64,000 nt of DNA, from contig NZ_CP016537.2 in NCBI RefSeq assembly GCF_001687585.2, forward strand, positions 2,514,001 to 2,578,000. The letters run 5' to 3'. Shown here piece by piece: positions 1 through 64,000 of the stretch. Below the pieces are notes generated by a model, which was not told the DNA's origin, did no database searches, and saw nothing but the letters and a program-made list of their open reading frames with translations. Made by a program: the position numbers and the translations under genes. The DNA comes from Planococcus halocryophilus (GTDB taxonomy: Bacteria; Bacillota; Bacilli; Bacillales_A; Planococcaceae). The first letter of the stretch is position 1; every line of letters starts with the position of its first letter.

Positions 1-579
1 ATGAGAATTTCTGTTCACCCCGGGCAATATACGGTCATCAATTCACCAAAACCCGAAGTTGTCCGCAAATCTATTGAAGATCTCGAGTATCATGACAAAC
101 TTATTCAATTGCTAGGTGGCACTGATATTATTCTCCATACCGGTGGTGCATATGGCGATAAAGAAATTGCCAAACAACGATTCGCTACTGTTTACTTAGA
201 ACTATCCCCTAGTATTCGCCAGCGATTGCGTTTAGAAAATGACGATAAAACTTACACAGTCCGCGACGTTTTAGATGTTCACCATATGTGCGAGGTACCG
301 ATCTGCCTTGATATTCATCACCATAATTGCAATAACAACGGAGAATCCGTAGATTTTAAAGAAATCATTAAAACTTGGCAAGGATACGGCAAGCCAAAAG
401 TCCATATTAGTACAGGGAAAGAAGGTTTTACAGATCTCCGCCATCATAATTTGGTATCTGAAACTGACTTCCAAGAATTATTGCTCGTGTTAAATGGCAT
501 CGATGCCGATATTATGTTCGAAGCTAAACTAAAAGAACAATCTGTTCTTCCTTTTATCCATCAATTTACCAATAAATAA
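1..579 (+). CDS. uvsE: UV damage endonuclease UvsE, C-terminal part
   Basis: This is the C-terminal ~192 residues of a UvsE/UvdE-family UV DNA damage endonuclease; the family is about 300 residues, so the 5' end lies outside the window and the ATG at base 1 is internal. The enzyme is a TIM-barrel metal-dependent nuclease that nicks 5' of UV photoproducts. Seen here are the family segments 'SVHPGQYTVINSP', 'DLEYHDKLIQLLG', 'ILHTGGAYGDKE', 'RLRLENDD' and 'ICLDIHHHNC', which supply the metal-binding His, Glu and Asp residues. The gene ends directly at a strong bidirectional terminator. Assignment is confident; the true start cannot be seen. Confidence 0.93.
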   Translation: MRISVHPGQYTVINSPKPEVVRKSIEDLEYHDKLIQLLGGTDIILHTGGAYGDKEIAKQRFATVYLELSPSIRQRLRLENDDKTYTVRDVLDVHHMCEVPICLDIHHHNCNNNGESVDFKEIIKTWQGYGKPKVHISTGKEGFTDLRHHNLVSETDFQELLLVLNGIDADIMFEAKLKEQSVLPFIHQFTNK

Positions 580-617
580 ACCAGCATCCTCTGAGGAGGA
601 TGCTGGTTTATTTTTTA
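578..617. terminator. Bidirectional terminator between uvsE and the sensor kinase
   Basis: A perfect 14-bp stem (578-591 with 596-609) has a TGAG loop and is followed by a T-run on the plus strand; A residues precede it for the minus strand. It overlaps the stop codons of both converging genes. Confidence 0.9.
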
Positions 618-1900
618 ATTGAATTTGTAAGATTGGGGAATTCCAATCGAAATTCGGTGCCTTTACCTTTTTCTGAATCTACAAAGATTTGACCGTTCAT
701 TTGGCTGACAATACTATAAGTGACCATCATCCCAAGTCCTGTTCCTTTAATTTTGCTCGAGAAATAAGGCTCTCCCAATCGTCGTACCTCTTCTTTTGTC
801 ATCCCAATTCCTTCATCGGTTATGTGGACACTTACTTTAGAAGGCGTAGATTTAATCGCAATAGCCAACATTCCTCCATTTGACATTGCTTCTATGCCAT
901 TCCGAATGATATTGACTATGGCTTGTTGAAATTTATGACGGTCCATTAAAATCTCAGCATTCCCATCCATTTCCGTAATATGCATTTCTACACCTTTTCC
1001 GTTTGCGTAAGGTACCATAATTTTTAATACATGCTGGACTTCACAAGAAACGCTAGAAGCTTCCAACTGACCATAGGTAGGTTTTGCATAAACAAGATAA
1101 TCATCGATTAAATCTTCTGCAGATTCAATTTCCTTTAAAACCATTTCGTGAAATTCGATTTGTTTATCACGACTATAATCATATTCTTTCATTAATTGAA
1201 CAAAACCTTTAATACTTTGAAGTGGATTTCGCAATTCATGAGACACGGCTGCCGCAAAATGACTTACTGTTTCCATCTTTTCGTGCTTTAACAAAGAATT
1301 GAACATATACTCCTGACGCTGTATATGTTCAATCAGTAATGCCGTTAAAGCAGTAATCGCTCCTTGGTTAAGCATCAGCACCAGCCATATCTCGATAATG
1401 TCATGAATTGGATCCCCAAAAAAGAAATGCCCTGCCAGCATATTAAATAGTAGTGAAACAATCGATATGATAAATACCAAAACAACTTTCATCAGTCGAT
1501 TAATGCGCATATACATCGGACGCAAAAAAGGTACTCCTGCTGCAATAATCAATTGATTCAGCACTGCAATGTACATCCCGTCTCCACCAATTATAATTCG
1601 GGTAATTGCTGCAACTAAAAATAAAACAGCTGATACGAGTGGTCCCCCGTATAATGCACCTAAAATCATCGGCACTTGACGCAAATCAAAAATATAATCT
1701 TCTGAAACAACTTGATAAGGAAACATCATACATAGGATGATTGAAATAGAAAATAAAATGGTCAAACTAAGACGATGACTAACAAAGAAGTTCCGTTGAC
1801 CTGTTGTCGTCAGCAATTGATAAACAACAATCGGAAAGATAATGAAGAAGATATTGTTGATCATGCCGGTCATCATTGCTTCCAATTTCCCCATCTCCAC
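608..1900 (-). CDS. Membrane sensor histidine kinase, KinB-like (5TMR-LYT type)
   Basis: About 430 residues. The N-terminal ~195 residues hold five to six hydrophobic segments resembling the 5TMR-LYT sensor region of KinB-like kinases (for example 'QVPMILGALYGGP'). HisKA follows, with H-box 'AVSHELRNPL' (phospho-acceptor His ~221). Then comes a HATPase_c domain with N-box Asn ~334, G1 'DEGIGM' and G2 'GTGLGM', all intact. Such kinases feed phosphate to Spo0F/Spo0A or a response regulator. No regulator gene lies next to it, so the partner is unknown. The start is uncertain: a GTG at 1900 and several ATG codons just downstream all have weak Shine-Dalgarno sequences. The small sigma-factor gene lies 70 bp upstream on the same strand, so co-transcription is possible. 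Confidence 0.85.
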   Translation of the reverse strand: MEMGKLEAMMTGMINNIFFIIFPIVVYQLLTTTGQRNFFVSHRLSLTILFSISIILCMMFPYQVVSEDYIFDLRQVPMILGALYGGPLVSAVLFLVAAITRIIIGGDGMYIAVLNQLIIAAGVPFLRPMYMRINRLMKVVLVFIISIVSLLFNMLAGHFFFGDPIHDIIEIWLVLMLNQGAITALTALLIEHIQRQEYMFNSLLKHEKMETVSHFAAAVSHELRNPLQSIKGFVQLMKEYDYSRDKQIEFHEMVLKEIESAEDLIDDYLVYAKPTYGQLEASSVSCEVQHVLKIMVPYANGKGVEMHITEMDGNAEILMDRHKFQQAIVNIIRNGIEAMSNGGMLAIAIKSTPSKVSVHITDEGIGMTKEEVRRLGEPYFSSKIKGTGLGMMVTYSIVSQMNGQIFVDSEKGKGTEFRLEFPNLTNSIKK

Positions 1901-1970
1901 TTCTTTCCATTAGTTTCTATAAGTATACATTTACCTATTGTTCCCTACCACCTTTTTTGTTGTGTACTTG

Positions 1971-2453
1971 CTACTTCTTATACGGATGAAGTGTCGTCTC
2001 TCTCAACTTATTCACTAGACGCTGTCGTCTCTTTTTCATGCCTGCAAGCGAAATATTTTCAATATGAGCTAGCTCCGTTAATCTACATCCTTTTACATAA
2101 AGTGCATCTAATAACCATTTTTCATTCTCATTTAACATGCCTAATTCGAGCCATTCTGGCAAACTTTCCCCTACTTCCTCTAGACTCTCTTCTTTTATCT
2201 CAGTACCACAATGACTGCTTTGTTCATTTCGCTTAGTTTCTCGCTTTAATTCATCAAGCATTGCTCCTTGAATACTGCGATATGCATACGGTGTAAAGTT
2301 TCCTTTAGCATCATCAAAACGCTGCCATGCTTGCCATAACGCGATATTCCCAAGTTGGCGGAAGCTTTCATAATCACGGTAAATATGAAGCTTGCGGATA
2401 ATCGCTGAAACCATTGGCGCATATTGGTTCGCTACTTCTTCAAAATTTTTCAT
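1971..2453 (-). CDS. Small sigma-70 family RNA polymerase sigma factor
   Basis: About 160 residues. Region 2 is recognisable in the N-terminal half ('FRQLGNIALWQAWQRFD', 'FTPYAYRSIQGAMLDELKRE'), and a region-4-like helix-turn-helix near the C-terminus ('LTELAHIENISLAGMKKRRQRL'-like segment). This is the compact layout of alternative factors such as staphylococcal SigH or streptococcal ComX rather than a housekeeping sigma. An in-frame start 24 codons upstream exists, but ATG at 2453 has AAAGGA eight bases before it and is preferred. It is transcribed away from comK across a shared ~240-bp intergenic region, which suggests a role in competence regulation (inference). I cannot tell its subgroup without a family search. 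Confidence 0.8.
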   Translation of the reverse strand: MKNFEEVANQYAPMVSAIIRKLHIYRDYESFRQLGNIALWQAWQRFDDAKGNFTPYAYRSIQGAMLDELKRETKRNEQSSHCGTEIKEESLEEVGESLPEWLELGMLNENEKWLLDALYVKGCRLTELAHIENISLAGMKKRRQRLVNKLRETTLHPYKK

Positions 2454-2517
2454 AGTCGTATCCTTTTGAACGTTCGTAGATTCCCGGGTAAGTTCAGAAT
2501 AAGATATGAAAATAATG

Positions 2518-2548
2518 AGAACCACTCGTCGATTAAGCGGTTGGTTCT
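2518..2548. promoter_or_regulatory. Inverted repeat in the sigma-factor/comK intergenic region
   Basis: AGAACCA (2518-2524) and TGGTTCT (2542-2548) form a perfect 7-bp inverted repeat in the divergent control region, about 65 bp upstream of the sigma-factor ATG and 145 bp upstream of the comK start. It may be an operator or a leader hairpin. No clear promoter could be called with confidence in this region. Confidence 0.35.
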
Positions 2549-2693
2549 AACAAACTACCCGTTTCTTGTTATTAAACAAATTGTTCTAAGTGGAAAAATA
2601 GTCTGAACAGTATCTATTTTCTAAAAAATATATTGTCACCCAAAGTTGGAGGTGGTAAAATTTTCATGTGTTGAGAAAGGGGAGCTTTTGATA

Positions 2694-3164
2694 GTGAAGA
2701 ATTATGATGACAATTTACTTGATCGATCGGTGTTATTTGTCGAAAGTTATTTTGAAAAAGATAAAAAGTCGAAGATTACGACGAAAAATGGCGTGTTTTA
2801 TTCCCGGCATTCTGTTCTAACGTTGATCGATAAAACGTGTATGATGTTTGCGTCTACATACGAAGGTCGTGTAAAAGCAACGCGCCATAACCTCAAGCAA
2901 CATAAAAAAACAACGCTTCTCATCTCAGAAGATGGACTGGCCGCCTATCCCACAAAGTCTCCAGATCATCCAGACTGCGTATGGATTTTCAATCATCATT
3001 ACCGCCTCGAAACTATCGCTCCAAACAGGACCCGCATCTTGTTTGATGAGTTCAACGTCTCGACTGAAGTCAATGTCTCAATTGGCATCCTACAAAAACA
3101 ACGAAGCCGTATGTATGAAATGATTTATTATTATTCCAATGTTCGCGAGAAAAATAAATCTTAA
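2694..3164 (+). CDS. comK: Competence transcription factor ComK
   Basis: About 156 residues, matching the ComK family (192 residues in Bacillus subtilis, shorter in cocci). ComK binds paired AT boxes and activates the late competence genes for DNA uptake. Diagnostic segments are 'YSRHSVLTLIDKTC', 'ASTYEGRVKATRHNL' and 'YPTKSPDHPDCVWIFNHHY', the last being the conserved PT-SP-PDC-W block. I place the start at GTG 2694 because GGGGAG sits nine bases upstream; the longer frame to TTG 2646 lacks a suitable site. It is a monocistronic unit closed by a very strong terminator and is divergent from a small sigma factor. Confidence 0.92.
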   Translation: MKNYDDNLLDRSVLFVESYFEKDKKSKITTKNGVFYSRHSVLTLIDKTCMMFASTYEGRVKATRHNLKQHKKTTLLISEDGLAAYPTKSPDHPDCVWIFNHHYRLETIAPNRTRILFDEFNVSTEVNVSIGILQKQRSRMYEMIYYYSNVREKNKS

Positions 3165-3174
3165 GCAGAATAGC

Positions 3175-3233
3175 AAAGACACCTCTCTCTGTACTGGACT
3201 GAATCTAGTACAGAGAGAGGTGTCTTTTAGTTT
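3175..3233 (+). terminator. Strong terminator after comK (bidirectional)
   Basis: A 21-bp perfect stem (3175-3195 with 3207-3227) has an 11-nt loop and a following T-run. It also lies directly past the 3' end of the converging GyrI-like gene. Confidence 0.92.
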
Positions 3234-3234
3234 T

Positions 3235-3756
3235 TTAGGCTGCATCGTCCCCAAGGAGTAAAAATGCAATTTCAATAGCCCATTTGTTTAGATCTTCTTC
3301 TGTCTCAAAATCAGTCACATAAAACTCAAAACGCCCGTTCCAAATTTCCGCTTCACCTTCCCAACGTTTGTCGATATCCAACCCTTCTTTCATAGCCCAC
3401 TGCTCCAAAGCCTCAAGGGACTTTTCCAAATTCTCAGGATGACCTTTGTGCATCGCGGTTGCATATGAACCTCCTGGTATATACCCGACCACTACACGTC
3501 GATCTCCCGCGACCATACGTTTGACCGGTACACCAACTTCCATTTGGTACTTACCTTCTGAATCCCCCATGCACCAATAGCGAAAAAATGGTGCACCTGC
3601 TGGTTTAGTACCTTGCGTTTTCAACCACTCAAATAGTTCTCCTACAAGTCCATTGACCTCGTCCCATTCTGACAGATCTGCTAGAATGGAAATCCCAACA
3701 TAAGGTTGCTCCGTACGTTCTGCAACAAATGGCTCACTAATGTATTTCTGTAGCAT
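3235..3756 (-). CDS. GyrI-like / AraC effector-binding domain protein
   Basis: A 173-residue soluble protein without a DNA-binding domain. It resembles the stand-alone GyrI-like (SHS2) small-molecule-binding fold: an N-terminal beta strand 'YVGISILADLSEW', a middle 'GAPFFRYWCMGDSEGKYQMEVGVPV' region typical of effector-binding domains, then 'VVVGYIPGGSYATAMHKG' and a C-terminal 'WNGRFEFYVTDFETEED' strand resembling the 'ELYLPL' edge of the family. Ligand and role are unknown. It is a single gene between the comK terminator and a ~240-bp regulatory region. Confidence 0.75.
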   Translation of the reverse strand: MLQKYISEPFVAERTEQPYVGISILADLSEWDEVNGLVGELFEWLKTQGTKPAGAPFFRYWCMGDSEGKYQMEVGVPVKRMVAGDRRVVVGYIPGGSYATAMHKGHPENLEKSLEALEQWAMKEGLDIDKRWEGEAEIWNGRFEFYVTDFETEEDLNKWAIEIAFLLLGDDAA

Positions 3757-3912
3757 TCAATCCTCTCCTCCTTGAACGATTAAAGGAATCACTTTCTTTT
3801 CTATACCCGCTAGAGTAGCTTTTTAAATCGCTTAGTAGAAATTTACTATTTGACAAAGTTAAAGAACTTTAATATTCATCATTAAACTTAAAACAAACCC
3901 AAGACATACAAA

Positions 3913-3966
3913 TTGACTTTCCAGCCATTTTTATATAATCTAAAACAAATGACCAACTAGTCATTT
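3913..3966 (+). promoter_or_regulatory. Promoter and palindromic TetR operator upstream of tetR-RND operon
   Basis: A TATAAT hexamer lies at 3934-3939, with TTGACT at 3913-3918 upstream (15 bp, or 17 bp to the overlapping TAATCT). Immediately downstream, AAATGAC (3947-3953), six bases and GTCATTT (3960-3966) form a perfect 7-bp-arm palindrome covering the expected transcription start. A related half-site, ACCACTCAGTCA, follows at ~3973-3984. This fits autorepression by the TetR protein encoded next. Confidence 0.75.
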
Positions 3967-3995
3967 TATGTAACCACTCAGTCAAGGAGGATCCA

Positions 3996-4814
3996 ATGGA
4001 TAAAAAAACAGAATTAATGAGTCATGCTGTACGTCTATTTTCTTTAAAAGGCTTTCACCAAACTTCTGTACAAGAAATAGCAGAGGCCACTGGAATTTCA
4101 AAAGGCGCTTTTTACAAACATTTCGATTCAAAGGAAATTCTCTTTATCAAAATTTTAAAGCAACATCATCAAGAAATACTGACGGAAATTTCGAATTCTC
4201 AGTCTAACTTCGAAGAAGATAGCAAAGATATTTTCAAGAAGAAATTAGCGATTGAAATAGAGCGCACCCTTTCTAACCATGAATTTTTTATGATGGTTTT
4301 TAAAGATTTCACACTCACTGAAAGCGAAACACTAAAAGACGTTTTCATGGAATTGAGGCAGTCGACCATTACGTTACATAAAACAATTTTACTAGACACT
4401 TACGGAGTAGGCATCGAGCCGTTTTTACCTGATTTAGTCGCAATTCTTGAAGGTTTGATGCAACAATACATCTTCGTGCTGGTAATTGAAAAAAAACAAG
4501 TATCGATCTTTAAACTTGTCAATTTCATAACTACTACAATCGATGCAGTTGTCGATAACTTAGATAGCATGGAACCCGTTTTAAATGAAGCTCGTTCTCC
4601 GGCTGCAACAATTGAAGAAAGTTTCCAGCAAATTATTGAAAAGATTAAAGCTACCGAGACAAATCAAGAAAAGCTAATGGCATCACTTTATCTATTGAAA
4701 GAGCAAGTCGAACAAGAAGAACCTCAAGAATTTTTAATCGAAGCTTTATTGGTTTACTTAAAGCAGTTTTCTTTTATTAAAAATGAAGTTGCCTATTTAG
4801 AAAATTTTATTTAA
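3996..4814 (+). CDS. TetR/AcrR family transcriptional regulator
   Basis: A 272-residue regulator. The N-terminal TetR helix-turn-helix is clear ('AVRLFSLKGFHQTSVQEIAEATGISKGAFYKHFDSKE' region, residues ~8-45). The rest is a long helical ligand-binding domain, which at ~225 residues is larger than the usual ~150. AAGGAGG stands five bases before the ATG. The stop is 18 bp before the RND transporter start, so the two form an operon, and a palindromic operator sits on the promoter. By analogy with other TetR-efflux pairs, it probably represses the pump until a toxic hydrophobic compound binds. The inducer is unknown. Confidence 0.9.
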   Translation: MDKKTELMSHAVRLFSLKGFHQTSVQEIAEATGISKGAFYKHFDSKEILFIKILKQHHQEILTEISNSQSNFEEDSKDIFKKKLAIEIERTLSNHEFFMMVFKDFTLTESETLKDVFMELRQSTITLHKTILLDTYGVGIEPFLPDLVAILEGLMQQYIFVLVIEKKQVSIFKLVNFITTTIDAVVDNLDSMEPVLNEARSPAATIEESFQQIIEKIKATETNQEKLMASLYLLKEQVEQEEPQEFLIEALLVYLKQFSFIKNEVAYLENFI

Positions 4815-4832
4815 GGAAAAGGAGCAAACAAC

Positions 4833-7800
4833 TTGAAACAAATCATTAATTTTTCATTAAACAACAAATTTGCTATTTGGATTTTAACGGTCATGGTCGT
4901 AGTAGCTGGTTTATATGCCGGCTTGACGATGAAACAAGAATCTATTCCAAGCATCACACTACCAGCGGTTACAGTCGTTACTGTATATCCAGGGGCAGCA
5001 CCTGACGAAATTATGGAAGAAGTTACAGTTCCTATGGAACAACGAATTCAAAACATGAATGGCGTGGAGTTGGTTACCTCCACCTCGATGGCAAATGCTT
5101 CAACTATTCAAGTTCAATATGACTTTGAAGTAGATATGGACCAAGCAACTCGTGAGTTGGAAGATGCTTTATCGAAAGTCACAATTCCTGAGGCGGCAAA
5201 TGATCCACAAGTATCTCGCCTTAGTTTAGATGCGTTTCCTGTACTAGCTTTAAGCATTAGTAACTCTGAAAGCTCACTCGAAGAACTTACGGATACAGTT
5301 GAGAACCAGATTCTACCTACGCTTGAAGGTGTGCCTGGATTGTCTGAGGCACAAGTGTCTGGACAACGTGTCCAAAAAGTCACATTGACTTTTGATCAGC
5401 AAGCACTAACGCAATACGGTTTAACTGAAGATACCATTCAACAAATCATTAAAGGATCAAATTTAACATTCCCACTAGGTTTGACAAATTTCGATGGCGA
5501 ATTGAAAAATTTAGTTATTGACGGGGATATCACATCTGTTGAAGATTTGAAGAACTTGCAGATCCCAGCTGTCCCTCAATCCGCAGCTACTGCTCCAACT
5601 GAAGCACCATCTTCAGCATCAGGCGAACCTCAAGCACAACCACCAGTTGCTGCACCGACTGCGATCCCGACTATTGCACTTAGCGAATTGGCTGACATCC
5701 AAGTAGTCAGCGAAGCAGAGTCAATTTCACGGACAAATGGTGAAGAGGCTATCGGTATTTCAATTATCAAGTCACCAGATGCAAATACTGTGGAAGTCGT
5801 AAATGGCGTTCAAGAAATCATTGCGGACATGGAAGACGAATACAATCTGACAGTGTCTTCATCATTTGACCAAGGAGAACCTATCGAAAAATCTGTTGAA
5901 ACAATGCTCAGCAAAGCCTTATTTGGTATTTTATTTGCAGTAGTCATTATATTGCTATTCCTTCGCAGCTTTAAAACAACATTAATTTCGATTATCTCAA
6001 TCCCGTTATCCTTATTAATGGCAATTTTCTTATTAAATCAAATGGATATTACGTTAAATATTATGACCCTAGGTGCATTAACGGTTGCCATTGGTCGTGT
6101 TATTGATGACTCGATTGTTGTTATCGAAAATATTTATCGTCGTATGGCATTACCCGGAGAGAAATTACGTGGCAAAGAGTTAATCCGCGAAGCGACGCGC
6201 GAAATGTTCTTACCGATCTTTTCGTCTACTGTGGTTACGATCGCCGTATTCTTACCGCTTGCACTTGTGAGCGGACAAATCGGCGAATTGTTCTTACCGT
6301 TTGCATTAGCAGTTGTCTTTGCACTTTCAGCATCTCTATTAGTCGCTGTTACGATTGTTCCAATGATGGCACATTTAATGTACCGCAAACAATTAACGAA
6401 TATGGATACTGTTACATCCGCGCACAAAGAACATAAACCAGGCAAACTGGCAGCTAGCTACAAACGTATTTTGGAGTGGTCATTAAATCATAAAATCATC
6501 ACTTTTGGTGGTGCAACGCTCGTACTTGTAGCAAGTTTATTCTTGGTACCGGTTATTGGTGTGAGTTTCTTACCTGAAGAAGAGCAGAAGATGGTTATGG
6601 CTACTTACAGCCCAGAACCCGGACAAACCCTTGAAGATGTAGAAGCCATCGCGCTTGATGCAGAATCTACCCTTAGCGAACGTGACGGCGTGACGTCTTA
6701 TCAATATTCGCTTGGTGGAGATAATCCAATGTCTGCAATGGGTGGAGCTGGAAATAACTCGGCATTGTTCTACATTGAATATGATGACGATTTTGAAGCT
6801 TTCAGTAACGAAAGCACAAAGTTAATCGAAGACTTAAATAGCTCAACAGAATCAGGCGAATGGGCGAGTATGGACTTTGCCCCTACAGGCGGTAACGGCT
6901 TAGAATTATTCGTTTATGGCGATAATGTTGAAGATATTCAATCGGCAATCAAAGAAATCCAGCCATTCATGGAAGATAACGAAGGCCTAGAAAACACAGA
7001 ATCTAGCTTGACTGATGCTTATGACCAATTTACATTAGTCGCAAGTCAACAAAGCTTAAGTGAAAACGGATTGACTGCTGCACAAATTGGCATGGCTTTA
7101 AGTAGTGTCGGTGAAGCACCAGTCTTAACGACTGTTACTCATGAAGACAATGACATTAATGTGTATATTGAAACAGAAGAAACCGAGTACGCTGGAATTG
7201 AAGATGTTACTGCTGTAGAAATTCCAACAGCTCTTGGAACTTCTGTTAAAGTCAGCGATGTGATGACCGTAGAGGAAGGCAAATCTCCAGATACGATCAA
7301 TCGTAGAGATGGCCAAATGTTTGCTTCTCTAACGGCAGATGTTCTTGGCAATAACGCTGCTGAAATCACTGCTGAAATTGATGAAAAAATTGCTGAAATT
7401 GATTTACCAGCTGGTGTTACAACAGATCATGGTGGCGTCACGGAACAAATTAACGAATCGTTCACGCAACTAGGTCTTGCTATGCTTGCTGCTATTGCAA
7501 TCGTCTACTTTGTACTGGTTGTAACATTCGGCGGCGCATTAGCACCGTTCTCTATCCTGTTCTCCCTACCATTCACAGTGATCGGTGTTCTCGTAGCATT
7601 GTGGATTACGGGTGAAGCGTTAAGTGTTAACGCATTGATTGGTGTATTGATGTTAATCGGTATTGTTGTCACAAACGCGATCGTCTTGATTGACCGAGTG
7701 ATCCATATGGAAGATGCTGGACTTAGCACTCGCGAAGCACTTCTTGAAGGTGGCGTGACTCGCTTGCGTCCTATCTTGATGACTGCTTTAGCTACAATCG

Positions 7801-7973
7801 GGGCACTGATTCCTCTTGCTCTTGGCGTAGAAGGCGGAGGCGGAGGATTGATTTCTCAAGGCCTTGGGATTACCGTTATCGGTGGGTTAATCAGTTCGAC
7901 TTTATTAACATTGGTTATCGTACCAATTGTTTACGAAGTCGTATCCAAATTCCGCAAGAAACGAGTCAATTAA
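4833..7973 (+). CDS. swrC: RND-family efflux transporter, SwrC/YerP-like
   Basis: 1046 residues, full length for an HAE1-type RND permease and closest in layout to Bacillus SwrC (YerP), which exports surfactin-like amphiphiles. There is an N-terminal membrane anchor ('NKFAIWILTVMVVVAGLY'), porter domain 'VYPGAAPDEIMEEVTVPME', the TM4 proton-relay pair in 'GRVIDDSIVVIENIYRR', and a second membrane bundle with 'GVLMLIGIVVTNAIVLIDR'. A Pro/Ala/Ser/Gln-rich insert lies at residues ~248-282 in the first porter half. The start is TTG, with AAAGGAG upstream. It is the second gene of the TetR operon; no membrane-fusion or outer-membrane partner is needed in a Gram-positive. Substrate not determinable. 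Confidence 0.9.
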   Translation: MKQIINFSLNNKFAIWILTVMVVVAGLYAGLTMKQESIPSITLPAVTVVTVYPGAAPDEIMEEVTVPMEQRIQNMNGVELVTSTSMANASTIQVQYDFEVDMDQATRELEDALSKVTIPEAANDPQVSRLSLDAFPVLALSISNSESSLEELTDTVENQILPTLEGVPGLSEAQVSGQRVQKVTLTFDQQALTQYGLTEDTIQQIIKGSNLTFPLGLTNFDGELKNLVIDGDITSVEDLKNLQIPAVPQSAATAPTEAPSSASGEPQAQPPVAAPTAIPTIALSELADIQVVSEAESISRTNGEEAIGISIIKSPDANTVEVVNGVQEIIADMEDEYNLTVSSSFDQGEPIEKSVETMLSKALFGILFAVVIILLFLRSFKTTLISIISIPLSLLMAIFLLNQMDITLNIMTLGALTVAIGRVIDDSIVVIENIYRRMALPGEKLRGKELIREATREMFLPIFSSTVVTIAVFLPLALVSGQIGELFLPFALAVVFALSASLLVAVTIVPMMAHLMYRKQLTNMDTVTSAHKEHKPGKLAASYKRILEWSLNHKIITFGGATLVLVASLFLVPVIGVSFLPEEEQKMVMATYSPEPGQTLEDVEAIALDAESTLSERDGVTSYQYSLGGDNPMSAMGGAGNNSALFYIEYDDDFEAFSNESTKLIEDLNSSTESGEWASMDFAPTGGNGLELFVYGDNVEDIQSAIKEIQPFMEDNEGLENTESSLTDAYDQFTLVASQQSLSENGLTAAQIGMALSSVGEAPVLTTVTHEDNDINVYIETEETEYAGIEDVTAVEIPTALGTSVKVSDVMTVEEGKSPDTINRRDGQMFASLTADVLGNNAAEITAEIDEKIAEIDLPAGVTTDHGGVTEQINESFTQLGLAMLAAIAIVYFVLVVTFGGALAPFSILFSLPFTVIGVLVALWITGEALSVNALIGVLMLIGIVVTNAIVLIDRVIHMEDAGLSTREALLEGGVTRLRPILMTALATIGALIPLALGVEGGGGGLISQGLGITVIGGLISSTLLTLVIVPIVYEVVSKFRKKRVN

Positions 7974-7979
7974 TTTGGA

Positions 7980-8013
7980 ACAGGCAGCTCACGTGTGAGC
8001 TGCCTGTTTTTTT
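7980..8013 (+). terminator. Terminator after the RND transporter gene
   Basis: ACAGGCAGCTCAC (7980-7992) pairs with GTGAGCTGCCTGT (7995-8007), followed by eight T residues. Confidence 0.9.
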
Positions 8014-8031
8014 ATGCTTATTTTTCGCTGA

Positions 8032-8150
8032 CCGCACCTTAATTGCTCAAGAGCGCACCTCAAACAGCAAAATCCGCACCTCGCAGCATGATAACCGCAC
8101 CCCAAACAGCGAAATCCGCACCTCGACATGCAATAACCGCACCTTACGAA
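8032..8150. repeat. Array 1: six CGCACCTC cores at exact 21-bp spacing
   Basis: The core (C)CGCACCTC, reverse complement GAGGTGCG(G), recurs six times with its G at 8034, 8055, 8076, 8097, 8118 and 8139: exactly 21 bp each time. The 12-nt stretch between cores varies. Units 2 and 4 share a CAAACAGC-rich spacer, while units 3 and 5 share a GCATG/ATAA spacer, giving a higher 42-bp alternation. The array sits between two converging genes. A second array with the same core lies at 30709-30834. Confidence 0.9.
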
Positions 8151-8152
8151 TA

Positions 8153-8183
8153 AAAGCCTGATCAGCTAAACTGAACAGGCTTT
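8153..8183 (-). terminator. Terminator for the DUF1028 gene
   Basis: AAAGCCTG (8153-8160) pairs with CAGGCTTT (8176-8183), and an inner TCAG/CTGA extends the stem across one mismatch. On the minus strand it is followed by a short T-run. Confidence 0.65.
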
Positions 8184-8187
8184 ACCT

Positions 8188-9063
8188 TTATTGGTTCTTC
8201 AAGTATTCCAATACCGATTCATCAATCAATGCTTCTTCTGACCAATGATCGTCAAAATTCTCGCGCAGGCAAAACGTTTTCAACGCCTCTTTCACTGCCG
8301 AATCATAACTGCTGTGATCGACGGATTCCAATAAATCAAGCTTAACCAGTTGCTCAACAATCACCGTCAACACGTCTTCTTTAATAGGCAACTTTTCTGC
8401 TGACGGCGCGGCATACATTTTGTGGAGCTCATATAACCGCTGTAACTCTTCAATTGGTTCTCGATGATCATCGACACGTAAATCCACTTTCACATCGTTA
8501 TAGCCACCGTATCCTGCCTCTTTTTGCAAGACATAAACCGCAGCAGATTGTTTGCCTCTACTGTCGCCTCCGGCATGTTGAGCCGCCGTTATGGCCTGCA
8601 GCAAGCGCTCAGCCAATGGACCTGATGATTCTTCAAATGATCTACTCATTTCGCTGACCGTTTTCTCACTGACGAGAATATTGCCTTGGCACGAGTGATG
8701 TTTCCCTATTTTATGCCCTGCCCAATCGTAGCATTCGTGACCAGTGAAGGCGCTTGCTTCACCATCCGCATTAATAATAGCCACTTGACGTAAACTCCTG
8801 CCTGGATCATCAGCAATCAATTTATCAATCACTGCCTCAGGTGATAAGCCTTTTTCTAACAATCCTAGTCCTTCTGGTCCGTAAGCCGTATTGGCCCACG
8901 ATTGCGTTGCTACTGCACCAACACCCGCCTTTGCCCACGGCACGACTGATCCGACCGCCAAAAATTTCGACTGAACTGCCACGCCCACTTCTCCCGTCGC
9001 CGGGTCTGCAGCAACAATAGAAAAGGTCGCCACCAATTGATCTTTATTCACTTTAATGTTCAT
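8188..9063 (-). CDS. DUF1028 family protein with C-terminal putative peptidoglycan-binding region
   Basis: 291 residues. The first ~215 match DUF1028, an Ntn-hydrolase-like fold of unknown substrate, with conserved 'ATFSIVAADPATGEVGVAVQ', 'VPWAKAGVGAVATQ' and 'QSAAVYVLQKEAGYGGYND' stretches. The last ~70 residues ('LIDESVLEYLKNQ' end) resemble the PG_binding_2-like tail found in many family members. No signal peptide is visible, so a cytoplasmic location is likely. A strong AAGGGGG site precedes the ATG. It is monocistronic, with its 3' end facing repeat array 1. Function unknown. Confidence 0.85.
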   Translation of the reverse strand: MNIKVNKDQLVATFSIVAADPATGEVGVAVQSKFLAVGSVVPWAKAGVGAVATQSWANTAYGPEGLGLLEKGLSPEAVIDKLIADDPGRSLRQVAIINADGEASAFTGHECYDWAGHKIGKHHSCQGNILVSEKTVSEMSRSFEESSGPLAERLLQAITAAQHAGGDSRGKQSAAVYVLQKEAGYGGYNDVKVDLRVDDHREPIEELQRLYELHKMYAAPSAEKLPIKEDVLTVIVEQLVKLDLLESVDHSSYDSAVKEALKTFCLRENFDDHWSEEALIDESVLEYLKNQ

Positions 9064-9132
9064 GTATTTGCCCCCTTTTCTCTACTGTAATTCAATCAAA
9101 CAAAATTTTCCTGTTTCGCAATTCGTATACAC

Positions 9133-9173
9133 AAAAAAACCTGTAGAAATCCTAAAGGATTTCTACAGGTTTT
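9133..9173 (-). terminator. Terminator of the tagGH operon
   Basis: A 17-bp stem (9136-9152 with 9157-9173) has a TAAA loop and, on the minus strand, ends in a run of seven T. It overlaps the last codons and stop of tagH. Confidence 0.9.
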
Positions 9174-9979
9174 GCATTTTTCTTGGATTGGCGATTGAGT
9201 GCGCTTGTTCTGTATTTCTTTTTATCAGTTTTTGACAATGCTTTATACTCTTCTAAGAAAGTTTCGTATTTTGTTATAACTTCTTTTGTAGGGCCGTATT
9301 CTTTAACCACTCCAAATTCCAACCATAAAATTTGATCACAGAATTTTTTCATTTGTGAAATCGAGTGACTGACAAAAAACATCGTTTTCCCTTTTTTCTT
9401 AAACTCCATCATTTTGTCTAAGCTTTTTTCAGAAAAGGCTTTATCACCTACAGATAAGGCTTCATCCACGATTAAAATATCTGGATTGACTCGAACCGAA
9501 ATAGAAAAGCCTAAACGCGATTTCATTCCACTAGAATACGTTTTTACTGGTTGATCGATAAATTTCTCCAGCTCTGCAAACTCGATAATTTCATCTTCCA
9601 TCTCAGAAATCTGTTTTTGAGAAAATCCAAGCATCAATAATTTGAGCTCGATGTTTTCACGACCTGACAACTTCCCATCCAGTCCTGCGTTTACTGCAAT
9701 CAATGCTACGTCACCGTTACTTGTCACATGACCATTTGTTGAAGGAATAACACCTGCGATAATGTTTGCTAAAGTCGATTTCCCAGATCCGTTAATGCCA
9801 ACGAGTCCGACAATCGAACCTTCTTCTACTGTGAAAGAAACATTTTGTAAAGCATAAAAATTCTCTCCATAGTCCTTATAAGGAACTAACAAATCAAGAA
9901 GTCTTTCAGATTTTTTCTTATATAATTTATAACGTTTTGAGACATTTTTAACTTCTACTGAATTAACCAAGATTTTCAC
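9152..9979 (-). CDS. tagH: Teichoic acid ABC transporter ATPase TagH
   Basis: 275 residues; the ATPase of the TagGH exporter that moves undecaprenyl-linked wall teichoic acid across the membrane. Walker A 'GINGSGKST' (~61-69), signature 'YSSGM' (~148-152) and Walker B 'ILIVDEALS' (D172-E173) are intact. Its length matches the short TarH of staphylococci (~264) rather than the 527-residue B. subtilis TagH with its extracytoplasmic tail. The start is GTG nine bases after the tagG stop, with only a weak Shine-Dalgarno, so translation is probably coupled to tagG. Last gene of the minus-strand operon. Confidence 0.93.
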   Translation of the reverse strand: MKILVNSVEVKNVSKRYKLYKKKSERLLDLLVPYKDYGENFYALQNVSFTVEEGSIVGLVGINGSGKSTLANIIAGVIPSTNGHVTSNGDVALIAVNAGLDGKLSGRENIELKLLMLGFSQKQISEMEDEIIEFAELEKFIDQPVKTYSSGMKSRLGFSISVRVNPDILIVDEALSVGDKAFSEKSLDKMMEFKKKGKTMFFVSHSISQMKKFCDQILWLEFGVVKEYGPTKEVITKYETFLEEYKALSKTDKKKYRTSALNRQSKKNAKPVEIL

Positions 9980-9988
9980 ATCCCATTT

Positions 9989-10795
9989 TTATAAAAAGTC
10001 AATAAACTGACTTCTGAATTTCACGTGAAGATAAGAACCAACAAGGAATGTTAATGCGACTACTCCAACAAAGTAAAGGGTATAAGTCGGATTTTCAAGA
10101 AAGTACCACCCTTCACCAAGTAACGAATACCTGTACCCTTCTATGACGTAATAGAAAGGATTGAGTTTCAAAAACACTTGCCATGAATCTGGCAGTAACG
10201 TTGGCGGCCATAAAATCGGCGATAAATACAGCAGCATACGCATAACTGATTGCAACAGCATTTGCACGTCTCTAACAATAGTCGCCAAAGTGGACGTAAT
10301 GAGAGAAAGGCTAAACAGGAATACGAGTAACCCAATGATGTAAATAGGCAACTGCAAGTAATAAATGGAAACTGGAAAGCTCATAAACTGTAAGACTACC
10401 ATTCCGATAGCTAATAGTACCAGATGCGGATATAGCTGCGCAAAAATTGTATAATTCGGAATGATACTCATTGGGAAATTCATCTTGGCAAGCATCCTAA
10501 TCTTAGTGTAAATCGACTTAGAAGCTTTCATGACACTGCCATTGATAAAGAACCATACGAGAATTCCGGCAAACATCCATTGGAAATAAGGAATATCTCC
10601 AATGGCTTCTCGCTGCCTAATTCCAAAACCGAAAACAAACCAATAGATCATAATTTGAATTGCTGGGTTAATGATCTCCCAAGCTGCCCCCAAATAATTC
10701 CCTCTCGTTAAGCTCCGCAATTCATATACAGAAAGCCGGTTAATTAAATAAGAGAATTTCACTTGCTCTTTAATTACTTTTATCGCTGATTTCAT
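9989..10795 (-). CDS. tagG: Teichoic acid ABC transporter permease TagG
   Basis: 268 residues with about six membrane segments in ABC-2 permease arrangement; the cytoplasmic N-terminus 'LSVYELRSLTRGNYLGAAWE' is typical of polysaccharide and teichoic acid exporters. It pairs with TagH, whose gene follows after 9 bp. The 110 bp upstream separate it from the large glycerophosphotransferase gene on the same strand, so both separate and joint transcription are possible. Function as a wall teichoic acid exporter is well supported by the tagH-tagG pairing and by tagD/tagB nearby. Confidence 0.92.
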   Translation of the reverse strand: MKSAIKVIKEQVKFSYLINRLSVYELRSLTRGNYLGAAWEIINPAIQIMIYWFVFGFGIRQREAIGDIPYFQWMFAGILVWFFINGSVMKASKSIYTKIRMLAKMNFPMSIIPNYTIFAQLYPHLVLLAIGMVVLQFMSFPVSIYYLQLPIYIIGLLVFLFSLSLITSTLATIVRDVQMLLQSVMRMLLYLSPILWPPTLLPDSWQVFLKLNPFYYVIEGYRYSLLGEGWYFLENPTYTLYFVGVVALTFLVGSYLHVKFRSQFIDFL

Positions 10796-10909
10796 TTTGA
10801 TTCCTCACTAACTTTCCTCTAGACACTTAGAAAAGTTTCTATTGGTTCTATTAAAGCTTGTCAGACAAGCATGCACTTCGAAAGAGTAACGAACTAAACA
10901 AAGAAACAC

Positions 10910-13267
10910 TTATAAAATATTCTCTTGTTGCAAAGACTCTACGATACGTGTTGTGTTTTTTCTATCCATAAACGTATTAATCTGCTGATATTTCTCCATA
11001 ATTCCATCTTCCACTTTATAATTTAGAGAGATGATATCATCGATTTTTTTCATCAAATGATCAAGATCATAGATGACAGCACCAGGTGCATTTTCATCGT
11101 TTACTGGTGGGATTGCTTTATATTGATTAATTAAATATTCTTTTTCTTCCCAATAAAAAATAGGGTATGCACCTCTAAATGTTGCATCATAAATTGCTGA
11201 AGAATAATCCGTTATGAAGATAATTGAGTTCTTCAAAGCTTCCGAAGGGTTATTACTAATAATGTGTTGATATTCCTTCATATTTTCATATATATGCTCC
11301 GAGAATTTATTGTGTGGAACAATTAGCAATCTGTCCAATAGCCCCTTTTTTTCAAAAGCTTCTATAACACGAATAATTTGAGTATAATAAGTAGTTTGTT
11401 CAATTAGCCCTCTATAGATTAAGCCTTCTTCCCAATAGCGGTAAGTCGGCATGAATGCAATTTTATCAGCATTCTCATTGAGTTTTGCGTGATCAAAAGT
11501 TGCTAGTCCTGTAAGAATTAAATCATCTCTATCATAACCCATTTTATAAAATTCTCCTGCCTCAAGCTCAGAACTAATGACAGATTTACGCATATTGAAG
11601 ACATTCTTATCTTTGTGGAATCCAAAAGCCATTGGATTGTCTACCGGTTTCGCAAACATAATACCATGCTGAAGGAAAGTTAAAGGTATGGTATTAATTT
11701 TCTCACGGATTACATCAATATATAAGCGATCATTGAGTAAATGATTTGATAACTCACTAGATATAAGATTTGAAGCTCTAAATGTTAAATAATAATGTTT
11801 GAAACTATACTTTCTAACAATTGCTTTTTTGTATTGTTTTTTTAGAGTTTGATAATTCTCTGCATCTTTACTTAAGATAAAGTAGTTTTTTGAAAGTAAT
11901 TTTTTTTCTTTCATCACTTGTTCAAAAACTCTAATTGCAGATTCATCAGCTTTCATGCTTTTCTTCTCAAAGTAAAGGTTAATATTTTCTTTAGTTTTAG
12001 GAAGCCATTTAGAAATTGCATTTGCAATAAAAATCAAATTTCTATTAATAAACGTGTATTCTTCAGATTTGGATAAAATCGTAGAAGTTAGATCACCACG
12101 AACATTAGTTCTTATCACATTGACTTGATCTCCAAATATTTTAAAATCCAGGGTTTTCTTTTTCTTTGGACGTATATTTAATTTCAAGTTGTGCAAAATT
12201 GTTTTTTTATCACCAAGATACAAGTTAGTGTGTATGCGATTATCAACATTTAAACTAGAAACTGGCACCTTGAAGAATCCATATCTTCGAACAAGTTTGA
12301 AGTTAAATGGACGAATAAACTTAGCAAGTGGTGCACCTTCAGTACCTGCATACAAATAGTCATAAACTCCACTTGCCTTATAAGCATAATGAGTGCTTCT
12401 TCCAAAGATATATAAATTTTCACCAAAAAATCTAGCTTTAAGATTTGGGTGAAAACTTGAAATCTTAGTAGGTTTTCCTTGTGACAAGTAAATTCCTTTA
12501 GTTCTATTGTGCAAATAATATTTAACACCATTAACCTTTATTATTCCTAATAGATGTATATTGCGATATTTTTCTAGGTAAGTCTTATCCGCAATTTTAA
12601 TACTTTTTCTAGCTATTTTTTTCAAATTTATATTTTTCATCAATCCTTCTATCTCAAAATCTAGTGAATTAGGACCGGATAAACTATAATCAAGATTTGG
12701 TTTATTCATGAGTACAGTAAAAATGACTTTATGTGTAACTAGCTCTTTTCTAAATAAATCATAGATTATAAATATATAAAATTGATCATATTGAATTTTT
12801 CCGATTGTTAAGAAACGATATTCTACAGTAGTTAATCCTAAATCTCTTTGGATAACGTGTGGAGACAAACTAAACGTAGCTAAATCATGTACACTCTCGA
12901 TATAACTACCAGTATAATCATATATCGAAAACGATGTATCTCCTGTTTGTTTAAAAACCAGTAAGTCTGAATAGGATTCAAATTGCATCAACATTGAATT
13001 TTCATTAGGTTTGAAACCAACACCATCTTCATTTACAAACTTTGAAGCATATACTTTATTATCTTTGACATATCCAATAATACATTCCGCTGAATATGGA
13101 TTTGTAAATAATATCTGATCCTCTGCTTTATATGCTCCAAGGTAAATTGGTTCTTGTTTTAATAATGGCAAATGCAATACATATGTGCCTTCAGTTTCCA
13201 TCATAAAAAAGGCTATCTTCTCACTTGCTTCTTCAATTACTTGTAATTTAGAATTAAATATTTTCAC
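10910..13267 (-). CDS. CDP-glycerol glycerophosphotransferase family protein, large
   Basis: 785 residues. The C-terminal ~370 residues are a Glyphos_transf (teichoic acid glycerol/ribitol phosphate transferase) domain, with 'TGLATFDHA', 'IAFMPTYRYWEEG', the acceptor/nucleotide-site segment 'IFITDYSSAIYD' and 'GAYPIFYWEE'. The N-terminal ~410 residues are beta-rich, AT-rich in coding sequence and unlike anything I recognise; they replace the glycosyltransferase half found in some TarL/TarF proteins. It probably extends or modifies a polyol-phosphate polymer at the inner membrane face. The GTG start at 13267 has AGAAGG seven bases upstream. Confidence 0.82.
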   Translation of the reverse strand: MKIFNSKLQVIEEASEKIAFFMMETEGTYVLHLPLLKQEPIYLGAYKAEDQILFTNPYSAECIIGYVKDNKVYASKFVNEDGVGFKPNENSMLMQFESYSDLLVFKQTGDTSFSIYDYTGSYIESVHDLATFSLSPHVIQRDLGLTTVEYRFLTIGKIQYDQFYIFIIYDLFRKELVTHKVIFTVLMNKPNLDYSLSGPNSLDFEIEGLMKNINLKKIARKSIKIADKTYLEKYRNIHLLGIIKVNGVKYYLHNRTKGIYLSQGKPTKISSFHPNLKARFFGENLYIFGRSTHYAYKASGVYDYLYAGTEGAPLAKFIRPFNFKLVRRYGFFKVPVSSLNVDNRIHTNLYLGDKKTILHNLKLNIRPKKKKTLDFKIFGDQVNVIRTNVRGDLTSTILSKSEEYTFINRNLIFIANAISKWLPKTKENINLYFEKKSMKADESAIRVFEQVMKEKKLLSKNYFILSKDAENYQTLKKQYKKAIVRKYSFKHYYLTFRASNLISSELSNHLLNDRLYIDVIREKINTIPLTFLQHGIMFAKPVDNPMAFGFHKDKNVFNMRKSVISSELEAGEFYKMGYDRDDLILTGLATFDHAKLNENADKIAFMPTYRYWEEGLIYRGLIEQTTYYTQIIRVIEAFEKKGLLDRLLIVPHNKFSEHIYENMKEYQHIISNNPSEALKNSIIFITDYSSAIYDATFRGAYPIFYWEEKEYLINQYKAIPPVNDENAPGAVIYDLDHLMKKIDDIISLNYKVEDGIMEKYQQINTFMDRKNTTRIVESLQQENIL

Positions 13268-13369
13268 TGTTATACCTTCTTTTTCATTTATATTTAGATG
13301 TTTTCATTACAGTTAATCAGTAAATTTTCATTATTTTATTCAACTTCATGTCGTAAAGAGATTAAATTC

Positions 13370-14569
13370 TCACTTTAAAAAAGCCTGCACGACACGTTCG
13401 GTTGCTCGCCCATCTTCTAGAGAAGTAAAGCGTTTTTTAAACTTAGCGAAAGCTTGATTTGATTGGACATCCATGTCTTTCAGTTCTTGAATTGCCTGAA
13501 ACAATTCACTTTCTGTTTGGACGATAGGACCGGGTGCATCTTTTTCAATATCGATATAGAAACCACGTAATTGATCACGATAGTTTTCCAAATCGTACAT
13601 AAAGAAAATAACTGGACGATTTAAAATCGCATAATCGAAAAATACCGAAGAATAATCTGTAATCAACAAATCAGATGCCAAGTACAAATCACGAATGTCT
13701 GGGTAACGCGATACATCGTAAACGATTCCCTCATACGCCGAGAAATCAAAGTTTTCAGCAACTAAGTAATGCATACGAGACAACAACACCCAGTCATCAC
13801 CGAATTCCTTTTCCCAGTTTTTTAAGTCAAACTGAAATTCAAACTTATATTTTCCTTTTTGATAAAATTCATTATCTCTCCACGTAGGAGCATATAACAT
13901 AACTTTTTTATGTTCTGCAATGCCCAAATCTTTTTTTAGATTGCTGACCAAAGTTTCTGAGCTATTACTTAAGATGTCGTTACGAGGATACCCAGATTCA
14001 ATAACTTCCCCATTATAGTGGAAGGCACGTTTAAAAATTTCGGATGAATAGGAGTTAGGAGAAATCAAATAATCCCATTTCTCCGACTCCAACACAAAAT
14101 TCTTTTTATAGGAATCTGTTTTGGTATTCGGCATATGAACTTCTTCTATATCAAGTCCTAGCTTTTTCAATGGAGTTCCATGCCAAGTTTGCAAGTATAC
14201 GGTCCCTTTAGGTTTTGGCATCCATAAAGGCAACCTAACATTGTTGACCCAGTATTCCGCTCTTGGAAACGTCCAGAACCAGTTTATCGTAAACCTTTGA
14301 ATATAAGGTACTTTGAATTCTTCAAAAAGCTTAATCGCACTTTTATCTACACTCCACAAAAGCGTATAATCCGGATAATGTTCTTTCATATATTCATATA
14401 TAGCGCGTGGATTATCACTAAATTGCTTTGCATGAAAACTTTCAAATACGACTAACTTTTTCTTTTTCGGAAGTTTTCCTAGTACCACAAATACTGCGCG
14501 AAAGGCCCTTCTTGTATAGCTACTATCTTTTAGATTTTTTATTTTTTGGATGAAACTCAATTTTTTCAC
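13370..14569 (-). CDS. CDP-glycerol glycerophosphotransferase (TagF/TarF-like)
   Basis: 399 residues, a single Glyphos_transf domain. Diagnostic stretches are 'KLVVFESFHAKQFSDNPRAI', 'YLQTWHGTPLKKLG', 'VMLYAPTWRDNEF', 'LLITDYSSVFFDYA' and 'DAPGPIVQ', the pattern of the catalytic half of TagF. It lacks the N-terminal extension of B. subtilis TagF, so it may be a poly(glycerol phosphate) polymerase or a short primer-extending TarF. It is divergent from tagD across ~250 bp. It shares its strand with tagHG and probably uses the CDP-glycerol made by TagD. Confidence 0.88.
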   Translation of the reverse strand: MKKLSFIQKIKNLKDSSYTRRAFRAVFVVLGKLPKKKKLVVFESFHAKQFSDNPRAIYEYMKEHYPDYTLLWSVDKSAIKLFEEFKVPYIQRFTINWFWTFPRAEYWVNNVRLPLWMPKPKGTVYLQTWHGTPLKKLGLDIEEVHMPNTKTDSYKKNFVLESEKWDYLISPNSYSSEIFKRAFHYNGEVIESGYPRNDILSNSSETLVSNLKKDLGIAEHKKVMLYAPTWRDNEFYQKGKYKFEFQFDLKNWEKEFGDDWVLLSRMHYLVAENFDFSAYEGIVYDVSRYPDIRDLYLASDLLITDYSSVFFDYAILNRPVIFFMYDLENYRDQLRGFYIDIEKDAPGPIVQTESELFQAIQELKDMDVQSNQAFAKFKKRFTSLEDGRATERVVQAFLK

Positions 14570-14819
14570 CTAACTTCTTTCTAGTTAAATGGAATGGACA
14601 AAATTTACTAAATTAAATAGCATCCACTCTCTTTTTATTTTATACTAACTATAAGCGTTTCTGTGGAGCTTATGAACGCAACTTTTCTTCTACGAAAGCG
14701 TCTAATCACTCATACTTCTCCCATATTTCCAATAGCTATTACACATGATAACATATAAGATGATATCATAGCATACTGTGGAAAAATCGAAAATAAGCAT
14801 TCTTGGAGTGAATACATAT

Positions 14820-15212
14820 ATGAAGAAAGTAATAACATACGGAACCTTTGACTTGATTCATCATGGTCATATAAACATTTTGAAACGAGCAAAAGAAAAT
14901 GGAGATTATTTAATCGTCGGCTTATCTACTGATGAGTTTAATGCGATTAAAGGCAAAGCTGCCTATCACTCCTATGAAGAACGAAAACTCATACTAGAAG
15001 CTATAAAATACGTTGATGAAGTGATTCCTGAAAGCAATTGGGGCCAAAAAGTATCGGACATCACTAACAACAAGGCTGACTTATTTGTAATGGGGTCTGA
15101 CTGGGAAGGCAAATTCGATGAACTCAAGGACTATTGTGAGGTTCTTTATTTGCCACGAACAGAAGGCATTTCAACTACTAAAATCAAGACAGACCTTTTT
15201 AATCGCAAATGA
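14820..15212 (+). CDS. tagD: Glycerol-3-phosphate cytidylyltransferase TagD
   Basis: 130 residues, equal to the usual 129-132 for TagD. It makes CDP-glycerol from CTP and glycerol-3-phosphate. The N-terminal 'YGTFDLIHHGH' carries the HxGH nucleotidyltransferase motif (H14, H17), and the C-terminal 'RTEGISTTKIK' is the second signature. I start at ATG 14820 (GGAG 11 bases upstream) rather than at the upstream in-frame GTG 14778, because family proteins begin 'MKKVITYGTFD'. It overlaps tagB by 4 bp (ATGA), so the two are translationally coupled. Confidence 0.96.
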   Translation: MKKVITYGTFDLIHHGHINILKRAKENGDYLIVGLSTDEFNAIKGKAAYHSYEERKLILEAIKYVDEVIPESNWGQKVSDITNNKADLFVMGSDWEGKFDELKDYCEVLYLPRTEGISTTKIKTDLFNRK

Positions 15213-16378
15213 TCAAAGAATTTGGAATTTCCATCTACCTCTTTCTGTTTAAAGTCTTGTTTGCCCTGTTCAAACTATTCCCTCTAAAAAACAAAACAGT
15301 CTTTCTTTCTTCTTTTGGTGATAATGCGTTTTTTATTGCGAACGAATTATCTAAATCACAGCAACACCAAATGATTTTCATCAACCAAGCAAAATGCAAA
15401 CTCGATTTCACAACCATTCCAACGGATAATAAAAAGATTTATAGCTTTGAAACGTCCAATATTTTAGATACTTTTTTATCCATCTATCATTTGGCCACTT
15501 CAAAGTATGTGTTTGTTGACAATTATGCCGGTGTTCTTTCCGTCATTAAATTTCGACATGAAGTAAAATGCATACAATTATGGCACGCAGCTGGAGCTAT
15601 AAAGAAATTCGGCTGGAGCGATCCTGAAACTTCGGCAAGGAGTGAACGTGCAAAGCTGAGATTCCAACAAGTGTATGATCGTTTTCAATATATTCCTGTA
15701 GGTTCTCAACAAATGGCGGAGATTTTCTCTGAATCTTTCCATGTTGATCAAAGTCATTTTATTCACACTGGCGTGCCACAAACAGATTTTTATTTTGATC
15801 CCATTGCTAAGGAACAAGCGCATGCTAGATTGCAAAGCTTGTACCCTGCCATTACCGGAAAAAAAGTTGTTTTGTACGCTCCTACTTTCCGCAAAAATTC
15901 GTTGAATAGTATGGAGTTACAACTGAACGTAGAAGAGCTTCTTGAAAGATTGGACGAGCACTATGTAATATTGATACGCCTCCACCCTTCTGTTCATGAA
16001 GTAACCAACTTCACTGAGCATCCGCGTGTTTTGTTGGTAAATGATTACCCACACCTTAGCGAATTGCTTATTGTCAGTGATATTTTGATTACCGATTATT
16101 CATCCATTCCGGTGGAATTTTCTTTACTTGAGAAAAAAATGATTTTCTTCACTTATGACCTTGAAGAGTATGGGAAAACGCAAGGCATATGGGCGGAAAA
16201 CAGTTTGTACTTCCCTGGTCCAATTGTGAAGACGACGGGCGAAGTAATTGATCATATTTTAAATCCGTCGATTGATTATGAAAAAATCGATCAATTCTGC
16301 AAGCATTGGAATACCTATTCGATAGGTAAGAGTACTTCTCAACTGATTAGCGTCATTTACGATCCGAATGATTTATAA
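15209..16378 (+). CDS. tagB: Teichoic acid primase TagB-like glycerophosphotransferase
   Basis: 389 residues, matching TagB (~381). TagB adds the first glycerol phosphate to the undecaprenyl-PP-GlcNAc-ManNAc linkage unit. A hydrophobic N-terminal segment (residues ~7-25) is followed by the Glyphos_transf domain with the TagB-typical 'CIQLWHAAGAIKKFG', 'VVLYAPTFRKNS', 'IRLHPSVHE' and 'ILITDYSSIPVEF'. The gene overlaps tagD by four bases and is followed by a terminator. The linkage-unit genes tagO and tagA are not in this window. Confidence 0.92.
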   Translation: MIKEFGISIYLFLFKVLFALFKLFPLKNKTVFLSSFGDNAFFIANELSKSQQHQMIFINQAKCKLDFTTIPTDNKKIYSFETSNILDTFLSIYHLATSKYVFVDNYAGVLSVIKFRHEVKCIQLWHAAGAIKKFGWSDPETSARSERAKLRFQQVYDRFQYIPVGSQQMAEIFSESFHVDQSHFIHTGVPQTDFYFDPIAKEQAHARLQSLYPAITGKKVVLYAPTFRKNSLNSMELQLNVEELLERLDEHYVILIRLHPSVHEVTNFTEHPRVLLVNDYPHLSELLIVSDILITDYSSIPVEFSLLEKKMIFFTYDLEEYGKTQGIWAENSLYFPGPIVKTTGEVIDHILNPSIDYEKIDQFCKHWNTYSIGKSTSQLISVIYDPNDL

Positions 16379-16383
16379 GTCTG

Positions 16384-16415
16384 CCAGCAATCCATTAAAT
16401 TGGACTGCTGGTTTT
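16384..16415 (+). terminator. Terminator of tagDB
   Basis: CCAGCA (16384-16389) pairs with TGCTGG (16406-16411), with an inner TCCA/TGGA, followed by TTTT. Confidence 0.75.
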
Positions 16416-16495
16416 CTCATTTTTAAAAGCAATACCGCAAATTCCGAACTATTTATAACTATCTCCGTTATTTTCAAAATACTCAGTCTTTAATA

Positions 16496-16524
16496 AGGCG
16501 AATCGCCTACTTTTGTGGTATATT
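16496..16524 (+). promoter_or_regulatory. Extended -10 promoter with adjoining palindrome, deacetylase gene
   Basis: TGG plus TATATT (16516-16524) forms an extended -10 element. Just upstream, AGGCGA-A-TCGCCT (16496-16508) is a perfect 13-bp palindrome sitting where a -35 box would be, and no good -35 is present. The palindrome may be an operator or activator site. Confidence 0.45.
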
Positions 16525-16618
16525 AGAAGTAGAATATGCACATCATCACTCCATATATCCCACTTTCCTATACATACGCTGACACAATTTCAGCGCACTA
16601 ACTAAAGGGGTGAGAAAG

Positions 16619-17815
16619 GTGCTTTTTTCTAAATGTGTAAAAGTCATAGCCGCGTTGCTACTAATCCTATTTACCGTATTTTCTTTCTCTAGTCAGTCAC
16701 AAGCAGCAAGTTCCACATATATTTCAAAAGGCAATACAACTAGTAAAGTGGTTGCCCTTACGTTTGATGATGGTTCAGACGGTACCAACATTAACAAAAT
16801 TTTAGATATCTTGTCTGCCAATAAAGTAGATGCAACATTCTTTTTAACAGGTTCTGGCGCTAAAAACCATCCTTCTTGGATTAAGAATATTTCAGCTAAA
16901 GGTCACCAAATTGGCAACCACTCTTATTCACATCCCGACTTCACAAAACTGTCGGCTGCCAAAATAAAAAGTGAGCTTGATACGACAGAAGCGACGATTA
17001 AAGATCTTACAGGTGAAACAACTAAGCCAATTTTCAGAGCTCCATTTGGTGCATCTAATGCAGCTGTTTTAAAAGCTGTTGGTGATGCAGGATACACCCA
17101 TACCATTCAATGGAATATTGATACAGTTGATTGGAAAGGTGTTTCTTCTACACAAATCACCAACAAAGTAATGGATAATATTGTGCCTGGATCTATTGTG
17201 TTAATGCATACAGGTGCAGGGGCATCTGGAACACCAGGAGCTTTGCCAAGTATGATTAGCAAATTGAAAGCTAAAGGATACACATTTGTCACTGTATCCG
17301 AATTATTGAATTTGCCTTCCGCTCCTGTCAGCGGTACTAAATATACAGTCAAAGCTGGCGACACTCTTTACGGCATTGCGAGAAAATACAATGTTACCGT
17401 TTCAGCATTAGCCAAAGCCAATAACATTACTAACTATAATTTGATCTATGTGGGTCAAGTACTCACCATTCCGGGGAAAACCACGACCCCTCCCGCTATA
17501 GCTGTTAAATACACCGTTAAAGCTGGTGACACCCTTTACAGCATTGCGAGAAAATACAATGTTACCATTTCAGAATTAGCTAAAGCCAATAATATCACCA
17601 ATTACAACCTGATTCATGTGGGCCAAGTACTCACCATTCCTGGGAAAACAACAACGCCTCCCGCTTCGTCCGTTAACTATACCGTTAAAGCCGGGGATAC
17701 TCTTTACAGCATAGCTAGTAAATACAACACCACAGTTGCTAAAATAGCCGCAGCCAATAATATCTCTAATGTCAATGCAATCGCTGTAGGACAAGTATTG
17801 GTGATCCCACAATAA
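16619..17815 (+). CDS. Secreted polysaccharide deacetylase with three LysM domains
   Basis: About 398 residues. A signal peptide (hydrophobic ~10-24, cleavage near 'SQSQA-A') leads to a NodB/CE4 domain: 'TFDDG' (motif 1), 'HSYSHPD' (motif 2 metal His), 'RAPFG' (motif 3), 'DTVDW' (motif 4) and 'VLMHTG' (motif 5). Three LysM repeats of about 45 residues follow ('[10 protein letters not shown]...VGQVLTIPG'), joined by 'KTTTPP' linkers, so the enzyme should be held on peptidoglycan. It probably N-deacetylates peptidoglycan or another GlcNAc polymer. GTG at 16619 is eight bases after AGGGG and preferred over the GTG nine bases earlier that overlaps it. The LysM repeats are also near-identical in DNA, which suggests recent duplication. 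Confidence 0.92.
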
Positions 17816-17845
17816 TCTCTCTACACATGATATTGACTTACTTTA

Positions 17846-17884
17846 AAAGAAGCTGGAATTCACTTTTCCAGCTTCTTTTTTATT
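17846..17884 (+). terminator. Terminator of the deacetylase gene
   Basis: AAAGAAGCTGGA (17846-17857) pairs with TCCAGCTTCTTT (17867-17878), followed by a long T-run. Confidence 0.9.
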
Positions 17885-17997
17885 TTTTCTTTTCATCCAC
17901 AAGTTATTCGGTTAGCAAATATATTCACCTTAAAAATTTCTTCGAATTTCAAGACATATGAACATTTGTACCTATTTTATAAAATTAAAACCAATTC

Positions 17998-18003
17998 TAT
18001 AAT
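17998..18003 (+). promoter_or_regulatory. TATAAT -10 box upstream of the acidic surface protein gene
   Basis: A consensus -10 hexamer lies 40 bp before the ATG and ahead of an AGGAGG ribosome site. No convincing -35 box is seen at the right distance. Confidence 0.45.
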
Positions 18004-18042
18004 AGTATAGATATTCCATTTTTTATAAACAGGAGGAAGAAA

Positions 18043-19230
18043 ATGAAGCGTTTAGTTGGGTTTTTAGTAGTTTTAGGGTTTGTACTCGGTACATTGCCGC
18101 TATCTGCATTTGCGATCAAATCGGATGAGGCTGAATTTAATGCGTTTTTAGTAGAAATCAATTGGGATAAGCAAGATTATCTAGACTACTTAGAAAGTAA
18201 AGACTGGTCTTTAGATGAGTTTGAAACGATTGATGAGTTAGGGACACCTTTAACTGAAAAAGGTATTCAGCTTTTAACAGAAAAATTAAACCTGACTCGC
18301 ACAGAATTAAATGAGTTACTTTATGAATACGGTGACCTTGAGTATGGCGAAGATGTTCTCGACGGTGTCTACTTGATCTTCATTGAAGATGTTGAGTACT
18401 TTAGTGAGTTTTATCTAGATGACTACACAGGTACACCGATTGACGCTTTAAACCTACAGGAATTGATGGATGACTTTGGCTTTGCATCAGAAAAAGAGTT
18501 AGAAGATTTTTTACAAGGTTATTCTGATTCCCTAGAAAACTACGACTTTATCGAAGAGTTAGAAGACTCCCTTCTTTTTTATACAGAAATGGATGATTAC
18601 GAGTTAGATTTCAACGGTCTTTTCACTGAACTTGGGTTGACTGAAGAAGAAGTAGAAAGATTAATTGCCCATTTAGAAACATTGAATTATGAAGACCCTG
18701 CATTTGAAGAACAACTAACACAATTAAGTGATCGCATGATGGCTATCGGTGATTTTGAGACAGCTGACGAATTAACAGCAGAACAAATTGCTGAGATGAT
18801 GGATGTTTATAATGACATGATTAACTTGTTTGAACTAAAAACAACTTACTTTTTTGTAAAAGATGGCGTAAAAAAACCTGTTTCATTAGCTACATTAATG
18901 ACGCTTCAATCAACTGAAGGTGCAGACTTATTAATTGAGATTTACAACCTTAAAGATGTATTTTTAGCTGATGTTTTGTTGACTGCCGATATGTTTGGGT
19001 CTGATCTAATTGTTGATACAGGAAAAGACTTAGGAGCTGTAGAAACAATTATTTCAACTCCGACTGTGATACAAAAACCAACTGCATCTGCACCGAGTAC
19101 AACACAAACAGTAAAAGGTGGCAAATTACCAGTTACTGCTTCTAATTTTGTACCTACTTTACTTTTTGGACTGACTTTACTTTTAAGTGGGGTTGTTTTA
19201 TTCCGCCGTTTGAAAGCTGAAAAAATTTAA
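18043..19230 (+). CDS. Processed acidic surface protein with LPXTA sorting signal
   Basis: 395 residues, very acidic, with a signal peptide ('GFLVVLGFVLGTLPLSAFA') and a C-terminal sorting signal: LPVTA (362-366), a hydrophobic helix and basic tail 'FRRLKAEKI'. This matches the 'processed acidic surface protein' family, whose members carry LPXTA rather than LPXTG. The body seems built of weakly repeated ~50-residue helical units ('LTEEEVERLIAHLE', 'LTRTELNELLYEYG'). The sortase gene starts on the last base of the stop codon, which argues for a dedicated substrate-enzyme pair. Likely wall-anchored; function unknown. Confidence 0.88.
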   Translation: MKRLVGFLVVLGFVLGTLPLSAFAIKSDEAEFNAFLVEINWDKQDYLDYLESKDWSLDEFETIDELGTPLTEKGIQLLTEKLNLTRTELNELLYEYGDLEYGEDVLDGVYLIFIEDVEYFSEFYLDDYTGTPIDALNLQELMDDFGFASEKELEDFLQGYSDSLENYDFIEELEDSLLFYTEMDDYELDFNGLFTELGLTEEEVERLIAHLETLNYEDPAFEEQLTQLSDRMMAIGDFETADELTAEQIAEMMDVYNDMINLFELKTTYFFVKDGVKKPVSLATLMTLQSTEGADLLIEIYNLKDVFLADVLLTADMFGSDLIVDTGKDLGAVETIISTPTVIQKPTASAPSTTQTVKGGKLPVTASNFVPTLLFGLTLLLSGVVLFRRLKAEKI

Positions 19231-19883
19231 TGATGAACGACCAACTAAAAAAAAGAAGAAGCAAAAAACCGCTTCTTCTTTTTCTATCGATTACCTTGGT
19301 TATTTCCGGTTTATGGTTTAGCACTTCGAGCACAGCAACTTTCATCAAAGGTTATATGCTTTATAAAACAGGAAATGTTGAAGCTAAAGATTTTAGCAGC
19401 AAGCCTGAGTCTCCACGACTTGATATTGATGAGAAACACACAAAAAATGACTTGCTCAATCTTGAGTATCCTCAAAAACCCGAAGTTGGCGAGTTGATGG
19501 GAGAACTACTTATTCCAAAGCTCGAAGCCAGCCTACCGATTATTCACGGAACAGATGAGGATGAGTTAGAAAAAGGTGTGGGGCATTTTGCACAAAGTGT
19601 ACTGCCCGGTGAAAATGACAATTCCGTATTGTCTGGACACCGCGATACGGTCTTCCGCGAACTAGGTAAAGTCGGAAAAGGCGACCTTTTAACTGTCAAA
19701 ACTTATTCAGGTACTTTCACTTATAAAGTACGTCAAGTTCGAATCGTCGACCAAGACGACCGAACCGTTATAGTACCAAAACCAAAAGCTACCTTAACCG
19801 TTTCTACATGCTATCCATTCGATTACATTGGATACGCTCCAGAACGTTATATATTAGTAGCTGATTTGGTTTCAAGTAAATAA
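19230..19883 (+). CDS. Class D-type sortase
   Basis: 217 residues with an N-terminal membrane anchor (residues ~13-31) and the sortase barrel. Catalytic residues are all present: His137 in 'LSGHRDTVF', Cys194 in 'TLTVSTCYPF' and Arg206 in 'APERYIL'. Sortases cut after the Thr of the sorting signal and join the protein to the cell wall. Translation is coupled to the LPXTA protein upstream, with a one-base overlap and no good independent ribosome site. The pairing suggests specificity for LPXTA. Confidence 0.92.
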   Translation: MMNDQLKKRRSKKPLLLFLSITLVISGLWFSTSSTATFIKGYMLYKTGNVEAKDFSSKPESPRLDIDEKHTKNDLLNLEYPQKPEVGELMGELLIPKLEASLPIIHGTDEDELEKGVGHFAQSVLPGENDNSVLSGHRDTVFRELGKVGKGDLLTVKTYSGTFTYKVRQVRIVDQDDRTVIVPKPKATLTVSTCYPFDYIGYAPERYILVADLVSSK

Positions 19884-19917
19884 AAGAGCGGTGAAGTCAA
19901 CTTCACCGCTCTTTTTT
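19882..19917 (+). terminator. Terminator of the surface protein-sortase operon
   Basis: A 15-bp perfect stem (19882-19896 with 19901-19915) has a TCAA loop and ends in a T-run. It may also serve the converging minus-strand gene. Confidence 0.9.
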
Positions 19918-19932
19918 CTAACTTATTTTTAG

Positions 19933-22599
19933 TTACGAATTTCTTTTAACTTCTAGTAGCTTTTGAACTTCATCGTATATGCGGCGACTATTATTCTGAT
20001 CTTGATGCTTAATAATCCCGGTGATTTCGTATTCGAAATTCGCAAAATTGCTCTTAATTCGATCTTCAATAATGGTGACAAGCTCTTCCTCGTATGATCC
20101 AATCCCACCGATAAACGTTTCTTCAATAGGTCGCAAAATGCCTTTACGGAAAAATCTCTCTACATCAAAATGATAATAAACGACCGGTTTGTTAAGTAAA
20201 GTAAAGTCAAAGCTGACACTGCTATAGTCCGTTATCAGCAAGGCATGGTCTATCAGCAACTGCTGAACTGTCTGTGAACCCAAAGGGATAAATTTAATAC
20301 GCTCATGCATATCTTCAATTTCACTTTGGAAATAATCTTGGGCACGGTAATGTGGGTAAAAGTTAATATTCACATCGTACTCTTCAAGAAGTCCAAGCAA
20401 TTTTTCATTTTGGATTAAGTTTGCATAAGCCATGAAATATTCACTCTTCAAAAATTGTTCGTCCGTATTAATCCAATCACGCCATGTAGGCATCAGTAAA
20501 ATGTCTTTAGGTGGATCGACTTGGATGAGATTATCAAAACGTGCCAAACCAGTTGCGACCACTTCATGATCGTCGTAACCCATTTCATCCATTACAATTA
20601 CTTTCTTTTCAGGCTCAGAGCTAACAATAAACAAATCAAATGGCATATCGTAATTTTTCTTATGATATTCCACATTTTTGCGTCCTAACACTCCATGTTG
20701 AAGGAATATCTTGAGGGTTTCTTCATAGCCAAAAAACCCTTTTGCCGGCTTATAAGGCAAAATGTTTTCTAAGTCGTGTGTACCAAGTAAAACTTTAGCT
20801 TTAAAGGCAATTTCAAAATGTTTATCGGAACCAAAAATCAGTACATTCGTGAGGTGCTTAATATGTTCATACTCTGAACTGTCTTCTTCTATCACATAAT
20901 AAGCTTCAATAGATGTATGCTCCTGTAACCATTTGAAAAAGACGATGCCGTTATCTTGAGCAGTATTCGCGCGCTCTCCCATTAACCAAACATTTTCATC
21001 TTTTGTTTTAGTATCTTGTGGAATTTTCACATCGTTTCTTACAGTAAATGCTTCTACTTTTACGTTATTAAAAGGAGTCGTCGTAATCATGAAATGATGT
21101 TCATCGCCGTTATCATCTAATTGTTTAATATAGCTATAATAATTATCTTTCTTGTATTGCGCTTTAGTATATCTAATTTTTTCTTTTCGGATAACATCTT
21201 GTGAATTGTTTTCAATCACTACAAACAAATCGAGAACGGTTTTATCTTTACTTTTCAGACTTATCAAATCCAAGGTATTAAAATCAACTGTGAATTCTCC
21301 AGAAATAGGCACTTGAAGTGATTCTTGAGACGCACGGTCTTCTACCATTAAATAAGCTTTGGAACCTATAAACTCTTCTATTGCACCTATCACACCTTCG
21401 ACCTGGAAATCCTTTACTTCACGGATAGATTTTTTTAGTTTAGCTGGAGTCATTGCTAATCCAAGAGATAAATCTTTTCGACGATAAAATTTCAATTTAA
21501 CCAACTGCGAATTTGATATCACCTTATACCGCGTCGTCGTATTTTGTAAGGTACGTTTATCTAAACTAAATCTATAAACTTTAGGTTCATCACTATGCTC
21601 AACAATGAAGAAGCGTTTTACAAATAGATTGTCCATCAAATTATTCATTGGCAAAGTGGTTTGAAAAAGACCATTTTCGTTCTTCAAGGGATAAGTTTCG
21701 AGTAGTCCACTTTTCGGCTCATCTACTTGAAGAGAATATTCCACATCTGTTACTCTATTTCCTAGTGAAAACGAAAAAAGAATTTCGGAATTTTGTTTTT
21801 CTTCTATCGAAATAAAATCAATTTCCATTGTATGTGGCTGCAATTCCAAATAAAGATAAGATTCTCTGCATAGTATTTTAAACTGGTGATGATATGAGCT
21901 AACAGACTCAGTGAAATCATTTTCCAAATATAATGAGTATAATTTATGATCTGCATAAAGAAACATTCTCCATAAACCAGCGGCCATTTCGGAAAATTCA
22001 TCGAAAACAAAGAGACTTCCTTCATCTAGTCGTTTGCCCTTTAATATTCGAAATTGGAAATTATTAAAACCATAAAGTTCTATATCTCTTGATCCTTCTT
22101 TTAAAACATAAGGCAGCCGAATAGACAAAGTAAAAGCGTTGTACTTTACGGATTCAACTATTGTGCTAATCGATGTATTCATAAAATGAAAACCGGCATA
22201 GTGATTTTCAATAATAATGTTTCTCTTCACTTTGATTGATAAAATTTTTTGCCCGATTAAAATGCCTTCCTTAAAATCGTCAACTTCATATATTTCGTGT
22301 TCTGTTATCCACATCTTTTTATTGTTAATGGTTAATTGCAAACTTGAACTTGAAGTAACCAAGTTAAGAAGATGTTGGGGTATCTTTACGATTAAGCGAT
22401 TATTGTGTAATACTTCACAATTTAGTCGATATTTCTCTTTATTGATTAAAAATTCAGCTTTAATAACTTTTTTAACTACAAAAAAATTAGACAACTTAAA
22501 TTCAAATAATAAATTTTGTTCTTTTAGATAATATTTTTCAACAGCTACTTTTTTTACAATTTTTTTCCTCAATTCACTTAAAATTTCTTTAAAAATCAT
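19933..22599 (-). CDS. CDP-glycerol glycerophosphotransferase family protein, very large
   Basis: 888 residues. The Glyphos_transf domain occupies the C-terminal ~370 residues: 'LLGTHDLENILPY', 'IFLQHGVLGRKNVEYH', 'VVATGLARFDNL', 'ILLMPTWRDW' and 'ALLITDYSSVSFDFT'. The N-terminal ~500 residues are beta-strand-like and unassigned, with a weak likeness in style to the N-terminus of the 785-residue homologue at 10.9-13.3 kb. The coding sequence is visibly AT-richer than neighbouring housekeeping genes, which may mean transfer. It stands alone, with a ~700-bp gene-free AT-rich region upstream; TTAGGAG precedes the ATG. Probably polymerises or decorates a polyol-phosphate glycan. Confidence 0.82.
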   Translation of the reverse strand: MIFKEILSELRKKIVKKVAVEKYYLKEQNLLFEFKLSNFFVVKKVIKAEFLINKEKYRLNCEVLHNNRLIVKIPQHLLNLVTSSSSLQLTINNKKMWITEHEIYEVDDFKEGILIGQKILSIKVKRNIIIENHYAGFHFMNTSISTIVESVKYNAFTLSIRLPYVLKEGSRDIELYGFNNFQFRILKGKRLDEGSLFVFDEFSEMAAGLWRMFLYADHKLYSLYLENDFTESVSSYHHQFKILCRESYLYLELQPHTMEIDFISIEEKQNSEILFSFSLGNRVTDVEYSLQVDEPKSGLLETYPLKNENGLFQTTLPMNNLMDNLFVKRFFIVEHSDEPKVYRFSLDKRTLQNTTTRYKVISNSQLVKLKFYRRKDLSLGLAMTPAKLKKSIREVKDFQVEGVIGAIEEFIGSKAYLMVEDRASQESLQVPISGEFTVDFNTLDLISLKSKDKTVLDLFVVIENNSQDVIRKEKIRYTKAQYKKDNYYSYIKQLDDNGDEHHFMITTTPFNNVKVEAFTVRNDVKIPQDTKTKDENVWLMGERANTAQDNGIVFFKWLQEHTSIEAYYVIEEDSSEYEHIKHLTNVLIFGSDKHFEIAFKAKVLLGTHDLENILPYKPAKGFFGYEETLKIFLQHGVLGRKNVEYHKKNYDMPFDLFIVSSEPEKKVIVMDEMGYDDHEVVATGLARFDNLIQVDPPKDILLMPTWRDWINTDEQFLKSEYFMAYANLIQNEKLLGLLEEYDVNINFYPHYRAQDYFQSEIEDMHERIKFIPLGSQTVQQLLIDHALLITDYSSVSFDFTLLNKPVVYYHFDVERFFRKGILRPIEETFIGGIGSYEEELVTIIEDRIKSNFANFEYEITGIIKHQDQNNSRRIYDEVQKLLEVKRNS

Positions 22600-23302
22600 A
22601 TTAGCTATTCTCCTAAAAATATTATTTTAATATTTTATTTTTGAATAGAGTTACTGTTTTCTATCACTTTTCGTCTTAACTTCTCTCTTCACGCAACCTC
22701 TATAAGAGGAATTCTAAACTGATTGACAAATTATTTCCGGTAATAATATTTTTATGACTATTTGCATTGATAGTTTTTCTCTCCTTCTAAATAAACGGGA
22801 TTCATAATACTTTAAAAAATGTATAAGATATACATTCCTGCCCTACATCTATTAAATATGTTGTTTTGGATGTCGTAATATCTATTAGCACCTAGATAAA
22901 TATATCTAGAGGAAATCCATTATGGAATGGACTCTCATTTTTATTTCCTGAATTTATTAGCCATAGACTTTAAATAGAAGTTGATAAACGTTATGCCATC
23001 GATTTTGTTAAGTCAATTAAATTTGTACTATATTAACAAATGGTTGAAGTTATCTCTTTCTGACACTAGTAAATAAACCAACTATGGTTCTCTTGTACGT
23101 TTTATAACTTCACCACATTTTGGTTACTTTAATTCTATTTCAAGATAAAAAAGTTATTTGAACATACATCAATCCAAATTCACCACCTTTTGGGACGGCT
23201 CTATTGCTCTAAAATTCTGCAAAAAGATAATTATCTAATTATTCAGTTAATTATACCGCATTAAATATAATTCGTCACAACAAAATGTGTTTTTTTATTG
23301 AT
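22600..23302. other. AT-rich gene-free region
   Basis: About 700 bp without a credible gene. It contains small AT-rich inverted repeats: AATGTATA/TATACATT (22818-22825 with 22829-22836) and CTAGATA/TATCTAG (22892-22898 with 22903-22909). It must hold the promoter of the large minus-strand transferase gene, but I cannot single out one. No RNA family was recognised. Confidence 0.5.
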
Positions 23303-23348
23303 ACCAAAAAACCGCCTATCAGCATAAGCTGATAGGCGGTTTTTTTGG
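23303..23348 (-). terminator. Terminator of the zinc-ribbon protease gene
   Basis: A 21-bp perfect stem (23303-23323 with 23328-23348) has an ATAA loop; T-rich on both strands. Confidence 0.9.
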
Positions 23349-23358
23349 TACCTACACT

Positions 23359-24768
23359 TTATTCTTTATTCACAATATCCGAAACATAGTAAAAACCATA
23401 TTCGTCCATCACAATGGTATAGGTTTTGCTGCGTTCTTGGACAGACCAATTACCTTCTCCATCATTAAAATCAAAAGCTTCTTCTGTGTGGACAACTGCA
23501 TAGTCGTCAAAAATCTCTATGCTGGAAATGTCTAGCTTTGTAAAGTTGAATTCCATTCCCTTACCTGTGATATCAGTAATATACTCGGAAATACCATTAT
23601 AAATATCGCTTTGGTAGACCAGTAAGTTTTGTACATAGAAAAAGTCTTTTTCTTTTAATGCCGTTTCGTAATAATAACGGAAATCTCCGATAAACTCGCT
23701 TAAATTGGCTTCGTCAAATTTCATTTCCAAATCAATATCGTATTCATAATCTTCATCTTCATAGCTATCGAAATCATCATATACATTAAATACGGCAGCG
23801 ACTTCGTCTGCCGACATAGGATTTGTTACCCATTTGGATAATTGTTCATGCATCGAATACAATGGAATTGAAAAACCGATTGTATCGCCTTCTTCAATAA
23901 CCAATGAGTTGATCCCGATGACTTTTCCAGTTGTTGCATCAACTAAAGGTCCACCACTGCTTCCTGGCGCAATTTTAGCATCGATTTGGTAAATATCTTC
24001 ATACGTAAATTCTTGGTAAAAGTCACGGTCAATTCCAGTTAAATAACCAATTGATGCCGTGTTTTCTAGACCAGCTGGACTACCAAGGGCGATAACTTCC
24101 GTTCCGACATCGGTCTTGCCCATTTCAGCTTCTAGTGGCGTGATGCCTTCGAATGCTTCGACGTGAATCAATGCAATATCCGATTCACCAGAAATTCCGA
24201 CCACTGTACCCGGATGATCTTGTCCGTTAATGTTGCGAACTACCACATCCGTATACCCTGCTACTGCATGAGCGTTTGTTACGACCATTCCCGTATCTGA
24301 AAACAAGAATCCTGAACCTTGTCCACCTTCTGTTAATACAGTATAAACTTTTTGTTGTACTTCCTTAATAATTGCTGTTTTTTCTTTTTTCTTCGGCTCT
24401 ATTTTTTCTTCTTGTTCAGAAGGTGGCACGACGTTTTCTACTTTAGTTACCGTTCCCACTGTTGGTTCTTCAGCTGGCACGGTTTCTTCAGGTTCTTCGA
24501 TTTTTTCTGGTTCTTCTGGTTCTTCCGGTTCTTCTGTTACTTCCGGCATCTCTGGTTTTGTTTCTTCTTGTTTAGGTGGTTCTGCATTATCGCTCATTAA
24601 TTGAGCAGACCCAATGCCTACGCCGAGCAAAGTTAACACTAAAATAATGGCGTACGTAAGGTTACGCTTTTTGTGCTTTTTATTTCTAGTCTGTATAAGT
24701 GAATGCCCACAATCTTTACAGTATTTTGAGCCCTCAACGTTTTCAGCTCCACATTTATTGCATTTCAT
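23359..24768 (-). CDS. Membrane-anchored trypsin-like serine protease with zinc ribbon
   Basis: 469 residues. Order: zinc ribbon (C3, C6, C17, C20), basic linker, one transmembrane helix (~37-55), a Glu/Pro-rich spacer (~62-125), a trypsin/HtrA-like protease domain (~140-320) and a C-terminal ~130-residue domain. The triad is complete: His167 ('NAHAVAG'), Asp197 ('ESDIALI') and Ser271 ('GSSGGPL'). The C-terminal part looks like the NTF2-like last domain of TcaA-type proteins (inference). The protease should face the outside, with the zinc ribbon in the cytoplasm, and there is no PDZ domain. ATG 24768 follows GGAGG by seven bases and is preferred over an ATG nine codons upstream. Confidence 0.85.
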   Translation of the reverse strand: MKCNKCGAENVEGSKYCKDCGHSLIQTRNKKHKKRNLTYAIILVLTLLGVGIGSAQLMSDNAEPPKQEETKPEMPEVTEEPEEPEEPEKIEEPEETVPAEEPTVGTVTKVENVVPPSEQEEKIEPKKKEKTAIIKEVQQKVYTVLTEGGQGSGFLFSDTGMVVTNAHAVAGYTDVVVRNINGQDHPGTVVGISGESDIALIHVEAFEGITPLEAEMGKTDVGTEVIALGSPAGLENTASIGYLTGIDRDFYQEFTYEDIYQIDAKIAPGSSGGPLVDATTGKVIGINSLVIEEGDTIGFSIPLYSMHEQLSKWVTNPMSADEVAAVFNVYDDFDSYEDEDYEYDIDLEMKFDEANLSEFIGDFRYYYETALKEKDFFYVQNLLVYQSDIYNGISEYITDITGKGMEFNFTKLDISSIEIFDDYAVVHTEEAFDFNDGEGNWSVQERSKTYTIVMDEYGFYYVSDIVNKE

Positions 24769-24995
24769 AGTTGTACCTCCTTGATGATCTAGCATAAAGT
24801 TCTTTATTTTCTTCCATTATAAACCTTATAACGTCAAACAACTACTCAGGGTTGCAAGATGTAATGAAGTCTTCGCATTTGTAATAAATCTATGTATTCA
24901 GAACATATTTTTATCAAATAAATCAAAATAACGCGATAGAATAAAAATAATATGTGAAATTCCAATAATTTTATCTACTTTAATCTTCCATAAAG

Positions 24996-25004
24996 TGATA
25001 TAAT
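24996..25004 (+). promoter_or_regulatory. Extended -10 promoter of the DUF805 gene
   Basis: TG-A-TATAAT gives a full extended -10 element 38 bp before the TTG start codon. The -35 region is weak, as is usual for extended -10 promoters. Confidence 0.6.
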
Positions 25005-25041
25005 CGATTCAGTAAAATGATAATTTTTAGGAGATGATAGT

Positions 25042-25431
25042 TTGAAAGAGTTTTTAGACGTTTTTAAAAAGACCTTGGATTTCAAAAGCAGATCGCGCCG
25101 TAAAGAATACTGGATGTTCATCTTATTTACCAGTATTATTTCAATTGTTTTATCCATCATTGAAATTGCACTAAGTTTAGAAATTGCACCAAACCTTGGA
25201 CTTTTAAGCACCATTTTTACGCTTATAATTTTAATTCCAAGTTTATCAGTTACAGTTCGCCGCTTACACGATATTGGCCGTACCGGCTGGTGGCTATTGC
25301 TTAGCTTTATCCCGATTCTTGGATGGATTGCTTTATTCGTATTTACATTACTAGATAGCGAATCTGGCAGCAATAAATACGGTTCAAATCCAAAAGAATT
25401 TGAACACGACTTCAAGCCAGTCAATAACTGA
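25042..25431 (+). CDS. DUF805 family membrane protein
   Basis: 129 residues, the usual DUF805 length, with three to four membrane helices. Family marks are 'RRKEYWMFILF' near the N-terminus, 'VRRLHDIGRTGWWLLLSFIP' in the middle and 'SNKYGSNP' at the C-terminus. TTG start with AGGAG nine bases upstream. The role of DUF805 proteins is unknown. It is a single gene ending in a strong terminator. A 156-codon open frame on the opposite strand is a shadow. Confidence 0.9.
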   Translation: MKEFLDVFKKTLDFKSRSRRKEYWMFILFTSIISIVLSIIEIALSLEIAPNLGLLSTIFTLIILIPSLSVTVRRLHDIGRTGWWLLLSFIPILGWIALFVFTLLDSESGSNKYGSNPKEFEHDFKPVNN

Positions 25432-25440
25432 AAACATAAA

Positions 25441-25484
25441 TACACCGCAATCGTTGAAAAGACGATTGCGGTGTATTTTTATTT
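25441..25484 (+). terminator. Terminator of the DUF805 gene (bidirectional)
   Basis: A 14-bp perfect stem (25441-25454 with 25462-25475) has a 7-nt loop and is followed by a T-rich tail. Confidence 0.88.
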
Positions 25485-25844
25485 CACATCAATTTCCTGT
25501 AATGTTTTTTGAACTGTTACTAATTGTTCAAATTGATTTGTTAAGGTCATTGGTTCTATTTCTCGCGAGATGGTAGTTGTATCTTGTATTAACCCATTCA
25601 AGATCGATTGATAATGCTTGTATTGATCAAAGCTTATAGTATTCTTCCCGTCTATTTGCGTACTCAAAATGAGTAGTTCTTCATCTAGCTCCATTAATTG
25701 ATTTTCATAAGGAATTAGTATTTCACCCATCTCATAAGATGCTGGAGAGTCTTTTATTTGATCAGTTTGTGTGTTTAGTTGCGTCATCCAAACAAATCCC
25801 ATAGCTAGAATGAAAATAGATGTTTTCAAGAACAAAGTCTTCAA
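25479..25844 (-). CDS. Small exported protein of unknown function
   Basis: 121 residues. A hydrophobic N-terminal segment ('TSIFILAMGFVWM') acts as a signal peptide or anchor. The rest is polar and mostly helical, with regularly spaced Leu/Ile that could form a coiled coil ('YENQLMELDEELLILSTQI'). It begins with TTG, and GGAGG stands seven bases upstream, which supports it as a real gene. I do not recognise a family. It lies just downstream of nifS on the same strand (115 bp gap), with no evident functional link. Confidence 0.65.
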   Translation of the reverse strand: MKTLFLKTSIFILAMGFVWMTQLNTQTDQIKDSPASYEMGEILIPYENQLMELDEELLILSTQIDGKNTISFDQYKHYQSILNGLIQDTTTISREIEPMTLTNQFEQLVTVQKTLQEIDVK

Positions 25845-25959
25845 CTATTTTTCCTCCTTCAAATGATTAGTCGTTACATCTAGCTTAACTCATCCACTAA
25901 ATGCCGTCCCTTCTCCTTTGAAGTCTTTAGAATTTCTTAATCCCTGATTTACAATCGAT

Positions 25960-27090
25960 TTATCGCGCCATAGTTTTCGCCATTGAATTTCGGAGTATTT
26001 GTAGAAATGTATCGAGCTCCTGTTTTGTTGTATTTCTTGAAATTGATAGTCGGATAAATTTCCGAGCAGCATCTTGCGCTATCCCTATAGCACTCATTGC
26101 AGACATCGCTTCACCAGCGCCAATCTTACAGGCAGTTCCTGTTGAAATAGCCACCTGATGGCGATTACATTCGAGCATCATCCACTGCCCTTCTACATGA
26201 GGTAATAAAATCCCTAAAATAAATGGCGATTTTTTAACACTCTTTCCTATCATCTCAACATCATCTGGTAGGTGTTCTTTTAAATAAGACTGAAGATTTT
26301 CAGCATGCTGAAAGACTTGCTTCTGCTCAGACATGGCTTCTTTTGTAGCAATAGTTGCCGATACGATCGCTGGGACGTCTATCGTTCCAGCGCGAAAGCC
26401 TTGCTGATGTACAGTTCCCTCATAAGTCGACTCCCAGTGGATGCTAGGGTCTAGCCAGACGATGCCGACTCCCTTTGGCCCACCGATTTTATGTCCTGAA
26501 CAAACGGCACTCGTAACACCTAAACTAGCCAAATCTAACGGTATTTTACCGACTGCTTGGACAATATCACAATGAAAAGGAACAGCAGTCATTTTCGCAA
26601 AAGCAGCACATTTTGCTATTGGCTGAATGGCTCCCATTTCTGAGTTGACCAACTGAATGACCACTAAAGCCGTTTGATCCGTAATCATTTTTTTGTATTC
26701 CTCCAACTCAAGAACTCCATCTTTATCAACTGGCACATAACGAATTCGGTACCCTTCTTTCTCTAACTCATTCAAGGTCGTCAGCACAGAAGCATGTTCA
26801 AGTTGCGTGGTAACAATTTCCCGTTTCCCACCTTTTCTTCCACGCAGCAAAGATCGAATCGCCAATTGGTTTCCCTCTGATGCATTGCCGGTAAAATACA
26901 TCCCTTCTCCTCGTACATTGAGCAATTCCCCCCACATTCGCCGGCACGACTCATATAGCCTCAAAGCATCTGAGCCATTATCATGCAAACTTTGCGTATT
27001 TCCAAAAACCTCTCTAGCTGCAGTGACATAAGCTTCAATAGCAGATTCCCGCATAGGAGCTGTTGCTGCATAATCCAAATAAATTGCCAT
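25960..27090 (-). CDS. nifS: Cysteine desulfurase of the NAD-synthesis locus (NifS)
   Basis: 376 residues, a PLP-dependent class V aminotransferase fold. 'MAIYLDYAATAPM' opens the protein, the PLP lysine is in 'VCSGHKIGGPKG', and the sulfur-carrying Cys is in 'STGTACKIGAG'. It releases sulfur from L-cysteine. It is divergent from nadB-nadC-nadA, as in B. subtilis, where this desulfurase is thought to supply the 4Fe-4S cluster of quinolinate synthase. The 100-bp intergenic region carries a palindrome that probably controls both directions. The NiaR/YrxA regulator gene found nearby in B. subtilis is not in this window. Confidence 0.93.
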   Translation of the reverse strand: MAIYLDYAATAPMRESAIEAYVTAAREVFGNTQSLHDNGSDALRLYESCRRMWGELLNVRGEGMYFTGNASEGNQLAIRSLLRGRKGGKREIVTTQLEHASVLTTLNELEKEGYRIRYVPVDKDGVLELEEYKKMITDQTALVVIQLVNSEMGAIQPIAKCAAFAKMTAVPFHCDIVQAVGKIPLDLASLGVTSAVCSGHKIGGPKGVGIVWLDPSIHWESTYEGTVHQQGFRAGTIDVPAIVSATIATKEAMSEQKQVFQHAENLQSYLKEHLPDDVEMIGKSVKKSPFILGILLPHVEGQWMMLECNRHQVAISTGTACKIGAGEAMSAMSAIGIAQDAARKFIRLSISRNTTKQELDTFLQILRNSMAKTMAR

Positions 27091-27126
27091 TTCTCCATCA
27101 TTTCCTTCACATACTATATTTTAATC

Positions 27127-27170
27127 TTGTAATCACTTTAGCTTTATGTCATTAATAGTGTCAAGACACT
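27127..27170 (+). promoter_or_regulatory. nadB promoter candidate with palindromic NiaR-like operator
   Basis: AGTGTC-AA-GACACT (27157-27170) is a perfect inverted repeat between nifS and nadB. A possible -35 TTGTAA (27127-27132) and -10 CATTAA (27150-27155) stand 17 bp apart just before it. The GTGTC-GACAC form agrees with what I recall of the nicotinate-responsive NiaR (YrxA) site in Bacillales; that match is from memory and is inference. Confidence 0.55.
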
Positions 27171-27190
27171 TGTAAAGTTGGTGTAAACTT

Positions 27191-28729
27191 ATGTTTGATG
27201 TTTGTATAATCGGAGGCGGAATCGCGGGACTAATGTTAGCTCATTGTCTTCCTTCTTCTTTGTCTATCGCCGTGCTTACAAAAGAAGATTCATTTTCAAG
27301 TAATACGGCTCTAGCACAAGGAGGGATTGCTGCGAGTATTGGTCCCGGAGACCACCCGACTAGTCATGCCACAGATACATTATTCGCAAGCGCTGGTCAT
27401 GCAGATGCTGAACGTGTAAAACTTTTAACAACTGAAGGACTAGCCATAATCGAAAGCTTGTTATCACGAGGGTTACCGTTTGATGCCAATCAAGCAGGGC
27501 TCCCGCTCCTTGGTCGAGAAGCGGCACATTCCACAAAACGAATTCTTCATGCAGGCGGTGATCAAACAGGAAAAATGTTCTTGCAATATTTCTTAGCCGT
27601 AACAGATGATCACGTTAAACGCCTGCCTTACAATTCTGTTCTTGAACTCGTGTTAAGAGATGGCCAATGTGTTGGCGTCTGTGTAGAAGACGGACAAGGC
27701 AATCGCTCTATTATTCAAGATCATCATATCGTATTGGCGACTGGTGGTATCGGTCAATTGTATAGCCAAACTTCCAATTCTTCAGTCGCTACAGGAGATG
27801 GCTTATCGCTAGCCTTTCATGCAGGTGCCGTCTTAGAAGATTTGGAATTTGTCCAGTTCCATCCCACCGTCTTAACTCTTAATGGCAAATCTCATGGATT
27901 GATATCCGAAGCAGTCCGTGGCGAAGGAGCTTGGCTTGTCAATGCCGATGGACAACGGATCATGACAGGTGTTCACCCCTTAATGGAACTCGCACCACGA
28001 GACATAGTTGCTCGTGCTATTGAATGGCATTGGCAGCAAAAAGGACCTGTCTTTCTAGATGCTCGAAAAATTCAGCAGTTCAAGTCAAAATTTCCTTCGA
28101 TTTTTACAAATTGTCATAATCTACATATCAATCCTGGACAAGATTTGATTCCTGTTAGACCTGGTGCTCACTTCCATATGGGAGGAGTTCAGACCGACGA
28201 ATGGGGAGCAACAACGGTTCCTCGTCTATATGCCATCGGAGAAGTGGCTTCGACTGGTGTGCACGGGGCAAATCGACTAGCCAGCAATTCCTTGCTTGAA
28301 GGCTTGGTGTTCGCTAAACGTTTAGCCAGCAAATTACTAAGTATCGGTTTTAATTTTAAAGAAAAAGAAATTCATTTAGCCGAAGTGACAAAAGAATTCG
28401 CTTTGCCTGCTAATCTGCAAGTGCGCATGACAAAGCTAGTGGGGATTTTAAGAGAAGTAGACAAACTACAAAAATTCAATACCGATTTCCCTCTTCGCTG
28501 GTTTGATTTACAGCATTATTCTAGTCTACATATCAAGGATATTCACCGGTATACTGCTTGCAGTTTGATCGCCAAAGCTGCCTTGCTGCGAGACGAAAGC
28601 CGCGGCGCCCATTATCGTAGAGATACACCAGAGACTTCTGAACAGTGGACTGGTAAAACAGTCGAATTGTCTTTAGCCGGCTACACATTTGGTGAGCGTC
28701 TATTAAAATACAAGGAGAGCATGTCATGA
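27191..28729 (+). CDS. nadB: L-aspartate oxidase NadB
   Basis: 512 residues, a flavoprotein that oxidises L-aspartate to iminoaspartate in the first step of de novo NAD synthesis. FAD-binding 'IIGGGIAGLMLAH' is at the N-terminus, with 'TALAQGGIAASIG', 'HSTKRILHAGGD', 'VRGEGAWLVNADG', and the succinate-dehydrogenase-like 'GANRLASNSLLEGLVF' near residue 360. The start has only a weak Shine-Dalgarno. It overlaps nadC by 4 bp (ATGA), so the three nad genes form one coupled operon. Confidence 0.96.
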   Translation: MFDVCIIGGGIAGLMLAHCLPSSLSIAVLTKEDSFSSNTALAQGGIAASIGPGDHPTSHATDTLFASAGHADAERVKLLTTEGLAIIESLLSRGLPFDANQAGLPLLGREAAHSTKRILHAGGDQTGKMFLQYFLAVTDDHVKRLPYNSVLELVLRDGQCVGVCVEDGQGNRSIIQDHHIVLATGGIGQLYSQTSNSSVATGDGLSLAFHAGAVLEDLEFVQFHPTVLTLNGKSHGLISEAVRGEGAWLVNADGQRIMTGVHPLMELAPRDIVARAIEWHWQQKGPVFLDARKIQQFKSKFPSIFTNCHNLHINPGQDLIPVRPGAHFHMGGVQTDEWGATTVPRLYAIGEVASTGVHGANRLASNSLLEGLVFAKRLASKLLSIGFNFKEKEIHLAEVTKEFALPANLQVRMTKLVGILREVDKLQKFNTDFPLRWFDLQHYSSLHIKDIHRYTACSLIAKAALLRDESRGAHYRRDTPETSEQWTGKTVELSLAGYTFGERLLKYKESMS

Positions 28730-29580
28730 ATCGCTTAAAAGCTGAAGATGCTATCAAAAATTTTTTATTAGAGGATATTGGAGATCGGGATTTGTCATCT
28801 ATACTATTCAGTCCGGAAGATTGGGGTGAAGCAATTGTTCGTTTGAAACAAGATGGAGTTATCGCTGGCCTCCAATGTTTTCAATGGGGATACAATTTAT
28901 TAGATCCTGCAGTTACAGTAGAATTTTTCAAAAAAGATGGCGATTGGGTAAAATCCGGCGAAGCTATCGTTCGCATAGAAGGACCTATAGCAGTGTTATT
29001 AGCCGGAGAGCGAGTGCTTTTAAATCTGGTACAACGCATGAGTGCAATTGCGACATTGACTGCAAAATGTGTAGAAGCTTTAAACGCTCCCCACACACGC
29101 ATTAGCGATACAAGAAAAACCACACCTGGACTGCGAATGTTTGAAAAATATGCAGTGCGGACCGGTGGCGGCTTTAATCATCGGAATGGGCTATACGATG
29201 CTGTGATGCTAAAAGATAACCATATCGCCGCTGCTGGATCTATCCGTCAAGCCGTAAAAAAAGTACGCGATCAATTGGGACATATGACCATGATTGAAGT
29301 TGAAGTTGAAAACTTAGCTCAGTTACAAGAAGCTATTGAGGCACGTCCTGACGTCATTATGTTTGACAATCAAACACCAAAAACGCTAGCCGAATGGGCA
29401 AAGCTCGTGCCAGAATCAATGCGGACAGAAGCTTCTGGTGGCATTGGATTAGAAAATTTAGCTACTTATCGTCATACAGGCGTCGATGTGATTTCTATCG
29501 GCGCATTAACTCACAGTGTTCATAACCTTGATATCAGCATGAACCTGACTATTTCACATAAGGAGGCAATTTATCAATGA
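28726..29580 (+). CDS. nadC: Nicotinate-nucleotide pyrophosphorylase NadC
   Basis: 284 residues, usual for quinolinate phosphoribosyltransferase, which turns quinolinate and PRPP into nicotinate mononucleotide. Key stretches: '[12 protein letters not shown]', '[16 protein letters not shown]', '[13 protein letters not shown]', 'RTGGGFNHR', 'MLKDNHI' and '[12 protein letters not shown]'. It sits between nadB and nadA with 4-bp overlaps at both ends; the nadA ribosome site lies inside its last codons. The gene order B-C-A differs from the B-A-C I recall for some bacilli. Confidence 0.96.
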
Positions 29581-30671
29581 CTCTATTTCTAAAAGAATTA
29601 CAGCAAGCAGAGGGTATGCCCGCTTCATACTTACAAGCGACAACTGAAGAGCTGCATGCACGTGCAAAACATGCTCGCGCGAAACTCGGAGATCGTTTAT
29701 ACATACTCGGTCATCATTACCAGAAAGACGAGGTCATCCGTTACGCTGATGTGACAGGCGACTCGCTTCAACTCTCTCAAATTGCCGGACAACAAACAGC
29801 CGATTACATTATTTTTTGTGGTGTTCATTTCATGGCAGAAACCGCAGATATCCTGACAAACTCTGACCAAGCGGTGATTTTGCCCGATATGCGCGCCGGT
29901 TGTTCCATGGCAGATATGGCCAATATTGATCAAACGGAACGGGCTTGGGTACAGCTGCAAGAATTTTTCGGCGATACGATTGTACCGTTAACTTACGTCA
30001 ATTCAACAGCAGCGATTAAAGCGTTTGTTGGGCGCAACGGCGGAGCAACCGTCACTTCTTCTAACGCTGAGCCGATGGTGCGTTGGGCTTTGACGCAAAA
30101 GCAGCGCATGCTGTTTTTGCCAGACCAACATCTTGGACGCAACACAGCCGTGAAATTAGGCATTCCGCTCGAACAAATGGCCATTTGGGATCCGATAAAA
30201 CAAAAACTTGAAGCGCAATGTCCGCTAGAAGACATCCAAGTTATTTTGTGGAAAGGCCATTGTTCTGTACACATGAATTTTTTACCGAAACACATTGACA
30301 ACTTACGGCAAAATGAGCCTGACCGCCACATCTTGGTGCATCCGGAATGTACATATGAAGTGGTTAGCCAATCTGATTTTGCTGGATCGACAAAATACAT
30401 TATTGATATGATTCGAGCGGCTGAGCCTGGGTCCAAATGGGCAATCGGTACCGAGATGAATTTGGTAAACCGACTGATTGCAGATCACCCAGATCTTGAT
30501 ATCGTGTCGTTAAACCCTTTTATGTGTCCTTGTCTAACAATGAACCGCATTGATTTGCCTCATTTAACATGGGCTCTCGAAGAATTAGTAAATGGACGTG
30601 TTATTAACCGCATTCAAGTTGAGGCGCAAACGGCGATTGAAGCAAAATTGGCGTTGGAAAAAATGATGTAA
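29577..30671 (+). CDS. nadA: Quinolinate synthase NadA
   Basis: 364 residues, the long Bacillus type (~368). It condenses iminoaspartate with dihydroxyacetone phosphate to quinolinate using a 4Fe-4S cluster. Cysteine-containing motifs are present: '[13 protein letters not shown]', '[11 protein letters not shown]', 'HPECTYEVV' and 'MCPCLTMN', along with '[10 protein letters not shown]' at the substrate site. AAGGAGG lies ten bases before the ATG. Last gene of nadBCA, followed at once by a terminator and then by repeat array 2. NifS is the likely sulfur donor for its cluster. Confidence 0.96.
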
Positions 30672-30674
30672 CTT

Positions 30675-30702
30675 AAAGAAGGCGTTGCGCCTTCTTTTTT
30701 AT
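30675..30702 (+). terminator. Terminator of nadBCA
   Basis: AAAGAAGGCG (30675-30684) pairs with CGCCTTCTTT (30688-30697), with a three-base loop and a T-run. Confidence 0.9.
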
Positions 30703-30708
30703 TTGTGC

Positions 30709-30834
30709 GAGGTGCGGAGTTTGCCTCTCGAGGTGCGCTCTTTGACTCCTGAGGTGCGGTCTTTGACTCCCGAGGTGCGGAATGTACCTCCCGAGGTGCG
30801 CTCTTCTCGATTTGAGGTGCGGTTCCACCCATTT
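30709..30834. repeat. Array 2: six GAGGTGCG cores at exact 21-bp spacing
   Basis: The core GAGGTGCG(G/C) starts at 30709, 30730, 30751, 30772, 30793 and 30814, 21 bp apart without exception; the 12 bases between cores vary (units 3 and 4 share a CTTTGACTCC-type spacer). It is the same core as array 1 but on the opposite strand, again between two converging genes (nadA and the yuiD-like gene), just after a terminator. Confidence 0.92.
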
Positions 30835-30837
30835 CAC

Positions 30838-30868
30838 ACAAAAAAGCCATTCCCCAAAAGGAATGGCT
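30838..30868 (-). terminator. Terminator of the yuiD-like gene
   Basis: AGCCATTCC (30845-30853) pairs with GGAATGGCT (30860-30868); on the minus strand it runs into a series of T residues. Confidence 0.85.
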
Positions 30869-30879
30869 TCATCTATTTA

Positions 30880-31428
30880 TTAAGAACGAGTCATTCGACG
30901 ACCTTGTCCATCGTAGGCAATTTGATTTTTAGAGCGTTTTTCTTTTTCTTCAATTTCCCGGAAGCGGTTTTCAATCGCTGCTGAAACCAATCCAAGAACC
31001 GTCCCAAAAGCAGCTCCTGCAGCCACTTCTACAGGTTGATGACCCAGTAATTCTTTTAAATCTTTTTCGCGTTCAACAAATTCAAAACTCGGAAATTCTC
31101 CCGAGAACTTCACAAAGCTGTCTTCTAGTTCATTGACCAGTCGCGCGATTTCTCCTGTATGGCGACGTATTCCTTGTGCGTCGTACATAACGATGACGCC
31201 AAACACAATTGCAAGTGCCGTTTCTGTATGACGCGCACCTTTATTAGCAGCCACATATGCCGCAAGCGCTGATACACCGGCTGAGTGAGAGCTTGGCATG
31301 CCACCTGTTGTAAAGGCTTGTCGCCAATCCCAATTCCCCGTTACGGTTTTATGTGTCACGATTTTCAATGCTTGTGCCACACCGATTGCTCCTAAAGAGG
31401 TAATCATTCCTCTATTCATCTTTCTCAT
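30880..31428 (-). CDS. yuiD: Divergent PAP2 family membrane protein (YuiD-like)
   Basis: 182 residues, somewhat longer than B. subtilis YuiD (~158) because of a charged C-terminal tail ('REIEEKEKRSKNQIA'). The family core is clear: 'WRQAFTTGGMPSSHSAGVSALAAYVA', 'MYDAQGIRRHTGEIA' and 'LGHQPVEVAAGAAFGTVLG'. It is a small membrane protein distantly related to acid phosphatase/vanadium haloperoxidase enzymes; its substrate is unknown. GGGGG stands eight bases before the ATG. Single gene with its own terminator facing array 2. Confidence 0.9.
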   Translation of the reverse strand: MRKMNRGMITSLGAIGVAQALKIVTHKTVTGNWDWRQAFTTGGMPSSHSAGVSALAAYVAANKGARHTETALAIVFGVIVMYDAQGIRRHTGEIARLVNELEDSFVKFSGEFPSFEFVEREKDLKELLGHQPVEVAAGAAFGTVLGLVSAAIENRFREIEEKEKRSKNQIAYDGQGRRMTRS

Positions 31429-31544
31429 CTGTTCGTCCCCCAGTTATCAGTTTGACAACTTGCTGCTGTCATTCAATATACTTCTTTACCCATTCTTACA
31501 AAAGAATATGTATATTCGAATAAAAAAAGGAATTTTTTCACCCT

Positions 31545-32633
31545 CTACTTTAAGGTTTCCATCTTTTCGCCCAACCATTCAAAAAGAACTTTCACTTTTG
31601 GTTGCGGAATTTTATTGTATTGATCGCCTATACTAACTTCAAACGAGCAGCCTTGTTTTTCTTTGCGCAAATAGCCGGTAACTCCTAAATTCATTATTTC
31701 CTGTGCTTGCGCTAGTATCGGCGAGACTTGTTCAGGTGTTTTATCAAAGTGCACATGGAACATATTGGTGACAGGCACTTTAGGCACAGTGAAAATTCCC
31801 TTGCATGAATTAAAATACAAAGCCAACTCTTTCGCTTGCATGTAATAATCTCCCATGCGATTTTTGCGTTGCGCAAAATACGCATCCGCACTCAAAATAT
31901 ACGGATACAAGGAAATTAAATCACCACCATGACGTTTTTTCCAAATTTTTGATTGGGCTATAAAATCTTGATCGCCCGCTAAAATAGCCCCCGCAATACC
32001 GCCGATTCCTTTGTACATCGACAAATACACCGAATCGAATAAACCACAAATTTCTTTTATGGTTTTCTCATAGTACGGAAGACACTCTAAAATTCGCGCA
32101 CCGTCCAAATGAAGCTTGATCTCTTTTTCTCGGCAATACCTTGAAATGGCTTCAAGCGTTTCAAAACTGGGCAGCTGCCCTCCAATTTCACGCTGGGGCA
32201 ATTCCAGCAACACACACGCAACATCTTCGCTCATCGAAGTGACGTCTTCTAATTCAATTACGCGATCTTCAGTTGCTAATAAAATCGATTGAATGCCATG
32301 TAATTCTTTTAAGCCATCTTCTTCGTGGATTTCCAAATGACTTAAAGGATGATAAGCGACTTTTTTCAAATCTTTTTCATCACACCAAATTCGTAAAGCA
32401 ATTTGTTGCGCCATCGTGCCGCTCGGGAAAAACACGGCCGCTTCTTTCCCTAAAAAATCGGCCATTTGTTTTTGAAAATCTTCGATCACAGAACCTTGTC
32501 CATATTTATCACTGTTGACTTTTCCATCAATCGACTCGAAAGCATTTTTCAAAACCGCTACATTTCTTGGGCCATGCCCTGCCAATTGTTGAGTTGTTTG
32601 TTCGTAGCTCTTCAATAATTCATTTTGCCTCAT
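31545..32633 (-). CDS. Threonine aldolase family PLP enzyme
   Basis: 362 residues, a fold-type I PLP enzyme of the beta-eliminating lyase/low-specificity L-threonine aldolase group. Seen: 'YGQGSVIEDFQKQMADFLGKEAAVFFPSGTMA'-type N-terminal substrate region, 'LHLDGARILE' with the PLP-binding Asp, and the PLP lysine in 'LSMYKGIGGIAGA'. It would split L-threonine or L-allo-threonine to glycine and acetaldehyde. The C-terminal part is less typical, so substrate range is uncertain. AGAGGAG precedes the ATG. Single gene. Confidence 0.85.
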   Translation of the reverse strand: MRQNELLKSYEQTTQQLAGHGPRNVAVLKNAFESIDGKVNSDKYGQGSVIEDFQKQMADFLGKEAAVFFPSGTMAQQIALRIWCDEKDLKKVAYHPLSHLEIHEEDGLKELHGIQSILLATEDRVIELEDVTSMSEDVACVLLELPQREIGGQLPSFETLEAISRYCREKEIKLHLDGARILECLPYYEKTIKEICGLFDSVYLSMYKGIGGIAGAILAGDQDFIAQSKIWKKRHGGDLISLYPYILSADAYFAQRKNRMGDYYMQAKELALYFNSCKGIFTVPKVPVTNMFHVHFDKTPEQVSPILAQAQEIMNLGVTGYLRKEKQGCSFEVSIGDQYNKIPQPKVKVLFEWLGEKMETLK

Positions 32634-32721
32634 GGTATTGGCTCCTCTAATAGTCTGACTATTTCCAACTAACTATACCACGAATTTGAACCATGCAAGT
32701 CCTTATCAATGGGCTCTTCAC

Positions 32722-32766
32722 ACAAAAAATCCTGCCCAAAGTCAATTACAGACAATGGACAGGATT
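32722..32766 (-). terminator. Terminator of glpD
   Basis: AATCCTG (32728-32734) pairs with CAGGATT (32760-32766), with an inner CCA/TGG, and runs into T residues on the minus strand. Confidence 0.7.
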
Positions 32767-32774
32767 GATTTTAA

Positions 32775-34451
32775 TTAGTTTAAGCTTTGAGAAGATACGT
32801 CAACCGGATGCGTTGCTTCATAAAGCAAGCCTTCCAATTCAGCACGGTACTCTTCAGTTTGTTCTTCGCTCCATACGAGCGTTTTGCTCATATAAGCGAT
32901 GACATTTTCTTTATGTGCATGTACCCAATGAATATCAAAGAACAACGCACCTGTACGACGGATAAAGAAATCGATTGGTTTGTACGCTGATTCGTATTCC
33001 ATTGAATAACGCAACATCGCATAAACAATCGGATCGAGTCCAGCTTCTGCTGCAGCATCTAACCCTTGTAAATAGAAATGTAGGACTTTATCAACGTTTG
33101 AACCATAACGACTGACAAGCATATCCATTGCGTCAGCCGTCAGTCCCATGCTAGCCGCTTGGTGAATACGGTCAGCTCTGAACGTTTTTAGACCTTTTGA
33201 TCCGCCCACTTCGCCACCGGAAACTGGCAAGCGTTTTGTTGAGATTTTCGGATACTTAGTTCCCTGTTCTTTTTGTAATTGTTCTGCCACAAGATCGACA
33301 ATGCTTTCCCCCATCTTACGGTAACCAGTCAATTTACCACCCGCAATCGAAATTAAACCAGAATCTGAAATGAAGATTTCATCTTTTCGTGAAATTTCAG
33401 ATGGATCTTTTCCTTCTTCGTGAATCAGTGGACGCAATCCAGCCCAGCTTGACTCAACATCTTCTTTTGTAATTCCCACTTCAGGGAACATAAAGTCTAC
33501 AGCTTCCAAGACATAAGCACGATCTTCTTCTGTCATCGTTGGGTGAGCGATATCTTGTTCGTACACTGTATCTGTTGTACCGACATAAACTTTTCCTTGG
33601 CGTGGAATTGCAAACGCCATACGGCCGTCCGGCATATCAAAGTAAATGGCTTGTTTTAATGGGAAACGACGGCCATCAAACACTAAGTGAATGCCTTTCG
33701 TCAATTGCAAAGTTTTACCGAATTTCGAATGGTCTTTGTCGCGCAATGTATCAACCCACGGACCAGCCGCATTGACAATTTTTTTCGCAAACACTTCATG
33801 AATGGTGCCATCAATCTGATCTTCGACACGTACGCCAACTGCTTTGCCATTGTCGTAAATAAAGCTTTTCACTTTTGCATAGTTCATCGCCATTGCGCCT
33901 TTTTCGATCGCTTTCTTCATCACTTCCATCGTTAAACGCGCATCATCTGTTTTGTATTCTACGTAATAGCCTCCGCCTTTAAGTTCTTTTTTCTTCAATA
34001 AAGGCTCGCGACGCAATGTTTCTTCTTTACTTAACATTTTGCGGCGTTCTGATTTTTTAACACCTGCTAAAAAGTCATAAACACGAAGACCAACGTTTGT
34101 GCTGAGCGGTCCGAATGTTCCACCTTTATAAAACGGCAATAACATCCATTCAGGAGTCGTTACGTGCGGTCCGTTTTCATATACGATTTCGCGCTCTTTG
34201 CCAACTTCTGCTACCATTTTTACTTCAAATTGTTTTAAGTAACGTAAGCCCCCGTGAACCAATTTTGTTGAGCGGCTACTTGTGCCTGCAGCAAAATCTT
34301 GCATTTCAACTACCGCAATATCCATACCGCGTACAGCCGCATCTAGTGCAATTCCTGCACCTGTAATTCCGCCACCAATGACTAAAACATCTAATTGCGA
34401 TTGTTTCATTTGGTCATATCGTTCATTTCTGTGCAAACTTGAAAATTTCAT
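32775..34451 (-). CDS. glpD: Aerobic glycerol-3-phosphate dehydrogenase GlpD
   Basis: About 558 residues (555 in B. subtilis). This membrane-associated FAD enzyme oxidises glycerol-3-phosphate to dihydroxyacetone phosphate and passes electrons to menaquinone. FAD motif 'VIGGGITGAGIALDAAVRG', then 'SSRSTKLVHGGLRYL', 'GPWVDTLRDKDH', 'YVGTTDTVYEQD', 'SSWAGLRPLIHEEG' and 'SIAGGKLTGYRKM'. The frame is open for 46 codons upstream through the leader, but ATG 34451, preceded by AAGGAG, gives the family N-terminus. It is the last gene of the glycerol cluster, expressed behind an attenuator in its ~240-bp leader. Confidence 0.96.
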   Translation of the reverse strand: MKFSSLHRNERYDQMKQSQLDVLVIGGGITGAGIALDAAVRGMDIAVVEMQDFAAGTSSRSTKLVHGGLRYLKQFEVKMVAEVGKEREIVYENGPHVTTPEWMLLPFYKGGTFGPLSTNVGLRVYDFLAGVKKSERRKMLSKEETLRREPLLKKKELKGGGYYVEYKTDDARLTMEVMKKAIEKGAMAMNYAKVKSFIYDNGKAVGVRVEDQIDGTIHEVFAKKIVNAAGPWVDTLRDKDHSKFGKTLQLTKGIHLVFDGRRFPLKQAIYFDMPDGRMAFAIPRQGKVYVGTTDTVYEQDIAHPTMTEEDRAYVLEAVDFMFPEVGITKEDVESSWAGLRPLIHEEGKDPSEISRKDEIFISDSGLISIAGGKLTGYRKMGESIVDLVAEQLQKEQGTKYPKISTKRLPVSGGEVGGSKGLKTFRADRIHQAASMGLTADAMDMLVSRYGSNVDKVLHFYLQGLDAAAEAGLDPIVYAMLRYSMEYESAYKPIDFFIRRTGALFFDIHWVHAHKENVIAYMSKTLVWSEEQTEEYRAELEGLLYEATHPVDVSSQSLN

Positions 34452-34591
34452 AAGTTCATCTACTCCTTCTTTTTTGTTTGAGATTGGACCATTCATTTCC
34501 CCACTTTGATCCGCAAAATTTTTTATGTGGAATGCGGTTAAAGCAGTTTGAAAAAAGGCTCTTTCTAACTTGTATACCCATTTTTCCAAAT

Positions 34592-34650
34592 AAAAAGAGA
34601 GATCCAGGCACAGTTACAGAATTTTTTCTGTAAAACTGGCTTGGTCTCTC
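34592..34650 (-). terminator. Leader terminator (GlpP-controlled attenuator) upstream of glpD
   Basis: Arms 34628-34650 and 34597-34619 form a long imperfect hairpin (outer GAGAGA/TCTCTC, inner TTACAG/CTGTAA) with T residues after it on the minus strand. It lies ~145 bp upstream of the glpD ATG, between glpK and glpD. In B. subtilis the GlpP protein with glycerol-3-phosphate lets transcription pass the equivalent terminator; glpP is present nearby here. Confidence 0.8.
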
Positions 34651-34674
34651 GAAGTCTCCGGCCGTATATCTCTC

Positions 34675-34688
34675 GTTATTAACTTGTA
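34675..34688 (-). promoter_or_regulatory. Conserved 14-nt leader element, glpD copy
   Basis: On the minus strand TACAAGTTAATAAC, 24 nt before the glpD leader terminator. The glpF leader carries TACAAGTTAAGAAC in the equivalent place (37173-37186), 13 of 14 bases identical. A third, looser copy (ACAAGTTAGAAA) lies past the glpD terminator around 34562-34573. Candidate antiterminator (GlpP) recognition element. Confidence 0.5.
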
Positions 34689-34690
34689 TG

Positions 34691-36205
<1,515 letters not shown>

Positions 36206-36213
36206 CTAATGAA

Positions 36214-37044
36214 TTATGAAATGTTTTCTTCAATTGTATCAGCTGCTGTATGTTCTTTTTTCAATTCTACACTTGCCGCTCCAAATAATACCAGTAATAA
36301 GACGACGGTCATGATCCAAAATGGTAAATCATATGCTCCTGTGAACAACGCTTTATAAAATAACGCGCCGTATATACCACCGAAGATAGGACCGACAACT
36401 GGTATCCATGCATAAGACCAATCTGAACTACCTTTGCCTGGTATCGGCAACAATGCGTGTGCAATACGCGGACCTAAGTCACGCGCCGGGTTAATCGCGT
36501 ATCCGGTAGTGCCACCAAGTGACATCCCGATTGCGACGATCAACAAACCTACGATTAACGGATTTAAGCCTTCAGTAAAGTCATTGGCACCGATAAACAG
36601 CAAACCCATAAGTAATACAGCAGTTCCGAGAATTTCGCTTACTAAGTTGGAGAAAGGACTACGGATTGCTGGACCAGTTGAAAATACTGCAAGTTTCGCA
36701 CCTTTGTCTTCTGTGCGTCTCCAATGCGGTAAGTAGTTTAAGAAAACAATAACTCCACCAAGAAACGCTCCAAGAATCTGTGCTGCGATATACATTGGAA
36801 CTTTAGCCCAAGGAAAATCTCCTACAGACGCAAGACCTAAAGTTACTGCTGGATTAATATGTGCTCCTGAAAAACTCCCGACTGCGTAGACAGCCATGGT
36901 AACAGCTAGACCCCATGCAAGCGTTATCAAAACCCAACCGCCATTTTCTGCTTTAGAGTCTTTTAATACCGCCCCTGCGACTACACCTCCACCAAAAATA
37001 ATTAAAATCATCGTACCAATTACTTCTGCTAAAAACTCCGTCAT
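36214..37044 (-). CDS. glpF: Glycerol uptake facilitator GlpF
   Basis: About 276 residues with six membrane spans and the two half-helices of aquaglyceroporins: 'GAHINPAVTLG' and 'GYAINPARDLGPR'. It lets glycerol diffuse into the cell. Upstream in-frame codons exist, but ATG 37044 with AAGGGGTG just before it gives 'MTEFLAEVIGTMILI', the normal family start. First gene of glpFK, behind a promoter with a cre site and a leader terminator. Confidence 0.96.
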   Translation of the reverse strand: MTEFLAEVIGTMILIIFGGGVVAGAVLKDSKAENGGWVLITLAWGLAVTMAVYAVGSFSGAHINPAVTLGLASVGDFPWAKVPMYIAAQILGAFLGGVIVFLNYLPHWRRTEDKGAKLAVFSTGPAIRSPFSNLVSEILGTAVLLMGLLFIGANDFTEGLNPLIVGLLIVAIGMSLGGTTGYAINPARDLGPRIAHALLPIPGKGSSDWSYAWIPVVGPIFGGIYGALFYKALFTGAYDLPFWIMTVVLLLVLFGAASVELKKEHTAADTIEENIS

Positions 37045-37095
37045 CGTTTTGCACCCCTTTGTTTTTTTTCGTTTAAGAACCATCTCGAAAAGTAT

Positions 37096-37156
37096 AAAAA
37101 GACCCACACTGAACCAGCCACTCTTTTGTTAAAAGCGCTCTTTTCAGTGCAGGTCT
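37096..37156 (-). terminator. Leader terminator (GlpP-controlled attenuator) upstream of glpF
   Basis: TTCAGTG.AGGTCT (37143-37156) pairs with AGACC.CACTGAA (37100-37113), followed by T residues on the minus strand (37096-37100). It lies ~55 bp before the glpF ATG and ~36 bp after the promoter, as expected for the GlpP antitermination target. Confidence 0.82.
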
Positions 37157-37172
37157 CCATTTCTCCAACACA

Positions 37173-37186
37173 GTTCTTAACTTGTA
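37173..37186 (-). promoter_or_regulatory. Conserved 14-nt leader element, glpF copy
   Basis: Minus-strand TACAAGTTAAGAAC, 16 nt upstream of the glpF leader hairpin and just after the -10 box, so near the 5' end of the transcript. Near-identical to the glpD leader copy at 34675-34688. Confidence 0.5.
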
Positions 37187-37191
37187 AGTCT

Positions 37192-37220
37192 AAGTTATCA
37201 GTTAATGAAAACGCTGTCAA
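37192..37220 (-). promoter_or_regulatory. glpF promoter overlapped by a perfect cre site
   Basis: On the minus strand TTGACA (37215-37220), a 17-bp spacer and TAACTT (37192-37197) form a sigma-A promoter. On the plus strand TGAAAACGCTGTCA (37206-37219) fits the CcpA cre consensus TGWAANCGNTNWCA at every position and overlaps the -35 box, so catabolite repression by CcpA is expected. Confidence 0.8.
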
Positions 37221-37228
37221 CAGTTATT

Positions 37229-37774
37229 TTACAATTCCCAAAGTTCTGGTTGTGATGTTGAAATCGCTTTAGCTCCCCCGTCGTAAGCAAGTTGAATATC
37301 TTCTTTCGTTCGAATCAATCCACCGGCAATAACCGGTATACCCGTCTTATCGAAAACTTCTTTAATAACGGATGGAATAATCCCAGGCAATATTTCAATA
37401 TAATCAGGCTTTACTTGGTTAATCAACTTAATATTTTGTTCTAGTGCCTGACTATCGAGTAAAAACAATCGCTGAATTGTCATCAAATTATTTTTCTTCG
37501 CTAATGAAATGACATTGCTTCTTGTCGAAACAATTCCATCTGGTTTGACTTCTCTCACTAAATACTCAAATCCATAAGCATCCGCTTTTAACCCTTGAAT
37601 TAAATCGACATGAAGAATCACTTTCTTTCCAGCTTTTTTCGCAACTTGCACCAATTGCTTTAATTGCGATAAACGCGTTTCCAAAAAGATAATATATTCA
37701 TGATTACTATCGAGCAAACGTTCAAATTCTTTCATATTGCGCAATACAGGTAAAACGCCAGTTAGCTCATGCAC
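37229..37774 (-). CDS. glpP: Glycerol-3-phosphate-responsive antiterminator GlpP
   Basis: About 182 residues (192 in B. subtilis). A TIM-barrel-like RNA-binding regulator that, with glycerol-3-phosphate, permits read-through of the glpFK and glpD leader terminators. Family stretches: 'GVLPVLRNMKEFERLL', 'FLETRLSQLKQLV', 'VILHVDLIQGLKAD', 'DGIVSTRSNVISLAKK', 'DYIEILPGIIPSVI' and 'GIPVIAGGLIRTKED'. I choose GTG 37774, with GGAGGG six bases upstream. Its two probable targets lie within 3.2 kb on the same strand. Confidence 0.95.
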   Translation of the reverse strand: MHELTGVLPVLRNMKEFERLLDSNHEYIIFLETRLSQLKQLVQVAKKAGKKVILHVDLIQGLKADAYGFEYLVREVKPDGIVSTRSNVISLAKKNNLMTIQRLFLLDSQALEQNIKLINQVKPDYIEILPGIIPSVIKEVFDKTGIPVIAGGLIRTKEDIQLAYDGGAKAISTSQPELWEL

Positions 37775-37791
37775 CGAATTCCCTCCTCTAA

Positions 37792-38067
37792 TTACTCCAT
37801 ATTCACAGCCCAAACTGCTTCCCATTCCATAATTTGATACGCTCTTGCCCCTTCAACCACATACGGATCCATATTGACTGAGGTCATGCAATCTTCATAA
37901 GATTTCGCTTTATAAATAACCATGCCACCAGAGCCGTCCGTAAACTTCCCGTTCGCAACGACTCTTCCACTATTGCGCATTTTTTCCAAGAACGAAAGGT
38001 GTTGCTCCCGGAAATCTCGACTTTTGTCACTGTCTTTCATTGGCAATAGCACCACAAAGTATTTCAT
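37792..38067 (-). CDS. YciI-like protein
   Basis: 91 residues, the usual length for the YciI/YCII family (ferredoxin-like dimeric fold; function mostly unknown). Opens 'MKYFVVLLPMKD' and has the family His-Leu pattern 'REQHLSFLEKM', 'GRVVANGKFTDGSGGMVIYKA' and 'DPYVVEGARAYQIMEW'. GGGGG stands upstream of the ATG. Its stop is 17 bp before the glpP start, so it may be co-transcribed with glpP. Its 5' side borders repeat array 3. Confidence 0.88.
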   Translation of the reverse strand: MKYFVVLLPMKDSDKSRDFREQHLSFLEKMRNSGRVVANGKFTDGSGGMVIYKAKSYEDCMTSVNMDPYVVEGARAYQIMEWEAVWAVNME

Positions 38068-38170
38068 GATCCCGTCCCCCTTTCATCTATTATAGTGAGC
38101 TCGTTTGAAAATGTCTGTTGTTGTTGTGAATTTCGTTTAAAGTACGTTTATGAATTCCAGTTTCTGGACA

Positions 38171-38438
38171 TACTGTCCGGTTCAGCTCAATTACTGTCCA
38201 ATTTTGTGAAATACTGTCCAATCGACCTCCCTTACTGTCCAAATCACATCAAATACTGTCCGCATCCCATTTCCTATAGCGGAAAGCGCAACCTTGCGCT
38301 TTCCCGGTCTTCGGTAATAATGGTTTTGAATTTTAAGAAGGAAGAATATGGGAATACCGTACGATTTCTTTTGAATACTGTCCGATTCGGATGAAATATT
38401 GTCTATTTCTCATCATTTACTGTCGAAACAGTATAAAC
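38171..38438. repeat. Array 3: TACTGTCC cores at 21-bp spacing, interrupted
   Basis: Core TACTGTCC starts at 38171, 38192, 38212, 38233 and 38254 (spacings 21, 20, 21, 21). After a ~101-bp interruption it resumes at 38376, 38397 (decayed, TATTGTCT) and 38418 (TACTGTCG), again 21 bp apart. Spacers vary. The layout (about 9-nt core, 12-nt spacer) equals that of arrays 1 and 2, but the core differs and the site is a divergent intergenic region (YciI-like/MBL-fold genes). The one 20-bp step excludes a translated heptapeptide repeat. Confidence 0.88.
38281..38304. repeat. GC-rich 11-bp hairpin inside array 3
   Basis: GGAAAGCGCAA (38281-38291) and TTGCGCTTTCC (38294-38304) form a perfect inverted repeat lying in the gap between the two parts of array 3. 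No T-run follows, so it is not a typical terminator. Confidence 0.7.
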
Positions 38439-38478
38439 TAGAGTTAAACAAACATCTTCTTAAAGGAGTGAACTACCC

Positions 38479-39189
38479 ATGCGGATGACAAAAAAAGGAC
38501 CTATTTACCAATTAACTTTCTTACCAAAATTACTCCCGATCAATTGCTATATTATCGATGAAGAAACTGAATTGACCTTAGTAGATGCTGCACTGGGCCT
38601 TAACGCAAAACAGATTTTATTATCGATTCGTGTAATGCAAAAACCATTAACTCAAATCATTATCACCCACGCCCATATGGACCATCTCGGCGCACTTGAT
38701 GCCATTAAAAGCGAATGGCCAGATGCCGTGGTCAGTATATCCTCACGTGACTCTCGTTTGCTCAAAGGGGATATTCACACTCTTCCAGGCGAACCCGACT
38801 CACCAATTAAAGGTAGTGTGCCCACAAATATCAACACACAGCCGGATCGCTTGCTTGAAGAAGGTGACCGGATTGGTTCGCTTGAAGTGGTGAATACACC
38901 TGGGCATACACCTGGTTCGATTTCGTTGCTCGATACACGCAATCGTTTTCTCATTGCGGGAGATGCCCTTCAAACACAAGGTGGCATTGCCGTTTCTGGC
39001 ACATTCAAAGCGTTATTCCCCTTTCCTGCATTCGCTACATGGAACAAAAAAACAGCACTGGAAAGCGCCAAAAAAATCAAAAACTTACATCCACAATTAT
39101 TAGCGGTTGGCCATGGGAAAATGATTGCTAATCCACTGAAAGCTATCGAATTGGCAATTTTGGAAAGCGAAAAAAGGAATTGGCAATAA
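38479..39189 (+). CDS. MBL-fold metallo-hydrolase
   Basis: 236 residues. Metal ligands of the metallo-beta-lactamase fold are in 'THAHMDHLGALD' (HxHxDH), 'NTPGHTPGS' (His), 'IAGDALQTQ' (Asp) and 'AVGHGKM' (His). The overall form is that of glyoxalase-II-like/YflN-type hydrolases, but the substrate cannot be told. AAAGGAGTG precedes the ATG. Single gene; its promoter must lie in or after array 3. Confidence 0.88.
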   Translation: MRMTKKGPIYQLTFLPKLLPINCYIIDEETELTLVDAALGLNAKQILLSIRVMQKPLTQIIITHAHMDHLGALDAIKSEWPDAVVSISSRDSRLLKGDIHTLPGEPDSPIKGSVPTNINTQPDRLLEEGDRIGSLEVVNTPGHTPGSISLLDTRNRFLIAGDALQTQGGIAVSGTFKALFPFPAFATWNKKTALESAKKIKNLHPQLLAVGHGKMIANPLKAIELAILESEKRNWQ

Positions 39190-39325
39190 CAGCTTAAGCA
39201 AAATTAATCTTCTATTCATTAGAAAAAGAATGTTCTATTATTCCAAAACAAAGTTTGCTATGATTGTAAATGGAAATAAAATTCTAAAAAAGTTTAAATT
39301 TTGCAATAGACTAGGAGTTTCAGAA

Positions 39326-40861
39326 ATGCCTGAAGAATTTTTCTCGAATTTAAAAACGTTTATTAAACCTCAATGGAAAACTGCTTTTTTATCGGCGTTA
39401 ATCATTGGTTTTTTATGTCATACATTTGTATTTACCAATATTCTACCCAATCATGATAGTTTGGTTAATATGCATAGCCCTCAGTTGAAAGGAGATTCGG
39501 GACGCTTTTTCCTGTCCCCATTCAGTGGAATTAGTTCTTATTTCGACTTACCTTGGATTAACGGCATCCTCTCCATTCTGTACTTATCCCTGACAGCTGT
39601 AATTCTCACAGAATTATTCGAGTTAAAAAAAACTTTTTCAATTTTTGCGATTAGTAGCTTGCTGATGACTTTTCCCACGGTCGCTTCTACTTTTTCTTAT
39701 ATTTTCACTGCAGATGGCTACATGTTTGGCACATTGCTGACCGTTACAGCCCTTCTCATGACCAAAAAATACAAGTACGGATTTATACTTGGTTCTATCT
39801 TTTTTTATATGGGTGTCGGTGTCTATCAAGCCAATTTCCCCTTTCTTTCGACGCTGATACTCGTCTTCTTAATCACTGAAATTATAGGAAGAAAAATTAC
39901 ATACTTGCAATTGAGAAGTTATCTTCTACGTTTTTTTGCTTTAGGCGCTACCGGAATGGGATTGTATGTCATCAACTTTAAGCTTTATACCCGTATTTTC
40001 GCCGGAAACATGACCAGCTATCAGGGGCTAGATTCTGCAGGGAAAAATAGCAATTCCATTTCCGAATATTTCAATCAAATCACGGATTCTTTTATGCATT
40101 TTTTCTTCCGAGGATTTATCACAGATTTGCCAATCAATTTATTTGAATGGTTAAACGTCGCCCTGTTCGTGTTGATTGCTCTAGGTTTTGTTTTGATTAT
40201 GATTCAAAATCGCTGTTTTACTCACATAGCCATGGCTAGTTTCGCTTTTTTCTTATTGCTACTCCTGCCATTATCAGCATATATTTTGTACTTCATATCC
40301 GTTGATGTAAACTATCACATGTTAATGGTACTAGCCCTTGTCAGTTTTTACATGCTCCCTGTTCTTTTTTATGAACATCTCTCTATCCCAACTATTTTCG
40401 CAAAATGTTTTTCCTGGTTAGCGGTCGCAACTATTTTTGCCACCATCTTTAACTTTGCTCTCATTTCAAATATCGCTTACTTAAACATGGAGTTGAAATA
40501 CGAAAAATCAACAGCATTCGTTAATCGACTCATTAGTAGAGTAGAACAAACCGAAGGAGTGACATCCGAATCTAAACTTGCATTAATTGGGCGCGTTCAA
40601 TTAGGTTCGTCATTGAGTACAGAAACCGTTCCGGAGAGTATACCGAAAATGACCGGTCCTCTAGGAGATAGCATTATTCCATTGCCTTATCATTACAATG
40701 CCATGATGAGAGATTATTTTGGTATCACTTATCAATTTATTTCTGAACAGCAACGCGAAGAAATTGCAGCTTCTGATTGGTTTGTAGAAATGGAGCCATG
40801 GCCATCACCAAATGCGATTCGTGTCATTAATGACATTGTCGTAGTGAAACTACAAAAATAA
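39326..40861 (+). CDS. GtrII-like glucosyltransferase-domain membrane protein
   Basis: About 511 residues with eleven or so membrane helices and a C-terminal soluble tail of ~100 residues. The 'NHDSLVNMHSPQLKGDSGRFFL' loop between the first helices, followed by 'YSIFTADGYMFG'-like segments, fits the GtrII/Glucos_trans_II family that glycosylates surface polymers from a lipid-linked sugar. A longer frame starts at 39230, but ATG 39326 with AGGAG upstream is preferred. No gtrA or gtrB partner lies beside it. Possibly decorates teichoic acid or capsule (inference). Confidence 0.75.
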   Translation: MPEEFFSNLKTFIKPQWKTAFLSALIIGFLCHTFVFTNILPNHDSLVNMHSPQLKGDSGRFFLSPFSGISSYFDLPWINGILSILYLSLTAVILTELFELKKTFSIFAISSLLMTFPTVASTFSYIFTADGYMFGTLLTVTALLMTKKYKYGFILGSIFFYMGVGVYQANFPFLSTLILVFLITEIIGRKITYLQLRSYLLRFFALGATGMGLYVINFKLYTRIFAGNMTSYQGLDSAGKNSNSISEYFNQITDSFMHFFFRGFITDLPINLFEWLNVALFVLIALGFVLIMIQNRCFTHIAMASFAFFLLLLLPLSAYILYFISVDVNYHMLMVLALVSFYMLPVLFYEHLSIPTIFAKCFSWLAVATIFATIFNFALISNIAYLNMELKYEKSTAFVNRLISRVEQTEGVTSESKLALIGRVQLGSSLSTETVPESIPKMTGPLGDSIIPLPYHYNAMMRDYFGITYQFISEQQREEIAASDWFVEMEPWPSPNAIRVINDIVVVKLQK

Positions 40862-40863
40862 GG

Positions 40864-40905
40864 GAAGACCAATTAGTGGGAGTGTATCTCCACTAATTGG
40901 TCTTC
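40864..40905 (+). terminator. Terminator of the GtrII-like gene
   Basis: GAAGACCAATTAGTGG (40864-40879) pairs with CCACTAATTGGTCTTC (40890-40905); a 16-bp stem, T-rich tail. Confidence 0.8.
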
Positions 40906-40985
40906 TGCTTTTCTCGCTGCCCTTTTCCTGTTTCCATTAGTAATTTTGAGCTATAATAAAGGAAATAAACTAAGGAGGAGTGACA

Positions 40986-42161
40986 ATGGATACGGAGACA
41001 AAACTGAAACAGTGGCAGCAGGCTGAACTAATAGATCAAGACACGGCTGAACGTATTTTAGCGTTTGAAAAGCATCAGCCGGCTCCTAAAAAGCTACCTT
41101 TGCTTTTGATGATCGGTTTGATTTTCTTTGCGCTTGCTGTGTTTAGCTTTATCGCAGCCAATTGGCAGTCAATACCGGATATAGCAAAAGTATTGCTTAT
41201 GCTGTCATTAATGTGGCTGTTTTACATCATCGCTTATTTTTCCGAAAAGAAAAATTTTGGCTATCCACTCTTATTCAGGGTTATCGGTCTTGCAATGTTT
41301 GGTGCAACTTTACTGACAGCTGCTCAGACTTTCCATTTTCCACTCGCGAACTCCGTTTTGCCATGGGCTATGTTTATAGCAGCGCTTGCTCATTATTTTT
41401 ACTGGCGGCATCTCATCTATTCACTCATCGGATTTTTCTTTGGTGGATCTGTTTTAATGTCGTTCTTACCTAATATCGGTTGGGTAGAATGGGGTATTTT
41501 TATCGCCGTTACATTTGGCTGGTTTTATTTCAGCAAAAATTTTGCATCTACTGCATTTAGTTGGATACTATTATTCGCTTCTGGCTTTATGTTATGGGGA
41601 CTAGTAGATTACGACAGTGTTCTTTGGCCAATCTGGACTTTGTTCGCGCTTGTCTTACTTCTTTTTATTGCTCCTGAAAATAAACAGCAAATGATTCGAC
41701 CGCTTTATTTAATTACAGCGGGATTATTACTTATCGTATATTTAGCAATTCGCGGCCAAACATTTATCAGTATAATAGATGAAAGCCATTGGGCTGAAGC
41801 AATCGCATTATCCATAGTGGCAGTTGGCGTGCTCCTCATCAGTTATTTCAAATTCCGCGCTCTCATGTGGATAGCAATTCCTGGGGTCATTGGATTGCTC
41901 CTTTTTGACGAAACAGCCATTGGACTTGCAGTTATTGCTGAGCTAAGCGGGCTTGCTTATTTAATTATCGCGCAGCGGCAAAATGAAAAGCTGGGATTAG
42001 GCTTTGTTTATTTTATCGTTGTCCAATTTGTGATTTACATTATTTACGCTTGGGAACGTCTCGACATGTCTCTCTTCTTCCTTATCGGCGCTATACTATT
42101 GTTTCTGCTATCAGGAGCAGCCTGGTGGATTAATCGTAGGAAAGAAGGTGTGAAGCCATGA
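40986..42161 (+). CDS. DUF2157 family membrane protein
   Basis: About 391 residues: a cytoplasmic N-terminus ('WQQAELIDQDTAERILAFE', the DUF2157 start) and roughly eleven to twelve membrane helices. ATG 40986 lies eight bases after AAGGAGG and is preferred over the GTG two codons before. It overlaps the following GDYXXLXY-family gene by 4 bp; the two families usually occur together, often fused or adjacent. Function unknown. Confidence 0.85.
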   Translation: MDTETKLKQWQQAELIDQDTAERILAFEKHQPAPKKLPLLLMIGLIFFALAVFSFIAANWQSIPDIAKVLLMLSLMWLFYIIAYFSEKKNFGYPLLFRVIGLAMFGATLLTAAQTFHFPLANSVLPWAMFIAALAHYFYWRHLIYSLIGFFFGGSVLMSFLPNIGWVEWGIFIAVTFGWFYFSKNFASTAFSWILLFASGFMLWGLVDYDSVLWPIWTLFALVLLLFIAPENKQQMIRPLYLITAGLLLIVYLAIRGQTFISIIDESHWAEAIALSIVAVGVLLISYFKFRALMWIAIPGVIGLLLFDETAIGLAVIAELSGLAYLIIAQRQNEKLGLGFVYFIVVQFVIYIIYAWERLDMSLFFLIGAILLFLLSGAAWWINRRKEGVKP

Positions 42162-42604
42162 AAGCCTGGCTCTTTCCGATTATTCAAACCGTATTTGTTG
42201 TGATACTACTCGTAAGCTATTATGCGGCCTCGTGGTTCGGCGAACAATATATATTAAGAGCAGAACCTTTCGATCCGTTCGATCCTTTTTATGGGGAGTA
42301 TGTCATGTTACAATATCCAGACTTGAAGTCTCCTTCTACCACCGATGACAGTTCCATTTACTTCACGTTAAAAACTGAGGAAGATGGTTATGCCATTCTT
42401 GACCGCGTTGAGACTGATCCGTTCTTTGGCGCTATTGAGGGCTATGTGTATGACAATCGCGTCACAGCACCCCAATTAGAGCAGTTTTACGTAGAACAAG
42501 GCCAAGGATCTCAACTCGAAGAAGTACGTGACCTGCAAGTGACGATAGACGTGTCAAGTTGGGGAACTATACGCCCAATCTCGCTCGAAGAACGAAAAGA
42601 ATAA
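42158..42604 (+). CDS. GDYXXLXY domain protein
   Basis: 148 residues, one N-terminal membrane helix (residues ~7-26) and an extracytoplasmic domain carrying 'YGEYVMLQYPD', the variant of the GDYxxLxY motif that names the family. Conserved 'ILRAEPFDPFDPF' precedes it and 'YVEQGQGSQLE' follows. Coupled to the DUF2157 gene by an ATGA overlap, so the two probably form a membrane complex. Function unknown. Followed by a strong terminator. Confidence 0.85.
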   Translation: MKAWLFPIIQTVFVVILLVSYYAASWFGEQYILRAEPFDPFDPFYGEYVMLQYPDLKSPSTTDDSSIYFTLKTEEDGYAILDRVETDPFFGAIEGYVYDNRVTAPQLEQFYVEQGQGSQLEEVRDLQVTIDVSSWGTIRPISLEERKE

Positions 42605-42606
42605 AC

Positions 42607-42648
42607 CACAAAAAAGTTCAATCAGAAATCTGATTGAACTTTTTTCTA
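42607..42648. terminator. Bidirectional terminator at the end of the exopolysaccharide operon
   Basis: AAAAAAGTTCAATCAG (42610-42625) pairs with CTGATTGAACTTTTTT (42630-42645), with an AAAT loop. It serves the GDYXXLXY gene (plus) and the BY-kinase gene (minus). Confidence 0.92.
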
Positions 42649-42680
42649 TATTATTTCAGCAATAAACACAGCGGATCTAA

Positions 42681-43394
42681 TTATTTTTCAAATTGAGATT
42701 CAGCATAATACTGAGCATAATTTAAGTCCTTATCCACTTGAACGTTGTTAAGGACTATACCAAGCAATCGCGTTTTTGTCGCTGCAGTAATGGCCTCTTT
42801 TGCTTTAAGCGCATGTGCCCTTTCTGTCTTCCCTGAATTCAATACTAAAATAGTGCCTTCACATTTATTGGCTAAAATAACACTGTCTGTAACCGAAAGA
42901 ACCGGCGGACTATCAAAAATCAACATATCGTACGTATCCAAAGCATTTTCAAAAAGGAGGTCCATATTAGAAGAACTCAGTAACTCTGCCGGATTTGGAG
43001 GAATTGGTCCTGAAGGCAGAAGATCTAAATTTTCAATTCCACTAGCTTGAATCGCCATCTTTAAAGACACTCGACGAACCAACACATTAGATAATCCCTT
43101 TGAATTGCTAATTTTAAAAGTTTGATGCATTGTCGGCTTTCTCATATCTGCATCAATCAATAACACACGTTTGCCTTCTTGTGCAAAAACAATCGCCAAA
43201 TTCGATGAGGTCGTTGATTTACCTTCCGAGTGAGATGCCGAAGTCACAACTAATGAACGAACTTTTCCATCCGGAACAGTAAAATGGATATTTGTTCGCA
43301 AGGTTCGAAACTGTTCTGAAACACGTGATCTTGGATTGGTAAATGCGATTAATTTTCTATTCTTTACTTCAGGCTTGTTTTTTTTCTTTACCAT
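42681..43394 (-). CDS. CpsD/CapB-type tyrosine kinase (BY-kinase)
   Basis: 237 residues, the cytoplasmic kinase of the Wzz/BY-kinase pair that controls capsule or exopolysaccharide polymer length. Walker A 'TSASHSEGKSTTSSNLA', Walker A' 'VLLIDADMRKPT' and Walker B 'DMLIFDSPPV' are present. The autophosphorylation tail has few tyrosines ('NYAQYYAESQF'). The N-terminal 'LIAFTNPRSRVSEQFRTLRTNI' is typical. It overlaps the chain-length gene by 7 bp. No cognate PHP-type phosphatase (CpsB/YwqE) gene is seen in the window. Last gene of the operon. Confidence 0.95.
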   Translation of the reverse strand: MVKKKNKPEVKNRKLIAFTNPRSRVSEQFRTLRTNIHFTVPDGKVRSLVVTSASHSEGKSTTSSNLAIVFAQEGKRVLLIDADMRKPTMHQTFKISNSKGLSNVLVRRVSLKMAIQASGIENLDLLPSGPIPPNPAELLSSSNMDLLFENALDTYDMLIFDSPPVLSVTDSVILANKCEGTILVLNSGKTERAHALKAKEAITAATKTRLLGIVLNNVQVDKDLNYAQYYAESQFEK

Positions 43395-44122
43395 TCTTGT
43401 TCCTCCCTGCGTTTAAAAGCAATCGGTTCGTTAACCGGAATGTCTTCTTCATCATTCATTGGCGAGATTGCTCCAAGAACAGGTAGTCCCAAAAGATCTG
43501 TTACATCTTCTTCTACTCTGATTGTCGTGTCTAAATAACGTAATATCATAGCAATAGTTGCTCCAATTACAAGACCGACAATTGCACTTAGCAAAATATT
43601 TAATGGAGGATTTGGCGACACAGGTGTCTGATTTTCTAGGACAACAGCCGGTGACAAAATTGAAACATTATCAATATTAATCAATTCCGTTATTTCCGTT
43701 TCAAACACTTCTGCAACTTTGTTCGCAATTCCGACAGCTACGGCAGGGTCAGGATCGGTTACGAATATATTGAGCAGCTGTGAATTCTCTGCAAATTCAA
43801 CATTTACTTTTCCCTTGATTTCTTGATAAGACATATCCAACTCCAATTGACTAACTACTTGATCCAATATAATTGGACTTTTTATAATCTCGCTATATGT
43901 ACCGACTAATTGCAAATCGATATCGATGCTTTGAGAGTCGATAATTGTTTCGCTTTGCTTTTGACTAATAAGTATTTGAGTGGATGTTTGATAAATCGGG
44001 GTGATTAAGTAATACGATATCAAGGCTGTAATCATCATAATTGCAATGGTAATAGCCAGTATTAAGCGAATCTTATTTTTTAATATGCCGTAAATTTCAC
44101 GTAAGCTGATGGTTTCTATCAT
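43388..44122 (-). CDS. Wzz/CapA-type chain-length regulator and kinase activator
   Basis: About 244 residues: N-terminal 'SLREIYGILKNKI', membrane helix ~ residues 18-38, an extracellular domain with 'ITPIYQTSTQILISQKQ', a proline-rich second membrane segment ('LENQTPVSPNPPLNILLSAIVG') and a cytoplasmic tail that activates the BY-kinase. ATG 44122 lies nine bases after GGGAGG and is preferred over a start eight codons upstream. Gene pair with the kinase. Confidence 0.92.
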   Translation of the reverse strand: MIETISLREIYGILKNKIRLILAITIAIMMITALISYYLITPIYQTSTQILISQKQSETIIDSQSIDIDLQLVGTYSEIIKSPIILDQVVSQLELDMSYQEIKGKVNVEFAENSQLLNIFVTDPDPAVAVGIANKVAEVFETEITELINIDNVSILSPAVVLENQTPVSPNPPLNILLSAIVGLVIGATIAMILRYLDTTIRVEEDVTDLLGLPVLGAISPMNDEEDIPVNEPIAFKRREEQEW

Positions 44123-44194
44123 TTCGCCAAACCTCCCTTCATTCAAAAAACCTTAAAATCATATGGATATTCATTACTTTTAAAAACAACGACA

Positions 44195-44221
44195 GGACAT
44201 CAAGGTCATTCCCCGATGTCC
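44195..44221 (-). terminator. Possible terminator between the sugar transferase and chain-length genes
   Basis: GGACATC (44195-44201) pairs with GATGTCC (44215-44221); on the minus strand it is followed by TGTCGTTGTTTTT. It could split or attenuate the operon. Confidence 0.5.
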
Positions 44222-44308
44222 CCCCAGTTCGAATTTATGAGCAATATGTGACAGCATCAATTTGTAGGTTGCTTGCCTTCACTCAGAAAATCTACTCATT
44301 GGCTGTCA

Positions 44309-45025
44309 TCAATACGCATCTTTTGATCCGAACAACACTAGAATTGTCTTGCAGATTAACTTAATATCTAATGCCGTCGAGCGCTTGCGGATGTACTCTA
44401 AATCCATTTCGACCCACTCTTTAAAGCTTATATTGCTTCTACCATTAACTTGCCAAAAACAAGTTAAACCAGGAGTTACACTAATACGCTGTTTTTCATA
44501 ATTTGTGTATTGTGCGACTTCATCCGGTAAAGCCGGTCGTGGACCTACGATTGTCATATCTCCACTTAGCACATTAACCAACTGAGGAAGTTCATCGATA
44601 CTTGTTTTTCTAATAAATTTCCCGATTTTCGTAATTCTCGGATCGGACTTGATTTTGAAAACTGGTCCCGATGCCTCATTCTGTTGCTGCAAAGCAGCTT
44701 TTAAATCTTCTGCGTTACAGACCATGGATCTAAATTTATACATATCAAAAGTTCTGCCATGCTTACCAACTCTTTTTTGTTTAAAGAATACTGGTCCCTT
44801 AGGATCTTCCATTTTAATTAACAGACTGATAATCAGAAATACGGGAATCAACATAATCAGCCCTACTAATGAACCGATAATATCTAGAAAGCGTTTTGTA
44901 TACAAATAACCATTGCTGGTATTTGTTTTTACGCTTTCAAATACCAATTCGCTGTATCTTGTTTTCACATTCATCTTTTCTTTTTCAGGAGCGGATACTG
45001 ACATTTGAATCACCACTTTCATCAT
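44309..45025 (-). CDS. Initiating sugar transferase (undecaprenyl-phosphate hexose-1-P transferase)
   Basis: 238 residues, of the short WbaP/PglC type with one membrane helix ('KRFLDIIGSLVGLIMLIP', ~44-66) and the bacterial sugar transferase domain: 'FFKQKRVGKHGRTFDMYKFRSM', 'KTSIDELPQLVNVLSGDMTIVGPRP' and 'VTPGLTCFWQVNGRS'. It loads the first sugar phosphate onto undecaprenyl phosphate. Start uncertain: two adjacent ATG codons at 45025/45022 follow AGGA, and an ATG at 45004 follows GGTG. Confidence 0.93.
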   Translation of the reverse strand: MMKVVIQMSVSAPEKEKMNVKTRYSELVFESVKTNTSNGYLYTKRFLDIIGSLVGLIMLIPVFLIISLLIKMEDPKGPVFFKQKRVGKHGRTFDMYKFRSMVCNAEDLKAALQQQNEASGPVFKIKSDPRITKIGKFIRKTSIDELPQLVNVLSGDMTIVGPRPALPDEVAQYTNYEKQRISVTPGLTCFWQVNGRSNISFKEWVEMDLEYIRKRSTALDIKLICKTILVLFGSKDAY

Positions 45026-45041
45026 AAATTCCTGTTACTTA

Positions 45042-46367
45042 TCAAATAGGAGTTACTTCATTTTTTTTGACTGCAGCCGGTCTACCGATTGAACGATATT
45101 CTATCCCATGTGTTTCCATGTCTTTTACTAAGAAGCAATTTCGCCCATCAATAACAAGCGGATTTTTCATTTTATTAAATACGGTTAAATCTACATTTTT
45201 AATTTCATCCCAATCCGTTAAGATTAACGCTGCATCGCTATTTTCGATTGCCTCTTCTATGGAATCAGCATACTGAATACTTGAGTTTAGAACAGTTTTT
45301 GCATTATCCATCGCAATTGGATCATAAGCCACTACCTCTGCTCCTTGCTTGATCAATTCTTCAGTCACCAAAATAGAAGCGGATTCGCGTAAGTCATCTG
45401 TATTAGGCTTAAAAGATAGTCCTAGCACAGCAATTTTCTTACCTGAAATATCAGGAATACAGTCGGTTAACTTTCGTATGATTAGCCCTTGCTGTTTTTT
45501 ATTGACATTAACGACACCTTTCAGCAATTCAAACTCGTAAGCGACATTACCCGCAATTTGGATAAGAGCTTTTGTGTCTTTCGGAAAACACGAGCCTCCA
45601 TACCCAATTCCGGCTTTTAGAAATTGACTGCCAATTCTTTGGTCCAGTCCCATACCTGTTGAGACATTTTCAATATTAGCGCCTAATAATTCACAAATAT
45701 TGGATATTTCATTGATGAAGCTGATTTTAGTTGCTAAAAATGCATTTGATGCGTACTTAATCATTTCAGCACTTTTAATGTCGGTTTTGAAAATAGGGAC
45801 GTTAAACGGTTGATTTATTTTTTCAATAACATTAAAGGCATATTCACTATCTGCTCCAATGACAATACGATCCCCATGAAATGAGTCATGGATGGCCGAT
45901 CCTTCTTTTAAAAACTCAGGATTTGAAACGACTTCAACTTTTAAGTCGCTTGTTAATTGAGATTGAATAATGTCTTTAATCATGTCATTTGTGCCAACAG
46001 GAACAGTACTTTTTGTTACAACAATGACATCGCGCTCTATACAGGCGACAATGTTTTCTGCCGCTTCGATGACAAAAGATAATTCAGCCGAACCATCTGC
46101 GTTTTCTGGAGTTCCTACAGCAATGTAAATGACATCTGCCTGTTGAAGCCCCTTTCGATGATCACTTGTAAAACTCAAACGCTGCGCATTAATATTTTTT
46201 ATCATTAATTCACTTAACCCAGGTTCATAAATAGGCGATATCCCTTTTCGCATTTTTTCTACTTTGTCTTTATTAAGATCGATACAAACAACGTGATGAC
46301 CAATTTCAGACAAACTCACACCGGTGACCAATCCAACATATCCAGTTCCGACTACAGCTATTTCCAT
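45042..46367 (-). CDS. ugd: UDP-glucose 6-dehydrogenase
   Basis: 441 residues; oxidises UDP-glucose twice to UDP-glucuronate. Rossmann 'VVGTGYVGLVTGVSLSEIG', 'KSTVPVGT', 'NPEFLKEGSAI' and the catalytic Cys in 'GIGYGGSCFPKDTKAL' are intact; the C-terminal 'LGLSFKPNTDDLRESAS' is typical. Follows gtaB after 14 bp, so the substrate maker and user are adjacent. Suggests a glucuronate-containing polymer, as with TuaD in teichuronic acid. Confidence 0.95.
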   Translation of the reverse strand: MEIAVVGTGYVGLVTGVSLSEIGHHVVCIDLNKDKVEKMRKGISPIYEPGLSELMIKNINAQRLSFTSDHRKGLQQADVIYIAVGTPENADGSAELSFVIEAAENIVACIERDVIVVTKSTVPVGTNDMIKDIIQSQLTSDLKVEVVSNPEFLKEGSAIHDSFHGDRIVIGADSEYAFNVIEKINQPFNVPIFKTDIKSAEMIKYASNAFLATKISFINEISNICELLGANIENVSTGMGLDQRIGSQFLKAGIGYGGSCFPKDTKALIQIAGNVAYEFELLKGVVNVNKKQQGLIIRKLTDCIPDISGKKIAVLGLSFKPNTDDLRESASILVTEELIKQGAEVVAYDPIAMDNAKTVLNSSIQYADSIEEAIENSDAALILTDWDEIKNVDLTVFNKMKNPLVIDGRNCFLVKDMETHGIEYRSIGRPAAVKKNEVTPI

Positions 46368-46381
46368 ACCGATACCCCCGA

Positions 46382-47269
46382 CTAAAATAGTGGTGTAGCT
46401 GATTTTCCAGCCATCAATTCGTTAATGATGTTTTCTATATCTTGTCCGAACTCTGGGCTATCTAACGCGAACTCAATAGTTGTCCGCAAGAACCCAAGCA
46501 TCTCACCTACGTCATAACGTTTGCCTTCAAAATCATAGGCAAAGACATTTTGAACTTCGTTAAGCTTTTGAATGGCGTCTGTAAGTTGGATTTCTCCTCC
46601 TGCACCCGCACTTTGATTGCCTAAAAATTCAAATATTTCAGGTTCTAAAATGTAACGTCCCATAATCGCCAAGTTCGAAGGAGCAGTTCCTGGCTTTGGT
46701 TTTTCTACAAAGTTACTAACCTCATAACAACGCCCATCCACTGCGCTTGGATCGATAATGCCGTATCGGTGAGTTTCGTTATCAGGAACCTGCTGAACCC
46801 CAATAATAGATGATTGCATTTTGTCGTATTGATCGATTAATTGCTTTAAGCAAGGTTTTTCAGCTTTTACAATGTCATCCCCTAATAACACCGCGAAAGG
46901 TTCATTTCCGATAAACTTACGTGCACTCCAAACCGCATGCCCTAAACCTTTTGGTTCTTTTTGACGAATATAATGGATTTCCACATTAGAGGTGTGTTGA
47001 ACTTTTTCAAGAAGTTCAAATTTACCTTTTTTAAATAAATTGTCTTCTAACTCAAAATTCTTATCAAAATGATCTTCAATAGCACGTTTGCCTTTGCCGG
47101 TGACAATAATGATATCTTCAATACCAGAAGCGATCGCTTCTTCTACAATGTATTGAATTGTCGGTTTATCGACGATTGGTAACATTTCTTTGGGCATCGC
47201 TTTTGTTACTGGAAGAAATCGAGTACCTAGACCTGCTGCTGGAATGATTGCCTTTGTGACTTTTTTCAT
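46382..47269 (-). CDS. gtaB: UTP-glucose-1-phosphate uridylyltransferase
   Basis: About 296 residues; makes UDP-glucose. Family stretches: '[26 protein letters not shown]', '[19 protein letters not shown]', '[10 protein letters not shown]' and 'LLGDDIV'. ATG 47269 gives the normal N-terminus '[13 protein letters not shown]'; the frame is open 28 codons further upstream without support. First gene after a ~270-bp AT-rich stretch that probably carries a promoter. Confidence 0.95.
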
Positions 47270-47536
47270 TATAGTACCCACCCGCCTTTCGATTTTTCTA
47301 AACAATACTTTTTGATATTGGAATGGGTACCAAACGCGCCATTTTAGAAACATGTTTGCATATAGCTCGTTAAATATTTCCCCATTGTAACATCGATAGT
47401 CCTTTGAAAGAAGTTTATTTATACTAAATTTTCGGTTAATTTTTTATAAATAGTTTTATATACCTATGAAAATAATCATTATACTCTCAAATATTCATTA
47501 TTTCATTTTTAAATATTCTGATAATTTATAACGGTT

Positions 47537-48490
47537 TTAAGTATGAGAAACAATCATCTCAAGATCTCCGTCAATAAAATAATCACCGATTGTTGCTGGC
47601 ACGATGAAATTATCGCCTTTTTTCACAGTCGATACACTTTCTTTCGTGACAATTTGACCCGTTCCATTAATTACGCTGACTAATAAAAATCCAGTTGTTA
47701 AAGGCACTTCAGCTCTCCCGCCAAGCTTCCAGTGATAAACCGTAAAGTATTCACCTTCAATTAAACGAGTCGACTCCAGATTATTCATGCTCTCTTTCAA
47801 GTTATCTTGCACAACTTGTTTGTGCGGACAAGTCATTACTGCCATCGCTTGTTCTAAATGCAGTTCACGTTTTTTACCTTCATGATCAACTCGGTCGTAA
47901 TCATAAAGCCGGAATGTAATATCGGAACTTTGTTGTGTTTCTAAAATCACAATGCCTTTTCCAATAGAGTGTACCGTCCCACTTGGAACGTAAACAAAAT
48001 CCCCTTTTTTTACTTTCAGACTTTGAAATAACTTACTCCATTCACCACGGCCAACTAGTTGTTGAAATTCTTCTCTTGATTGGGCCTGGTGACCAATGAT
48101 GATTTCAGCATCTTCTTCACAATCTAAAATGTACCAACATTCCGTTTTCCCACACGGCTTATGAATAGATTCATCGGCGTAATGATCGTCCGGATGTACT
48201 TGAACAGACAATTGATCGTGTGCATCAAGTATTTTTACTAGTAGCGGAAATTCTCTATCCGTTATGTCACAACCAAATAACTGAGGATAGTTCCGCCAAA
48301 CTTCCGATAAGTTTTTTCCTTCTAATTCCCCATTCATGACAATAGAAGGTCCATTTTCGTGAGCAGATATAACCCACGCTTCACCAGTCGTCTGCGATGG
48401 AATATCGTAATTAAAAAGCTCTTGCAGCTTACCGCCACCCCAAATTCGTTCTTGGAATACTGGTTTTAAAAAAACGGGTTCCTTATACAT
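47537..48490 (-). CDS. manA: Class I mannose-6-phosphate isomerase
   Basis: About 318 residues of the short Bacillus ManA/Pmi type; converts fructose-6-phosphate to mannose-6-phosphate. Zinc-site cupin segments: 'LDAHDQLSVQVHPDD', 'KTECWYILDCEEDAEIIIG', 'GDFVYVPSGTVHSIGKGIVILE'. ATG 48490 lies seven bases after GGGAGG. Lies just downstream of the GDP-mannose pyrophosphorylase gene; phosphomannomutase is not in the window. Confidence 0.95.
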   Translation of the reverse strand: MYKEPVFLKPVFQERIWGGGKLQELFNYDIPSQTTGEAWVISAHENGPSIVMNGELEGKNLSEVWRNYPQLFGCDITDREFPLLVKILDAHDQLSVQVHPDDHYADESIHKPCGKTECWYILDCEEDAEIIIGHQAQSREEFQQLVGRGEWSKLFQSLKVKKGDFVYVPSGTVHSIGKGIVILETQQSSDITFRLYDYDRVDHEGKKRELHLEQAMAVMTCPHKQVVQDNLKESMNNLESTRLIEGEYFTVYHWKLGGRAEVPLTTGFLLVSVINGTGQIVTKESVSTVKKGDNFIVPATIGDYFIDGDLEMIVSHT

Positions 48491-48552
48491 GAGACTTCCT
48501 CCCATCATAGAAATGACAAGTCGTTACTCTTGTGCCAATTCTTTCACACACA

Positions 48553-49938
48553 TCATCCGTAGCGAGCAGTCAGTTTCACTTTGCAAATTTCTTCAATTAC
48601 TTCCCATTCATTTGAAGTGCGGAAAATATCTTCTTCGATTAATTCACTACCTGTTTGCACTTCAATAATCTCCATATCGGTTGTTGCTTTTAAAGTGTGT
48701 TTCGCACCCAACGGGATATGAATCACATCACCTGTTCGGACATGGCTTAATTGATCATTAAAAACGAAAATACCCTCACCTTTAACAATGGTCCATATTT
48801 CACTCCGTTTATAATGCATTTGGTAACTAAGGTTTTTTCCTGCAGTTATACCCAATCGTTTAATGAGTACTTCATTGCCTTCAGCGTATCGTGTATATTC
48901 CAGAACACGATACCACCCCCACCTACGCTCTTCGTACATTGGCCGGCTATTAAAACCTTCCACATACTCTTTTACTTTTGTGCTAGCATCTTTATCTGTT
49001 ACCAAAATTCCATCTGGACTGGCCGCTACTACTACATTATCCAAGCCAAGCAAAGTAATCGGAATATCGAGTTCGTTTACAATATGAGAATTTTGTACTC
49101 CCTTACCGATTACGCCTTTACCCGTCACTTGAACTGCCATTTCATCTGTTAGCGTGTTCCATGTCCCTAAATCTTTCCAATAACCATCATAAGGTAACGA
49201 TACGATATGATTAGTGCGTTCAACCACTTCGTAATCAAAACTGTTTTTAGGAAGTTTATGATAATTTCTCAACAATTGAGAATATTCAATAGGCATTCCT
49301 CTGTCTTTAAGCAAGTCAATTATATAGCCTAATTTAAAAGCAAAAACACCGCAGTTCCAAAGTGCATTTTGTTCAATTAATTCTTCCGCTTGTTCTTCTG
49401 TTGGCTTTTCTTTAAAGTAGTCAACCGTTAAATAAGAATTTTCAGTTTTGTTCTTCGGAATAATATAACCGTATTTTGCCGAAGGATACGTAGGTTTTAC
49501 TCCCATTAACGCCAAATCTGCTCCAGAAGATAGTAAAGCTTCTTCCAAATCTTGAACACGATTGAAAAAGCGATTTTCTACGTAAGGATCTACCGGTAAC
49601 ATCCCCACAACTTCATCTATACTGCATTTTTGAACGGAATAAAGATAAACAGCTGCAAGAGCAATCGCCGGGAATGTATCTCTTCTTTCTGGTTCAGTAA
49701 CGACATGTACATCTTGTCCCAATTGCGTTTTGATCATATCTACTTGAGAACTACTAGTTGCAATTATAGAATTATCAGCCATCCCTATTTCTTCAATTTG
49801 CTTCCATACCCGTTGAACCATCGATACTTTATTGCCATCCTCATCACTTAAAACTTTAAGAAACTGTTTTGATCGTGCGTCATTTGAAAGTGGCCATAGG
49901 CGTTTCCCTGACCCTCCTGACAATAATACTAATCTCAT
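48553..49938 (-). CDS. manC: Mannose-1-phosphate guanylyltransferase (ManC type, with cupin)
   Basis: 461 residues. N-terminal nucleotidyltransferase 'LVLLSGGSGKRLWPLSNDARSKQF' and 'FKEKPT', then a left-handed-helix part, and a C-terminal cupin with 'RRWGWYRVLEY', 'LSYQMHYKRSEIW' and 'GDVIHIPLGAKHTLKA'. It makes GDP-mannose, the precursor used by Gmd and Fcl in the same operon. AGGAGGAGG precedes the ATG. The 460 bp upstream hold no gene. Confidence 0.93.
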   Translation of the reverse strand: MRLVLLSGGSGKRLWPLSNDARSKQFLKVLSDEDGNKVSMVQRVWKQIEEIGMADNSIIATSSSQVDMIKTQLGQDVHVVTEPERRDTFPAIALAAVYLYSVQKCSIDEVVGMLPVDPYVENRFFNRVQDLEEALLSSGADLALMGVKPTYPSAKYGYIIPKNKTENSYLTVDYFKEKPTEEQAEELIEQNALWNCGVFAFKLGYIIDLLKDRGMPIEYSQLLRNYHKLPKNSFDYEVVERTNHIVSLPYDGYWKDLGTWNTLTDEMAVQVTGKGVIGKGVQNSHIVNELDIPITLLGLDNVVVAASPDGILVTDKDASTKVKEYVEGFNSRPMYEERRWGWYRVLEYTRYAEGNEVLIKRLGITAGKNLSYQMHYKRSEIWTIVKGEGIFVFNDQLSHVRTGDVIHIPLGAKHTLKATTDMEIIEVQTGSELIEEDIFRTSNEWEVIEEICKVKLTARYG

Positions 49939-50317
49939 ATTACGTCCTCCTCCTCGCTATACGCTTCTAATTGAGCGATAGTTATGATAGTTACTAAGAC
50001 CCAGTAATTATGCTTAAAAAATGATTTATAGGTAATTTTTATCTTAAATACAAACTAAGAGACTAGTTAATCTAGTTAATCTGTAATGGTATTAACTCAT
50101 TATATATATAAATACCTAATATTTCAATCTAATTTTCTAATTTATTAGAAATATCAGATATATTTACCCATTGAGTGTCCCGAACATTGTTATATCAAGG
50201 TTTATGAATTATTTTATTTTTCTTTTTTTTAGAAATTTAATACATTTTTTAAAAATCAATTAGATGCTTAGCTATTATCAACTCTTATTTTCCATTTAGT
50301 AGGAGAGAATATAGACA
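49939..50317. other. AT-rich gene-free region upstream of manC
   Basis: About 380 bp, very AT-rich, between manC and the terminator of the glycosyltransferase block. It should hold the promoter for the manC-manA segment on the minus strand, but no clear hexamer pair stands out. A short direct repeat (CTAGTTAATCT twice) is seen at ~50062-50082. Confidence 0.5.
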
Positions 50318-50363
50318 TAAAAAACCAGATCTGCGAAATCAATAGATTTCGCAGATCTGGTTT
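50317..50363 (-). terminator. Terminator of the glycosyltransferase block
   Basis: A 19-bp perfect stem (50322-50340 with 50345-50363) has an AATA loop, with T residues after it on the minus strand. It divides the exopolysaccharide locus into two transcription units. Confidence 0.9.
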
Positions 50364-50399
50364 ATGTTTAGTTTATTTATTTTTATGAATTACTTTCTC

Positions 50400-51683
50400 T
50401 TATTGTTCAATAGGCCGAGTTGCACCTGGCTGTGAATGATCTGACACTGTCTGTAAAACATGGCGGTATTTATTGATAGAAGTATCTCTTGTTAAGTTTT
50501 TTTCGAGATAAGAACGTCCTTTCAAGCCCATTGCTTTCAGTTCGTCTCCGTCTAGACTCCTCAAGTAATTAATCGCGTGAGTTACTCCTTGGTAATTTTG
50601 AGGTTCAATAACCACACCCGCTCCACTTTCAAAAATTAAGCGCTGCACTTCGCTCCCTTGTTCTAGAACTCCAAGAACTGGTTTGCCAGCGGCCATAACA
50701 CCATAAATTTTACTTGGTACTGAAACACCTTTAATCCCCTTTTGGTTAACAACCAAATGAAGGTCAGCTGCATTTAAGGAATACTTGAGAAATTCTTTTG
50801 GTTGATAAGGTAAAAATTTAACGTTCTTCAACTTATTTTCTAACGCATATGTTTGTATCCGTTGTTTAATGGCACCTTCTCCGATAAACAAGAAGACAAT
50901 ATCTGGCTGATCGACAAATTCTTTCGACACTCGTATTAAGTTTTCTAAATCATAATACAACCCAAGATTCCCTGAATACATAACGATAAATTTATCTTGT
51001 AACCCGTGCATTTCTAAAAACTCACGGATTTTAGGCTCGGTTTTCTCAAGAGGCACAATGGCGTCTTCATCTGTCCAATTACTGATGACCGTATGATTTG
51101 GTACTTTTCCGCCTTCAAAACGACCCCTTAACGTTTCTGCCATGTCTTCCCCGACAACCAATACTTGATCCGCATAACTGCAATTTAGTTTGTCGATTGC
51201 TTTAGCAATTTTAAAGACGGTTTGGTTGTTGGTATATGCTACTGCTTGTGCCTGTTCAGGATTAAAATCATGAATGCTATAAACATGTCGCGACCGTTTC
51301 AGTAGTTTGCCGATGGTTCCGATCAATCCGCCCAATACGGGTGGTTGAGAAATCGTAAAAATAACATCTGTCCCTTTTTCCTTGAGCAACGCAATGTTTG
51401 CTAATAAGAAATAAGAAGAGATGTATTTGATTCGGCTGATTTTCGAGTTTTTGTTTACTTCGGGCAGCTTGATCCGAACCACTTTAATATTTTCTACGTA
51501 CCCTTCTTCAAAGAGCTTTTTACTTTCATGATTTTCTCCTGCATATCCCGGTTGTGCCGCAATAACTGTAATTGTGAAGTCATGTTGGAGATACTTTGTT
51601 AGTTCGGTCATCAATTGGCTTGTTGCTGCGAGATCCGGATAGAAGTAATTAATAACAAAGGTTATTTTTCTTTTGCGTATCAT
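50400..51683 (-). CDS. Glycosyltransferase family 4 (WbuB-like)
   Basis: About 427 residues with GT-B fold. N-terminal 'INYFYPDLAATSQLMTELTKYL' and 'VIFTISQPPVLGGLIG', C-terminal nucleotide-binding 'VMYSGNLGLYYDLENLI' and 'KGVSVPSKIYGVMAAGKPVLG' with the GT4 'SKxYG-MAAGKPV' signature. Resembles WbuB-type transferases of O-antigen and colanic-like loci (fucosamine or related sugars), but donor specificity cannot be read. ATG 51683 follows GGAAGGG. Last gene of its transcription unit. Confidence 0.88.
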   Translation of the reverse strand: MIRKRKITFVINYFYPDLAATSQLMTELTKYLQHDFTITVIAAQPGYAGENHESKKLFEEGYVENIKVVRIKLPEVNKNSKISRIKYISSYFLLANIALLKEKGTDVIFTISQPPVLGGLIGTIGKLLKRSRHVYSIHDFNPEQAQAVAYTNNQTVFKIAKAIDKLNCSYADQVLVVGEDMAETLRGRFEGGKVPNHTVISNWTDEDAIVPLEKTEPKIREFLEMHGLQDKFIVMYSGNLGLYYDLENLIRVSKEFVDQPDIVFLFIGEGAIKQRIQTYALENKLKNVKFLPYQPKEFLKYSLNAADLHLVVNQKGIKGVSVPSKIYGVMAAGKPVLGVLEQGSEVQRLIFESGAGVVIEPQNYQGVTHAINYLRSLDGDELKAMGLKGRSYLEKNLTRDTSINKYRHVLQTVSDHSQPGATRPIEQ

Positions 51684-51731
51684 ATGACCCTTCCTTTCCT
51701 TAAAAGCACGCAACAAACTCGTTGCCTTCAC

Positions 51732-52841
51732 TTAAAGTTCATCAAAAATAGACACCAACCGATCGGTGTATTTATCTTCCGTATAAAATTCTTCAAACGT
51801 ATCCCGACTCATTCTGCCAAGGCGCATACGTTCTGCGTCATTTGTCACCAACTCTTTTATCGCAGCTTTTACTCCTTCTACCGTTGGTTCGATAACCACA
51901 CCACAATCTTTGATCAACTCTGCAATAATCCCTCGGTCCGAAGAAATAATCGGCAATCCTGCCGCCATCCCTTCGATAATAGACATGGGTTGACCTTCTA
52001 CTTTATATTTGGTCGGTAACGCCATCATATCTGACTCAAGGAAAAAACGTTTTTTCTCTTCCCCTTGCTTTAACCCATGATATTGTATCAAGTGATCTAC
52101 ATCATTCTCCGCAATATAATGCTTGATTTCTTGGAATTCATCTTCATTTTGAATTCCACCAACCAAATCTAAGCGTAAATTATGCCCTTCTTGAATTAAC
52201 GCAGTTGTGGCTTTAATCAATTCAATATAGCCTTTTTCAAACATGAGATTACTCAAATACAAAAGAGATACCGTTCCTTTTTTCTTCCCTTGACCCACTT
52301 CGTTTTTCAATATAAAGTCTGCAGGAATGCCGTTGGATACCACTTCCACATGTTTGACATGACCGCGGTAATTTGGCGTTAGCTTTTCACCTAATACAAT
52401 TCCAACATCAATTTTTTGCAATGAATAAATGATGAATTTCCGTGTAATTCCAGAAGTAGCGTCAATCGTGCCACCTAAGTTATTACCATGTAAATGACTT
52501 ACCACTTTACCACGCCCGAGAACTTTGCAAGCTTGGATCATCACACAATCACGTAACAACCCCATTTTAGTTTGCGAAATGGAAATATACAAAATCGGTT
52601 TCTTCATACGCAGTGATAAAAAGCCAGCGTAAAAAATAGCTACTGAATCATGCAGCAATTTATCAAAAGAAAGCGCACCAGGATGTTCAAAATCTTTCTT
52701 GCTTAAATTAATTTTTTTCACATTATATTGTTGGTGAAGTTTTTCTGAATTATACAAGGATTGAAGAGCGATGCTTTCTCCTAGTATCGGAGGAGGCAAA
52801 GGCCCAACAAATATCAAATCCCCTTTTTTTGTCTCAGTCAT
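51732..52841 (-). CDS. Glycosyltransferase family 4
   Basis: 369 residues, GT-B fold: N-terminal 'FVGPLPPPILGESIALQSLY' and C-terminal 'VSLLYLSNLMFEKGYIELIKA' with the GT4 motif 'EGQPMSIIEGMAAGLPIISSD' (EX7E-like). AGGAGAGGTG precedes the ATG. Adds one sugar of the repeat unit at the cytoplasmic face; the donor is unknown. Between a second GT4 gene and the putative polymerase gene. Confidence 0.9.
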   Translation of the reverse strand: MTETKKGDLIFVGPLPPPILGESIALQSLYNSEKLHQQYNVKKINLSKKDFEHPGALSFDKLLHDSVAIFYAGFLSLRMKKPILYISISQTKMGLLRDCVMIQACKVLGRGKVVSHLHGNNLGGTIDATSGITRKFIIYSLQKIDVGIVLGEKLTPNYRGHVKHVEVVSNGIPADFILKNEVGQGKKKGTVSLLYLSNLMFEKGYIELIKATTALIQEGHNLRLDLVGGIQNEDEFQEIKHYIAENDVDHLIQYHGLKQGEEKKRFFLESDMMALPTKYKVEGQPMSIIEGMAAGLPIISSDRGIIAELIKDCGVVIEPTVEGVKAAIKELVTNDAERMRLGRMSRDTFEEFYTEDKYTDRLVSIFDEL

Positions 52842-52900
52842 GTTAAAGCACCTCTCCTATAAATGACATCAACTTGCCCAGTGGCACAATCTGACTTTTT

Positions 52901-54277
52901 TTAATGCGGATCAGTAGAATTCAATTCACGCTTATCCACTAAATCTTTTTCGAACGAAGAAACAATAAGGTAGATGATAATAAAAACAGGAAGGATAATG
53001 ACTAGCGGCTTGATGTAATAAATAAAGCCGTACCAGAATACTCGCGCAACAGTTAAAACAATCCAGTAATACCCTAATGCCCTTCCGAAATTACCAAAGA
53101 GTTTTTTTAGAATTACAGTAGGTGTGAAAATAATGACATATGTAGCAAATGGCGCAACCACTAGCCCCAGAACTCCAAAGTTCAAGTAAAATTCTCCGTA
53201 AACAAACAATCCGTAGTTCGTGTGAATGAGTGAAGCGACAAGATGGGCAGCTTCTGGGCTCTTCGCTTCAATTCCAAGAAAAGAAGGAATCAGCTGCGGA
53301 ATATAATCGATAATTGTATAAAAATTACCATACGTATGCGTTACTTCAATTGCAGCAGCTGTGGAATAAACAAGATCTTGAACAGTTGGGTAGTTGACCA
53401 AAATTGCTACAGAATCCAGAATTGCTTGCACATCAAAAATCAGTCCTGAATGCCTCACCAATCCCAAATAAGAAAAAAGTAATAATCCCCCTGCAATTAA
53501 CGCTGCTTTTTTAAATGAAAAGCCCGATTTAATCACATCTAATTTTTTAGTGGCCGTTAATAATAGATATAAAATCAACAGCAAACCTAAAATATCGACT
53601 CGAGCATAATGTGACAATAACCAAAAAGGGACAAACAAAATAGCGAATTTTCGTACCCCACTCCCTTTAACGCCCATCAACACAAAGAAGTACGAAATAA
53701 CAACAACAGAGTTCCATGCATTCCCGGGCAATAAACTTGGTGAAAGTTCGTTATACGCCCCTCCAGGTAGATCCGGCAAATAGATGATTGCAGAAACTAC
53801 AGCTAAAATACTGAACAGCCAAGTCGCTAACAAACTATGGACTGTCCCGGAAAAATACGCCAACATTTTAGCATCGTAATTGCCATACGTCTTATTAGTT
53901 ATCCACAGCAATATCGACCAAGCATAGTAGAAAAAAAGTGCACTGAAGGCCAATATATAAAAATGCCGTTCAATTAGATGGGTGCGATCATTAAATAAGG
54001 GCTGCACTTCTCCAATCGGTGCATAGCCTAATATGCTAATAATCGGCAAAAATAAAAGCACAAGTGAAAAAGAAGAAAATCCCACCTTAAAAATGTATAT
54101 ATCCATTAATAACTTGAAGGAAAATAGAATTAAAATGAACAAGTTCCATGGATCATCAGCATTGAAAGCCTGACCTATTTGCAGCAAGTAATAGATCACT
54201 GAAATCCCAGTTATTAAATTGACGATGATAAACAAGACATTTTCAAATCGATCATCGGCTTTCATATGCTTTTCCAT
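52901..54277 (-). CDS. Putative exopolysaccharide repeat-unit polymerase (Wzy-like)
   Basis: 458 residues with about eleven to twelve membrane helices and a large outer loop near residues 270-350 ('GIEAKSPEAAHLVASLIHTNYGLFVYGE' region), the form of oligosaccharide repeat-unit polymerases; the 'YGEFYLNFGVLGL' end is common in such proteins. Wzy proteins are poorly conserved, so the call rests on topology and on its place among glycosyltransferases and a Wzx gene. It would join lipid-linked repeats outside the membrane. Confidence 0.72.
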   Translation of the reverse strand: MEKHMKADDRFENVLFIIVNLITGISVIYYLLQIGQAFNADDPWNLFILILFSFKLLMDIYIFKVGFSSFSLVLLFLPIISILGYAPIGEVQPLFNDRTHLIERHFYILAFSALFFYYAWSILLWITNKTYGNYDAKMLAYFSGTVHSLLATWLFSILAVVSAIIYLPDLPGGAYNELSPSLLPGNAWNSVVVISYFFVLMGVKGSGVRKFAILFVPFWLLSHYARVDILGLLLILYLLLTATKKLDVIKSGFSFKKAALIAGGLLLFSYLGLVRHSGLIFDVQAILDSVAILVNYPTVQDLVYSTAAAIEVTHTYGNFYTIIDYIPQLIPSFLGIEAKSPEAAHLVASLIHTNYGLFVYGEFYLNFGVLGLVVAPFATYVIIFTPTVILKKLFGNFGRALGYYWIVLTVARVFWYGFIYYIKPLVIILPVFIIIYLIVSSFEKDLVDKRELNSTDPH

Positions 54278-54334
54278 AATCTCATTCCTTTATTTATAAT
54301 TCTCTTTTTCGACACCCCACTACCTTCCACTCTG

Positions 54335-55306
54335 CTAGGAAGGTGCATCTGCAGAGAACAACTGGGATTCTTTATTTTTTTTTTTTGATCGCCTATATAG
54401 GTAAGTTAAAATTTTCATATGCAAGAAAGTGGAAAGGTAATAGAATAGAAAATTCAATGACACTCGGTCATTTTTAAATCCTTCTATCAGTATTTTTCTA
54501 GACAACTGCACAACTTCTTTGTTTTGACCGATAATACCCGTCCGGAAAACAACTTTCCAAATGGTTAAAGTAAAACGATGAAAAGTAGACTTCCGCTGTT
54601 GCATAGCTAGTTCTTTATACTTCTCGAAAATGCTTAAATGCCCGTTGAGCACGGAAGTTTTATTGGTCGTAATTCGTTCCCCGCTATGATGATAAAATAA
54701 CACCATGCTTTCTTTGACAAAATCGAATTTTGTCACCTGCGCCAGTCTGATATACAAATCCCAATCTTGACAACTGGGCAACTTGGCATCAAAGCCCTCT
54801 ATTTGATCTAATACTTCTTTTCTAACTAGTACAGAAGAAGTCGTATCGATATAGTTAAACTCAAGCAACTTGGACAAAATATCTCCGCGATATTCCGGAA
54901 TGATTTTACGAGTAGGCTGATTGTTTTCATCAACTACTTGCACCCCTGTATAAACTACTCCGACATCTGGCTCGTCATTAAATTTCTCTAACTGCATTTC
55001 GATTTTTTCTGGCAGCCACTGATCATCTGAATCTAAAAATCCGATGAAATTCCCAGTAGCCTTTCTTAACCCGGTATTCCTTGCTTCCGATCCGCCTTTG
55101 TTCACCTCATGTTTCAAGTAGATAATTCGGTCATCTGTCATTTCTGCCACAACAGCTTCCGTATCATCAGTTGAAAAATCATCAATAATGATGATTTCCA
55201 AGTTTTGATGACTTTGCTTTTCTAAACTTCCCACAGCTTTTTTCAGCAGTTCCGAACGATTGAACGTTGGAATAATAACACTGACTTTGTCATTTAAGGT
55301 CACCAT
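54335..55306 (-). CDS. Glycosyltransferase family 2
   Basis: 323 residues; GT-A fold with 'VSVIIPTFNRSELLKKAVGSLEKQS', 'IIIDDFSTDDT', 'NKGGSEARNTGLRKATG' and the DxD-like 'FLDSDDQWLPEKI'. GGAGGG precedes the ATG. Soluble or peripheral; adds one sugar of the repeat. Lies between the GDP-mannose dehydratase gene and the polymerase gene. Confidence 0.92.
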   Translation of the reverse strand: MVTLNDKVSVIIPTFNRSELLKKAVGSLEKQSHQNLEIIIIDDFSTDDTEAVVAEMTDDRIIYLKHEVNKGGSEARNTGLRKATGNFIGFLDSDDQWLPEKIEMQLEKFNDEPDVGVVYTGVQVVDENNQPTRKIIPEYRGDILSKLLEFNYIDTTSSVLVRKEVLDQIEGFDAKLPSCQDWDLYIRLAQVTKFDFVKESMVLFYHHSGERITTNKTSVLNGHLSIFEKYKELAMQQRKSTFHRFTLTIWKVVFRTGIIGQNKEVVQLSRKILIEGFKNDRVSLNFLFYYLSTFLHMKILTYLYRRSKKKNKESQLFSADAPS

Positions 55307-55345
55307 TGCACTTTATCCCTCCACCCGTTAAGGAAACCGCTCTAT

Positions 55346-56410
55346 TTAGTATTCGCTGATTGCACTCTTTTCTTGTTTCACTAAATTACAGTCATGCGTC
55401 ACCATAATTTCCACAAGTTCTTCAAAAGAAGTCGCCGTCGGATTCCATCCAAGTAGCTTTTTCGCTTTTGCAGGGTCGCCCAGTAATTGTTCAACCTCAG
55501 CTAAACGGAAATATTCCGGATTTACTTCAACTACAATTTCCCCAGTATTAACATCAAAGCCTTTTTCATCAATTCCTTCTCCTTGCCACTCTATTTCGAT
55601 TCCTGCATGTTTAAATGCGAGTGTCGCAAATTCACGCACAGTGTGCATTTCGCCGGTTGCGATGACAAAATCTTCTGGCGTATCGTGTTGCAAAATAAGC
55701 CACATACATTCTACGTAGTCTTTGGCATAACCCCAGTCTCGTCTAGCATCAAGGTTTCCAAGTAACAATTTGTCTTGTTTGCCGTTAGAGATACGCGCAA
55801 CAGCCATAGTGATTTTACGCGTGACAAACGTTTCTCCACGTCGTTCGGATTCGTGGTTAAAAAGAATGCCGTTGACCGCGAACATATCATAAGATTCCCG
55901 GTAGTTTTTTGTAATCCAATAGCCATATAATTTCGCCACTCCATATGGCGAACGCGGATAAAACGGCGTTGTTTCTCGTTGTGGAACTTCTTGTACTTTC
56001 CCGTATAGTTCCGAAGTAGAAGCTTGATAAATGCGCGTCTTTTTCTCTAAACCGAGAATACGAACCGCTTCTAAAATACGCAAAGTGCCGATTCCATCAA
56101 CATCTGCTGTATATTCAGGTGTCTCAAACGATACTTTCACATGAGACATAGCTGCTAAGTTATAAATTTCATCTGGTTTAATTTCACTGATTAGTCGAAT
56201 GATATTAGAAGTATCTGTCATATCCCCATAATGTATATAAAAATTTTCACTCGACTTTAACTCTTCAATATATAAGTGCTCAATGCGTCCTGTATTGAAA
56301 CTTGAACTTCTCCGAATGATGCCATGTACTTCGTAACCTTTTTCTAATAAGAAATCCGATAGAAACGAACCGTCTTGACCGTTTACTCCAGTAATCAATG
56401 CCTTTTTCAT
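55346..56410 (-). CDS. gmd: GDP-mannose 4,6-dehydratase
   Basis: 354 residues; turns GDP-mannose into GDP-4-keto-6-deoxymannose. SDR features: '[19 protein letters not shown]' (NADP site), '[16 protein letters not shown]', '[20 protein letters not shown]', catalytic '[10 protein letters not shown]' and '[19 protein letters not shown]'. It starts 12 bp after the fcl stop; together the two give GDP-L-fucose (or related deoxy sugars). Confidence 0.96.
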
Positions 56411-56421
56411 AATGATCCCCC

Positions 56422-57363
56422 TTATAATCGTACTTTCTCTGTCTGTTCTAAAAACCAGTCATAAGCCATTTTTAATCCATCATCTAGCGGAATTTTCGCT
56501 TCCCACCCAAGACTCTTTAATCGACTAACATCCACTAACTTACGCGGCGTACCATCAGGTTTCGATGTATTAAAGACGATTTCACCCTCATAGCCAACTG
56601 TTTTCCCCACTTTTTCAGCCAGCTCTTTAATCGAAATATCTTTGCCAACACCGATATTGACCAAATCGTTTCCGTTGTAAGTATTCATCAAGTATATGGC
56701 TGCATCTGCCAAATCATCAGAGTAAAGAAATTCCCGTTTTGGCGTTCCCGTGCCCCAAACTTCAACAGTCTCAGCCTGAGAAACTTTTGCTTCATGAAAT
56801 TTCCGAATAAGCGCCGGTAGAACATGTGAACTTGTTAAGTCGAAATTGTCATTCGGGCCAAATAGGTTTGTAGGCATAATTGATATAAAGTTCGTGCCAT
56901 ATTGACGATTATAAGATTGGCACATTTTAATGCCCGCTATTTTAGCAATAGCGTATGGCTCATTTGTCGGCTCAAGTTCTCCGGTCAATAAGGAATCTTC
57001 TCTCATCGGCTGTTCTGCTAGTCTCGGATAAATACATGTACTGCCGAGAAACAGTAGTTTTTTTACTCTATTCCGATGAGCAGCATCAATGACATTTGTT
57101 TGAATCATCAAATTGTCTCGGATGAATTCTGCTGGGTAGTCGTTATTTGCAGCAATTCCCCCAACTTTTGCTGCTGCTAAAAATACGTAGTCTGGTCGTT
57201 GTTCTTGAAAAAAAGAATCGACTTGATTGGAGTTTGTCAGATCCAGTTCTTTACTGGTCCGAAACACAAGATTATGATAGCCCTTTTCTTGTAGGTTTCG
57301 TACAATTGCCGATCCGACAAGACCTCGATGTCCCGCTACGTAAATTTTCGATTCCAAGTTCAT
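56422..57363 (-). CDS. fcl: GDP-L-fucose synthase
   Basis: 313 residues; epimerase-reductase acting on the Gmd product. '[18 protein letters not shown]', '[21 protein letters not shown]', 'FLGSTCIYP', '[16 protein letters not shown]' (catalytic Tyr-Lys) and '[13 protein letters not shown]' are diagnostic. AAGGTGGGG precedes the ATG. First gene after a 260-bp gap, so it may start its own transcript. Confidence 0.96.
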
Positions 57364-57522
57364 AAATACCCCACCTTTTTTAGCTATTGCCTTATATAAT
57401 CCGATAGAAGTTAACGTTTATTTCATGCTCGTTTTTTTAAAAAATCAATTTCGGTTAAAAAACGACCTTTTACCCAAGACTTTATACTTACTAATCAAAC
57501 TTATTTTCTTATTCTAACATAC

Positions 57523-57556
57523 AATAGTCTAAATATTACAGATTATTTAGACTATT
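57523..57556. promoter_or_regulatory. 13-bp perfect inverted repeat between wzx and fcl
   Basis: AATAGTCTAAATA (57523-57535) and TATTTAGACTATT (57544-57556) with an 8-bp spacer, in the 262-bp gap. No T-run follows on either strand, so an operator or leader hairpin upstream of fcl is as likely as a terminator of the Wzx gene. Confidence 0.55.
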
Positions 57557-57625
57557 TAATGTTTTGTGCAATTAATTTTAATTTTGTACAGAGCAAATGT
57601 ACAAGACATTTCTTTCAAACCATGT

Positions 57626-59101
57626 TTACCCTTGTTTCACTAACGTTTTTTTTCGAAAAAATCCTTTTACCTCAACTATTAACTCACGTTGATTTAATAC
57701 CATCAACACACCATAAATTAGTCCACCAGTAATCGCGTCAGTAATGATGATTCCAACTGCTCCAACTTCTGTTAATCGGGAATTCAGCAAATACAAAAGT
57801 GCCATCATGATAAAAGAATGAACTACCGGCTTAACTATTGATAAATTTAATTCACGCAAGCTATCTCCGATAATTTGACGGATCCGCACAAAATAACTGA
57901 CATAAAACAACAGCATTTTAAGCAAACCAACCGCAATCGCCACCACAAAAATTTCACCCGATAGTCCTGCTAGAAATACGACAACTGGAATAATCGCTAG
58001 CTGAAACAATTGCCAGTAAAAGCTCCACCTTACTTTGCCAACAGCGATAAATAAGCTACCACTTGGATTTCCCAACGCTTTAAACAATCCGTACAAGCAA
58101 AGGATTTGAATAATGAGAATACTCCTTTCCCAATCTTCTCCTAGCAGAAGTGGAACTGCGTATGGCGCAAGAACAATAACCCCTGCCAATAACGGTGCAT
58201 TAAAGCTTGTTAACATAGTTGTGATTAGCAAATAAGTTTTTCTCAACTTTCGTTTATCCAATTGAATTTTTGAAAATACAGGAAATGCAACTCGGTTAAT
58301 CATAGAATTCAACTTTTGGACTGGCTGCATAATAAGATTCATGGCCATGCTGTAATAACCAAGCGCGACAGGACCTAACATAACTCCTACAACCATTTGA
58401 TCAATTTTAGTGGTGAAATAATTGATACTTGTGGAACCTAGACGATACAAACCAAAGCTGACAAAACCTTTAATCGCCTTCCACGAAAAGACCAGTTGTG
58501 GTCGAGTTTCCGCATCCTGATAACCAGCTATAACCCACGGAACACTCCTAAATAACGACATCACAATATGTCCGTAAACGAGTGACCAGGCACCCAGAGC
58601 TGTAAAAGCTGCTAAGTAAACTGTTAACAAGACGCCAATTGTTGTCGCCAAAATTTCATTTTTAGTAATTTGTGAAAATTCCAATTTTTTTGTAGCAAGT
58701 GTTTGAAATTGCAAACCGAACGGCAAGATGATAAAGCTAATTCCAACGACTTGTATCATGCCGGTTAAGCTCGGTTCATTAAACATCAACGCAATGACTG
58801 GAGCCAGTATGAATAAGATTAGGAACAAGACGAATCCGACAAAAATAGAAAACCAGTACAAACTAGATAGCTCAATTTTGCTGATTTTTTCTTTTTGAAT
58901 AATGGCATCTGTTATCCCCATTTCCAAAAATAGTTGCGAAAATTGAATAACAATTTGCACCATAGCTATTAGACCAAAAATTTCCGGCCCCAACACTCTA
59001 CCCAATATCAGTAACTGAGCGATTTGGAGAACACTCGTCACGAGCATCGATATGGAAGTAAGTTTGACACTAGTTACTGCTTTGCTTTTTAAAGATGCCA
59101 T
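57626..59101 (-). CDS. Repeat-unit flippase (Wzx/TuaB-type, MOP superfamily)
   Basis: 491 residues with about fourteen membrane helices. The N-terminal 'LGRVLGPEIFGLIAMVQIVIQFSQLFLEMGITDAIIQ' is typical of the TuaB/RfbX branch of polysaccharide flippases. Carries lipid-linked repeats to the outer face for the Wzy polymerase. AGAGGAAT precedes the ATG; 21 bp after the fusion protein gene, so co-transcribed with it. Confidence 0.92.
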   Translation of the reverse strand: MASLKSKAVTSVKLTSISMLVTSVLQIAQLLILGRVLGPEIFGLIAMVQIVIQFSQLFLEMGITDAIIQKEKISKIELSSLYWFSIFVGFVLFLILFILAPVIALMFNEPSLTGMIQVVGISFIILPFGLQFQTLATKKLEFSQITKNEILATTIGVLLTVYLAAFTALGAWSLVYGHIVMSLFRSVPWVIAGYQDAETRPQLVFSWKAIKGFVSFGLYRLGSTSINYFTTKIDQMVVGVMLGPVALGYYSMAMNLIMQPVQKLNSMINRVAFPVFSKIQLDKRKLRKTYLLITTMLTSFNAPLLAGVIVLAPYAVPLLLGEDWERSILIIQILCLYGLFKALGNPSGSLFIAVGKVRWSFYWQLFQLAIIPVVVFLAGLSGEIFVVAIAVGLLKMLLFYVSYFVRIRQIIGDSLRELNLSIVKPVVHSFIMMALLYLLNSRLTEVGAVGIIITDAITGGLIYGVLMVLNQRELIVEVKGFFRKKTLVKQG

Positions 59102-59122
59102 TGGCCATTCCTCTAATCCGGT

Positions 59123-61237
59123 TTAATATAGAATTTTTCTCCACATATTCCGCCGTTGCTTCGGAAAAATCCCATAAGGACGGTCTTCTGCAAAATCTTC
59201 TGGGAATCCGTTAAGATCAAACGAATCATTAACACTTGGTGGTAGTTGCTCGTATTGATACAAAAACTCGAAATCAATCAACCTTAACCCTTCAGAGGTC
59301 AGCAGTATATTTCCGGGATGGAAATCAATTAGCGCATAGCCTTTGTTGTAGAAAAACTCGTTAATCTTAAAAATTTCTTGTTTATGTTTTCGTTTTAAAA
59401 TTTGTTTTTTGATATGCCAGCTTTCAGTTAACGGGTTTGTTTTTAAATAAGGAACAATAATATAATTTTCTCCGCTGCTAATTAGCTTCGGAATAAATTC
59501 ACATTCCTTGCTCAATTCACCGTAAACAAATTTTTCGCGTTCCAAAAACCGCTCTTTGCCCGCTTTATACGTTTTTTTCACAGCTTTACGCCCTTGATAT
59601 TCGATAATTTCCACTTTGGCACGCCGTTTCTTCTCTGAGACATCAGCAATTATCTTTTCTTCTGTCCGGTAAGCTTTGTCCCAAGACATAACGATGTCTT
59701 TAACTTCTAGCAAAAGATCCGGAGCGACTGCAGCAATATAATCCAAAGCTTCAATTTCATCGTCCGCACTATGAAGAGGGTTGGCACGTTGCTCTTTTGA
59801 TAAAGCAAAGTTAATGTCCGAACGCAGTAGTTCTTTTAACAAATAATGTTGGTTCGACACATGTGGATACTTTTTCTTCATTTTTGCAGGTAGTGGTTTG
59901 GGGTGATAATCATACATGACCAGTAAGGTGGACGGCTTTCCGCCACTTACTGGCCATGGTCCTTGCCCCCAATTCCCACCTCTCAAGTTTTGAGTCGCGT
60001 TTCTTTTTTGTTCTTCATCGAGTGTAATTGCTCGAATAAGACATAGCCCGTTACGTTCAAACCAATCAATAATTTTATCAGTCAATTGACGCTCGTCTGC
60101 CCATTCTCTTACGACAAATACCATCAATTCGCCGTCTTTTTCGAAATTGTGCTCACTCGACTTAATAATCGATTCGAGCCACTTGCCACTTACCCCAATC
60201 AATTTACGAATTGTATCTGTTGAAGGCGCCCAGCCTTTCTCCTCAAGAAAATGATGGAAATATTCTAAGCTGATTTCATCAAGTTGATGTCCCGTTTCAT
60301 TTGCTAAACGCTTTAAAATCCCTGGATAATCATGATCTTGTGGAATTTGTTGGACTAAGCCACCCGATTTTGCAGGAATCCCTGATTTTTCGCCTTTATG
60401 ATAAACTGCGTGATACATCAAACTAAGCATATGATGGTCAGCTGACGGTACGAAATACTTATTGTTCCACAGCCGGCGTTGGTCCAATATGGTTTCTCCA
60501 ATGTATGGAGGATAATAAGCAATGTTCTTGAAATTACTTCCCATCAGTCCGCCCACACTGTAAATATCAAAAGGTAAAATCCCTACTTTTTCGTTTAATA
60601 AGTCTCTAACCTTTTCAATATGTTCGTCAGCAATTAATAAATCCACATCCTCGTCCAACTCTAAAAATGGCAATTCGTCAAACCAACGTAAAATAACGTA
60701 ATCTAGCTGGCGTTTGTTAAGAATTTCAAAGAAATTCTCGAGTCCAAGTTCAGGAGACAAATATTGTCGCGCTTGTTTTTCTTTTTGATGATTTCGCTTA
60801 AAGACGATGCTAGTTCGCGTATCTCCTAAACGATCCGTGAAATTTTCAAAGCGGAAATCCCATTTTTTCTTCCTGGCTAATTTATACGCCCAAAGTGGTA
60901 AAAAGCTTGCACGATCAATCATTTTCGCTGGAATAAAAAGAATGATATTTGCAGAAGAATGGAAAGCATTTTTCAAATCCAGAAAATCAGCTTTGTTAAT
61001 CACCAGTACTTCTGCATTATTTTTATAGGTAAGTGTTTTTTCATCAGCATAATAAAAATCTGGATTTCGCTTCTCTCCAGGATTTTGTGTGCATATTCCT
61101 AAATAATTTTCATACCCTTCATCGGCAAGTTGTCTTTTCAAGCTACTCGTTTCAGCATTGTATTCCAGTATTTTTACTGATTGTTTTGTTGGATACGCAG
61201 TTTTTATAAATTCACTAATTGTCGGCTGAATTGCCAT
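59123..61237 (-). CDS. Multidomain fusion: nucleotidyltransferase-like, NDP-kinase-like and kinase-like parts
   Basis: About 704 residues, no membrane segment. Residues ~1-150 look like a worn Rossmann-type domain without clear SAM motifs. Residues ~170-330 resemble a nucleotidyltransferase-fold protein ('LDYVILRWFDELP', acidic 'DEDVDLLI' 195-202). Residues ~370-515 recall nucleoside diphosphate kinase: 'NPLHSADDEIEA' (H489) matches the NxxHGSDS active-site form. Residues ~540-704 are a kinase-like fold of the WaaP/RIO sort: Lys ~551-554, Glu567, 'DFHPGN' (D638, N643), 'LIDFEF' (D655). ATG 61237 lies nine bases after GGGGG. Between rfbB and wzx in the exopolysaccharide operon; probably phosphorylates a glycan or lipid intermediate (inference). 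Confidence 0.6.
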   Translation of the reverse strand: MAIQPTISEFIKTAYPTKQSVKILEYNAETSSLKRQLADEGYENYLGICTQNPGEKRNPDFYYADEKTLTYKNNAEVLVINKADFLDLKNAFHSSANIILFIPAKMIDRASFLPLWAYKLARKKKWDFRFENFTDRLGDTRTSIVFKRNHQKEKQARQYLSPELGLENFFEILNKRQLDYVILRWFDELPFLELDEDVDLLIADEHIEKVRDLLNEKVGILPFDIYSVGGLMGSNFKNIAYYPPYIGETILDQRRLWNNKYFVPSADHHMLSLMYHAVYHKGEKSGIPAKSGGLVQQIPQDHDYPGILKRLANETGHQLDEISLEYFHHFLEEKGWAPSTDTIRKLIGVSGKWLESIIKSSEHNFEKDGELMVFVVREWADERQLTDKIIDWFERNGLCLIRAITLDEEQKRNATQNLRGGNWGQGPWPVSGGKPSTLLVMYDYHPKPLPAKMKKKYPHVSNQHYLLKELLRSDINFALSKEQRANPLHSADDEIEALDYIAAVAPDLLLEVKDIVMSWDKAYRTEEKIIADVSEKKRRAKVEIIEYQGRKAVKKTYKAGKERFLEREKFVYGELSKECEFIPKLISSGENYIIVPYLKTNPLTESWHIKKQILKRKHKQEIFKINEFFYNKGYALIDFHPGNILLTSEGLRLIDFEFLYQYEQLPPSVNDSFDLNGFPEDFAEDRPYGIFPKQRRNMWRKILY

Positions 61238-61285
61238 TATTCCATTCCCCCTTGTCCACCGGCAAATCAGGCTAGGCACAGATCG

Positions 61286-62302
61286 TTATTTGCGCGCATA
61301 TTGCCTGTCAAAATATTGTTGGTATTCGCCACTGATAATTTGTTCCCACCATTCATTGTTCTCTAAAAACCATTCGACCGTTTGTGCAATACCTGTTTCA
61401 AAATCATAAACGGGCCGCCAACCTAATCGTTCAATTTTTGTCGGGTCAATCGCATACCGTTTGTCATGACCACGACGATCTTCGACAAATTCGATTAAAT
61501 CTTCTGATTTTCCTAAAGCGTGGATAATCGTTTTTACAACATCGAGATTTTTTTGTTCATTATGTCCGCCAATATTATAAACTTCTCCAATTTCTCCGCT
61601 ATGCATGACCAAATCGATTGCCGAACAATGATCTTGTACATGCAACCAATCTCGCACATTTTTGCCGTCGCCATAAACCGGTACTTTCTGATCATTCAAC
61701 ACACGTGAAATCGTTAACGGAATTAACTTCTCTGGAAAATGGTAAGGGCCATAATTATTAGAACAACGCGTAATATTGACCGGTAAGCCGTAAGTTTCGT
61801 AATACGCTCTTACCAATAAATCCGATGATGCTTTACTAGCACTATAGGGACTACTAGGTTGAAGCGGTGTTTCTTCAGTAAAAAAAGTAGTAGGATCAAA
61901 ATCCAGCTCTCCGTATACTTCATCTGTAGAAACGTGGACAAATTTTTTGATGTTTGCTCGTTTTGCAGCTTCGAGTAATACTTGCGTTCCAAGCACATTG
62001 GTCCGGATAAAAATTTCCGGCTCTGCTATAGAACGGTCAACATGACTTTCAGCCGCAAAATGAACGATATACGTAAAGTCGACTTTTTTAAATAATGCTT
62101 CAACAGCTTGACGATCCGCGATATCGATATGAACAAAACTATAATTGACATCTTTTTCGATCGCTTGATGTTTTGTTAGATCTCCTGCATATGTCAGTAA
62201 ATCTAAGTTATAAATATGGTAATCAGGATAATTAGCGGTCATGTATTGGACAAAGTTCCCTCCGATAAATCCCGCTCCGCCGGTGACGAGTATATTTTCC
62301 AT
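61286..62302 (-). CDS. rfbB: dTDP-glucose 4,6-dehydratase
   Basis: 338 residues; makes dTDP-4-keto-6-deoxyglucose. 'ILVTGGAGFIGGNFVQYM', 'HFAAESHVDRSI', 'VSTDEVYGELDFD' (catalytic Asp-Glu), 'YSASKASSDLLVRAY' and 'RCSNNYGPYHFPEKLIPL' are all present. GAGGAG precedes the ATG; 12 bp after rfbA. Together with RfbA and the DegT enzyme it points to a dTDP-amino-deoxy sugar; rfbC and rfbD are not seen here. Confidence 0.97.
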   Translation of the reverse strand: MENILVTGGAGFIGGNFVQYMTANYPDYHIYNLDLLTYAGDLTKHQAIEKDVNYSFVHIDIADRQAVEALFKKVDFTYIVHFAAESHVDRSIAEPEIFIRTNVLGTQVLLEAAKRANIKKFVHVSTDEVYGELDFDPTTFFTEETPLQPSSPYSASKASSDLLVRAYYETYGLPVNITRCSNNYGPYHFPEKLIPLTISRVLNDQKVPVYGDGKNVRDWLHVQDHCSAIDLVMHSGEIGEVYNIGGHNEQKNLDVVKTIIHALGKSEDLIEFVEDRRGHDKRYAIDPTKIERLGWRPVYDFETGIAQTVEWFLENNEWWEQIISGEYQQYFDRQYARK

Positions 62303-62314
62303 AGGTGCGCTCCT

Positions 62315-63205
62315 CTACGATTTATTCGGTGAAAGTGATCTCTCACAAGCAATATCCAATAAGTACTTGCCGTATTCCGTTTTCTTTAAAGACTGCGCCA
62401 AGTCGATCAAATCTGACTGACTAATATAGCCTTTCCGGAAAGCTATTTCTTCAAGACATGCTACATATAAACCTTGTCTTTTTTGAATCGCTTCTACAAA
62501 ATTTGAAGCTTCTAACAAAGCTTCATGTGTACCTGTATCAAGCCACGCAAGTCCGCGGCCCATAATGTTGACCTGCAATTCTCCCCGTTTTAAATATTCA
62601 TTGATAATAGAAGTAATTTCTTTTTCGCCACGTTCTGAAGGCGTTACTTGTTTGGCGATTTCAACAACTTGATTGTCAAAGAAATAAAGCCCAGGAATCG
62701 CATAGGAAGATTTTGGTTTTTCTGGTTTTTCTTCTATAGATACAATATTTAACTCATCATCCACTTCAACCACTCCATAAGCTCTCGGATCTGCGACATG
62801 ACATCCGAAAATAATGCTGCCTTTTGTTAGTTCAGCTGACTCTGTTAGTCGGCTACCAAAATCCGAGCCGTAAAAAACATTGTCCCCTAATATAAGGGCA
62901 ACAGGAGAGTCTCCAATAAAACTCTCCCCAATCGTAAAGGCTTCAGCCAATCCATTTGGTTCTTCTTGAATCGCATATTCCAGCTTGATACCGAGTTTTT
63001 GGCCATTTCCTAGTAAACTTAAAAATCCAGAAATGTCTCGTGGTGTTGAAATGATTAGAATTTCTTTAACACCTGCAAGCATTAAAACAGATAGCGGATA
63101 GTAGATCATTGGCTTATCGTATACAGGCAGCATTTGTTTCGAAATTGACTTCGTTAACGGATACAACCGTGTCCCCGTTCCTCCAGCTAATATAATCCCT
63201 TTCAT
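62315..63205 (-). CDS. rfbA: Glucose-1-phosphate thymidylyltransferase
   Basis: About 297 residues; makes dTDP-glucose. '[26 protein letters not shown]', '[14 protein letters not shown]', 'LGDNVFYG', '[12 protein letters not shown]' and '[19 protein letters not shown]' are diagnostic. ATG 63205 follows GGGAG and overlaps the stop of the aminotransferase gene by 4 bp, showing coupling. Confidence 0.97.
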
Positions 63206-64000
63206 CCTAACTCCCTCATTTCTACTAAATGAAATAGATTCTTTTCTTTGATGTGAATGTCTTCGATTATGGCGCATATTTCAGCGACTGATTCGATTGT
63301 TAACGCCCCGTAATACGGCATCGCTAATACTTTTCTAACAGCCTTTTGAGCTTGTGGAAGGTTTTCCGGCTGCGCAGATGCGAGTCCGCTATACCATGTG
63401 AAATCACTGCATAGTGGAGAAAAATATTTTCTTGCGAACACATTGGATTTTTGAAGTTCTTCATGGACAAAATCTCTCGATTGACCAAATTTCTCTTGAT
63501 CGATTTCAATAACGAAGTACTGATAGCTGCTAGACTCGTTTTCAAGTGTAGTTAACACCCGAATTCCTTCAACAGATGCTAAGTTTTCTTCATAAGTACG
63601 TTTTATCTTGTGGCGCTTGTTGCGTTCTTCTTCTACTACTTTTAAAACTTCCAGGCCAACACTTGCTTGAACTTCATTCATTTTGGCGTTCAACCCAGAC
63701 AATGCCACTTCTTCAGCGTTAACGATGCCGAAATTTCGCAACAAGCCTAAACGTTTGTCGAGCGCCGCGTCATGATAAGTTAGCGCGCCACCTTCAACCG
63801 TATTAAATAATTTCGTCGCATGAAAACTGAACATCGTCATATCTCCAAAGCCACTAATAGGGACACCGTTCACTTTTGCACCAAAAGCATGAGCGCCATC
63901 ATAAATGACTTTGAGATGATATTTATCTGCAATTGCCTGGATTTTTTCAACATCACACGGATTGCCAAACACATGAACACCTAAAATGGCAGTCGTTTTT
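63202..64000 (-). CDS. DegT/DnrJ/EryC1 sugar aminotransferase, partial
   Basis: At least 266 residues; the frame runs to the window edge ('[16 protein letters not shown]' begins what is seen), so the N-terminus is missing. PLP-dependent aminotransferase of nucleotide sugars: '[15 protein letters not shown]' (PLP Asp), the PLP lysine in '[17 protein letters not shown]', and '[15 protein letters not shown]'. With RfbA and RfbB it probably aminates dTDP-4-keto-6-deoxyglucose or its 3-keto isomer. Regiospecificity cannot be told. Overlaps rfbA by 4 bp. Confidence 0.93.

Follow-up and report, generated by a model that had tools for sequence, protein, structure and literature searches.

The window analysed here, the whole 64-kb stretch of Planococcus halocryophilus DNA, carries on its minus strand a gene of 704 codons (59123..61237, stop codon included). 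It is read from an ATG at 61237 down to 59126 and closed by a TAA stop at 59123-59125, which corrects the preliminary description of this DNA as to strand. The sequence AAGGGGG is found nine bases 5' of this ATG; a GTG at 61279 offers an alternative, earlier start, but close homologues begin at ATG 61237 instead. According to labels read from the sequence, the upstream neighbour is an rfbB-like dTDP-glucose dehydratase gene (61286..62302, minus strand) and the downstream neighbour a Wzx-like flippase gene (57626..59101, minus strand), whose ATG is separated from the stop codon of the 704-codon gene by 21 bases. The position between rfbB and wzx, to which the preliminary description drew attention, holds in the window but is not constant even within the genus.

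The gene is part of a same-strand exopolysaccharide cluster (42681..63972, minus strand; labels read from the sequence by eye), which contains a tyrosine-kinase pair, sugar transferases, GDP-fucose genes, a polymerase, a flippase and dTDP-sugar genes, and which extends about 10 kb beyond the end of the window. A second flippase-like gene lies in the same cluster as the one at 57626-59101 (64412-65914 in window numbering, locus L088; labels by eye). FemAB/GNAT-like genes (68975-69964 and 73540-74544, L088, window numbering; label by eye) occupy the cluster's far end, and similar genes are also carried by Planococcus operons in which the 704-residue protein is split. The source genome is a single contig of 3.42 Mb, with a separate normal ndk gene.

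Domain architecture of the 704-residue protein

No family was found above cut-off when the full protein was compared with Pfam and NCBIfam, and a single-sequence search of the PDB returned one weak match, a designed protein. Related proteins number at least 222 at E ≤ 1e-3, the window's own counted and among the part of the candidates that was scored, so that the ORF and its architecture are not due to chance. The closest named relatives among the matches listed belong to Planococcus, and the named members among the listed proteins are mostly annotated as "hypothetical" or "kinase-domain" proteins. Conservation is given below as counts over 120 listed proteins aligned, the window's own included; these counts are not independent, since the first 41 members are at least 48% identical to the query. 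The individual alignments cover 24 (A1) and 78 (A2) of the 120 listed proteins, and the window's protein together with 69 of 80 pieces (A3), 65 of 72 (A4), 53 of 60 (A5) and 28 of 38 (A6).

An AlphaFold2 model of the full-length protein (pLDDT 93.8, pTM 0.85) and profile searches divide it into four parts, as the preliminary description had proposed. Its nucleoside diphosphate kinase (NDK)-like and kinase parts are borne out and its nucleotidyltransferase (NTase)-like part is probable, while the N-terminal part has turned out not to be a constant element of the architecture. The stable unit of the family, as judged from sequence, is the predicted NTase-NDK-kinase series.

The N-terminal part (residues 1-153; 60779..61237, minus strand), which the preliminary description read as degenerate Rossmann-type, is of alpha/beta character, with helices and strands in alternation in the full-length model. 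Neither Pfam nor the PDB yielded a convincing relative by profile, the single PDB match being weak, and Methyltransf_23 matched only one of 29 N-terminal pieces, at E 0.26. Neither model nor sequence has a Gly-rich loop after the first strand, and no motif is recognisable in this part. Many relatives lack it or have something else in its place: P0042, P0078 and P0089 begin near the NTase domain, and P0074 lists Pfam accessions of the TPR type.

The NTase-like domain (residues 154-357; 60167..60778, minus strand) resembles NTP_transf_5 (PF14907), a family of uncharacterised nucleotidyltransferases, with conserved D197, D199, D224, H276 and H280. The similarity is weak: 15 of 66 members match PF14907 at E ≤ 0.1 (best 5.5e-4), and the window's own piece does not match it by itself. 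The assignment made in the preliminary description is consistent with these weak matches and with the acidic triad of polymerase-beta-type nucleotidyltransferases and NTP_transf_5, which is kept in the family as a putative metal-binding D197-V-D199 (60641..60649, minus strand; D197 in 120/120, D199 in 119/120) and a third acidic residue, D224 (60566..60568, minus strand; 120/120). A Gly-Gly/Ser motif before the DxD is typical of the nucleotidyltransferase superfamily; L183-R184-W185 stands in place of the Gly-Ser motif here, with R184 in all 120 proteins and W185 in 119. In contrast to NTP_transf_5, this NTase-like domain shares a chain with an NDK-like domain in every case except a stand-alone gene at one locus (L066, see below). 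The NTase profile found one match in the PDB, weak and unconvincing, and NCBIfam matches of NTase pieces were rejected as chance-like.

For the NDK-like domain (residues 358-530; 59648..60166, minus strand), 22 of 70 family sequences trimmed to this segment match PF00334 at E ≤ 1 (best 4.1e-8); the window's own piece, searched by itself, does not. A profile of the piece retrieved 38 PDB sequences at E ≤ 1, of which 36 are named NDK and the other two are thioredoxin domain-containing protein 6 and a designed protein. The piece was also modelled alone (pLDDT 90.7), because kinases filled the fold search of the full-length model, and its fold matches NDKs. Together these results corroborate the NDK-like domain of the preliminary description. 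The motif N486-P-L-H489 (59771..59782, minus strand) aligns with the phospho-histidine motif NxxH of NDKs, and both N486 and H489 are kept in 120/120 proteins; among the wider set of loci, L079 and L080 carry a different residue in place of N486. Also conserved in the domain are R377 (119/120), R472 (120/120) and D492 (119/120), and the family shares with PF00334 aligned Arg and Ser/Thr-Asn positions.

The family departs from NDK at two active-site positions and in having, between the conserved blocks, a loop of the RGGNWG type. NDKs have an active-site lysine, Lys12, and a glutamate after the histidine, Glu129. In the family the lysine is replaced by Arg377 (R in 79, K in 1 and a gap in 2 of 82 chains, a count that takes in fragments and L081-L084), and the glutamate at His+11 by Tyr500, with Y in 118 of the 120 proteins; the genome's own ndk has Glu. 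With both residues exchanged, ordinary NDK activity is not to be assumed from the fold.

The C-terminal domain (residues 526-704; 59126..59662, minus strand) is protein-kinase-like, of the RIO/APH/Kdo-like kind by fold search and profiles. The full model matches the protein-kinase-like fold, with the kinase part of a class III lanthipeptide synthetase as the best Foldseek match. Kinase core residues are strongly conserved (K555 in 120/120, E568 in 119/120), as are the HxD-like catalytic loop D638-F-H-P-G-N643 (59309..59326, minus strand) and the DFG-like aspartate D655 (59273..59275, minus strand). Fold and residues support the kinase assignment of the preliminary description, and the residues that it named, H489, D638, N643 and D655, are found where it placed them. 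Among homologues H489 and D655 are invariant (120/120), N643 is present in 117 and D638 in 113, the seven losses making it the least conserved of the four; the models give the NDK-like and kinase-like folds expected.

Distribution of the family and fate of its three sites

Scanning 84,980 species genomes brought up 95 relatives, of which the best 80 loci were analysed. By record title these come from Planococcus, Lentibacillus, Cyanobacteria, Bacteroidetes, Planctomycetes, Actinobacteria and Proteobacteria, and further from Spirochaetes, Gemmatimonadetes, Kiritimatiellae, Patescibacteria and others. The distribution is sparse. Of the 46 genomes of the genus that were searched, 22 carry a member at E ≤ 1e-20 (18 the full protein, four NTase-NDK only), and a profile of the NDK piece found a member at 1e-15 in one of 198 sampled Actinomycetota genomes, namely the centre of the sample. 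The whole-family profile matched 117 of 149 Planctomycetota genomes at E ≤ 1e-3, nearly all listed matches being to the kinase end only; matches below 1e-20 among those listed came from three genomes (G043, G104 and G062).

Each of the 80 loci was examined for the NTase triad, for H489 with its neighbours and for K555, E568, D638, N643 and D655, 72 of them through the ORF and eight by translating the match, as a greedy longest-first ORF script had missed the gene there. All three sites are intact within one chain at 58 loci. The kinase domain is absent at ten (L055, L061, L068-L071, L077-L080) and degenerate at three (L022, L063, L064). At six loci D638 alone is missing, replaced by G in L015, L018 and L058 and by N in L036, L054 and L059, and L041 has K555R; a regular expression found no other kinase at these seven loci. 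The NTase site is lost in a 640-residue protein of Billgrantia (L066), which carries R184H, D197E, D199V, D224T, H276E and K281L; 66 bases on, a stand-alone NTase gene encodes 242 residues with those positions intact. Limibaculum (L056) has two copies, the first with H489Q, R419C and N643D and an intact NTase domain, the second with W185R, D197S and H280L and intact NDK and kinase sites. In all 80 loci, at least one copy retains H489 and at least one the NTase triad.

A similar pattern is seen for the kinase. A regular expression made for this analysis picked out a further kinase-like ORF within the fetched stretch at eight of the 13 loci where the member has no kinase domain. Among 62 loci with a kinase domain in the member, two have such an ORF (Fisher 3.0e-6; 6.7e-5 when the near-identical Planococcus loci L085-L087 are counted once). 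The 13 loci are the ten named above and L085-L087; the 62 take in 13 loci of the Planococcus type as well as the three whose kinase is degenerate, and exclude the eight where the ORF script missed the gene. The expression misses the kinases of L068 and L069. Above the Pfam cut-off, the separate kinases are of the Kdo/WaaP type for L061, L069 and L071 and of the APH type for L080 and L085; those of L070 and L079 fall under it, the latter choline-kinase-like and just below. Each of the four split Planococcus operons (L085-L087 and L089, the last read after the count of 13 against 62) has a separate kinase gene, that of L085 alone having been scanned against Pfam. L022 has a separate family kinase piece of 254 residues with intact residues, which lies at the edge of the locus and may be cut. 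For L068 the adjoining kinase part lacks the Asn and matches nothing in Pfam, and for L055 no kinase was found in the fetched stretch, which covers 1.4 kb upstream.

The alphaproteobacterial locus L068 is organised as a pair of genes (9686-12458), the first encoding the N-terminal part, the NTase domain and the NDK-like domain, the second an apparently decayed NDK-like part followed by the kinase part.

At four Bacteroidota loci whose kinase domain is missing or degenerate, there is a P-loop gene no more than two ORFs away (L077:4527-5408, L078:12306-13109, L063:13313-14125 and L064:11655-12617). The profile of this gene family, which was built from the same genes that it recovers, gave one weak match in L040 (3.4e-4). 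AAA and deoxynucleoside-kinase models match the genes of L077 and L078, all below cut-off; the P-loop family would be a candidate kinase and may stand in for the protein-kinase-like domain that these Bacteroidota have lost. Where one of the three sites is lost, a gene nearby usually supplies it, which suggests that the three act together.

Genomic setting

The recurring context of the family is a surface-polysaccharide setting. Among the 59 non-Planococcus loci, with labels assigned by eye, 31 have a GT2-like cluster (14 within one ORF of the gene) and 13 a flippase-like cluster (eight within one ORF).

At 13 of the 80 loci, an unnamed domain of about 390 residues with a TGEKPQSKVW motif was observed in secreted proteins (L026:13915-15084, L061:17822-18991 on the minus strand, L064:6824-7993 and ten more of the family's loci; the matches in L022 and L049 are weak). 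Two domain pieces scanned against Pfam gave nothing above cut-off, and in several proteins the domain sits beside LamG, Ig-like or fn3 domains. It was found in two of 149 Planctomycetota and seven of 198 Actinomycetota genomes, sample centres counted. The idea that the enzyme is tightly linked to this domain was rejected: the two are often adjacent, yet the domain also occurs without the enzyme. A relationship to beta-propeller phytase was tested and received no support. Beta-propeller phytase genes proper (PF02333) lie near the family gene at four loci (L066:5843-6985, L029:10529-11584, L051:12766-13839 and L022:8410-9657) and are single-copy in three of these four genomes.

Proposed role in surface polysaccharide synthesis

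From the folds given by models and remote homology, the conserved residues, the surface-polysaccharide setting and the usual supply in trans of lost sites, we infer that the three predicted sites likely work as a set and phosphorylate an exopolysaccharide precursor, with the phosphate likely to be capped; we put the probability of this reading at about 40%. The C-terminal kinase domain would, with ATP, phosphorylate a hydroxyl of the polysaccharide precursor. The NTase-fold domain might then take a second group from a nucleotide-linked donor and join it to the new phosphate, so that a phosphodiester forms, by analogy with PsmN, which appears to act in this way once the kinase PsmK has done its step in the pathway of a lasso peptide. 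PsmN is presumably a PF14907 member. The NDK-like domain would relay phosphate via His489, most simply in recharging the nucleoside diphosphate released in the second step. This recharging is the least certain of the three steps, because the genome has its own ndk and both the Lys and the Glu of NDK are replaced; with a normal ndk already present, recharging nucleotides is also not an obvious need of the organism. Phosphorylation of the repeat unit, as suggested in the preliminary description, would agree with this scheme. Several observations weigh against the scheme: six loci have lost D638 and nothing else, and L041 has K555R, with no other kinase found at these loci by the regular expression; N486 is replaced in two loci; the NTase and NDK pieces of the window match neither PF14907 nor PF00334 by themselves; L055 shows no kinase in its fetched stretch; and the kinase part beside L068 is without the Asn. 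Somewhat more tentatively, the family may represent an undescribed system of several phyla in which a kinase, a nucleotidyltransferase and a phospho-histidine shuttle of NDK fold build phosphodiesters into surface polysaccharides, and in which loci vary freely between fused sites, split sites and substitution by unrelated kinases.

The same three activities also add up to a kinase, a nucleotidyltransferase and an NTP supply, and could produce an activated precursor: the kinase would act on a small alcohol or sugar, the NTase domain would join it to a nucleotide, the NDK-like domain would supply the NTP, and a separate transferase of the cluster would use the product. Combinations of a kinase with a nucleotidyltransferase are known from FKP and the LicA/LicC pair, APH-like kinases stand beside kinase-less members (L080 and L085 above cut-off, L079 choline-kinase-like), and a cytidylyltransferase-like gene, of the TagD type by eye, is present in a three-locus cluster. 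LicC and FKP are, however, Rossmann-type pyrophosphorylases, whereas the NTase part matches PF14907. By eye, the gene clusters contain no recurrent dedicated transferase besides glycosyltransferases, and the cluster in the window already has ordinary-looking GDP- and dTDP-sugar genes, so we consider an activated precursor unlikely.

An improbable alternative is a protein or peptide target: the kinase would phosphorylate Ser/Thr residues in a surface protein, and the resulting phosphate would be decorated by the NTase domain. It would accommodate the lanthipeptide synthetase as best Foldseek match, the peptide that serves as substrate of PsmK and PsmN, and the secreted proteins with the 390-residue domain at 13 of 80 loci (two weak), single-copy in nine of the 13 genomes. 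The last are not tied to the enzyme, as they occur in genomes without a family member: six of 197 other Actinomycetota genomes have the domain and, by the NDK-piece profile, none has a member, and the domain was not found in the 46 genomes of the window's genus that were searched. The Kdo/WaaP-type kinases present where the kinase domain is missing are glycan kinases, which likewise argues against a protein target.

Co-occurrence of kinase-like and phospho-His folds, and the CapA/CapB-type tyrosine kinase pair seen by eye in the cluster of the window, would also fit a regulator, in which a protein kinase and a phospho-His relay control polymer synthesis or chain length and leave the glycan unmodified. 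The NTase acidic triad is nevertheless kept in at least one copy at all 80 loci, and the dead NTase domain of L066 adjoins an intact stand-alone one that a pure relay would not need; we regard a regulator as decidedly improbable. It is highly improbable that old folds have been retained for binding or scaffolding with little catalysis remaining, as the loss of D638 in 7/120, the Arg at the NDK Lys position and the motif-less N-terminal part might suggest, because N486, H489, R472, D197, D224, K555 and D655 are each kept in 120/120 and the supply of lost sites by other genes is hard to explain without catalysis.

The proposed phosphorylation and capping of a polysaccharide precursor by the three sites has precedents in part. 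For the lasso peptide pseudomycoidin, phosphorylation by PsmK is followed by the nucleotidyltransferase homologue PsmN, which, according to a review, appears to add one or two hexoses at the phosphorylated Ser, nucleotidylation being left open there (PMC9266682). The order of kinase first and nucleotidyltransferase homologue second is as proposed here; unlike the present fusion, that system is described as two proteins with a peptide substrate, and the description does not mention an NDK-like domain. In E. coli O9a, WbdD adds phosphate to a glycan end, and this phosphate is then capped by methylation; WbdD is likewise a fusion, of similar length (708 residues), with a eukaryotic-type kinase and an N-terminal alpha/beta domain (PMC3482155). 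It differs in having an active SAM methyltransferase domain and a C-terminal coiled-coil region, and an NTase or NDK-like domain is not part of its description there. No WbdD-type SAM methyltransferase domain with its Gly-rich motif was found in the window protein.

The eukaryotic transferases FKTN and FKRP are LicD-like. LicD-family enzymes fall within the nucleotidyltransferase superfamily (PMC11666461), FKTN and FKRP add ribitol phosphate from CDP-ribitol to a glycan of alpha-dystroglycan (PMC4873967), and POMK is a kinase-fold glycan kinase of the same alpha-dystroglycan glycan (PMC5142810). A glycan kinase and phosphate-adding transferases thus serve one glycan there. To our knowledge, POMK, FKTN and FKRP are separate eukaryotic proteins without an NDK-like part.

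The logic of kinase then cap is thus already known, and the surprising part is the NDK-like third site. Our literature searches agree with the preliminary description in finding no described enzyme with this order of domains; no paper on the domain combination or on PF14907 by accession was found in the literature covered, which leaves out most subscription journals, and related searches brought neighbouring topics only. The fused, split and trans-supplied forms that occur naturally are ready material for assigning steps to sites. As the family has at least 222 members, with those named mostly annotated as hypothetical or kinase-domain proteins, one answer would annotate the whole family. If the proposed role is correct, the NDK fold would be at work beyond nucleotide housekeeping, the gene would serve to mark surface polysaccharides that bear phosphate in many bacteria whose phosphate chemistry is unread, and the family would represent a new means of incorporating phosphate into the surface sugars of bacteria.
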